Shown piece by piece: positions 1-64,000 of a stretch of DNA of 64,000 nucleotides (position 1 is its first letter; the number at the start of each line of letters is the position of its first letter). The stretch spans positions 1,506,986 to 1,570,985 of the forward strand of contig OX422192.1 of the NCBI GenBank assembly GCA_949130485.1. Reading direction: 5' to 3'. This DNA is from Agelas oroides. Its lineage: Eukaryota > Porifera > Demospongiae > Agelasida > Agelasidae. The position numbers and the translations under genes are program-made. The notes under the pieces are model-generated. The model saw only the letters and a list, made by a program, of their open reading frames with translations, made no database searches and was not told the DNA's origin.

Positions 1-875
1 TGTGGCCTGCTTTTTGTTGCCTCATCTGCGAAGGGTGTGGCTTGGGAGGTTAGTGAACAATCAGAAAGATGCTGTACGGCACAATGGGCAAAAAGGGTGG
101 ATATTCATACATGTGAAACTCTGTCATCTGGCCTCCGAGAAGCATCGTTTTGGCCCAAAAATGGTCTCAGAAGCAATCAGTCAGAGCCTAAAATTTTCTG
201 AGGAGAGCATGCCCCCAGATCCCGCCTGTTGTTGCATGTTTTACGCACATAACCTGACCACTGATGACTACAACCCTGCAAGGTGTGGAAGGTGTGTATG
301 TTGCAGGTGCTGAAGGAGAAATGTATGGACAGTGTCTCCAAACAAACACAACTCAATGTTTCAACTAACACTCCTCAACTAACCTCTTCACCAAAGAATG
401 GCAGGAAATTAGAGAGCATATTGTATGATACAGTTTGTACTTTGTATAATTATTATTTTTGAAGTATCATTGTGTCTAATCACACATTCTTTTTTTCTAT
501 AACAATTTTGCAATAATGCAAGGGTACATAAATAGCAATTGCTAACTTGATAATGCACCCAGATAGAAGTCCAATTAATTCAAGTGTTAAGTATTAGGAG
601 ATGTATTAAGTGCATGACATAGTATAGTTCATTTGAAAGAATGTAATGACTGCAGCTGGCAGATGGAGGTAGCTGTTCCATATAAGCTGCAGTATGTGCA
701 GAGAGATAGAACTTTCAGTATAGAACACCCACTTGGTGCATGCGCCTAAGTTCTGGCAGACAACAGCTGTTATACCCAGTGTAGGGTCAGTGAATTTGGA
801 ATCTGGAAATATTACGTGGAAGTGGGAGGGGCTAGGGAATAATTGTCCTCGATCTCTTGCAATTGTCGACTCGCG
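1..875. other. Upstream flank of Death/Ig/Kelch gene, copy A
   Basis: No supported gene. The stretch is almost identical to 25364-26238. Open frames on both strands here are short, use no recognisable domain and run antisense to the gene's first exon. A promoter cannot be assigned; I see no clear TATA box close to the start codon at 876. Confidence 0.5.
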
Positions 876-3800
876 ATGGTAGACATTGAGGTGGATTCCG
901 ACTTCAATATCCACACCAGCTACCACAACGACTTCTTCCTGTTGAGAACGAGGGTGCTGGTGAACGGAGAGAACGCGACGATCACGTCCGTCAAGGAAGG
1001 AGTCTATGAGGAACCCGTCCTGAACTTTCGCCATGATGGTACCACCATCAGCGCAAAGCTTTGGTCACTCACAAACACTCTTTCACCCGTCTTGGCTCAA
1101 TATGGGGTCTACCATGTGAATACGTTTTATTACGAGCAGTCGCCTCTTTTTCATCTCGTCTTCAGCTCTGAATCCAGTTTAAGGCTGTTTCTGGTCAAGA
1201 TTCCAAAGGTTAGATCTGCCATGCAGTCAGAGCTTCAGTCGGTACTTATGAAGACCAGTCATGTCGACCAAACCGAATCCCAGTCCTTCACTGTCAAAGT
1301 CCAACCAGAACTATTTCTGGTTTCTCCCAATCGACAAGATAGAAAGGGAGCAGAACTCCATCTGGTGACCACAGAGAACTGCTCCCTCTTTGTGAGCCGC
1401 TGGAAGAACAGCAAGCTGTTTGACTTTGGATCACTGTACCAGGAGGAAGGTATGTTCATCTCTACAGTAGGATAATCTAAAATTTATTAGAGCAGCAAAA
1501 TGTCCAAAGATAAAGTATATTAATTTTAGTGTGAGTTTACTCAAGTATTAGCTCCTACTGAATTCCTTTCCACATTGCATTCTTTGTGGGAAGGATAGTT
1601 ACTCAACTGTAGCAACCAATACTTACTAACACAATTCATGGTGTTGTGTCCAGCTTTGGAACATTAAGATTTCATACGTACTGATGGTGGAAAGGAATTC
1701 AGTAGGAGCTACTATGGAGTAAACTCACTATCCTTTCACTAAATATACTGCATTCTTTGTGTCGTGCAACTGTAGTAGTGAAATACTTTGCTCAAATTAA
1801 ATCCAGCTAGGAAAGCAATGAGTCAAGAATATCTGCTCCACACTAACTAATGGTACATGCAAATATCTCATAAAGACAGAAGCAAGTGAGGCTCTTGAAT
1901 TGCAATAAGCTTGTGTCTGGAACTGAAGTAAGTTGATTTTTGGAACTGCAGAAATAAAACTAAAATGCATTTTGGTAAGGCATTTTTCATTAAAATGTTT
2001 AGTAATTAAAACTAAAACTAAACTCACTACTATCTTAGTCCACTAATTAAAAACTACAACTAAAAGTACCGATACTAACTCTTTTTAGATTTAGTAATTA
2101 AAACTTAACTAACAATTTGTGACATGTATGTACTACATGGTTAAAGGATCATTCTCACATTCCATCTACACATAAATACATGCACACATGCTCACACAGG
2201 TTCCTCCAGCTCTACAACTGGTACTACCAGTGTTCCCACTTCTACAAAACGGAAGTCCCTGATTTCAACCCGACAACCTCCCCTTCCTGCCTTCAAGAAA
2301 CCGACCTTCAATGAGGAGTGGAGGAAGAAGCGACAGGGACAAAGGGAGTTCGTGGGGAGAGAAACAGCTGCAGAAGGTGTGTGTATGTACAGTAACTGTG
2401 TGCCTTAAGTTGGCTCTGTCATGTGCAGTTGATTGATTCAAGTGAGATCAAGGTCTTGATCATGTGGTTCAAGTGCCAAGCTAACTGTGAGGGCAGAGAT
2501 TGGCCAAAGCAAGTGGTCTGGCTGGTCCGGTTTTGGCCAGACCAGGTTTTACGGTCATTTTTGGAAATGTGCATGCTCAGATAATGAAATTTTTGCACTT
2601 GCGCAGCTGCACCGAGCAATAACTTGTGCTCATACCACGCCATGGCTACAGCAACTGGCAGTATCACCGACTCCACGGCACAAGATGAAAAGCCACATCA
2701 TCCAGCGAACTAGAAGTTTCCCAAGCGCAAAAAGAAAGCAGTGTCCCATGCTTTCCAATCTGCTTAGTTTAGCCAGTGCCAGTGGCAATGACTTCACTTC
2801 ATGGCTAAGCATGCGCTAGCACAGAACTAAAGGGTGTGACGTCATTTAATTAATTAGGGGTGTGGCTTATCCACATCCATGGTTGGACCAGCTCCCAGGT
2901 GCTTGCTACGGCCCTGCAGAGATCAAAGGATTGTAACAAGCACAGCCATAGCCGGGTTTATTAGTTCTAGTATCAGGGTAGGCCACTGACCATGAATTTG
3001 TACTCAGCATGAACATTCTCACATGTTGCTGTTAACTTTAACCTTTATTGATCCCTGCAGCCACACCTCCGCAAATTGCATCCCAACCAACAACCCTGGA
3101 GGAAATCACTGCAGGGAAGCCTGTTACGTTCTCAATCCAAGCCACTGGAACAGAACCGCTGAATTACCAGTGGCAGTGTTGGAAGCCTGAAGGAGAGGAG
3201 GACGAGAGTGAGGCCTGGCAGGACCTCACCTGTGATGGTGTCAAGTTTCAAGAGGTGAAAGCTGGACTGAAACTCACTGCAGTCCAGGCATGTGATGCAG
3301 GCTACTATCGGTGTGTGGTCTCCAACTCTGCTGGAAGTGAAACTTCACTGTGTGCAAACCTTGTTGTTGGTAAGCCCCAGTAATTACATAATCTTGTGAA
3401 CACAAGTCACAACTTAACACTTCCTTTGCTTTCATGTAGTTGCTGACCTATGTGACCTTATGAATGAACTGACAGAGGTGAACAACTGGATGCACTTGGG
3501 TCTCAACCTGGGGCTTAAAATACCAACACTGGAGGCCATTCAGATCGACAAAGGTACTACTGCAGATCGTCGCACCCAGATGCTTATTGATTGGCAGAAG
3601 CGAGCTACTCCCACGTGGTCTGCTGTGCTCCAGGCATTGGTTAAGATGGGGATGAGACATCTTGCCTCTCAGCTAGCACGGAAACATGGTTAGCTCCATG
3701 CTGATGAAAATCAACTTCGCTGTCATAATAATATTTTACTCATCTTCAGGAATCCCTGTGCCCAAGCCATCTAAGGATGAAGCTTTGGAGCAACTACGGA

Positions 3801-6800
3801 ACCTTCCTCAACAAGAAGAGGTAAAATGGTATAACAATCACTAACACTGTCATACAATGCTTACTGTTTCATATGATCTCTAAAAGCCCACCAGATCCAA
3901 GCTACTTGCCAAAGTTCAAAACTGCAGACAGAACATCAGTAAAATGGATGAGCAGTTAAAAGATTCCAACCAGCGGCTAAGGGAGACACAGGAAGCTAAA
4001 CAGACTATTGATGACAGCATCAACCAGCTACTCAGTAGCTTTCCTAGACTCTATGAAAATGTCCAAACTGTTGCCGATGAGAAAAACAGTCTCAGGAAGG
4101 AGCTCGAATCCAAGGAACGTGAGTGTCAGTTGTTGACTGAAATGCGTGACACAATTAAAGCAAAAGACCAACAAGCTTCGGCTTACAACAAGTTGCTAGA
4201 AGAAAAGCATCAGAAAGATTTAGAATTGCTAGAAGAGAAAATCATCAAGAAACGGAAGAAGATTAAGAAGTTGAAAGAAGAGCTACAGAGGAAGGATTCT
4301 GAGCTCCAGGCTGCCCAGCAAGAAGCCAGAACACAACAAGCAGAACTATCAGACCTCCAAGCACAGCTGAAGAAGAAACACGATGATATGAAAAGCTTGC
4401 AGAGTAAGAATGAAAAGCTGGCCAGTTCCTGCAACTCAGCAAGGGAGCAAGTCAGTGAACTTGTCCAGCTCACGCTTACTCTTTCCTCTGATAAAGGGAA
4501 AATGGAGGTATGATTTCGCAGTTCATAGGTTGTCCTCCATGTATTACTCACATTAATTTATTATGCAATACTCACATTTTGTCTTCATTTTGTAGCAACA
4601 ACTCATGGATGCGAAAACGGAGTCAGACCTCAAATCACAACAAATCAAAGCCTGCAATGCAAACATCAGTCACCTCAGTAAAGAGGTTGAAGCTCTATCA
4701 TGTTCTCTCCAGGAGAAACAAGCCACAGTATCACAGCTTGAGAGAAAACTACAGTCACACCAGCAGGCAGCTATTACTCCGGAACAGCTGTTGGAGTTGC
4801 TCAAACTGGCACCTCAGACAGCTGAACTAGAGCGCAGGTTGCAGGAGGCAGAGTACCAGAAGCAGCAAGCAGAGTTGGAGAGGGAGATGGCTATTAAAGA
4901 GATGGAGGCCCAGAAGAAATTTCAAATGAACCTTCATGCACAACTTGGAACATGTAAGTTGTGAACAAAAATTGTTTGAACATGTGTGCTCAACTACACT
5001 ACAGTTGATATATGAAGTACATTGTTGTACTCTTTTCATTGCTCTCCTCCTAGGGTTGGAGGGTTCCATTCCAGATGCTCCTGCAGCTCCAATCAATGGA
5101 GGAACCAAGAGTGGGAGTGACAAGCCTAAGGTAAGTTTAGACATAGTTACTACAGGGTACTAATTTTCTAGGACCAGAAGCTAGGTATAGCTTTCCAACT
5201 ATAGCAGCTGTTTGGATTTGTAGCTACAAATTGCCAAGAAAAACTGCCAACAGACTATACGACAGCAGGGATAGATGCTAGCAATAAAATGTCAACTCTT
5301 ATTTTACCACCAAAGTTACAGAGCCTCTGGTTTTTTGATGCTATACAGATCTGGGTATTATTATTTTATCTTAAATAAGGTGCTACAGCTTTATTTATTG
5401 TGGTCAAAAAGTGTTCTGAAGAGTGCAGTAGTGATCTTGTAGTCCACAACATTCTGTACACTATGACTGTTTACAGTAAATACAGTGAGGTTGTAATTAG
5501 TTGGGCTCCACAAAGTCTGGGTTTCAGACATATAAGGCGCAATTTTGGCAGCTGCTCACTGTGTGAATTCAAAAATTTTTTGCTTGCTGAATAGCTAGCT
5601 AGCAGTTTGTGTTTACCTAGAGTTCTCACTAGAGCTCTTACTCTTTAGACTTGTGCAGTTTATTCAGTTAGTTTTAAGTCTAGGCACTGCTAGAGAATTG
5701 TCTGAAGGCTAGTTGCTAGCCTAAAACAAGGTGAGTCAAATTTTTCAGTATGCAACCCTAGCTAGTTGGATAGCTCCATGTGCAGCTGCCAAAATTATTG
5801 TATGGTTTTCAAGAACATTTTGCTGGCATTCATACACTTAGTTTAATAGCTGCTCTAGGAAAGTGAAAATGGAGCTAACTAAAGCTATATGGAGCTACCA
5901 ACTACAATGGGAAGCTATACTGTTATTTTAGTATGATGTCACAGAAATGGTGGGCACTCCAGGACATTTACCTCTTTCAGTTGCTGCAATTCTGCCTCTT
6001 CTAGCACAAATAAATACTAGTAGCACCTGTTGCTGGACAAAAATATGTGTACACAGCTGTTTAAAGTGCTAATACTCTTTGCCCACTAATTTCTATGATG
6101 TCATACTATTGCAACGGCTACTGCCGAGGGTGTATCAGGCTGCTGGAGGCAGCGAGAGGACATACACAATTAAATACAGCTGTGAAAGAAAGCAGAATGC
6201 TAAAAATAGTGTGAAAAAATTATTATTTTATGCCCTCTCTCTGCTATGGCCGATACACTCTTGTTATTACATAATACATGTAACAGAAAAAGGTGTGCCG
6301 GTGCTCTGGGCATGTGCTGGTGGTTAATTTTTAATTAGCATCCACTTTAGGACACGCTATGAAGTAATAAACTTGTTTTATATTTCAGACGCACCCCCTC
6401 AGTGAGCTAACATGGAGGAGGCTGCCAGACATGCCAAGAGAAATGGTGTGGCCACAGTCAGTAACAGTGGATACAGTTGTGTACATTGCAGACAGATACA
6501 GTCGTGTCATACTCAGATATGACCCACACAACAACCAGTGCACTGAAATACCACAATATCAATACAGGAGGTTTACCATCACAGAACTGACCCACCAACT
6601 GGTGGTGGTTGGTGGTTATGATGTGTCCACTCACAAGATGAGCAAGACTGTATCTGTCTACTGTCCATCAGAGAGGAGCTGGAAACATCCCTACCCTCCA
6701 ATGAACACACCTCGTGAGTGGCCAGCTGTATCCACTTACCACCAACGTCTGGTGGTGGCAGGTGGGTGTGATGATAGTTTGACTGACATAGCTACAGTTG

Positions 6801-7264
6801 AAATCCTAGATACCTCTGTCAGCCATTGTCAGTGGCTCTCTGCCGTACCACTCCCCGTGAGCTGTCGTCTAATGTCAGCCGCCATTACACACGGTACGTT
6901 GTACCTACTAGGAGGTACGCTGGGCAAGAAAGTACTCAGCGTGCCTCTCTCAGCCCTTACACAAACTGACAAGCCACCCGCACAGTGGCGCACACTCCCC
7001 GACGCCCCGCTGGAGTACTCTACGGCCATCGCCGTCCATGGATCTCTGTTGGCAGTGGGAGGAAGCCATGGCCGACAAAGAAGCTCAGCTATTCACGTCT
7101 ACGACCAGGAGAAGAACGCGTGGAACAAGGTGGGCGACTTACCTACTGAAAGAGAAGATTGTGCGTGCTGTCTGTTACCGAGCGGAGAGATCCTTGTTGC
7201 TGGAGGAGAAGATCGCAATGGCAACTGGACTAGCCGAATGGACGCAGCAGCTGTAAAAGACTAA
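876..7264 (+). CDS. Ig / Death / coiled-coil / Kelch protein, copy A
   Basis: Nine exons with GT-AG junctions and matching phases: 876-1449, 2200-2376, 3061-3369, 3440-3688, 3750-3820, 3887-4507, 4596-4953, 5054-5130, 6389-7264. The joined length is 3312 nt, or 1103 residues. Domains: residues 1-250 unrecognised; about 251-353 an Ig-like domain with the D-x-G-x-Y-x-C motif but no Cys at the usual B-strand site; about 354-436 a Death domain with the family's Trp, Leu-Gly-Leu and R-x-x-M-L pattern; about 461-786 Lys/Glu/Gln-rich coiled coil; 813-1103 a Kelch propeller with Gly-Gly doublets near 887, 937, 987, 1036 and 1084. No signal peptide or membrane segment is seen, so it is probably cytosolic. 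Death plus Ig recalls MALT1 (family knowledge), but there is no paracaspase. ATG 876 is chosen because the frame extends further up only through non-ATG codons. Function is inferred: a recognition or signalling scaffold. Confidence 0.85.
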
Positions 7265-7282
7265 CCGTTGTGTTGTAATCTC

Positions 7283-7320
7283 GTTCCCAGGCTACCGTAG
7301 CTGGTCTGGGAACGAGGCAT
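7283..7320. repeat. Short foldback of the CTCGTTCCCAGGC family
   Basis: Arms CTCGTTCCCAGGCT and its near reverse complement are separated by a few bases, 18 bases after the Kelch stop. The same arm recurs at many other sites in the window (for example 22895, 43287, 48946, 56640). Copy B has it at about 32645-32685. Confidence 0.6.
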
Positions 7321-8805
7321 TTTCTGATCTTCATTTTTGTACTCTGACCTTGATTTTTTTTTGCATCTGATCTTTGTCAATTTCTCATGCGTGCGCTGTT
7401 CTGCGGTCGAAGCGGATACTCATGTAGAACAGTGAACTAATACTCCTGAATGCTACTGACTGTCAGGAAACTATCAGCTATGAAGCAGAAGGCAGCATAA
7501 TGCATAGACACAAACCGATTCGGGATCCAGCAACATGGGGTAGCATACATCACTAAATGCCTTCGCACGGGCACGTTTCATTGTCCTCACCTCTTCATAA
7601 CTCAGTTTCCTGCTACAGGATAATTGCTTTGGAGGAAGGTGTGTATTAAATGCAAGGACAGGATTAGGAATGCTGGCATGAATACTTAAAATTTGTTTTT
7701 GGTCTCACGAAGCCAAACCTGGGAGAACTGCATACCTTGGGCTTCCTATCAGAGAGTCGGACAGTTGTTGATCCAAGCTAAATTGGGCTGTTCTCAAGTG
7801 TTCACTCCCTGTGGATGTACAGATTTCAGTTCCCCCCTCAGACAACAAAAATGAGTAACAACCCACTGTGGACACAGAACTCAGTGATGCAATCAATTTT
7901 TACCCCCAGGACACATGCAGTTTTTTTTTCTTCCCCCCTCCCCACCTCCCCGCCCCTTTTCCCCAAGTCTTGGTCCTGGACTGTATTTTTCGTGCCCACC
8001 AGAAACTGTTCAACTGTCTACATATTCCATTTATGTTCAAGTGCCTTGAAATGCTGGTGCATTGTTCCTTTCTAATTTGATACTTGATGTCATTACAGAT
8101 TACATTCCACATTGTGTGCCAACAATCAACTAGCAAAATGGACGTTGATGAGCCGACATTAGCTACCACGGCTATTCTGTCTTTCAAAAGGAACATGATA
8201 GGCTGTCTCGGGGTTCACTGTTTACTAGAACGGTTTTTAATTTGCAATCCAGTTGATGTGATGTCACAGTGATTTAAAAATATTGGAACCAAAATGGTAT
8301 AGACAGTTTACCGGACTATTTAGTCTGGGCATGAGACTACGTACCCTCCCCCCCCCCCCCCCCCCCATTTAGGTTCATCCCCCCCAGAAATTATAACTTG
8401 ACTGCAACCCCAAAATCAAAGTAGGCTATTGAACCACCTGGATGCAATTAATTTGGGCATTTTTACCCCCAGGACACAATTATTTTTCTTGTTTTTGTTT
8501 TTTGCTTTTTTACCCCCACCCTCCCCCAGACATACTAACTTGACTATACAACCCCTTCATACATAATTATGGTTCATCCACAGGGGGTGTTTGCCTATAT
8601 AATGGATTGCTCAATCTGTCTACTCCATGTTACTGTGACTTTCTGTGATCAATCTGAAGGCAGGCAACATATATACATGATGATGTAATTTGAATAATAA
8701 TGGAAATCAGTGGCATAGAGGGACAGATCGTTCACTAGTGTAAGATATGTAGGGAGAATCCATTTTAGGCCATACCAACTTGATGTCCTGTTTCACGAGT
8801 AAGAC

Positions 8806-9172
8806 AGTTGTGGGGAGCGACCTGGATGTAAGTAAGGACAGTTGTGGGGAGCGACCTGGATGTAAGTAGGACAGTTGTGGGGAGCGACCTGGATGTAAGG
8901 CAGGACAGTTGTGGGGAGCGACCTGGATGTAAGTAAGGACAGTTGTGGGGAGCGACCTGGATGTAAGCAGGACAGTTGTGGGGAGCGACCTGGATGTAAG
9001 TAAGGACAGTTGTGGGGAGCGACCTGGATGTAAGTATAGGACAGTTGTGGGGAGCGACCTGGATGTAAGTAGGACAGTTGTGGGGAGCGACCTGGATGTA
9101 AGTAGGACAGTTGTGGGGAGCGACCTGGATGTAAGTAGGACAGTTGTGGGGAGTGACCTGGATGTAAGCATG
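8806..9172. repeat. Minisatellite, about 33 bp x 11
   Basis: Eleven units share the core GACAGTTGTGGGGAGCGACC and differ mainly in a 0-4 base spacer around the AAGTA junction. Most unit lengths are multiples of three or nearly so, which creates spurious long frames on both strands. The array is absent from the matching place in block B, so it expanded in A or was lost in B. Confidence 0.9.
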
Positions 9173-9934
9173 AATATCATATAAATCCACAAGTGCAATA
9201 AGTGAAGTGGATTATAGGGTTGGTAGATTGCCAGATGGCAGCTAAAGCATGAGTTAACTACATCCCGCACTTGGATGTTTTATACATTTCATGTGGTGTT
9301 CTTGTGTGCTTGGTCCCCTCTTTGTGGCAGAGCACCAGCTCATTACATTGATGATCTGAACTGCAACAGCACATGCGAGCTGCAACCAATGATATCCATA
9401 GCAATAGAAATGGAATTTGAAAACATGCAAGTACATAGCTATCCTTCAAGTGTGTGATTTTCATTTGCAAAAACCAACTTGTAAACTTTCTGCTATAAGT
9501 ATCTCATAAAAACTATAGTACACACTTAAATGATCTTGGTTGGATTGAGCCAAGCCCTGCCCATAATTTACATTTCTTTAGCAAAAACGAATTTGTAACT
9601 GCTGTTACCTGCAAAACATCAAATTGGTATGGCCTTAATTTTCAACACTTAGAAAACATTGGTCCTCCGTGGTAGCCTACCTATGTATGAGACTACTACA
9701 GCACAGCCCCCCCCCCCCCCTCCCCCCACCCCCCATCACAAGTCCCTTAATTGGCATCTGTATCTGGGAGTGGCCTGGGAACAAGGCTACTGGTTTCTAA
9801 GTCCTGCAGACCCTCTGACTGTGCATCAGAACCCCAGAAGGTTGAGAAACATCCAAACAAGTTGGTGTGTGTAATGGGTTCAAAAATGATAAACAGTGAA
9901 ATATTAAAATCTAATCTATGACTGTCGGTTGGTC

Positions 9935-13548
<3,614 letters not shown>

Positions 13549-14132
13549 CTGAGGGAGTGAGTGGGGGAGAAAGGAAGGAGATATGGAGTGAGGTGTGTCA
13601 CAACAAAAGGAAGGAGAAGGCAGGGAAGATGGAAGAGGAAGTGTTCCTACTTCCCGTTTAACAAGTAAATTCAGGTCCTCTAATCAAGGTGCTATTAAAA
13701 AATAATTATGATCTGCAAAGACACCTTTTTCAGAGTGGAAAACATTACTTTGAACTTTGACCTTGTTTACGGATTGAGGTGCCTTGTTTAGAGCAGCACT
13801 TACACCGCTAACTTTTGCTCAAGTTTTGACACTTCTTTTGATGTCCTACCATCCAGCCATTGTTCCCACGCCACCTAACTTCTTAACTTAATATCCTGTA
13901 TGAAACCTTGATTGCTAATCAGGATCAAACATCATGTATTTGTGGACATGTTCACTGGTTGCCACGCCCCCCAAAACACACTCTTAACAGAAAAACTGGA
14001 GCATGTTGACATCCTGCAGGTTGATAATCACAAACTTGCAAGTTGTACATTTTGTGATGTAATCTGACAAAATTCCAGGAGGTTCCATGCACTGTAACTA
14101 CCTGCACTGGTTTTGAGGTACGGTAGGTGGTA

Positions 14133-14135
<3 letters not shown>

Positions 14136-14224
<89 letters not shown>
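14136..14224. repeat. (CA)n microsatellite
   Basis: About 89 bp of uninterrupted CA dinucleotides. Confidence 0.95.
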
Positions 14225-14226
<2 letters not shown>

Positions 14227-14443
14227 CAAACATACGTGTATTCTTGAGTCTGATGGGATGCCAGAAGGTGGGGTGACCACACAACACAACCTCCAAACTC
14301 TAACTCTTCCAATTGGAATCAGACCGTCTGTCTCCAGCTGCAACAACAGAACAGAAGGCACTTCTCAATTTGACTTCTGGCTTCATCCAACAACTCATCA
14401 TTTATACAAGATTCTGATAAACCTTATAAAGAACACCAAACTA

Positions 14444-15078
14444 CCACACCTGTGTACTAGCACCAATAGACATCACCTTCTCTATATACCAACATACCAC
14501 ACCTGTGTACTAGCACCAATAGACATTGCCTTCTCTATATACCAACATACCACACCTGTGTACTAGCACCAATAGACATTACCTTCTCTATATACCAACA
14601 TACCACACCTGCGTACTAGCACCAATAGACATTACCTTCTCTATATACCAACGTACCACACCTGTGTACTAGCACCAATAGACATCACCTTCTCTATATA
14701 CCAACGTACCACACCTGCGTACTAGCACCAATAGACATCACCTTCTCTATATACCAACGTACCACACCTGCGTACTAGCACCAATAGACATTACCTTCTC
14801 TATATACCGACATACCACACCTGCGTACTAGCACCAATAGACATCACCTTCTCTATATACCGACATACCACACCTGTGTACTAGCACCAATAGACATCAC
14901 CTTCTCTATATACCAACATACCACACCTGCGTACTAGCACCAATAGACATTACCTCCTCTATATACCAACATACCACACCTGCGTACTAGCACCAATAGA
15001 CATCACCTCTATATACCAACGTACCACACCTGTGTACTAGCACCAATTGACATTACCTTCTCTATATACCAACATACC
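14444..15078. repeat. 53-bp minisatellite x 12
   Basis: Twelve units starting CCACACCTGTGTACTAGCAC at a 53-bp spacing, with few base differences (TGT/TGC, CAT/CGT). The last unit has a small deletion. Arrays of perfect unit length suggest recent expansion. Confidence 0.95.
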
Positions 15079-16484
15079 ACGTGAGGAGGAGGAACAATGG
15101 AGGAAGCCATACTAAACAACAATGACCTAATAGGCATAGCAAATGGGGGGGGACAGTGTGCCCACTACATGCAAAGGGAGGCGGGAGGGGGTCCTATTGT
15201 CCCACCATAGATAATAGAGACAGAATTCTGTCTCTATCTGGTCCCACACTATATTAGACTGCCGTGGGTAATATGTTGCTACATTTTCAACTTGCAGAAC
15301 ACATTTGGACATTGGCGAGCAGCGGCATCGTTCAAATCCCCAATCGTTTGGTCATAGATTATAGACCCACGGAGCCACACTACTGCATACCTACTCACTA
15401 ACTTGTCACTAACTTTCGTAAACTTGATTGTGTCGCGGAGTTTGTTTATTTTCTCTATATGAATGATGCAGTTGTCCTGTTGCAAATAACGTATATGTTG
15501 TGGTTAAGTACGTGATGCAATGCATATGGTCTACAGTGGGTGCAAAGACAAACTGTCTGACTTGAGAGGTGATGAAAACAAAAGTGCTAGGGCTTTGCAG
15601 TGCCCTTGATATTAGTCTCACAAGCCAGACCCCACCACCCCCAGTAGATCACTTTCAGTTTCACAAAGAAGGGTGCACACAAAACATTTGGTCTGGAGAT
15701 GAAACTAGTATATGATCACCTCCAGTACGTAAATATGCAGGGAGGCCTGGGATATCTTGATGTCAGGTAGACAGAGGGTAGGGGGCGGTGCCTGATCAAA
15801 CTTTGCATTGATCAGCCTCAAGTGTACTGAATAAAGAACTGTATTGACACAGCCTTGTGAACGTTCCAGTCTCCAGTCCATATATGGACAAGACACTGCA
15901 AGGAAGGGCCTCGAGATTCTTCGCCAGGTACAGCCCCTGTTGTTTACCTGACATTACCCCTCATCACCAGACGTGACGACATCTCCCAGGTCTTTACCCT
16001 CCATATTTGCATACTGGAAGCAACCAAATATTGTAGAGGTGAAGGCTAGGCCTACTGGTCTAATTCCCAGACCAAATGGAGTCAGCCTGGGAATGAGGTC
16101 AAGGTCCTGTCACGTTTAATTTGGACCCCTCTAAAATTAGTTCCCCCTGGTAAAAACTATTTTTTAATGAAATATTTGGACCCACTCTGAAAAAATTGTT
16201 CCCACTATAGGCCAGCCATACGAATGCAAATCAGTGACTACTAAGGACATTAGTGGAGTTCACAGTGGCATATCTAGAAAAATGAATGACTGTTTTACAT
16301 GAGTATGCCTCAGCGGCCCCATGCAGCGTCTGAAACATGCGCTCATCACAAACTTTGCACATTGTATGCGGAAACTGAGTGTTGCATGCGGCCGGGAATG
16401 AGACTACAGTACATTGTGTGCTGCTGAACTGACGGGCCTAAGTAGTTTCCAGAAACCTCGGAACCCCCCCCCCTACATACGCCA

Positions 16485-16880
16485 TAGTCTCGCAAGCCCG
16501 ACCCACTTCCGCTAGAGAAGGGAGAGGGTCTGGTGAACAGCGTATACAAGCCGTGTCCCGCCGCACTGTACAGTGCGGTACAATCACATTGCAGTATTTT
16601 GTCACATGACGCATTACGTCACTGTTTGAGCAGCAATAGCAGTCTTGAAAACGGCCAAGGATAGCTAGGGCATCTTTTCCGCTACTGCAGAAGCTGTAAA
16701 AACACTTCGACTATACTTCTCGGGGAGCGTGCTTACTCCGCAACAGGTAATTCAAGAGTGCATTATTTGAAATCTGGTACGTCATCCAGCTAATTGCATT
16801 CCGGTGGGACACGGCTTGCACACGCAGTTCACCAGACCCTCTCCCTCCTCTAGCGGAAGTGGGTCGGGCTTGCGAGACTA
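16485..16880. mobile_element. 396-bp MITE with 9-bp target duplication
   Basis: Termini TAGTCTCGCAAGCC and reverse complement, with inverted repeats of roughly 50 bp or more, are flanked on both sides by CATACGCCA (16476-16484 and 16881-16889). Nine-base duplications fit the Mutator-like group. No protein is encoded. A solo half of the same end is seen near 32884. Confidence 0.85.
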
Positions 16881-18049
16881 CATACGCCACTGGTCCAAAT
16901 TTTGCAAGTGAAATGTGCTCAGAGGTCTACATTATTTCATCTCTGGGAGGTGGTCCAAATTTTTCAGAGGGAGTCCATATTTTGCAGTAAACAAGTTCGG
17001 GGGGGTCCTTATTTATCAACAAATTAGTTCCGGGGGGACCATTTTACAGTCCCTGGCCATGCTCACCGTTCACACTGAAGATACCCAGCAGCATGCCACC
17101 ATCACCGCACCCGCCGACCCGCTTTACCGCCCTCCTCCTCCCACCTCCTCCGTGTCGTTTCTTTCAGTCCTTTCTCAGAAATTCTCCTCTTCCCAACTCC
17201 GGCCAGCCTCGAGCCGAGGTGACCTTTGACCTCGCAATGCCCTGCGCCACTTCTCTGCAAGGTTGAATCGTTGATGCTCGGCTTTCTCCAGGCAGGAAAG
17301 GTTCGAGCGAGGATCTTACATGATGCTTACGACTGGGAAATTTGCTCAGGTAAAGTGGTTGGTGGGTGGAGACATAGATCCTCTAGACTACGTAACCTAG
17401 ATGATCTATGGTGGAGATGGGAGTTCCAGTGTCATGAATGGGGACCCCGCCCATTTTCCCCGGGAGAATCTATGGTGGAGATGAGAGAGGGTTCCGGACA
17501 GTGGGTGATTTCCGGACAAGCAAACTCTTCTCTCACCCAACAAGCTAACTTAGTATGTACCACAGCTACTTTACTTTGTGGCAGTTCTCTCTGTTTGAAT
17601 TGAGGTCTTTCCCTGTCTCCAGGACTGAGCTTGGTACTGCCAGTGACAACTGTGATATGTTTTAGGGCAGAGATTGTCAGGTACATAGACATCATTTGTC
17701 TGTCCTTTTAGTCCTGACCTGTCAGTGTGTATTCTAGTGTGACCATTGGCCGTGTCATGTGATGTCATGTGACCGCATATGGCCTTGTTCCCAGGCCCCG
17801 CTCAGCTTCTCGTCACTTGCAGTACGGAGAGTACATGAAGTGGCCAACATTTTCAAAGCTAAAAGACAACGTTACATGTGTTGTTCGAGCAACTACATGT
17901 TTAACTCTTGGTGCGTGTGACAGTTACCCTTTACTAGCTAGATACGTGAGGTAAGTTACCTGGCGCTTTCGCTTTGCATGCAGTTCTGGGCCCCCATGCA
18001 CCCACGCACAATTAAACCCTTTCTACCATCCTTTCTATCTTGATGTCAC
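16881..18049. other. Gene-poor stretch
   Basis: Apart from one weak orphan exon (17292-17349) nothing can be supported. T/G-rich pieces around 16100-16210 and 16885-17060 resemble each other in opposite orientation and may be ends of an older element into which the 16485-16880 MITE inserted. Confidence 0.4.
17292..17349 (+). CDS. Possible orphan exon (AGKVRARILHDAYDWE)
   Basis: A 58-nt open segment lies between a pyrimidine-rich acceptor (TTTCTCCAG) and a donor (CAG, then GTAAAG). It reads as a charged, protein-like peptide, but I do not recognise the family and no flanking exon joins it convincingly. It could be a relic. Confidence 0.22.
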
Positions 18050-20204
18050 CATAGATAATATAGCTCCGTACCGGGATTGGAAACATCTCACGTGATGCGC
18101 ATATCTTCAATATCTCAGCTTCTCGTCACGTGTTACGGTCGTGGGTTGCCTTGAGGGAGAAGGAGCGACCGACCGACAAGCAAAAAAGCTTCAGAAGCGA
18201 GAAGTGTACTTAAGCTGGTGAGTTTTGCGGGGTAGTGTGGGGTTTGGGAAGGGTTGCGCTACAATTAGAACAGTAATTTTTGTCTGATAGTCAAGTTTAG
18301 TGCAGTCATTTTAAACCTTTAAGCAAGCGCCTCTGTTTTGTTAAAATTTTTGTGTACCAGTTGCTCTCAGTGTAGGTTTATGGCTTTGGTTTAGAGTGTT
18401 TCCGAAGAAAGCTCACAGCCTGAAGTTTTGCATGGTAATAGTATATGATGATATGAACATGTTTTCCTTAAGTTACAGGAAGTATACGGCCATACATAGT
18501 CTACGGTAGGTAAAGAAGTTTGTGTACCAGTTGCTCTCAGTGCAGGTTTATGGCTTTGGTTTAGAGTGTTTTAGAAGAAAGCTCACAGCCTGAAGTTTTG
18601 CATGGTAACAGTATATGATGTCATACACTTTATTGTGGAGGAGTTTGTGGGGGGGATTGTGGTAGTTCCTTTTCGGAGTGCCTATTATTACCACCCATAA
18701 ATTGGTGGCAATAATCGCCACTAAATGCCTATTACCACCGATCCCAATCATTCCATTGTTGCATACAGTTACTATAAGTCTATAAAGAAGCAACCTTACA
18801 TGAGAAAGCGTGCTTGTGGCTATGCTGGATTACAGTCATTTTCACTTCTCCATCTTACTAGGTACAAGGTTAAGCTTAAACATTGGCACAAGACTGACCT
18901 GCCACAATACACGGTAACTTCTACAGGGATTCGCGTGATACGCCCATCTTCAGTGTCAAAAGGCTTGTTGTGCCACCAAGAGCACATAAGAACGGGTGGC
19001 TTGAGTAAGAGTGTGTAACTCCATAATATTTGAAACCGCTCGGATTTTACCTCTAGTACTATGAATAGTAACATGTACTGTTCAGCTGTGGATAGACATA
19101 AGCCATTGTTGCTAAGCACGTGACCAGGTGTTCTATTTTTAGTACAGCTCAGTAATTTGACCGAACTATGGGCTTCTATTGGAGTTACACTCTCTTAAGA
19201 ACTCAAGCCACTTGTTCTTACGTATGTGCTCTTGTGCCACCGATCAGTGTCAATGGTCAGTTTGTGACTTTATTGCCACTAATGCAGTAGCAGTAACCAA
19301 CCAGTAGCGGTAATCACCAGTTTTTTTGGCGGCAATAGCCATGGCTTTTCCTTTTTAAAATAGGCCTCTTGTATTTGTGTAACGGCAACGTTCATTCCCT
19401 GTACACCTACAGATATGGGTGGGAGAAAATTCCAGTTGGACATGCATTGCAAGAGAAGAGAGGAAATATGATGGATGAAACGCTATCTTACTCCGTATCT
19501 GCAAGGAACTACCAGTGTTGCCACTCACAGTATTAATTGCAGGACAACTAGTTGATATCTAGTCACTAAGTCTGGTGCAAACATATCACTGCACTCCCAG
19601 CATTCCAATCCCATCACTCGCCATCACTGACCGATGCTCCTGGTCTGCTGGTCCCTGCTTGTACGACAGTGTTGGCTTGATGCTCCACAACAATTCTTTG
19701 GTTGTCAGTGCCAAGAGGTTGTGTACGTCACAATCCCAACATTTTAGCAATACCCAGACTTCAAGAGCAAGGTTGATTATACAGAATTGAAAATGAACAT
19801 TTATCTAAACACCCCCAAAAGGAAGTAACCATAAGCTGTATCTACTTTTTGCAGCAGGTTTCCTCTACATTTTCTTTGTCTTAATTCAATTGTATTGATA
19901 TCATGCTGTATAATTTGCTTGCTTTATCAACTTCCAAGAACAATTATAAAAACCGTTTTTCCTGTAAATTTGACTGTGTGCACACATGAGGAGCTTCTCT
20001 AGTTGTGCTCCATCTTTTGTAGCTGTAGTGTGCTCTCTCTACACTGGACGTCCCGACTCGCGCGATAACCTCGCAGTGGTTTCACGGATAATCCCAGATC
20101 GCAGTTCATCATGTACGCGACCGGAAGTACTACTTCCTGCGTAACGCAGAGTGGACGGCATAATTGAGATGTTTCCAATCCCGGAACGGAGCTATATTAT
20201 CTAT
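18050..20204. mobile_element. 2.2-kb inverted-repeat element, possibly hAT-like
   Basis: Ends CATAGATAATATAGCTCC and its reverse complement (about 40-bp arms) are flanked by GATGTCAC on both sides (18042-18049 and 20205-20212). The 8-bp duplication fits hAT-type elements. No transposase is visible. Inside are a direct repeat of about 95 bp (near 18352 and 18526) and a smaller inverted repeat (about 18966-19240), so it is composite. Confidence 0.7.
18966..19240. repeat. Internal inverted repeat, family also at 33590-33760
   Basis: Arms containing CACATAAGAAC...GGCTTGAGT and the reverse complement face each other across about 130 bp. Parts of one arm and the loop recur near 33597-33760 in block B. 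Confidence 0.5.
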
Positions 20205-20525
20205 GATGTCACACACATGAGATTATGTAGCAGGTTCTCCCTGCTTTTCTGTACTGCAAGCGATGTGAACAGGGCTAATCTACATGGACGTAGAATGATG
20301 TAACCTACATGAGGAGTATTTTGCTTATTGCAGTACTGCGTGTAGGAAGGAGGAGACTGAATTATTGCACACCCTTACCTCCCCCACCTCATCTTTCTCT
20401 CCTCCTTCCCTCCCTTTTCTCTTCCCTCTCCCTTCCCTTCCCTCTCCTCTCCTCCTCCTCCCTCTCCACCCCTTTTCTCCCTCTCCTTTCCTCTTCTCCT
20501 CCCCTCCCTCCTCCTCTCTCTCCAG

Positions 20526-20594
20526 TTAGAGAGGTCTTCATGTTGGATGGTGGACGAGGAGGTTGTTAATAAGATACAAGAACTCAAAAAGAAG
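20526..20594 (+). CDS. Possible orphan exon ending in VNKIQELKKK
   Basis: A 69-nt, 23-codon segment follows a pyrimidine tract of about 140 bp ending CTCTCCAG and is followed by a GTGAGT donor. Phase is 0 at both ends. The helix-like charged end looks protein-like. No neighbouring exon is identified and the product is unknown. Confidence 0.35.
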
Positions 20595-21156
20595 GTGAGT
20601 GAGGATGGAGGTGAAGAGGAGGGGAAAGAGACAGGATAACAGTGCATCCCTGTGTTAATGGAGGCATCCCTCATGCTTCAGTACAACCTAGTCTCGTTCC
20701 CAGCCCTCCCCCATTTTTTGTTCTTTGGTTTGCACTGACAGCACAGTAGTAACACACAGAGTGGAAGAGTGGTGAACAACAGGCAAGGTCGGCTCATTCA
20801 TCATGTGAATGAGGTCAGGTTGACACAAGATGACATACAGTGTAGGGGAGGAAGAGCTCAACTTCAGTAGCATACCAGAGTTCATGGTTTGAATGCTTCA
20901 CTGCTAGTCCAGACGTCTATGTGGGCAAGACTACTCACTTTGAGCAGGGCAAAATGTGCTTTCAAGCTTACGAATAGTACTAGTGTGTCCATATTTATAT
21001 ATGGGCCCCTTCCCACCACGTCCACCTTGCGTCCACTTGGCACCATTCACGTGATGAATCAACCCAGGCTTTCTGACTTTTCACCCACTCTTCCACTTCA
21101 TGTGTTATTGTCAGCACAAACTAAAGAGCAGGAATTGGGGGAGGGGACAAGCCAAC

Positions 21157-21334
21157 GAGGCTAACCATCGATAGTTAACATCAAAAGTATACCTGTTATA
21201 CTGGGATTTGATGAACGAGGCTAACCATCGATAGTTAACATCAAAAGTATACCTGTTATACTGGGATTTGATGAACGAGGCTAACCATCGATAGTTAACA
21301 TCAAAAGTATACCTGTTATACTGGGATTTGATGA
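21157..21334. repeat. Three near-perfect 60-bp tandem repeats
   Basis: Units starting GAGGCTAACCATCGATAG are identical over three copies, except for the truncated end of the last. Confidence 0.95.
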
Positions 21335-23897
21335 ATGAATAGAGTGATGGAGTGATAGATGGGATGGATGTATACACTGAAGTTTATGAAATCTGGCTTG
21401 ATGCTGGCAATAACCCTTCCTTACATGTAAACATTGTCTGAGGACAAGGAGACACAAAGCCTAGACTATACCTGATTGGAGTACTCCAGGTATAGCCATG
21501 GCAACCAGTCTGATGTCTCCAATCAGGCTACAGTTGGTCCAGATGGTCACATGTCACTCATTTGGGTTGCCATGGTTACAATCAGTACAACTTGGTCTCT
21601 CTTGTAAACTGTGGTTCCACATACGATGTTACTACATAAAGTAACTGCACCCCAAGATGCTCATAAGAGGTTAGTGCTGCAGGTTTACCTTGGCTCGAAC
21701 ACTTTAGAGTTCAGTGCTATACGTAGGTAAAATGTTTGTTAGTTGGCTTTAGGAAAACAAAGTTCACTGCTACTTAGCTACAAGACCTGAAGACAAAGCT
21801 TTAGAGATCAGGATTTTGTGCTGCAATCTTACCTGAAGTAGAGTTCAGAGTTTTGTGGCTTCTTAAAAAAGCTTTACCGTCAAGTAGTAGCACGTGGTGG
21901 CGCGCTCAATACACATAGCAATGATTTTATACGTAGGTTTATTGAACGTGTGACGTCACGTAAGCGGCAAGATCGCTTTGGGAGTTGCTGTGAGGGGTGA
22001 TGGTGGTGTAGCTGGTGAAGGGAGAGTTGTTGGTGTACCAAAGTTTCATTCCTGGGGTAAGTGCACCATGCCATTAACAACTATCAACTCAGATTGGATG
22101 TCCAACGCTTCCTCTGTCCTGTGTATTATATTAGTTATTTACGCGGGTCCTTTAAGTTGCATCTTGGGGTGTAACATGTGACCATCTGTATGACGATAGT
22201 CTTATCTTGATTGTGCAGTTCTCCAGTCAGGCTACAGGTTTGTACAGATGGTCACAAGTCACTCTCCCCCTTCCTTACTTCAGTATGCTCCTCATGGTCA
22301 ACATCTCCCCCTTCCTTACTTCAGTATGCTCTGCTTATGCCCCTCATGGTCAACATCAAACAGTCCTAGTTTCATGCCAAGACCAGACCATGTATGCCTC
22401 CCAGCGAGAAACAAGAAATTTATTACACAGCACTTCCTGTACAACAGTATTTGCATCTCTACTCATTTATCCTATTTTTTCTCAGTGGGTGTGTCACAAA
22501 ATGTTTTGAACAATGTTAAGTTACACTAGTCTCCTACGTGCATGCTAGCCCAAGAAATTTGGTGCACTGTTTTTCTCATGAGAGGGTGGTCTCTGCGGAC
22601 ATGAGACTGAAACAGGCCTACAATGTGACCGGTATAAACTGTGGGTCAATGCAGTGTACATTGATTGTGGTGTACATACACACCACCAGCTATGTCCTGA
22701 ATTAGGTAATGTCATGACATTTTGTGCTGTCGAGAGCTAAACCAGATTTAGTATCTTTCCAGGACTAGACGAATGCTCTGAACCTATGGCAACTGTGACC
22801 ATTTCTCCCACCAGGTGAAACTGCATGGCAGTATGTGTGGTTCGGGTATTGTGCTGTCATAATGGTGAGCATAACAGAGAGTGGTCTGTTAGCCTCGTTC
22901 CCAGGCTCTCCAACTGTCCAGTTTTGATAATTGAAAAGGGGAAATATCATTCTGAGTTACTTTATCCTGTGAATGGAAGTAGACAGAGGGAGGGAGGGGT
23001 CCCCGATTAAGAAAATGTATTTTGTCCGCATATTTTTTTGTCGTAAACAGTGAGCAATACGTTTTCCACTTCATGAGCATTTGTGACTCCAGCACTTGGA
23101 CAAACACGACAAGAAAAGACCTCAAGATTGTTTGTGACCCCTCCCCCTCTTTCTACCTCGGTTAACATCATTCATGTTTTTGTTAAGTGATCTAAAACTG
23201 GATGTGGAAGGTCTGAGAATGAAGCCAGTGGTTTGGAGAATTGGGAACTAGCATAATGGAGCAGTTTTAGAGCACAGCTTGTAATAGTTATACCCTCTGT
23301 GTCCCAACACCACTGTCCCCTGCCTAGGGAGTGATATGATTTGTTACCATGGCAACACCACTGTAAAAGAGCAACAGTCTTATGTGTTGCCACGGTAACG
23401 TGTTTAGTATACCCAGCAGGGATTCCCACAGGCAGTTTAGTGGTGCACATAATTGACTCCTACATGCTCAGGTGAATGTTTTGAGAGTAACAAAGTGTCC
23501 AGTAATTTACTATAATATGCATAATCTCATAGCAGTGCACTGTACTCCACTGTACATCCCACAGGCAGTTTAGTGACCCCTAATGTTCTCCTGTGCACAT
23601 GTTCCGGCAGATTTTAGTACTCAAAGACCTCAAATGAAGTCCCCAGTATTTGCAAGGTTTCATTTGAGTTGGGGGCATCCCCCCCTTGAAAGCCCCATCA
23701 CTACAAGTTATTGGTTCACTTCCAAAATTTCAACACAGGTAGTAAATGCTCCAGTAAGTGACAGTTCCTAACTTCTTATGCACACACTGTCATAAGCTGA
23801 CCTTTGTAAAGCTACTCTAAACTAGTCACAAGGGGCCTCAGGTGCCACCTTATGATGCATGAAAATCAAGTTTTCCTGGGGAAGTATGCTCCCAGCC

Positions 23898-24405
23898 CCC
23901 CTAGATATTAGCGCTTTCCTTGCCCCCCTTTACTCAGTATACTCTGCTTATGCTCCCAGACCCCCTAGATATTATCACTTTCCTTGCCCCCCTTTACTCA
24001 GTATACTCTGCTTATGCTCCCAGACCCCCTTGATATTATCACTTTCCTTGCCCCCCTTTACTCAGTATACTCTGCTCATGCTCCCAGACCCCCTAGATAT
24101 TATCACTTTCCTTGCCCCCCTTTACTCAGTATACTCTGCTTATGCTCCCAGACCCCCTAGATATTATCACTTTCCTTGCCCCCCTTTACTCAGTATACTC
24201 TGCTTATGCTCCCAGACCCCCTAGATATTATCACTTTCCTTGCCCCCCTTTACTCAGTATACTCTGCTTATGCTCCCAGTCCCCCTAGATATTATCACTT
24301 TCCTTGCCCCCCTTTACTCAGTATACTCTGCTTATGCTCCCAGACCCCCTAGATATTGTCACTTTCCTTGCCCCCCTTTACTCAGTATACTCTGCTTATG
24401 CTCCT
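23898..24405. repeat. 64-bp minisatellite x 8
   Basis: Eight units of CCCCCTAGATATTATCAC... with single-base differences. The unit is not a multiple of three, so frames rotate and the apparent open frames are artefacts. Confidence 0.95.
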
Positions 24406-25129
24406 ACCTTGAAAAGTTTCTCGTCTGCTCCAAAGCATGTCAGTGGGACTTTTGTGCAAAACAGTAGCTTGGTCCTCTGCGGTTCTGAACCTTTGTGTAT
24501 ATCATCTTGTATAGTCAGTAAGGTTTACTGTGGCCTTTAAAATGGTGGGTCCTTTTTCACAAATGTAAGTCTCATTGTAATATGCATAGGTGTAGGAAGC
24601 ATATTCGGAGCATAGAGCCCATGCTGTGCTGCATAAACCATAATGAAAAAATATTTTCCACTGCTAGTGTGGTGGTGGTAAATTCTTTCAAAGCACACAC
24701 CTGAGGGGACTGCTCAGTTTTAAACAATTGCCGTCAACTGGGTCATGAATATGAAATTAAGGGCTGTAAGTGTAGCAGCCACAGCCGCTACGGCTACTGT
24801 GGTTCCCTACTGTGGGAGTACGGCCTAGCTACAGCACTTGTAACATGGCCAAATATTAATATTCAGAGAGCAGTCAAGGGGGATAGAACTGAACATAAAT
24901 AGCAACAGACAGGAAATGCCAATACAATACTGACATCATAACATCAGTAACACATTATGCCGCACCTACCACTGATGTGACATCTGTATTGCTCCTGGGG
25001 AGGAGCCTGGGAATGAGGCTACAAACTGAACGTAATCTGTGACATGTATCCAGAGGAGTTTGTAGAAGGTATTTGGACAAGGTGTACGTTAGCCCCACAC
25101 TCACCCACCCCTCCCCTCCCCGTCTCTCA

Positions 25130-25222
25130 CACACATACACACAAATCTACACACACGCACGCACGCACACGCACGCACGCACACACACACACACACGTAA
25201 CACACACACACGTACACACACA

Positions 25223-25253
<31 letters not shown>

Positions 25254-25283
25254 GTACACACACACACACACATACACACACAG
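25130..25283. repeat. CA / CGCA / CGTA microsatellite
   Basis: Compound dinucleotide and tetranucleotide tract a few tens of bases left of block B. Confidence 0.9.
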
Positions 25284-26238
25284 ACCTAAGAGATCATTTC
25301 AAGGCAGGGCCGTAGCCACCGGTCAGGTTAGTCCGGTTGAAACCGGACCACTTTTTCCCTCACTTGTGGCCTGCTTTTTGTTGCCTCATCTGCGAAGGGT
25401 GTGGCTTGCGAGGTTAGTGAACAATCAGAAAGATGCTGTACGGCACAATGGGCAAAAAGGGTGGATATTCATACATGTGAAACTCTGTCATCTGGCCTCC
25501 GAGAAGCATCGTTTTGGCCCAAAAATGGTCCCAGAAGCAATCAGTCAGAGCCTAAAATTTTCTGAGGAGAGCATGCCCCCAGATCCCGCCTGTTGTTGCA
25601 TGTTTTACGCACATAACCTGACCACTGATGACTACAACCCTGCAAGGTGTGGAAGGTGTGTATGTTGCAGGTGCTGAAGGAGAAATGTATGGACAGTGTC
25701 TCCAAACAAACACAACTCAATGTTTCAACTAACACTCCTCAACTAACCTCTTCACCAAAGAATGGCAGGAAATTAGAGAGCATATTGTATGATACAGTTT
25801 GTACTTTGTATAATTATTATTTTTGAAGTATCATTGTGTCTAATCACACATTCTTTTTTCTATAACAATTTTGCAATAATGCAAGGGTACATAAATAGCA
25901 ATTGCTAACTTGATAATGCACCCAGATAGAAGTCCAATTAATTCAAGTGTTAAGTATTAGGAGATGTATTAAGTGCATGACATAGTATAGTTCATTTGAA
26001 AGAATGTAATGACTGCAGCTGGCAGATGGAGGTAGCTGTTCCATATAAGCTGCAGTATGTGCAGAGAGATAGAACTTTCAGTATAGAACACCCACTTGGT
26101 GCATGCGCCTAAGTTCTGGCAGACAACAGCTGTTATACCCAGTGTAGGGTCAGTGAATTTGGAATCTGGAAATATTACGTGGAAGTGGGAGGGGCTAGGG
26201 AATAATTGTCCTCGATCTCTTGCAATTGTCGACTCGCG

Positions 26239-29200
26239 ATGGTAGACATTGAGGTGGATTCCGACTTCAATATCCACACCAGCTACCACAACGACTTCTT
26301 CCTGTTGAGAACGAGGGTGCTGGTGAACGGAGAGAACGCGACGATCACGTCCGTCAAGGAAGGAGTCTATGAGGAACCCGTCCTGAACTTTCGCCATGAT
26401 GGTACCACCATCAGCGCAAAGCTTTGGTCACTCACAAACACTCTTTCACCCGTCTTGGCTCAATATGGGGTCTACCATGTGAATACGTTTTATTACGAGC
26501 AGTCGCCTCTTTTTCATCTCGTCTTCAGCTCTGAATCCAGTTTAAGGCTGTTTCTGGTCAAGATTCCAAAGGTTAGATCTGCCATGCAGTCAGAGCTTCA
26601 GTCGGTACTTATGAAGACCAGTCATGTCGACCAAACCGAATCCCAGTCCTTCACTGTCAAAGTCCAACCAGAACTATTTCTGGTTTCTCCCAATCGACAA
26701 GATAGAAAGGGAGCAGAACTCCATCTGGTGACCACAGAGAACTGCTCCCTCTTTGTGAGCCGCTGGAAGAACAGCAAACTGTTTGACTTTGGATCACTGT
26801 ACCAGGAGGAAGGTATGTTCATCTCTACAGTAGGATAATCTAAAATTTATTAGAGCAGCAAAATGTCCAAAGATAAAGTATATTAATTTTAGTGTGAGTT
26901 TACTCAAGTATTAGCTCCTACTGAATTCCTTTCCACATTGCATTCTTTGTGGGAAGGATAGTTACTCAACTGTAGCAACCAATACTTACTAACACAATTC
27001 ATGGTGTTGTGTCCAGCTTTGGAACATTAAGATTTCATACGTACTGATGGTGGAAAGGAATTCAGTAGGAGCTACTATGGAGTAAACTCACTATCCTTTC
27101 ACTAAATATACTGCATTCTTTGTGTCGTGCAACTGTAGTAGTGAAATACTTTGCTCAAATTAAATCCAGCTAGGAAAGCAATGAGTCAAGAATATCTGCT
27201 CCACACTAACTAATGGTACATGCAAATATCTCATAAAGACAGAACCAAGTGAGGCTCTTGAATTGCAATAAGCTTGTGTCTGGAACTGAAGTAAGTTGAT
27301 TTTTGGAACTGCAGAAATAAAACTAAAATGCATTTTGGTAAGGCATTTTTCATTAAAATGTTTAGTAATTAAAACTAAAACTAAACTCACTACTATCTTA
27401 GTCCACTAATTAAAAACTACAACTAAAAGTACCGATACTAACTCTTTTTAGATTTAGTAATTAAAACTTAACTAACAATTTGTGACATGTATGTACTACA
27501 TGGTTAAAGGATCATTCTCACATTCCATCTACACATACATGCACACATGCTCACACAGGTTCCTCCAGCTCTACAACTGGTACTACCAGTGTTCCCACTT
27601 CTACAAAACGGAAGTCCCTGATTTCAACCCGACAACCTCCCCTTCCTGCCTTCAAGAAACCGACCTTCAATGAGGAGTGGAGGAAGAAGCGACAGGGACA
27701 AAGGGAGTTCGTGGGGAGAGAAACAGCTGCAGAAGGTGTGTGTATGTACAGTAACTGTGTGCCTTAAGTTGGCTCTGTCATGTGCAGTTGATTGATTCAA
27801 GTGAGATCAAGGTCTTGATCATGTGGTTCAAGTGCCAAGCTAACTGTGAGGGCAGAGATTGGCCAAAGCAAGTGGTCTGGCTGGTCCGGTTTTGGCCAGA
27901 CCAGGTTTTACGGTCATTTTTGGAAATGTGCATGCTCAGATAATGAAATTTTTGCACTTGCGCAGCTGCACCGAGCAATAACTTGTGCTCATACCACGCC
28001 ATGGCTACAGCAACTGGCAGTATCACCGACTCCACGGCACAAGATAAAAAGCCACATCATCCAGCGAACTAGAAGTTTCCCAAGCGCAAAAAGAAAGCAG
28101 TGTCCCATGCTTTCCAATCTGCTTAGTTTAGCCAGTGCCAGTGGCAATGACTTCACTTCATGGCTAAGCATGCGCTAGCACAGAACTAAAGGGTGTGACG
28201 TCATTTAATTAATTAGGGGTGTGGCTTACCACATCCATGGTTGGACCAGCTCCCAGGTGCTTGCTACGGCCCTGCAGAGATCAAAGGATTGTAACAAGCA
28301 CAGCCATAGCCGGGTTTATTAGTTCTAGTATCAGGGTAGGCCACTGACCATGAATTTGTACTCAGCATGAACATTCTCACATGTTGCTTGTTAACTTTAA
28401 CCTTTATTGATCCCTGCAGCCACACCTCCGCAAATTGCATCCCAACCAACAACCCTGGAGGAAATCACTGCAGGGAGGCCTGTTACGTTCTCAATCCAAG
28501 CCACTGGAACAGAACCGCTGAATTACCAGTGGCAGTGTTGGAAGCCTGAAGGAGAGGAGGACGAGAGTGAGGCCTGGCAGGACCTCACCTGTGATGGTGT
28601 CAAGTTTCAAGAGGTGAAAGCTGGACTGAAACTCACTGCAGTCCAGGCATGTGATGCAGGCTACTATCGGTGTGTGGTCTCCAACTCTGCTGGAAGTGAA
28701 ACTTCACAGTGTGCAAACCTTGTTGTTGGTAAGCCCCAGTAATTACATAATCTTGTGAACACAAGTCACAACTTAACACTTCCTTTGCTTTCATGTAGTT
28801 GCTGACCTATGTGACCTTATGAATGAACTGACAGAGGTGAACAACTGGATGCACTTGGGTCTCAACCTGGGGCTTAAAATACCAACACTGGAGGCCATTC
28901 AGATCGACAAAGGTACTACTGCAGATCGTCGCACCCAGATGCTTATTGATTGGCAGAAGCGAGCTACTCCCACGTGGTCTGCTGTGCTCCAGGCATTGGT
29001 TAAGATGGGGATGAGACATCTTGCCTCTCAGCTAGCACGGAAACATGGTTAGCTCCATCCTGATGAAAATCAACTTCGCTGTCATAATAATATTTTACTC
29101 ATCTTCAGGAATCCCTGTGCCCAAGCCATCTAAGGATGAAGCTTTGGAGCAACTACGGAACCTTCCTCAACAAGAAGAGGTAAAATGGTATAACAATCAC

Positions 29201-32200
29201 TAACACTGTCATACAATGCTTACTGTTTCATATGATCTCTAAAAGCCCACCAGATCCAAGCTACTTGCCAAAGTTCAAAACTGCAGACAGAACATCAGTA
29301 AAATGGATGAGCAGTTAAAAGATTCCAACCAGCGGCTAAGGGAGACACAGGAAGCTAAACAGACTATTGATGACAGCATCAACCAGCTACTCAGTAGCTT
29401 TCCTAGACTCTATGAAAATGTCCAAACTGTTGCCGATGAGAAAAACAGTCTCAGGAAGGAGCTCGAATCCAAGGAACGTGAGTGTCAGTTGTTGACTGAA
29501 ATGCGTGACACAATTAAAGCAAAAGACCAACAAGCTTCGGCTTACAACAAGTTGCTAGAAGAAAAGCATCAGAAAGATTTAGAATTGCTAGAAGAGAAAA
29601 TCATCAAGAAACGGAAGAAGATTAAGAAGTTGAAAGAAGAGCTACAGAGGAAGGATTCTGAGCTCCAGGCTGCCCAGCAAGAAGCCAGAACACAACAAGC
29701 AGAACTATCAGACCTCCAAGCACAGCTGAAGAAGAAACACGATGATATGAAAAGCTTGCAGAGTAAGAATGAAAAGCTGGCCAGTTCCTGCAACTCAGCA
29801 AGGGAGCAAGTCAGTGAACTTGTCCAGCTCACGCTTACTCTTTCCTCTGATAAAGGGAAAATGGAGGTATGATTTCGCAGTTCATAGGTTGTCCTCCATG
29901 TATTACTCACATTCATTTATTATGCAATACTCACATTTTGTCTTCATTTTGTAGCAACAACTCATGGATGCGAAAACGGAGTCAGACCTCAAATCACAAC
30001 AAATCAAAGCCTGCAATGCAAACATCAGTCACCTCAGTAAAGAGGTTGAAGCTCTATCATGTTCTCTCCAGGAGAAACAAGCCACAGTATCACAGCTTGA
30101 GAGAAAACTACAGTCACACCAGCAGGCAGCTATTACTCCGGAACAGCTGTTGGAGTTGCTCAAACTGGCACCTCAGACAGCTGAACTAGAGCGCAGGTTG
30201 CAGGAGGCAGAGTACCAGAAGCAGCAAGCAGAGTTGGAGAGGGAGATGGCTATTAAAGAGATGGAGGCCCAGAAGAAATTTCAAATGAACCTTCATGCAC
30301 AACTTGGAACATGTAAGTTGTGAACAAAAATTGTTTGAACATGTGTGCTCAACTACACTACAGTTGATATATGAAGTACATTGTTGTACTCTTTTCATTG
30401 CTCTCCTCCTAGGGTTGGAGGGTTCCATTCCAGATGCTCCTGCAGCTCCAATCAATGGAGGAACCAAGAGTGGGAGTGACAAGCCTAAGGTAAGTTTAGA
30501 CATAGTTACTACAGGGTACTAATTTTCTAGGACCAGAAGCTAGGTATAGCTTTCCAACTATAGCAGCTGTTTGGATTTGTAGCTACAAATTGCCAAGAAA
30601 AACTGCCAACAGACTATACGACAGCAGGGATAGATGCTAGCAATAAAATGTCAACTCTTATTTTACCACCAAAGTTACAGAGCCTCTGGTTTTTTGATGC
30701 TATACAGATCAGGGTATTATTATTTTATCTTAAATAAGGTGCTACAGCTTTATTTATTGTGCTCAAAAAGTGTTCTGAAGAGTGCAGTAGTGATCTTGTA
30801 GTGCACAACATTCTGTACACTATGATTGTTTACAGTAAATACAGTGAGGTTGTAATTAGTTTGGCTCCACAAAGTCTGGGTTTCAGACATATAAGGCGCA
30901 ATTTTGGCAGCTGCTCACTGTGTGAATTCAAAAATTTTTTGCTTGCTGAATAGCTAGCTAGCAGTTTGTGTTTACCTAGAGTTCTCACTAGAGCTCTTAC
31001 TCTTTAGACTTGTGCAGTTTATTCAGTTAGTTTTAAGTCTAGGCACTGCTAGAGAATTGTCTGAAGGCTAGTTGCTAGCCTAAAACAAGGTGAGTCATAT
31101 TTTTCAGTATGCAACCCTAGCTAGTTGGATAGCTCCATGTGCAGCTGCCAAAATTATTGTATGGTTTTCAAGAACATTTTGCTGGCATTCATACACTTAG
31201 TTTAATAGCTGCTCTAGGAAAGTGAAAATGGAGCTAACTAAAGCTATATGGAGCTACCAACTACAATGGGAAGCTATACTGTTATTTTAGTATGATGTCA
31301 CAGAAATGGTGGGCACCCCAGGACATTTACCTCTTTCAGTTGCTGCAATTTTGCCTCTTCTAGCACAAATAAATACTAGTAGCACCTGTTGCTGGACAAA
31401 AATATGTGTACACAGCTGTTTAAAGTGCTAATACTCTTTGCCCACTAATTTCTATGATGTCATACTATTGCAACGGCTACTGCCGAGGGTGTATCAGGCT
31501 GCTGGAGGCAGCGAGAGGACATACACAATTAAATACAGCTGTGAAAGAAAACAGAATGCTAAAAATAGTGTGAAAAAATGATTATTTTATGCCCTCTCTC
31601 TGCTATGGCCGATACACTCTTGTTATTACATAATACATGTAACTGAAAAAGGTGTGCCGAAGCTCTGGGCATGTGCTGGTGGTTAATTTTTAATTAGCGT
31701 CCACTTTAGGACACGCTATGAAGTAATAAACTTGTTTTATATTTCAGACGCACCTCCTCAGTGAGCTAACATGGAGGAGGCTGCCAGACATGCCAAGAGC
31801 AATGGTGTGGCCACAGTCAGTAACAGTGGATACAGTTGTGTACATTGCAGACAGAGGAAGGCGCAGTGGTGACATACTCAGATATGACCCACACAACAAC
31901 CAGTGGACTGTACTACCACACTATCAATACTGGTTCTTTACCATCACAGAACTGACCCACCAACTGGTGGTGGTTGGTGGTTGTGATGTGTCCACTCTCA
32001 AGACGATCAAGACTGTATCTGTCTACTGTCCATCAGAGAGGAGCTGGAAAGATCCCTACCCTCCAATGAACACACCTCGTATGTTACCAGCTGTATCCAC
32101 TTACCACCAACGTCTGGTGGTGGCAGGTGGGCGTGATGATAGTTACACTTACCTAGCTACTGTGGAAATCCTTGATACATCTGCTAGCCATTGTCAGTGG

Positions 32201-32629
32201 CTCTCTGCCGCACCACTCCCCGTGAGATGCAATCTAATGTCAGCCGCCATTACACACGGTACGTTGTACCTACTAGGAGGTTCGCTGGGCAAGAAAGTAC
32301 TCAGCGTGTCTCTCTCAGCCCTTACACAAACTGACAAGCCACCCGCACAGTGGCGCACACTCCCCGACGCCCCGCTGGAGTGCTCTACGGCCATCGCTGT
32401 CCATGGATCTCTGTTGGCAGTGGGAGGAAGCCATGGCGGACAAAGAAGCTCAGCCATTCATGTCTACGACCAGGAGAAGAACGCGTGGAACAAGGTGGGA
32501 GACTTACCTACTGAACGAATATTTTGTGCGTGCTGTCTGCTGCCGAGCGGAGAGATTCTTGTTGCTGGTGGACAAGACAAAGAAGGCCGAGACATTAGGC
32601 GAATGGACGCAGCAGCTGTAAAGGACTAA
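26239..32629 (+). CDS. Ig / Death / coiled-coil / Kelch protein, copy B
   Basis: Paralogue (or allele) of the gene at 876-7264, with the same nine exons: 26239-26812, 27559-27735, 28420-28728, 28799-29047, 29109-29179, 29246-29866, 29955-30312, 30413-30489, 31748-32629. The joined length is 3318 nt, or 1105 residues. Exons 1-8 differ from copy A by about three bases and two residues (Lys to Arg and Leu to Gln, both in the Ig exon). The Kelch exon differs by about 73 bases, giving 39 residue changes and a two-residue insertion after the first Asp-Arg of blade one. All reading frames and splice sites are intact, so both copies look functional. The single-exon Kelch cassette is entered by a phase-0 intron, which would ease exchange between paralogues. 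Confidence 0.85.
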
Positions 32630-34419
32630 CCGTTGTGTTGTAATCTCGTTCCCAGGCTACCTTAGCTGGTCTGGGAACGAGGCATTTTCTGATCTTTCAT
32701 TTTTGTACTCTGACCTTGATTTTTTTTTGCACTCTGATCTTTGTCATTTCTGATGCGTGCGCTGTTCAGCGGTCGAAGCAGATCGTCCTGTAGATCAGTG
32801 ACAGTGAACTAGTACCTGCATGCTGCTGACTCCCAGGAAACTATCAGCTATGAAACAGAAGGCCGCATTTATAGTGCTTGCATAGTCTCGCAAGCCGAAC
32901 CCACTACCGCAATCTCGGATCCAGCAGCATAGGGTAAGCATGCGTAACAAAATACCTTTGCACAGGGCACGTTACAGTATCCTCATCCCTTCAATGGACA
33001 ATTCATGATCAGTAAGATCACCAATTTCCTGCTACAGGATTATTGCTTTGGAGGGAGGTGTGTATGATGGAATGCTGGCATGAATACTTCCATGCAACTT
33101 GTTTTTGGTCGCACAAAGCCAAACCTGCGTGGGAGAACTGCATACCTTAGACTCCCTTTCAGAGGCTTGGACAATTGGTGTGAATTGTTGATCCAAGCTG
33201 AAATGGGCTATTCCATTTAATCCCCCCACCGTGGAGAAACAGATTTCATTCCCTGCTTTGGACAGCAAAAATTGTAGCACACCCCCCTTTGGACACAATC
33301 AAAGCAGGCTATTGAAACTCCTGGATGCAATCAATTTGGGCATTTTTTACCCCCAGGACATAATTATTTTTTTTGTTTTTGTTTTTGCTTTTTACCACCC
33401 TCCCCCTCCCACAGACATACTAACTTGACTACAACCGCCTTAGACGTAATTAATGTTCATCGTGTTTGCCTATTTAGTGGAATAGCTCAATCTGTCTACT
33501 CCATAGTTGCTGTGACTTTGTGATCAATCTGAAGGCAGGCAGCATGCACATTGTATGATTAATGCAATTTGCATACATTATGTGTAAGCAATAGCGCATA
33601 AGAACGGGCGGCTTGAGTGAGAGTGTGTAATTCCAATAGAGGCCTGTAGTCTGGTCAAAATTATTGAAAATAGAACACCCGGTCACATGCTTAGCAACAA
33701 TGCCTTATGTCTACGCAGCATACCCAGTACATGTTACTATTTTTAGTACTGGTAGTAAATTCTGACCAGTTTCAAATTTTACCAAGTTAACTACATCCTG
33801 CACTTGGATGTTTTTATGTGGAAAGTTGGTCCCCTCTTTGTAGCCATGCACTACAGAACACCAGCTCATTACATTGATGAGCTGAACTGCAACAGCACAT
33901 GCTGTAGCTAGCTGCAACTACCGGTAATGATGTCATGGTTTGATTAAGCCCAGCCATGCCCATAATTTACATTTTTCTTTATCAAAAAAATTTACCTGAA
34001 ATAATACAGGCCTATACATTCAACACCATGATTTAGAAAACATTGGCCCTCATGCTCAGTGGCACCCTCCCCATGCTTAAGAATACTATAGCCCATGCAG
34101 GAGGTCACAAGTCCCTCGGAATCAGTGTATGCAGTAGTTCAATATTGATATTGATATTGTCTCATGGGGAGAGGGTGATCCTTCGACCAGACCTGGAATG
34201 AGCTAGCCCTAACTGTGCCACTCCCAGATTTTGTCTTGTCAAGATAAAATCTGGGAGTAGCCTGGGAACAAGGCTACTATACCAAGTCCTGCAGACCCTC
34301 TGACTGCACATCAGAACCCCAGAAGGTTGAGAAACATCCAAACAAGTTGGTGTGTGTAATGGGTTCAAAAATGATAAACAATGAAATATTAAAATCTAAT
34401 CTATGACTGTCGGTTGGTC
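32630..34419. other. Gene-free stretch between Kelch gene B and IMPDH B
   Basis: No supported exon. It aligns in pieces with 7265-9934, but is about 0.9 kb shorter and lacks the 33-bp minisatellite. It includes a fragment of the inverted-repeat family seen at 18966-19240. Confidence 0.6.
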
Positions 34420-36313
34420 CTAGAACAGTCTCTTCTCATACCTGCAAGTGAAACAGGAGAGGAGACAGTGGAATGATGACGTTGTTATAAAATTAAGGTA
34501 GCTATAGTTTTTGTCCCAAGTGCTGGAGTTTCGAATGTTTGCGAAGTGAAAAACGTACCACTTCTTTGTGAGTGTTGCAAGTACAGCACAACAACTAAGG
34601 ACCACAATTTGAATCATGGGTGGTAAAGTTGACAGACCACCCTAATGAAGTCCCACTGTCTACTTACGAGTGTAATCCGTGGACCCCTCCCTCCACGATG
34701 GCCGAGTTTGTCCTCTTCTCAAACCTCAGCTCCCCACTGTACATCATGGAGCGGAGGCTAGTCAGACTGCGGGCTCCCACGTCCTGACAGCTGTGCTGCA
34801 CCCCTGTGGGAGACACAGACACACCTCATATAAACACTGTACTGTGATGTCATAATAATATCGTATTTCGTTTTTTTCGTTGCAAAAATATTTAAAATGT
34901 ACGAAAATGTTTTACGCATTGGTTGGCCCCTGCCACACGCAAGCACTTTCCCAATTGCTGCTGCCCATACCGTATAGCGGGAAATTTTCGCTGGGTGCAA
35001 ATTTTCGCGATTTTCGCAGACAGACCTACTTCCGCGGAAATAAAAACCGATGGAAATTGATGACATCATTACGTGCGTACATCGAGTACCCATGTGAACG
35101 TGATGGTTCTCTACAGTTTGTCTGCCTTCTAAATGGTTGCTGTAAAGGCCTATCAGCCTCCTACTGTACAAAATACCAACAAAACCATAAGAGACGCTCT
35201 GAAGATGTCGCATCAACCGGTAGGGGTGTGGTCACAGCGTCCCGCTTTTTGCGAAAATAAAAACCGCGAAAATTTCTTCTGAAGAGCCTGGACGCTTTTC
35301 CACGAAAATTTGCACCAGCGAAAATTTCCCACTATACGGTATATCCTTGTATACGTGGTAGCCTATATATAACACAAGCCATCTCCTTTTCACAAGCCAT
35401 CTCTTGGCACACAGTGAGATCTCCTCAATTAATGCTCACCCACACGACTTGTAAAATTATTTTTGTTCAATTTGGTCTGTGCGAAAATTATTTTACCCGA
35501 ATATAATTTTTTGGGACATAAATTTACTAGACGAAAAAAAAGCGAATTACGGTAGACTACCCTCAAAACAATAATCTCCCATACCTGCTAGGAGGTAAGG
35601 TATGAACTGGAATATGGATCCCTTGTCCACCACGGACCCAGACACACCCTGTGCCACCTTGACCCTCTCCCCCTCACTGAAGTAGCGATGTTGACTGCCA
35701 CTGTTCTTCTCCATTGCACTCAGAGACCCCATGCCTTGAGGGAGGGGGGGATGGGAGGGGAGGGAGGGAGGGAGAAGAGGGTGGAGAGGGAGAGGGAGAG
35801 GAAGGAGGGAGGGAGTCAGGAGGAAGGAAAGAGAGGGAGGGAGGGAGGGAGGAAGAGAGGGTGGAGAGGGAGAGGGAGAGGAAGGAGGGAGGGAGGGAGG
35901 AAGAGAGGGAGGGAGGAAGGGAGGGAGGTAAGAGGGAGGGAGAAGGGAGGGAGGAGGGAGGAGGGAGGGAAGAGGGAGGGAGTGAGGGGAGGAGGAAAGG
36001 AGAGAGAAGGAATGGATGCTGAACAAGGGGAACAAGGACAGAGGCTAGTTATGTTTAAAGACCAGCTGAACATCCCTACCTCTGTATTTCTTCAGTCTCA
36101 CTCCGTCCTGAAAGTAGTACTGACCGGGGGCCTCTGCTGTCCCTGCCAGCAGAGACCCCATCATCACTGTGGACGCACCCAGTGCTAAAGCGTTCGCAAT
36201 GTGGCCCACACTTTGTATCCCCCCGTCTGCGATGACTGGTACACTAAATCTCCGGGCATACTCTGCCACTTTGTAGACTGCGGTACCTTGTGGCCGGCCC
36301 ACTGCCAGTACCT

Positions 36314-36404
<91 letters not shown>

Positions 36405-36409
36405 ATGCA

Positions 36410-36456
<47 letters not shown>

Positions 36457-38796
36457 GAGGGGGAGAAGTATTTGGTACATGAAAGGTTTAGTGACAATAT
36501 TTGGAGGATGAGCGCTGTACACTTGACTTCTGACTACAAGCAACAGACGCTGAGGTTAGAAGACCTGCACACAAGACTTAGGAGACAACTACGGGCAAGT
36601 ATATAACCTATAACCTCCCATACCTGCTAGGAGGTAAGGTATGAACTGAATATGGATCCCTTGTCCACCACGGACCCAGACACACCCTGTGCCACCTTGA
36701 CCCTCTCCCCCTCACTGAAATAGCGATGCTGACTGCCACTATTCTTCTCCATTGCACTCAGAGACCCCATGCCTGGAGGGAGGGGAGGGAAGGAGGGGAT
36801 GGGAGTGGAGGGGAGGGGAGGGGAGGGGAGTGGAGGGGAGTGGAGGGGAGGGGAGGGGAGGGAGGGGAGGGGAGGGTAGGGGAGGGGAGGGGAGGGGAGG
36901 GAGGGGAGGGGAGGGGAGGGAGGGGAGGGGAGGGGAGGGAGGGGAGGGGAGGGAGGGGAGGGGAGGGGAGGGAGGGGAGGGGAGGGGAGGGAGGGGAGGG
37001 GAGGGAGGGGAGGGAGGGAGGGAGGAAGGGAGGGAGGGAGGAAGGGAGGGAGGGAGGGAGGGGAGGGGAGGGACATTTGCTCTCGAGTTCATATGGCATG
37101 CCTTTCGATATCAATTCATTCGTAGCATCCAAAACCGTAAAGATAAATTACAGGTACAGCAGCTTTACACTGCGGGCATACCTTTGTTGGAGGCATACTT
37201 ACTGCCAATAGCCAATAATTGAACTCGCAAAGAACGTCTCTCCCAAGAACAAAATGGCCGCTAGCCACGTGGTCCAGATTCATACGCATGCGTGTTTTCC
37301 GCGGAGTAAAAAAATGGCCGACTTATCATGTAGCCGTACCAACAGGAAACGCTCTAGCTTCGCAACGAAGCATTTTCAGAGAAAATCGCTTAAACTTTTC
37401 GACCCTCATCCGCCGCTGAGAAGGTTGGTATCGTTTGTGGCACGAATAATCACGTGAAAAGTGAGATGTTGAGCAACAGACACACACACACAGACACACA
37501 GACCAAGTACTGTAACCCTCACTGCGCATGCGCGCCGAGGGTTAATGATCTTAGTAATAGATACATGTATGTTCCATGCAATCTGAGAATTTGTGTAATC
37601 CTGAGATTGTGTTGTGCATTCTCAGAATCCCGAGATAGCGTTCCAATCTGGAGATTGCGTAATACATGTGCCAATCTCAAAACTGCATGATTTGCATGCG
37701 CAATCTACAGACTTTGAACTCCGCCTGTATGCCTGACTGTCAGCTCGTAGGATGGAAGACATCCGTGTCTGCCTCCATAGGAGGCATATTGCGATCTGGA
37801 AGAGTGAGTAATGCTGTGTATTGATGAGCAACGGAAGAGGAATAGGCCGCGTTCAAAGTTTGCCTGTCGATCATAGTTGGCCAGTCAGCTTATATGCCAC
37901 ATGCTACTGGTTCAATCGAGTGTATACTATCTAATTGTGTCAGCGACAGTTGAGACGTACCTTCGCTGAAACTGTCAGCTAACTTTTGCCGTGCCATGCA
38001 TTATCGGTCATTTTCAGGTACATGTACACAGCGGGTAGAAAGGATGGTAGGGAGGGATATATAACCTGTTACCTAGGCAACATCACTGTAGAAGAGCAAC
38101 ATCCTTAGATGTTGCCACAGTAACAGGTTATATCTCTACCTGTGTGATACAGATGGATCCTGTTCCCATGCCGACCCTCAGAGCATCAACTCCAGCGTCG
38201 ATGAGGTTCTTGGCCTGTTGTGCAGTCACTACGTTGCCCCCTATGACCTGCAGGTCAGGGTGGTGCTCCTTGATGTACTTGATCATGCTAATCTGAAAGA
38301 CAGAGTTGCCCTGGGAGGAGTCCTGTGGGGAGAGGGAGGGGTTAAATTAGAACATGTGAAGTGAGCATGGGAGGGATTAAATCAGAATATGTAAAGTGTG
38401 CATGGGAGGGGTTAAAATCAAAAATTGTGATTGGGGTTAATCTAGAACATGTGAAGTGAACTCAGGAGGAGTTAAATAAGAGTCTTAGTGAGTAAGTACA
38501 GGAGTTAAATTGGGGCACAGAGGGGTTATATCAGCATGAGTAAAAGCAGAAGAAATAAAGGGATTAATCTGAGAAGAGTGAATCATTCTCACTCACCAAC
38601 ACAAGAACATCAAGTCCTGCATTTACAAGAGCTGCCAGTCTTATCTTGTCCTCTTCACGAGTCCCGATGGCTGCTCCGACAAGCAGTTGCTTCTTCTCGT
38701 CTTTCGAGGCAAGGGGAAAACTTCTACTCTTCTTGAGGTCTGTGCGAGCAATAAGTGCGACCAGTTCATCTTTCTCATTGACAATAGGGAGCTTGC
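34420..38796 (-). CDS. IMPDH: IMP dehydrogenase, copy B, 5' part lost at assembly gap
   Basis: Same six exons as copy A: 38597-38796, 38140-38322, 36080-36314, 35585-35734, 34668-34803, 34420-34441, with all splice junctions kept. The encoded segment runs from the GKLPIVNE region through the catalytic Cys loop and flap to the conserved EKRLF end. Differences from A include Lys to Asn in the IAKALALG helix and Thr to Ala before EAPGQYYF. The first visible exon ends four bases before the N gap, so the missing N-terminal exons may lie in unsequenced DNA. An extra, frameshifted copy of the 35585-35734 exon sits out of order at 36624-36772. The intron next to the C-terminal exon carries a 370-bp MITE absent from copy A. 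Confidence 0.85.
34970..35339. mobile_element. 370-bp MITE with TA target duplication
   Basis: Ends CCGTATAGCGGGAAATTTTC and a near-perfect reverse complement are flanked by TA (34968-34969, 35340-35341). Block A has the empty site near 10970-10975. TA target and size fit a Tc1/mariner-type non-autonomous element. A related, larger element is at 55032-56041. Confidence 0.85.
35737..36003. repeat. G-rich purine tract at IMPDH B acceptor
   Basis: Equivalent of 11367-11760, but shorter and with an internal GAGGAAGGAGGGAGG duplication. It lies a few bases from the acceptor of exon 35585-35734. Confidence 0.85.
36316..36452. repeat. (GT)n microsatellite abutting IMPDH B acceptor
   Basis: GT tract with a CGCACG interruption. 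On the transcript the (CA)n meets the CAG acceptor of exon 36080-36314. Confidence 0.95.
36624..36772 (-). pseudogene. Extra, frameshifted copy of an IMPDH exon
   Basis: A second copy of the RYFSE flap exon (true copy 35585-35734), with its own G-rich acceptor tract and its GTATGG donor. It is 149 instead of 150 nt because one base of the GGAATAT region is missing. The frame therefore ends in a stop soon after GSIF. It lies upstream of the exon that should precede it, so inclusion would be out of order and truncating. Confidence 0.85.
36774..37072. repeat. G-rich (GGGGA)n tract of the duplicated exon
   Basis: About 300 bp, copied together with the pseudo-exon. Closer in pattern to 11367-11760 of block A than to 35737-36003 of block B. 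Confidence 0.85.
37073..38050. other. Extra intronic DNA in IMPDH B
   Basis: About 1 kb without a supported exon. It has two AAAATGGCCG stretches and a GCGCATGCGCG motif near 37527 that look promoter-like, but no convincing gene follows. Only a short piece near 37550-37580 matches block A. Confidence 0.4.
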
Positions 38797-38800
38797 CTGA

Positions 38801-39000
38801 NNNNNNNNNNNNNNNNNNNNNNNNNNNNNNNNNNNNNNNNNNNNNNNNNNNNNNNNNNNNNNNNNNNNNNNNNNNNNNNNNNNNNNNNNNNNNNNNNNNN
38901 NNNNNNNNNNNNNNNNNNNNNNNNNNNNNNNNNNNNNNNNNNNNNNNNNNNNNNNNNNNNNNNNNNNNNNNNNNNNNNNNNNNNNNNNNNNNNNNNNNNN
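38801..39000. other. Assembly gap (200 N)
   Basis: Exactly 200 N, probably a scaffold gap of nominal size. IMPDH B loses its 5' exons on one side and the MBL-fold gene loses its 3' exons on the other. Confidence 0.99.
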
Positions 39001-39501
39001 ACACAGCTTTGTTCTGTAGAGTAGTGAACATGAGCCTCCCTCCCTCCCTCCCTCCCCCCCCCCCCCCACACACACACACCACACCTGCACATTATCTGGT
39101 AGGGTACACAGCTTGTTCTGTAGAGTAGTGAACATGAGCCTCCCTCCCTCCCTCCCTCCCTCCCCCCCCCCACACACACACACACCACCTGCACATTATC
39201 TGGTAGGGTACACAGCTTGTTCTGTAGAGTAGTGAACATGAGCCTCCCTCCCTCCCCTCCCCCCCCCCCCCCACACACACACACCACACCTGCACATTAT
39301 CTGGCAGGGTACACAGCTTGATCTGTAGAGTAGTGAACATGAGCCTCCCTTCCTCCCTCCCTCCCCCCCCCCCCCCCCCCCACACACACACACCACACCT
39401 GCACATTATCTGGTAGGGTACACAGCTTGTTCTGTAGAGTAGTGAACATGAGCCTCCCTCCCTCCCCTCCCTCCCCCCCCCCCCACACACACACACCACA
39501 C
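39001..39501 (-). repeat. Tandem array of an exon-end/intron-start hybrid unit
   Basis: About five units of roughly 100 bp. Each holds the last 50 or so bases of the MBL-gene exon 39502-39645 (encoding LMFTTLQ...LCTLPDNVQ), its GTGTGGTGT donor, and a run of CA, poly-C and CCCTC on the plus strand. Every unit therefore repeats a 5' splice site. The array runs into the N gap. Confidence 0.9.
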
Positions 39502-39644
39502 CTGCACATCATCTGGTAGGGTACACAGCTTGATCTGTAGAGTAGTGAACATGAGCCTCGACATTTGCTCAGCAGTACACCCGATAGAACCAATCAGATC
39601 AGGACGACCACATGACCCGATGAACAGGGTGTCCCCAGTGAATG

Positions 39645-39716
<72 letters not shown>

Positions 39717-41779
39717 CGAAGGTAATACAAATACCCAACTGCTCTCCTCAGCCCCACCTCCCATCCTCTCTCCCTTTCCTCTCTCTTCTCCCTCCACCCT
39801 TCCCTCCCCTCTCCTTCATTCTCCTTCTCAATCCCCCACTCCCCACACACCCACCTTGAGTGGCTTGTTCGTAATCTTATCAAACAGGAGATAGACCACT
39901 GACTCCAGAGTGTGACCAGGTGTGTGCAGAGTACGGAACTCATAGCGAGAGGTAAAGTCAATCACCTGGGGGAGAGAGAGAGGGAGAGGGAGAGAGAAAA
40001 GAGAGGAGAGAGAGGGGGGGGGGGGGGAGAGGGGAGAGGGAGAGAGAAAAGAGAGGAGAGAGAGAGGGGGGAAGAGGGGAGAGGGAGAGAGAAAAGAGGG
40101 GAGAGGGAGAGAGAAAAGAGAGGAGAGAGAGAGAGGGGGGGAAAGAGGGGAGGGGGAGAGAGAAAAGAGAGAAGAAAGAGAGGGGGGAAAGAGGGGAGAG
40201 GGAGAGAGAAAAGACAGAAGAGAGAGAGGGGGGGGAAAGAGGGGAGAGGGAGAGAGAAAAGAGAGGAGAGAGAGAGGGGGGGAAGAGGGGAGAGGGGAGA
40301 GAGAAAAGAGAGGAGAGAGAGGGGGGGGGGGGGGGAGAGGGGAGAGGGAGAGAGAAAAGAGAGGAGAGAGAGGGGGGAAAGAGGTGAGAGGGAGAGAGAA
40401 AAGAGAGGAGAGAGAGAGGGGGGGGGGGGGGGGAGGGGAGAGGGAGAGAGAAAAGAGAGGAGAGAGAGAGGGGGAGAAAGAGGTGAGAGGGGAGAGAGAA
40501 AAGAGAGGAGAGAGAGAGGGGGGAAAGAGGTGAGAGGGAGAGAGAAAAGAGAGGAGAGAGAGAGGGGGAGAAAGAGGGGAGAGGGAGAGAGAAGAGAGAA
40601 GAGAGAGAGGGGGGAAACGGGAGAGGGAGAGAGAAAAGAGAGGAGAGAGAGAGAGGAGGGGAAGAGGGGAGAGGGAGAGAGAAAAGAGAGAAGAGAGAGA
40701 TGGGGGGAAGAGGGGAGAGGGAGAGAGAAAAGAGAGGAGAGAGAGAGGGGGGGAAAGAGGGGAGAGGGGGAGAGAAAAGAGAGGAGAGAGGAGGGTAAAC
40801 AGAGACGACAGTGATATAACATGGAGAGATATGTTACCAGAATCACACTCATTCGTACACGCACATTTCCATACGTAGGAATTCATCAGTCTTGTAAAAC
40901 TATCTCTGTAGATACACTACATGAGTGACCCTGGCCACACCATATATGGGCACATGCACTCACTCCTGCATAGAACTTTAACAGGGTGCACTTCTTATTA
41001 GCGTATGGCTATTTTGTGCATCCTTTGCTTTTTGCATAAAGTTTTATAGAAAAAAATAAATAAAAATTCAGTTCTGACATTCATGATAATTTTTCAGAAT
41101 TTGGAGTATTCTATAATTCAATTTTTTAGAATGTAATTCTCTTTATTTGGAGCATAGGCTGTACCTCATTATCTTTCAGCTCGTGGTGAGGGAACTTGCA
41201 TCTTTCTGAGGCTCCCGGACCAAAGTAAATGGGTGCCCCGGTCCTCTGCATGAGCTCGTAATGACCAGAGACAAAGTCAGCATGGAAGTGGGTCTCCAGG
41301 ATACCAGCAAGAGAGAGGTTTCGTGTCTTGAAGTCCTGAGAGGGGCAGGAGGGAAGAGAGAGGGGAGGAGAGAATAGGAGAAGAGAGAAGGAGGAAAGAA
41401 AGAGAGGAAGAGAGACAGTGGAGGAAAGGGGAGAGAAGGGAAAAGTGAGAGGGGAGAGGGGAGGGGAAGGAGGGAGAGGAGAAGAGAGGGGGAAAGGCAA
41501 CATTAGCCACAGCAACTTCCTGGATATAAACTTGACTTGCAGAACAAGCTTCGTGCGTTTCTACAACAATTTCCTCCTTCCCTGTTACCTCCCTCTCCTC
41601 TCCACATCCTCTCCCCATCCCCCCCTCACCACTAAGAAGGACTCCACATCTCTCCGTGGGTCAATGATGAATGCCTTCCCGTCATGTGAGACGACATAAG
41701 TGGCTTGTGCCAGACACTCCAGGTAGTACACGCGCACCTCCAGCCCTCCCCCATCGCTCACCACCTCCTTCAAACCACT
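39502..41779 (-). CDS. MBL-fold persulfide-dioxygenase-like protein, partial
   Basis: Four phase-0 minus-strand exons: 41630-41779, 41165-41335, 39855-39965, 39502-39645 (576 nt, 192 residues). Visible motifs are IIDPRRD, the metal motif THFHADFVSGH, TPGHT and FTGDTLFIG.CGRPDL. These give the His, His and Asp iron ligands known from ETHE1-type persulfide dioxygenases, which oxidise glutathione persulfide in sulfide breakdown. The HADFVSGH form and GAPIYFG are closer, from memory, to the bacterial MBL-rhodanese proteins than to human ETHE1 (HADHITG). A start exon is not identified upstream and the 3' end, possibly with a rhodanese domain, is lost in the gap. GA-rich and GT tracts directly precede the acceptors. 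Confidence 0.8.
39647..39713. repeat. (GT)n microsatellite abutting an MBL-gene acceptor
   Basis: GT tract whose reverse complement ends in the CAG acceptor of exon 39502-39645. Confidence 0.95.
39968..40795. repeat. 830-bp polypurine (GAGAGGGA/AAAGAGAGGAG)n tract
   Basis: Irregular units of about 45-60 bp made only of G and A on the plus strand, with two G-runs of 9-13. On the transcript it is an extreme pyrimidine tract ending at the acceptor of exon 39855-39965. Mirror symmetry could permit triplex (H-DNA) structure. Confidence 0.9.
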
Positions 41780-42124
41780 CTGGAATGGAACAGGGACGAC
41801 AAAAACACTGGTATAGAAATTGACAATGCCATGAAATATTATGTACTCAACTGTTGCTAAGAAATAAGCAGACAATGTATTGTCTGTATGGCTAGTCTTG
41901 TTCACATATTGTATGGGACAAAGGCAAGGGAGGAGCTAGCAAACAAGCTGCAGACATGATTTCTTGCCTGCCTACAGTTTTTTCTTCGGTCATTTTTGTT
42001 TGTTTGTTTGTTTGTTTACGTAGCTGCTTCAGAATTTCTGTTTCAGTTCTAGTGAACCATACTCATAATTATATGAGAAACTTACAGGCAATGCTTGCAA
42101 ATCCATTGTACATCAGTCAATCTG

Positions 42125-42126
<2 letters not shown>

Positions 42127-42203
<77 letters not shown>
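42127..42203. repeat. (GT)n microsatellite
   Basis: GT tract with one TATATG interruption. Confidence 0.95.
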
Positions 42204-42274
42204 GTGACTTTGCGACATCTAGGCCTATTTTTTTTTTAGGGAAATGTCGTCCGTTGATTGTTCATGCATGGACA

Positions 42275-42515
42275 TATAGATGGTTTCCAAATGTCAATTA
42301 AGTGTCCTACTTCCGGAGGGCAAACGCGCGATGGATAGGCAGCTGTACAGCGGACCTTTCACCTTGAGAGAAGCAGCTTCTTTTATCTTTCAACACTAAT
42401 GGTAAGGACTTGATGTAGCGCTTACTAGCCTGTATTTTGCACACAACTGCACTAAACCCAGACACCGACTTTTGCCCTCCGGAAGTGAAGCCACGCCCCA
42501 TGAAAACCATCTATA
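42275..42515. mobile_element. About 240-bp MITE-like inverted repeat
   Basis: Ends share TATAGATGG, and nested inside are facing copies of CTTCCGGAGGGCAAA (near 42311 and 42472). The target duplication is not clear and nothing is encoded. Confidence 0.5.
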
Positions 42516-44634
42516 CATACAAACATGTGCATGAATGTATTCTGCATCTACTAGCACACACCGCAGGCAAGTAGAAATTGTTGGAGATCACCATTCTCCA
42601 CAAAAAGAAACTAGCGAAATCAAAGGACTTAGCCCCGGAAGGGGGAGAAGGCTGGCTCCATTCTTCCTTTTCTACTTTTCGGCACCAAATTTGGATGCTG
42701 TAAGTTAGAACCTTGGTCCAATGCCCCTGCCCGGCTTTCTGGTCACATAGCTGTTTAATAATGTAGGGGGAGTATTAGTTATAGCTATATATACACTTTA
42801 CAGTTATCATCTTCATAGGCAGTATTGGGATTACTGGCTGCACATACACTGCAAGTATATACCCGCCAACACCACCAAAACAGCCGAGGCAACAACTCCC
42901 TGAGGCTAGCTCATACAGACATACTTAGCTGCTGTACCGGTTATATGCACAGGCCAGGCTGATAATTTGCGGTAAGTTTGCACACAGATCATAGATTCAG
43001 GTGTGGATTGTAGGACGAACCTGTCTAGTCGCACCTCCAAGGTGAGTTGATTGACGAGCAGTCTGATCCCGAGTTCTGTGCTTGAGTTTGTAAATTGTCT
43101 GTCCAGGCCAGGTAAATAGTATATATGCGCTAAAAAGTACAATAATCATACTCTTTATAAGAGCAAGGATACATCGTATGAGTGTGCGTGAGCATACGAT
43201 CGAGTGTGTACGTGACCTGCTGAGGTCAAGAGTTCAATGAATAGTGCAAAAGTTCGTGGTGCACATTTAATTAGGAACTTTCGTCCCCAGGCCAGTATGG
43301 CTGCAAAAACTACGGTGGGAAGGCCTGGGAACGAGGCTAGCTGAACCGTGCATGTATGTGGGTGGGGCAGCGGGTTCTGCGCCTTCCATTCGAGTAAAGT
43401 AAGTTAATGCCATAAATCCCTGGCACCTGTGCTATATCAACATATCCCACCTGATTGGTCCTTTGGTTTCCCATCAAATTCTGTTTGCTATGTAGTATGG
43501 TTTGATGATTTTTAGGGTGCCACATTACGAATCCTAAACAGTGTATGTTGTGTGTTAACAGTGATACCTGATTGATGGTGGACTGGAAGGTGCTTTAGTC
43601 AAGATTAATGACCATCAGAACAAAGATTGTGCAATGCTAGAATACAGTTGGGCTGAAAATGTTTCAATCAACAAAGCACCTGGTGACTCATAATATCAGC
43701 AGTCAACCCATAATACATCCAACAGTGATTTACATAGGTTCTCTCTTTTACATCCACTGCTTACAGGAAAAAATACCAACTTTATTTTATAAGCCGTACG
43801 TTCTCTGGAGAAACGTTTCAACCTTTAGATGCGACTGAAAAATAAATTACACTAATGAGCTGGTTCATAATACCAGCATCTACCTTAATTACGGTATACG
43901 GATGTATTTCTTGAGAAATATTTAATAGGATCCTAAATCATTTTTGGATTGGATATCCGGATTTCAGATTGGATTCTAAATTTCAGATAGGATTTTCTGA
44001 GTAGATTTCTGGATTTCAGATTGAATATCTGGATTTCAGAGTGGATTTCTGGTTTTCAGTTTGAGTTTCAATTGGATTTCTGCCGACAGTATATGAGCTT
44101 TCGTTCATGATGCACCCCTCGTATTTGGCCTAGGTAGGATACTCCTGGCCCTTCCGAGACAGTTCTCAGTCCTGGCGTCTTATAGTCATCATGCATCTCT
44201 CTGTATCAAATGTCCTTCTTGGATAATACAAGTCAAACCCTAGCAAGACATGTTTGTGTGAACTGAACATGCCATGCATGGAAAATGCCTTGACGATTCA
44301 CTCCACCTCCTTGGACATATCTTTGAAGTGAATGAGCCTCTACACAACACTTTGGTTAGCACTCATCTGTACATGTGTCTGTTTGGTGTGGATGTGTGCT
44401 GGTATAAAAGGTGGTAAATTTGAACAGGTATACGGCAAGTTAACTGCTAATTAAGTATACAGGAAGCTAATGTGAGTATACAGTAATAAGCCAAGATTGT
44501 ATACAGAAGTAAATAATAAACAACTGAGATTGTTGCACTATAGACTAATGTTGCTGTTCTGCGTGGTAGTGATGGCGCTGCATTCTGAAAGGTCCCGGAT
44601 GAAGGCACACTGGGTTGTCTCGTTCCCAGACCAC

Positions 44635-44753
44635 GTGTGTGGGAATGGGACGGAGTTCATTGAAGGTCGCTGCCTTTGCCGTTCACCTGTTCTGTCATTT
44701 GTTCATGTTACTCAACACAGGAAGTTGAGCACGTTCACGAGTCATCTACCTCT
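44635..44753 (+). other. Conserved Cys-rich open segment upstream of membrane protein 1
   Basis: Reads C-G-x-G-T-E-F-I-E-G-R-C-L-C-R-S and onward to a possible donor after CCTCTTG. The matching piece upstream of copy 2 (about 49267-49378) stays open in the same frame with mostly conservative changes. It may be an upstream exon or the decayed end of a related gene. No splice link to 45059 is proved. Confidence 0.35.
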
Positions 44754-45058
44754 TGGTATGCATTTGTGGTATGATTTCAGTGGCCATACCTTTCAAATTG
44801 CATGGTATGTTCAGTGTAAAAGTGAGATCCTATTTTGGCATGACATTCACACCATTGTTTTTGCAGTTCTGTATTCTACACAATTTCGGGTATTTTGATC
44901 AGGATGTATGTATTCTAGTTATGTACCCTAAAGTCGTGTTAGGTTAGAGTCAAATATACCGGTATAGTTCCATCAAAGCAACAGGAAATTGTAATTACCT
45001 TCCATGGTCACACTGGCTAGGCAACACATACATAGCGACTATAAAACGAGTCTGCCGC

Positions 45059-47005
45059 ATGCAGCTGCAGACTCCAATGATTTGTATACTGGTCGTATGC
45101 TCGCGCTGTTCAGCCATTTGCTTTCAGTCATTTGTGTTCAGTATGGTCGTGTCTATCAGCCAGAGTTTCCAAGTATTCAGTGTTCTCAGTCTTATCTGTT
45201 TGCCGGGATGCAGTCATCAAGAAGTGATCAAGGCTGCAGCTGGGAATCACAGTATCAACCATGGCTGTCCATCGTGGTTTATCCCCATCAACAACAGTTC
45301 AGACCGCTGCAAATGTGGTGAGCCAATCCACCGCCCGGGGAGGGTGGTGCTTTGTGATCCGAATACAAACCAGACTCTGGTGCGAATATTTTATTGCATG
45401 GACTATAATGAAGATGATGAGGTCTTTGTTGGTGAGTGTCCTTTTATCAACAAGAAAGGAGAGGTTCAGGGAATGTATGTGAAATTTCCACAGAATGTTT
45501 CTGAACTGAACCCATGGTTGTGCAGTGGGTTGAACCGCACTGGAGTGATGTGCAGCCAATGCCAGGAAGGTTTGGGAACTGCCATCTTTTCCTACTCAAT
45601 GGAATGTCTTCCATGTATGAGCAGTGGCCTTGGTTGGACATTGTATGTGTTTCTTGCCACTTTCCCCACAACTATACTTTTCCTGGTTGTGCTAATATTC
45701 CAATGTCGCTGTATTGCTTCTGGACCAATGAATGCTTACATATTTGTAAGTCAATTTGCAGTCAGTACTCTAAATAATCTGCCATCTATAGTAAATTTAC
45801 TTACAGGTGCATCATTTTCCATTTTGAAGGTCTATTTTACCATAAGTGGTATTTGGAACTTGGACTTTTTTCGCTATCTCATTCCTCCTTTCTGTGTGAG
45901 TGATCAGATTAGTCCACTTCATGTTGTCGCACTCGAGTACGTTGTGGCATTTTATCCTTTGTTGCTGACTGTCATTGTATACATCTGCATCCAGTTACAT
46001 GCTAGAGGCTGCTGGGTCATTGTCTGTTTGTGCCGGGTGTTTTGTAAGTGTTTCAGCAGCTGTAGACAAAGGTGGGGAAGACAGTGGGATCCATTTGCCT
46101 CACTTGTCCATACATTTGCCGCATTTCTCCTCCTCTCCTATTCCAAGATCTTGATTATATCACTTCGGCTTCTGAGTTACACGGAACTACATCTTCCAAC
46201 TGGAGGAACAATTAGCCCACCCAGGAGGGTGCTCCATGATCCATCACTAGAATGGTTTGGTGAGAAACATCTGCCATTTGCTCTTCCTGCCATCTTTATT
46301 CTTTGTATCTTTGTGTTCTTACCAGCACTTTTTCTGCTGCTGTATCCAATAAAAATCTTTCAGAAGTGTCTTGGGTGCTGTGGTAGAAGATTGCTTGCAC
46401 TACATGCATTTGCTGATGTCTTCCAGGGTTGCTACAAGAATGGTACCAATGGTACAAGGGATTGCCGGTACTTTGCAGGACTTTACCTTGTTCTTCGAAT
46501 AGTGCTTCTGCCTGCACTGTATGGTGGTTCTATATTTGGCTTATATGATGACATGGTATTAATTGTAGGCCTGGTCACTGCATCACTACTTTTCCTCCTT
46601 TTTCGTCCTTACAAGGACAATTCCTGGCTTAACATTTGGGACTCCACTGCGTTTTCACTCAGTGCCTTTGTAGTATACTGTGTGATGTATTCAAAGTACG
46701 TTGCATCTGTTCCCATTCAAATTATGGAAGTGATTGGTGCTGTACCTTCAGTATACTTGGTAATTTATGTGATATACAGACTGTTGGTATGGATGAAGAC
46801 TCTTCAGATATGTAAGAAAAAGTACAAAGATCGATTGATTCCAGAAACAGAAGAACCAGACAGACTTACACACCCCGAGGATTACGAAAATGACAAAGAA
46901 GTCAAGTTGCTCCTTTCCGATGATGGAAATGATGACCCACAACATTCTAAGCTGGAGACCTATCCTGTGTGTGGGAACAGTCAGCAGAAGTATGGCTCCA
47001 TTTAA
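45059..47005 (+). CDS. Orphan multi-pass membrane protein, copy 1
   Basis: Single exon, 648 residues. Residues 1-52 are hydrophobic (signal or anchor). About 55-188 is a Cys-rich ectodomain with NHS, NSS, NQT, NVS and NRT glycosylation sites and a G-V-M-C-S-Q-C-Q-E-G motif. Then come about nine membrane segments, near 190-215, 224-240, 253-270, 288-315, 347-370, 404-432, 473-515 (two), 531-550 and 558-580. The tail is charged (KKYKDR, EETEEP-type). Motifs NLDFFR, HLPFALPA, GCYKNGTNGTRDCR and FRPYKDNS match, from memory, a large uncharacterised family common in sponges and other early animals. Its function is unknown; receptor or transport roles are guesses. The ATG at 45059 begins the hydrophobic leader. 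Confidence 0.85.
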   Translation: MQLQTPMICILVVCSRCSAICFQSFVFSMVVSISQSFQVFSVLSLICLPGCSHQEVIKAAAGNHSINHGCPSWFIPINNSSDRCKCGEPIHRPGRVVLCDPNTNQTLVRIFYCMDYNEDDEVFVGECPFINKKGEVQGMYVKFPQNVSELNPWLCSGLNRTGVMCSQCQEGLGTAIFSYSMECLPCMSSGLGWTLYVFLATFPTTILFLVVLIFQCRCIASGPMNAYIFVSQFAVSTLNNLPSIVNLLTGASFSILKVYFTISGIWNLDFFRYLIPPFCVSDQISPLHVVALEYVVAFYPLLLTVIVYICIQLHARGCWVIVCLCRVFCKCFSSCRQRWGRQWDPFASLVHTFAAFLLLSYSKILIISLRLLSYTELHLPTGGTISPPRRVLHDPSLEWFGEKHLPFALPAIFILCIFVFLPALFLLLYPIKIFQKCLGCCGRRLLALHAFADVFQGCYKNGTNGTRDCRYFAGLYLVLRIVLLPALYGGSIFGLYDDMVLIVGLVTASLLFLLFRPYKDNSWLNIWDSTAFSLSAFVVYCVMYSKYVASVPIQIMEVIGAVPSVYLVIYVIYRLLVWMKTLQICKKKYKDRLIPETEEPDRLTHPEDYENDKEVKLLLSDDGNDDPQHSKLETYPVCGNSQQKYGSI

Positions 47006-48701
47006 CAACTCACTGTTATACTGGATAGCTACTTGTTTTCAATTTTTAAATATATATTTTTATTATTCAGTATATTATATAACTTGACAGTTACCAAAAC
47101 CAACTCGTAATTTTTGTAGGTAGTTTGGCAATTTAGTCCCATGCCTATGTGTGTTACACTAGTTTAATGAGCGATGTATGCGCCATTGTTGTTCAGATGT
47201 TTGCATGAGCATTAAAATTTCAAATGAACTGCCCAAGTTAATACATTTCTGTGCTACCTTTTTAGCAAACCAAATAGCTACTTCTTTGGTTAGCCCACTA
47301 TGATTCTAAGGCCTTCATATAGAGATGAGATAATATATATAAATGCAGTGTATATGGGGGTACACCAAGAACGTTAGCCTAAGTTTGTCTCGGTTTTAAG
47401 GAGAGCCTTGTTCCCAGGGCCTGCCCAGCTTCTAATTTTCAGTACAGGAAAGGGGGAGAGAGTTAAATTTTGTCACGAGTGACATCAGGGTAGAAAAGAT
47501 AATATTGAGGTATGGGGAAACTGGGACTCCGAATGGTGAAGGTATATACCAGGCAGGGTTTCATACAGGATTTTGAGTTGGGGGGGGGGGGGGGGGGAAC
47601 AGGATGGTAGCAGGATGATAGTAGCATGCATGAAAGCACGCTCACGCACGCGTAATGTGTGCCTACTAGGGGGGTCTGAGGGCATGCCCCCCCCCCCCCA
47701 AGGAAAATTTTGAATTTAGATCCTCTCAGATTGCTTCTGACACAATCTGTGACAAACTTTCCAAACAACATTTTGATGACACATATACTTATGTCCAGTA
47801 ACATGCCCCTACAATAGCCAGACCTGTTACACCTACAGCACACCATGCTTTTATTTTCCCATCCTCCTAGTCATAATAAGGCAAACACTATAAAGTTGAG
47901 ATGGATGTAGAAACTTCTGACAGCCTTGCATGCACCAGGGTTGTGTGCTCCACCTAGGAAAATACAGGCAATAACATGTCAGCTAATGGCAGACATGGTA
48001 CCCAGATACTAAGACTTGTTTTCATGGGGGAAAAAATTGGGAAGCTAATGCCATCTGTAAGTTACAGCGGATTGCAAAAGTCTTGCATGCAACAAGCATA
48101 TATGCAGTGGAAAACCACAATCTATTTACTTTTTATTATATCTACCACACATATGAAGCTAGCAACTGTCATACACAAAAGCATTGAGCATGTAGTTGGC
48201 CAGTCTCGGAAACCGACCCTCTCAGACCTCCGCATGCAAGGTTTGGTTCCAAGACTAGTATTTGGTCAAAAAACACACAAACCATTGCTTTTCAAAACTT
48301 TTATCTGAGTCTGTGGGAGTTGGTAGGATGTCACCAAACTGAGTTCTGGTATGAATGAGTTATGTACTATGGTATGGTACTATATTAGGCCACATATCCT
48401 GTTACAGGCATTGGCGGTTTCAGAGCTGCCAGGTTACCTGGGCAGGTGACACGTACGGCGGAGCCACTATGAGTTTCCGTAAGCAATAACCACAATTGAC
48501 CAGAATTTTACCCGGGGCTTGCCCGGGTTTGGAACCGCCAGTGGTTACAGGTATACAGGTATCTAGCTATGCAACTTGAGAACTGAGACCTTAGCTCATG
48601 TAAGTTTCTAGAGTCATACTGACAGGAAGTTGTTCAACCTACCATCTCCAATGACATTGATCTAATGGATTTCCAGAATGACATCAACCTAGCTAATAAC
48701 A
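47006..48701. other. 3' flank of membrane protein 1
   Basis: No gene. It is kept in copy 2 at 51576-53879 apart from an insertion there. It carries a CCTTGTTCCCAGG foldback-family arm near 47404, a G-run of about 16 near 47581 and a C-run near 47690 that differ in length from copy 2. Confidence 0.6.
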
Positions 48702-48926
48702 GCCCGGATGGAGGAGAACTATCTCAGTCTCAATGTTCAGTAAACAGCCCGGATGGAGGACGACTATCTCAGTCTCAATGTTCAGTAAACAGCCCGGATG
48801 GAGGACGACTATCTCAGTCTCAATGTTCAGTAAACAGCCCGGATGGAGGACGACTATCTCAGTCTCAATGTTCAGTAAACAGCCCGGATGGAGGACGACT
48901 ATCTCAGTCTCAATGTTCAGTAAACA
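48702..48926 (+). repeat. 45-bp minisatellite x 5
   Basis: Five units of AGCCCGGATGGAGGACGACT... at exactly 45 bp. One frame begins at an ATG (48665) and encodes a 15-residue repeat SPDGGRLSQSQCSVN. Two other frames are open as well, so coding is uncertain. Confidence 0.95.
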
Positions 48927-48945
48927 GAGCAAGGGCATGCTGTGG

Positions 48946-49017
48946 TAGCCTCGTCCCCAGGCTCTCTCCTCACTCTCCTCCCCCCGTTTTTGAGGAGAGA
49001 GCCTGGGGACGAGGCTA
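48946..49017. mobile_element. 72-bp perfect foldback
   Basis: Perfect 26-bp arms (TAGCCTCGTCCCCAGGC... and complement) around a 20-bp loop, immediately after the minisatellite. It is not present after the copy-2 array. It belongs to the CTCGTTCCCAGGC family scattered over the window. Confidence 0.8.
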
Positions 49018-49628
49018 ATGCTGAAGCAGGAAAGATAATCAGATTCATATGTGGTAAATCAATTGTGGTTTTCAACTGTTCACTTGCTTGTTTCAAGACT
49101 CTGCTGTACAATGGTAAAAATACAGGACGGCAGGCACAGTGGCTACATTTGGCACTATATAATGCACATTCGAGGGATTGTAGTTTACATGTAAAGTACG
49201 ATATTACTTTGGACAGGGTGAGTAGCTAGCTATTGATCTCAACAGTGATAGACTTGTCATGTCATGGGGCGGAGTTCATTGAAGGTCGCTGCCTCTGCCG
49301 TTCGGCCATTCTGTCATTTGTTCACATTACTCAACACAGAAAGTTGAGCATGTTCTCAAGTCATCTATCGTAGTCCTGGTATGATGACCACACCATTTGT
49401 GGTATGATTTCAGTGGTAGGAACATTTAGAACATGAGCCCCCCCCCCCCCCCCCCCCCCCCACTTCTTGGTAGCTGTCTCTGCCTCTGTTTTGGTATGAC
49501 ATTCATTACCATATCAGGATCTATATATCCTAGTATTAGTTCCATCAACAGCAAGAGGAAATTGTTACCCGCCGTGGTCACAGTAGCTGGGCAACACATG
49601 CATAGTGACTATAAAACAAGTCTGCAGC

Positions 49629-51575
49629 ATGCAGCTGCAGACTGCAATGATTTGTATACTGGTCGTATGCTCGCGCTGTTCAGCCATTTGCTTTCAGTCA
49701 TTTGTGTTCAGTATGGTCGTGTCTATCAGCCAGAGTTTCCAAATATTCAGTGTTCTTCTTATCTGTTTGCCGGGATGCAGTCATCAAGAAGTGATCAAGG
49801 CTGCAGCTGGGAATCAAAGTATCAACCATGGCTGTCCATCGTGGTTTATTCCCATCAACAACAGTTCAGACCGCTGCAAATGTGGTGAGCCAATCCACCG
49901 CCCAGGGAGGGTGGTGCTTTGTGATCCAAATACAAATCAGACTCTGGTGCGAGTATCTTATTGCATGGACTATAATGAAGATGATGATGAGGTCTTTGTT
50001 GGTGATTGTCCTTATATCAACAAGAAAGGAGAGGTTCAGGGAATGTATGTAAAATTTCCACAGAATGTTTCCGAACTGAACCCATTCCTGTGTAGTGGGT
50101 TGAACCGCACTGGAGTGATGTGCAGCCAATGCCAGGAAGGTTTGGGAACTGCCATCTTTTCCTATTCAATGCAATGTCTTCCATGTATGAGCAGTGGCCT
50201 TGGTTGGACATTGTATGTGTTTCTTGCCACTTTCCCCACAACTATACTTTTCCTGGTTGTGCTAATATTCCAATGTCGCTGTATTACTTCTGGACCAATG
50301 AATGCTTACATTTTTGTAAGTCAATTTGCTGTCAGTACTCTAAATAATCAGCCATCTATCGTAAATTTACTTACAAGTGCATCATTTTCCATTTTGAAGG
50401 TCTTTTTTACCATAAGCGGTATTTGGAACCTGGACTTCTTTCGCTATCTCATTCCTCCCTTCTGTGTGAGTGATCAGATTAGTCCACTTCATGTTGTCGC
50501 ACTTGAGTACGTTGTGGCCTTTTATCCTTTGTTGCTGACTGTCATTGTATACATCTGTATACAGTTACATGCTAGAGACTGCCAGGTCATTGTCTGTTTG
50601 TGCCGGGTGTTTTGTAAGTGTTTCAGCAGCTGTAGACAAAGGTGGGGAAGACAGTGGAATCCATTTGCCTCGCTTGTCCATACATTTGCCGCATTTCTCC
50701 TCCTCTCCTATTCCAAGATCTTGATTATATCACTTCGGCTTCTGAGCTACACACAGCTACATCTTCCTACTGGAGAAGTACTTGACCCACCCAGGAGGGT
50801 TCTTCACGATCCATCACTTGAATGGTTTGGTGAGAAACATCTGCCATTTGCTCTTCCAGCCATCTTTATTCTTTGTATCTTTGTGTTCTTACCAGCACTT
50901 TTTCTGCTGCTGTATCCAATGAAGATCTTTCAGAAGTGTCTTGGGTGCTGTGGTAGAAGGTTGCTTGCACTACATGCATTTGCTGATGTCTTCCAAGGTT
51001 GCTACAAGAATGGTACCAATGGTACAAGGGACTGCCGGTACTTTGCAGGACTTTACCTTGTCTTTCGAATAGTGCTTCTGCCTGCACTGTATGGTGGTTC
51101 TATATTTGGCTTCTATGATGAGATGGTATCAGTTGTATGTCTAGTCACTGCATCGCTACTTTTCCTCCTTTTTCGTCCTTACAAGGACAATTCCTGGCTT
51201 AACATTTGGGACTCCACTTTGTCTTCACTCAGTGCCTTTGTAATATATTGTGTGATGTATTCAAAGTATGTTGCATCTGTTCCCTATGAAATTTTGGAAG
51301 TGATTGCAGCTTTAAATTTAGTATACTTGGTAATTTATGTGGTATACACACTGCTTGCATGGATGAAGACTCTTCAGATATGTAAGAAAAAGTACAAAGA
51401 TCGATTGATTTCAGAAACAGAAGAACCAGACAGACTTACACACCCCGAGGATTACGAAAATGACAAAGAAGTCAAGTTGCTCCTTTCCGATGATGGAAAT
51501 GATGACCCACAACATTCTAAGCTGGAGACCTATCCTGTGTGTGGGAACAGTCAGCAGAAGTATGGTTCCATTTAA
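49629..51575 (+). CDS. Orphan multi-pass membrane protein, copy 2
   Basis: Paralogue of 45059-47005, also 648 residues, about 94% identical by eye. One Ser is lost in the leader and one Asp gained in the ectodomain. Changes fall in the ectodomain (IFY/VSY, W/F), a loop before PPRRVLHD (GGTIS/GEVLD) and the last membrane segments (IQIMEVIGAVPS/YEILEVIAALNL), while the C-terminal 60 residues are almost unchanged. The frame is intact. The start is the ATG at 49629, equivalent to the copy-1 start; the few codons upstream lack an ATG. Confidence 0.85.
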   Translation: MQLQTAMICILVVCSRCSAICFQSFVFSMVVSISQSFQIFSVLLICLPGCSHQEVIKAAAGNQSINHGCPSWFIPINNSSDRCKCGEPIHRPGRVVLCDPNTNQTLVRVSYCMDYNEDDDEVFVGDCPYINKKGEVQGMYVKFPQNVSELNPFLCSGLNRTGVMCSQCQEGLGTAIFSYSMQCLPCMSSGLGWTLYVFLATFPTTILFLVVLIFQCRCITSGPMNAYIFVSQFAVSTLNNQPSIVNLLTSASFSILKVFFTISGIWNLDFFRYLIPPFCVSDQISPLHVVALEYVVAFYPLLLTVIVYICIQLHARDCQVIVCLCRVFCKCFSSCRQRWGRQWNPFASLVHTFAAFLLLSYSKILIISLRLLSYTQLHLPTGEVLDPPRRVLHDPSLEWFGEKHLPFALPAIFILCIFVFLPALFLLLYPMKIFQKCLGCCGRRLLALHAFADVFQGCYKNGTNGTRDCRYFAGLYLVFRIVLLPALYGGSIFGFYDEMVSVVCLVTASLLFLLFRPYKDNSWLNIWDSTLSSLSAFVIYCVMYSKYVASVPYEILEVIAALNLVYLVIYVVYTLLAWMKTLQICKKKYKDRLISETEEPDRLTHPEDYENDKEVKLLLSDDGNDDPQHSKLETYPVCGNSQQKYGSI

Positions 51576-53879
51576 CAATTTACTGTTATACTGGATAGCT
51601 ACTTGTTTTCAATTATTTTTTTATTACTCATAATTTTTGTAGGTAATTTGGCAATTTAGTCCCACGCCTATGTGTGTTACACCTAATTTAATGAGCGATG
51701 TATGTGCCATTGTTGTTCAGATGTTTGCATGAGCATTAAAATTTCAAATGAACTGCCCAAGTTAATACATTTCTGTGCTACCTTTTTAGCAAACCAAATA
51801 GCTACTTCTTTGGTTAGCCCACTATGATTCTAAGGCCTTCATATAGAGATGAGATATATATAAATGCAGTGTATATGGGGGTCCACCAAGAACGTTAGCC
51901 TAAGTTTGTCTCGGTTTTAAGGAGAGCCTTGTTCCCAGGGCCTGCCCAGCTTCTAATTTTCAGTACAGGAAAGGGGGTGAGAGTTAAATTTTGTCACGAG
52001 TGACATCAGGGTAGAAAAGATAATATTGAGGTATGGGGAAACTGGGACTCCGAATGGTGAAGGTACCAGGCAGGGTTTCATACAGGATTTTGAGTTGGGG
52101 GGGGGAACAGGATGGTAGCAGGATGATAGTAGCATGCACGAAAGCACGCTCACACACGTGTAAGCGTGCGTGGGTCTGAGGGCATGCCCCCCCAGGAAAA
52201 TTTTGAATTTAGATCCTCTCAGATTGCTTCTGACACAATCTGGGACAAACTTTCCAAACAACATTTTGATGACACATACTTATGTCCAGTAACATGCCCT
52301 TACAATAGCCAGACCTGTTACACCTACAGCACACCATGCTTTTATTTTCCCATCCTCCTAGTCATTGACAATACAAACACTGCGAAGTTGAGATGGATGT
52401 AGAAACTTCTGACAGCCTTGCACTCTAAGAAGAGATTATGTTGTTACGACCAAAAATTTGTTATTTTAGCTGCATCAATGAACAGTTGAAATGTGCAGAG
52501 ATACTTCTGGGAGTTGGTTAAGAATGCCTGTATTCTCTAGAGCACTGTAGCTTCTGGGGGACAATTACATATGTGGTATCATCTGTAAATGAATATTTAT
52601 AGTCCATGCTCTGGGGATTTTGCATTCAGTAAACATTTCTGTTTTTGTATAATTTTAAATTGGTTGGTGGAGAGGAGAGTCTGAATCAGCTTTCTTTTTT
52701 TCTTGATGGAGTGTGCACATTGTCAAACTTCACACTGAGTCCAGGGCTGTTCACAGTAAATGACCCAAAGGATACTATTTCAGTTGTGCATGTGAATAAG
52801 ATGTTAGCTGCTCTGAGTTAGTGACAAATGTCACTTAGTAACATCTTCCAAACTCCCAAGGCGCAGATGTTTAGTGAATGCAAAATCCCAGAGCATGGAC
52901 TACAAATATTCATTTACAGATGATACCACATATGTATTTGCCCCCCCAAAAGCTACAATGCTCTATGGGAATACAGGAATTCTTAACCAACTCACCGAAC
53001 TATCTCTGCACATTTCAACTGTTCATTGATGCAACTAAAATAACAAATTTTAGGTCAAAACAACATACACTCTTCTTAGAGTGTGCATGCACCAGGGTTG
53101 TGTGCTCCACCTAGGAAAATACAGGCAATAACATTTCAGCTAATGGCAGACATGGTACCCAGATACTAAGACTTGTTTTCATGGGGGAAAAATTGGGAAG
53201 CTAATGCCATCTGTAACTAGTTACAGTGGATTGCAAAAGTCTTGCATGCAACAAGCATATGCAGTGGAAAACCACAATCTATTTACTTTTTATTATATCT
53301 ACCACACATATGAAGCTAGCAACTGTCATACACAAAAGCATTGAGCATGTAGTTGGCCAGTCCCGGAAACCGACCCTCTCAGACCTCCGCATGCAAGGTT
53401 TGGTTCCAAGACTAGTATTTGGTCAAAAAACACACAAACCATTGCTTTTCAAAACTTTTATCTGAGTCTGTGGGAGTTGGTAGGATGTCACCAAACTGAG
53501 TTCTGGTATGAATGAGTTATGTACTATGGTATGGTATTAGGTATATCATAGTACAAATACTATATTAGGCCACATATCCTGTTACAGGCATTGGCGGTTT
53601 CAGAACTGCCAGGTTACCTGGGCAGGTGACACGTGTGGCGGAGCTGCTATGAGTTTCCGTAAGCAATAACCACAATTGACCAGAATTTTACCCGCGGCTT
53701 GCCCGGGTTTGGAACCGCCAGTGGTTACAGGTATACAGGTATCTAGCTATGCAACTTGAGAACTGAGACCTTAGCTCATGTAAGTTTCTAGAGTCATACT
53801 GACAGGAAGTTGTTCAACCTACCATCTCCAATGACATTGATCTAATGGATTTCCAGAATGACATCAACCTAGCTAATAA
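51576..53879. other. 3' flank of membrane protein 2
   Basis: Gene-free. Collinear with 47006-48701 except for the foldback element at 52421-53083. Confidence 0.6.
52421..53083. mobile_element. 663-bp foldback element, absent from copy 1
   Basis: Ends CACTCTAAGAAGAG and its exact complement, with arms of about 210 bp at high identity. The flanks read CCTTG and TGCATGCACC. The copy-1 sequence at about 47925-47940 is CCTTGCATGCACC, so removing the element plus a 2-bp TG duplication (or 4-bp TGCA with a shifted end) restores it exactly. No transposase is encoded. Confidence 0.9.
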
Positions 53880-54285
53880 CAGCCCGGATGGAGGACGACT
53901 ATCTCAGTCTCAATGTTCAGTAAACAGCCCGGATGGAGGACGACTATCTCAGTCTCAATGTTCAGTAAACAGCCCGGATGGAGGACAACTATCTCAGTCT
54001 CAATGTTCAGTAAACAGCCCGGATGGAGGACGACTATCTCAGTCTCAATGTTCAGTAAACAGCCCGGATGGAGGACGACTATCTCAGTCTCAATGTTCAG
54101 TAAACAGCCCGGATGGAGGACAACTATCTCAGTCTCAATGTTCAGTAAACAGCCCGGATGGAGGACGACTATCTCAGTCTCAATGTTCAGTAAACAGCCC
54201 GGATGGAGGACGACTATCTCAGTCTCAATGTTCAGTAAACAGCCAGGATGGAGGACGACTATCTCAGTCTCAATGTTCAGTAAAC
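53880..54285 (+). repeat. 45-bp minisatellite x 9
   Basis: Nine units of the array also found at 48702-48926, with CGA/CAA and CCG/CAG variants. The ATG-initiated frame (53845) runs 182 residues through the array into unrelated sequence before stopping. Confidence 0.95.
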
Positions 54286-55031
54286 AAACTCCATGTTGAT
54301 CTGCCGTGCCAGACAGAAGCCTCAGCTGACCTTGTACCAGGAAGGTCATCTCCAAGTACCCCACTTCAATCACTTAGGTATCTGGGTAGGTGACAGCGGC
54401 GGATCTAGAGGGGGTTCCATGGGTATATCTGGGTAGGTGAGGATTTAACCTGAAGGAGGCATGTTGAAGCTAGCTACCTGCTGCAAAGTCTGATGCCACC
54501 TAGGGTTCATATATTTCACACCTTTTCCCCCCTCTGCTCCCCTGCATGAGGCCATCGTTCAACTGTATCAATCTAAAGTGATTCCCATGCTGGATTGTGG
54601 CTGTGTGATCTGCATGGGACCCTCATACGAAACAGAACGAATTGTTACTGGAAAAGTTACCTGGTACCTTCACCATTCTGAGTCCCAGTTCCCCATACTC
54701 CAACATATTCTACCATCTTTTCTAACCTGATGTCACTCGTGACAAAACTGAACTCTCTTCCCCTTTCCTGTACTGAAAACTGGAAGCTGGGCAGGCCCTG
54801 GGAACAAGGCTCTCCTTAGAATGGAGCCAACATTCTTGGTAATTCACAAGTTACTCAATAGTAAGCATCTTGAACTCTGTTTAATACATATAAGAAGATT
54901 CTAGTATGTCAAAAGGACAGGTTTTGACCTAGCGCACATGCAAGGGGTAGTATTACAAGGCCGTAGACAAGTGGGTGCTTGGGGGTGCTGAAGCACCCCC
55001 AAATTTTTGGTATTTGTATTTGAAGGATATA

Positions 55032-56041
55032 CCGCAGATCGGGAAATTTTTACGTTAAAAATAATTCGCGTACAAATTTTCATGGTGTTAAATTTTCGCG
55101 GTTCGTTCGATCCGCATTTTTTTTTAACGGTTGACGCATAGATACTATACACTTCCGTGGATGTGAAACGTTTCCGCCCACTATGAGAATGTGTGATACA
55201 ATCATTGCATGCATGCAGCGGTAGTAAAACGGAGAGTAAACGGATTTCCGTGTCATTTTACCTCAGTTGAGCGGTGTGGCAGCAGCTGGAACAGAGAATA
55301 GAATGGACAAGGTACATACTCTACAGCTAGAAGGTTACAGGAAGTTTCATTTCATGCTGATTCGCGCTCATGCTGCTCCGTGTGGAGAATGCAGCTACTA
55401 TGTAGACGCGACACGGTAATATCATACGCGAATCATGCGAAGCCAACATCTGGTTCGAAGCAAAACATCTCCAGAGATAATCAGTCATACAAAGATGTAG
55501 TACAGTGCTCCAACGGATGCGAGGGTGAATACGTTGAGTTAGAAGCGAACTGTAGACTTCCTGTAACCTTGAATCTGTAGAGTATGTACTTAGTGATCCT
55601 CTGAAATAGTATGTAGACCGCTATCACAGCGCTCGCGTGTCCCAAGACTGAAAGAGTGTCGCGCATACACGACAATTTTGGCCGCTCTGCCACGGTCTGG
55701 CGCTGCAGTGACTGTATCATTAAATCTCCGTAAACGCATGTCGTTTCACATCCACGGAAGTGTATAGTATCTATGGTTGACGGTTACAATATGGACGAGC
55801 GCCTGGTGCGTTCTTAGCGTTGCGTCTACTACCAGGTATCGGGAGAGCCAGGTATCGCTGGCTGTAACGCTGTGGCTGTCAAGAGTAGTCGTCGATTGGA
55901 CATTTACCTCGGTAGGTGTGGACGTGCGCGTGCACGCTTCGTTGATCGTCGCCGCGTAAATGTTTATATTCGCGTGTTAAATTTTCGCGGTTGTTCTCAA
56001 CCGCGAAATTATTTTAACAGCGAAATTTTCCCGATCTAGGG
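55032..56041. mobile_element. Middle element of the nest, TA-flanked
   Basis: Ends CCGCAGATCGGGAAA and the complement of CCCTAGATCGGGAAA, flanked by TA. Sub-terminal CGCGAAAATTT motifs relate it to the 34970-35339 MITE. Confidence 0.7.
55137..55774. mobile_element. Inner element of the nest, 8-bp target duplication
   Basis: Ends CATAGATACTATACACTTCC and complement (33-bp arms), flanked by GGTTGACG at 55129-55136 and 55775-55782. The CATAGATA end and 8-bp duplication match the 18050-20204 element. Short open frames inside show no known domain. Confidence 0.8.
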
Positions 56042-56130
56042 TAGCACATAGCCACAGCACACAACTGCTTATGATGTGTAGTGAAAGTTAGCACCCCCAA
56101 ACTAAAAAACTTGTCTACGGCCCTGTATTA

Positions 56131-56919
56131 ACTTCCCTGATTGTGGTTTCCCAAGCCACCTGGGTAAAGACTCATGCAGTTCTGTGGTTTATACAGGTCT
56201 CAGGCACACCATGCAAGACTGATCACCATTTTGGGTCCAAAAATCCCCTCATTCTCTCCTTCAAACTCTTACATCATGTACATGCCTGTAACCACTCCTC
56301 ACACCCTTCCTTTTAATGCACATTTAATTAAATGATTCCTTTTTCTCCCCTTCGATCCTCATGACCAACAGGTGCTCTGATCTGCATGCAACCTAGCTTT
56401 GTTCCCCGGCCTTTGATCCCACTGTCAAGTTCATACTGCAAGCAATCCAAAACCGGACAGTGGGAAGACCTGGGAACAAGTCTATCCATGGTTGCCTAGC
56501 AGCCAATCAATGGCGGACCAGGATTTCTGTAAGGGAGAAGACTGATAGAGCTTCGGTATGCAAGATTTTCCTACTAGTTATTCATAAGTGTGTATGTGGA
56601 AACCATTCACACTCAAAATAAGTTCATATCGGATGAAGTAGCCTCGTTCCCAGGCCCACACATGAGAGCCTGGGAACCAGGCCAATGATGAAGATATTAC
56701 GAAGCGATGGATGAAAAGGGGAAATACCTGTTGCACAACACAAGTCCACCCAAACCTTTTGAAGATGGAAAAAGGGACCACCCTTTCCACCCCCCTGGAT
56801 CAGATCCTGTGGACTCACACAAGTAACACTATATATCATGTACATCGATCTTCATCATGCCTAATCTGTATCACTGGATGGGCATATATAATAGATTTCT
56901 CCATGTCATAAATACTACT
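56131..56919. other. Gene-free stretch before the SLC26 3' end
   Basis: No supported exon. Contains two CCTGGGAAC foldback-family arms (near 56400-56480 and 56640-56690). It should include the 3' UTR of the minus-strand SLC26 gene, but no clear polyadenylation signal could be assigned. Confidence 0.45.
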
Positions 56920-63691
<6,772 letters not shown>

Positions 63692-64000
63692 CTGGATGAA
63701 AGAAGCTGAGAGCTACACTAATGCAGCCAGAAACAGCTGTTTTTCTCTCTCAACTTCCCACATTCTCACCCCTCTTCCCTCCTTACCTCCTCTCTGCCTT
63801 CCCTCCCTCACTCAATCCCTCCCTCCCTCCCTCTCCTTGCTCTCCTAAGTTCCCTTCCCCCTTCTCTCCTCGATCCACTGTGGCTACTTTCATGTCTTTC
63901 TTCTCTCCCTCAATCCCTCCTTCCCTCTCTTCCCTTACCCTCTCTTCCATTGTACATCCATTCTCTCCCCCTTTCCTCACAAGCTTCCTCTCTTAATTCT
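63692..64000. other. SLC26 intron with pyrimidine-rich tract
   Basis: C/T-rich sequence, upstream of the 63550-63691 acceptor on the transcript strand. On that strand it is G/A-rich, so unlike other introns here it is not a pyrimidine tract. No exon seen. Confidence 0.5.

Follow-up and report, generated by a model that had tools for sequence, protein, structure and literature searches.

The question raised by this locus is why two neighboring copies of one gene are almost the same over eight exons and so different over the ninth. The window, by which we mean the whole 64,000-nucleotide stretch of DNA analysed here (C10:1506986-1570985), holds the nine-exon gene in two tandem copies, A at 1-7498 and B at 25365-32868. 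Over exons 1-8 (2436 nt), alignment of A with B finds three base differences, at 1415, 3118, and 3349, which give two residue changes, and exon 9 has 39 residue changes and one two-residue indel. These numbers are as counted in the initial annotation of this DNA, which had proposed that a Kelch propeller is diversified on its predicted ligand face with the rest of the protein frozen.

The gene and its two copies in the window

All features of both copies described here are on the plus strand. In copy A, exon 1 (876..1449) encodes an N-terminal domain of 191 aa with no family assigned; Pfam and PDB sequence searches yielded nothing useful for it, Foldseek gives zero matches at E <= 0.001, and the N-terminal fold of TRADD is a weak lead. 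Exon 2 (2200..2376) and exon 8 (5054..5130) are linkers placed by their splice sites (AG/GT for exon 2) and by reading frame. Exon 3 (3061..3369) is an Ig domain, matching Pfam Ig_3 with E = 3.8 × 10−10 and I-set with E = 2.2 × 10−7, and exon 4 (3440..3688) is a Death domain, which scores E = 3.1 × 10−6 against PF00531 with 27.6 bits, above the curated cut-off of 22.6. Exons 5-7 (3750-3820, 3887-4507, and 4596-4953, spanning 3750..4953) are again placed by splice sites and frame; their Pfam matches are all sub-cut-off, and from a reading of their composition they are probably a coiled coil. After intron 8 (5131..6388), TTTCAG precedes 6389, the first position of exon 9 (6389..7264), which encodes a hypervariable six-bladed Kelch propeller of 291 aa and ends with the stop TAA at 7262-7264. 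The protein order is then the N-terminal domain without family, Ig, Death, probable coiled coil, and Kelch, and by eye there is neither a signal peptide nor a membrane segment. Ig and Death domains are the mark of an animal gene, and the shortness of the introns together with the gene content suggests a sponge. In copy B, alignment and the joined frame place exons 1-8 at 26239..30489 and exon 9, a Kelch propeller of 293 aa plus stop, at 31748..32629.

Two familiar identities were considered for this protein. That it is a BTB-Kelch (KLHL) ubiquitin ligase adaptor is not supported, BTB and BACK being absent in a Pfam scan of exons 1-8 with E up to 1. Membership in NLR/STAND is not supported either, as NACHT and NB-ARC are absent from the same exons at the same limit, and Pfam finds none in the pieces of the kinase gene L003 described below, the bodies scanned being those of the window gene and L003.

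Calling the rest of the protein frozen suggests constraint, and this is where we depart from the initial annotation. Non-exon DNA in 1-5130 is as identical between A and B as the exons are, with 6 substitutions in 2694 nt vs 3 in 2436 (Fisher p = 0.51). As the introns there match just as closely, the near-identity of exons 1-8 indicates recently shared DNA, and strong purifying selection on those exons is rejected as the meaning of the contrast. For exon 9, the earlier count of about 57 non-synonymous and 16 synonymous differences has the total of 73 substitutions exactly right, although the Nei-Gojobori method splits it as 53.6 and 19.4. Whole-exon dN/dS is 0.86, and synonymous divergence in exon 9 is 0.093 vs 0.013 in the adjacent intron. 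At the start of the 3' flank (7265..7380), the alignment is near-identical again, with 1 of 99 sites different in the first 100 nt. Beyond about 7380, the two copies diverge once more, so A and B do not form a clean two-sided island of divergence.

Variable loops of the propeller and site models

Exon 9 belongs with the Kelch beta-propellers. Its structure model is a six-bladed Kelch propeller, and its PDB matches are KEAP1 and other KLHL propellers, which have this common six-bladed fold; the five best alignments listed are to designed Kelch proteins and NS1-BP. The 14 variable positions pointed out initially, with Met 6431 numbered as 1, differ without exception between the two copies, and each of them is within a loop assigned as BC or DA. 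With loop limits set by hand from the modelled strands, after the variable sites were already known, the BC and DA loops are 109 of the 291 residues and contain 30 of the 39 changes (hypergeometric p = 8 × 10−8). The core strands had been called unchanged, which is nearly right, but 7 of the 39 changes are in strands, and a further 2 are in CD loops. In blade 3, residues 154-161 were counted as DA despite a DSSP strand at 153-159, and none of the 19 selected sites given below is at 154-159.

The variable positions, which are after the glycine doublet and before strand a, presumably match the places of the NRF2 contacts reported for KEAP1. KEAP1 is a conserved adaptor that is not known to form a diversified family, and it differs also in its BTB and BACK domains, neither of which was found in the window gene. 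The KEAP1 residues contacting NRF2 are listed in PMC10459127.

A Kelch-exon search of the sponge's own genome (259 Mb assembly) gives at least 137 matches, with 134 of the 440 first candidates scored. Thirteen of the exons, A and B included, are full-length close paralogues, 87-100% identical to A, without stops, and all on contig C10. In this close group, mean dN is 0.074 and mean dS is 0.086, dN is the larger of the two for 20 of the 78 pairs, and whole-exon dN/dS is mostly below 1. Diversity was compared among groups drawn from L001-L050, namely the 13 close exons, 5 from contig C20, 8 called 'mid', and 6 from C10 at 8-9 Mb; left out were L024, with an in-frame stop, the partial L025 and L026, and, as more distant or with an unsettled exon start, L023, L030, L032-L041, L046, L047, and L050. 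One of those left out belongs to a third copy, L059/L025 (C10:1399200-1409103), which has A's first eight exons almost exactly but has lost one base from the Kelch exon, and is either a pseudogene or an assembly error.

Mean pairwise diversity in the 13 paralogues is 0.26 in BC loops and 0.21 in DA loops, and 0.06 in strands, 0.03 in CD loops, and 0.02 in AB loops, hence the changes are not spread evenly over strands and loops but concentrate in BC and DA. Within these loops, the per-site diversity of the close group correlates with that of the C20 and 'mid' groups (Spearman 0.70 and 0.67, respectively).

Site models were fitted with our own codon-model (pruning) code and a simple optimiser, using either one tree or six trees of blade-sized segments. 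Recombination inside segments violates the models, leading to overstated p values; the effect sizes are large, and we trust the sign of selection and not the p values. In the close group, M1a vs M2a gives 2ΔlnL = 322 on one tree, where the M1a fit is −3372, and 274 on six blade-wise trees. With synonymous-rate classes, the positive class adds 2ΔlnL = 90 on one tree and 95 on six. On the one tree, a variable-synonymous model without a positive class beats M2a, −3198 vs −3211, and the positive class then adds a further 45. The omega of the positive class is about 10-12, which is the opposite of a dN/dS well below 1. Codons selected with posterior > 0.9 on six trees are in BC or DA loops in 17 of 19 cases under M2a and in 13 of 13 with synonymous classes. 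At the selected sites, each of the 13 close genes has its own set of residues, pairs of genes differing at 10-18 of 20 columns.

A second cluster, at C10 8.06-9.11 Mb, has Kelch exons only 43-47% identical to A and 78-94% identical among themselves. The second selection group consists of 18 exons from there; a partial row at 8462528 and a row at 7461944 are not among them. It gives 2ΔlnL = 494 on one tree and 344 on six trees, and with synonymous classes on six trees 98, a ratio that may be inflated as its D1 null looks poorly optimised, with omega at the bound; M2a beats that D1 null by 43 log units with an equal number of parameters. In A numbering, 30 of the 32 selected columns are in BC or DA loops, and three are insertions relative to A. 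From 19 and 29 numbered sites, 14 are common to both groups (p = 3 × 10−12 over the 291 residues, and 6 × 10−8 within the loops). Among seven second-group genes, pN is larger than pS for 16 of the 21 pairs. L074 and L075 have 0 differences in 1126 nt of Death and coiled-coil DNA, and yet their Kelch exons are separated by about 72 non-synonymous and 26 synonymous changes, so the A/B type of contrast recurs among distant members of the family. The proposal of diversifying selection on what is predicted to be the ligand face is borne out by the site models in the 13 paralogues, and then again in this second subfamily.

A Kelch exon shared by Death and kinase genes

The close group is not uniform upstream of its Kelch exons. 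When the same strand is followed for 12 kb upstream, 8 of the 13 have a Death exon and 5 have a kinase exon, the class of L006, L009, and L012 being assigned by the position of the Death or kinase match. For the wider family, among the matches listed, 84 of 137 Kelch, 51 of 150 kinase, and 49 of 150 Death rows were entered; the 84 Kelch rows divide into 35 with Death upstream, 30 with kinase, and 19 with neither, the last number being an upper bound.

Blastn homology of six close genes to A begins inside intron 8 and continues through exon 9 into the 3' flank, starting at about 5255-5261 for L002, L004, and L010, and at about 5424-5436 for L003, L008, and L011. In the first three, Ig is repeated (exon 3 is matched 6, 6, and 3 times, respectively) and Death is present, and their Kelch exons are 87-93% identical to A with a coiled-coil exon at only 32-35%. 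The other three have a predicted protein kinase instead, plus stretches resembling coiled coil. The kinase assignment comes from a Pfam match of L003 to PF07714 (E = 2.5 × 10−24); the motif HRDLS[A/S]RN can be read in L003, L008, and L011, and the kinases of L008, L009, L011, and L012 are 89-90% identical to that of L003. Intron 8 distance tracks the effector class (exact permutation p = 0.0008), and no sorting by class is detectable in exon distance (p = 0.10) or in the residues at selected sites (p = 0.35). The Kelch cassette is common to two output types, Death and kinase. At C7 9.7-10.3 Mb, there is another cluster of kinase genes near Kelch exons about 32-38% identical to that of copy A, which suggests, from sequence, that kinase-Kelch may be an old architecture.

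Within the exon, PHI on 59 sites gives p = 5 × 10−4, the floor of 2000 shuffles, and the 11 synonymous sites alone give p = 0.004. Within intron 8, p is also 5 × 10−4, so the exon is not alone in recombining. The conflict of exon-synonymous with intron sites is 0.71 vs 0.29 for intron sites among themselves, and no relation of exon distance to intron distance was found (Mantel r = 0.09, p = 0.20); L009 and L012 are 0.5% different in the intron and about 8% in the exon. Three pairs were followed along the sequence. A and the third copy L025 differ at 44/872 sites in the exon and 35/7758 in the flanks, with a shoulder of 7 differences at 6224-6340 in late intron 8. L007 and L013, the latter being copy B, have the cleanest exon peak of the three, with 48/873 differences in the exon and 21/2976 in flanks of about 1.5 kb each, divided as 14 and 7, and with pS of 0.057 in the exon vs 0.007 in the flanks. 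A and L002, compared from 1.1 kb upstream, have 26/858 in the exon and 24/2572 in the flanks; the exon changes are 22 non-synonymous and 4 synonymous, and by their sequence are more suggestive of selected point changes. Such a peak of divergence in the exon, with conserved DNA on both sides, is not general, since other pairs, A-B included, diverge again downstream. Because synonymous divergence in the exon is raised above the flanks too, in several pairs, we conclude that paralogues exchange short tracts, of which selection keeps the ones that change the face. Diversifying selection thus stands as an account of exon 9, but it is incomplete, exchange of exon segments being also part of the process.

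One could ask if positive selection is needed at all, or if the diversity is mainly old variation that gene conversion has reshuffled, with constraint on the loops relaxed. The raised synonymous divergence between A and B, the recombination detected by PHI, and the absorption of much of the signal by the variable-synonymous-rate model are all as that explanation would have it. We nevertheless regard it as improbable. The AB and CD loops, on the opposite side, are conserved, and the positive class adds its 90-95 even when synonymous rates are variable. Across the 37 codons where at least three residues occur, pN is 0.40 vs pS of 0.15, although these were picked by variability and the comparison is partly circular. 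The A-L002 changes are largely non-synonymous, and at 16 hand-picked hot codons, a mere 5 of 264 pairs with the same residue use different codons; codons that are near-constant for each residue mean that the residue varies, and not the DNA as such.

A mechanism targeted to the Kelch exon alone, either hypermutation or conversion templated by exon copies, might feed the selection; the peak in L007-L013 between its sparsely changed flanks and the failure of exon distance to track intron distance would fit with it. That is less probable still, as ordinary short conversion tracts combined with selection would look no different, recombination is detected in intron 8 as well, and the same residue nearly always has the same codon at hot sites, which untargeted base mutation would not give. 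On that codon sameness, random base hypermutation as the sole cause is rejected. An assembly artefact, with haplotype copies or collapsed repeats taken for paralogues, is hardly credible even though this is a single assembly, one contig carries the whole close group of 13, and the copy B region runs into an N gap (38801-39000), for the close copies are open frames with different gene bodies, A and B are connected by sequence without N, and variation at the same sites is seen in groups from other contigs and from other parts of C10.

A candidate receptor family and its known parallels

Our preferred reading, to which we give a probability of about 0.7, is a germline-diversified family of intracellular receptors with a Kelch sensor and a Death or kinase output. 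The C-terminal propeller would be the sensor, with a near-constant core and some 13-20 residues of the BC and DA loops, lining one face, driven to differ between copies. Its single exon behaves as an exchangeable cassette, segments of which would move by gene conversion or unequal exchange; at times the whole exon would move together with some of intron 8 and of the 3' flank. The genes linked by such moves differ in their N-terminal output module, which is of an Ig-Death-coiled-coil or a protein kinase-coiled-coil type. Up to this point the reading is carried by results, namely the predicted fold, the location of the variable sites, selection in both groups, recombination, and the presence of one cassette with two output types. 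A ligand on the face, possibly microbial or allogeneic, would then, via assembly by the coiled coil inside the cell, bring Death or kinase domains together for signalling. A stronger version, which we hold only tentatively, is a germline Kelch-propeller recognition repertoire that is perhaps partly programmed, with exon-limited conversion drawing faces from a common pool for Death-type and kinase-type receptors.

Animals without antibodies need other routes to diverse receptors. If this one is real, a propeller with two variable loop series on a fixed frame, used as a cassette for two outputs, would give animals a new recognition scaffold and would parallel the fungal WD-repeat and fish B30.2 systems. 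Questions made testable are what ligands bind the face, whether Death and kinase receptors cooperate, and how exchange concentrates on one exon.

As described by Howe et al. 2016 (PMC4852459), the zebrafish NLR-B30.2 genes are a large clustered family with the sensor on its own C-terminal exon, high dN/dS, gene conversion of the sensor across groups with differing NACHT exons, and a related sensor in finTRIM. The Kelch genes are alike in being clustered, in having a sensor exon that is selected and exchanged, and in sharing the sensor with another protein class, and with selection plus exchange between differing bodies they belong among such diversified sensor-exon families. They are unlike the B30.2 sensor and NACHT core of that account in having a Kelch propeller with two variable loop series, and in having Death and kinase outputs share the sensor at 87% identity or more. 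The fungal WD-repeat incompatibility proteins HET-D and HET-E have a few positively selected residues per repeat, at an interaction surface, and exchange their repeats, according to Paoletti et al. 2007 (PMC1805685). The likeness is in a repeat-built sensor, selected surface residues, and exchange between family members, and the difference is that whole WD repeats are exchanged there and undergo concerted evolution, whereas here the blades differ and the exchanged tracts are segments of one exon. Literature searches confined to open-access papers showed, among the top-ranked matches, no account of a comparable family of Kelch receptors. The word Kelch has zero occurrences in PMC12909245 and PMC7385117, and a 'Kelch motif containing gene' is among the differentially expressed sponge genes of PMC6208332.

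The rest of the window contains other repeated features. A minisatellite at 8798-9170 is directly 3' of copy A, and self-comparison finds no match to it of >150 nt in the copy B flank. IMP dehydrogenase exon sequence on the minus strand at 11176-12220 and 35547-36533 is duplicated along with the Kelch gene, the Pfam match having been obtained on 35547-36044; homology of the downstream copy stops at the N gap already mentioned. A second tandem gene pair, at 44948-47005 and 49587-51575, has DNA 94% identical over 2.1 kb and encodes a long protein in which several hydrophobic stretches can be made out by eye; Pfam on 45092-47002 gives no match. At 48698-48927 and 53878-54286, there is an in-frame 45-nt repeat (15 residues, NSPDGGRLSQSQCSV), with a copy number that differs between the two neighboring units.
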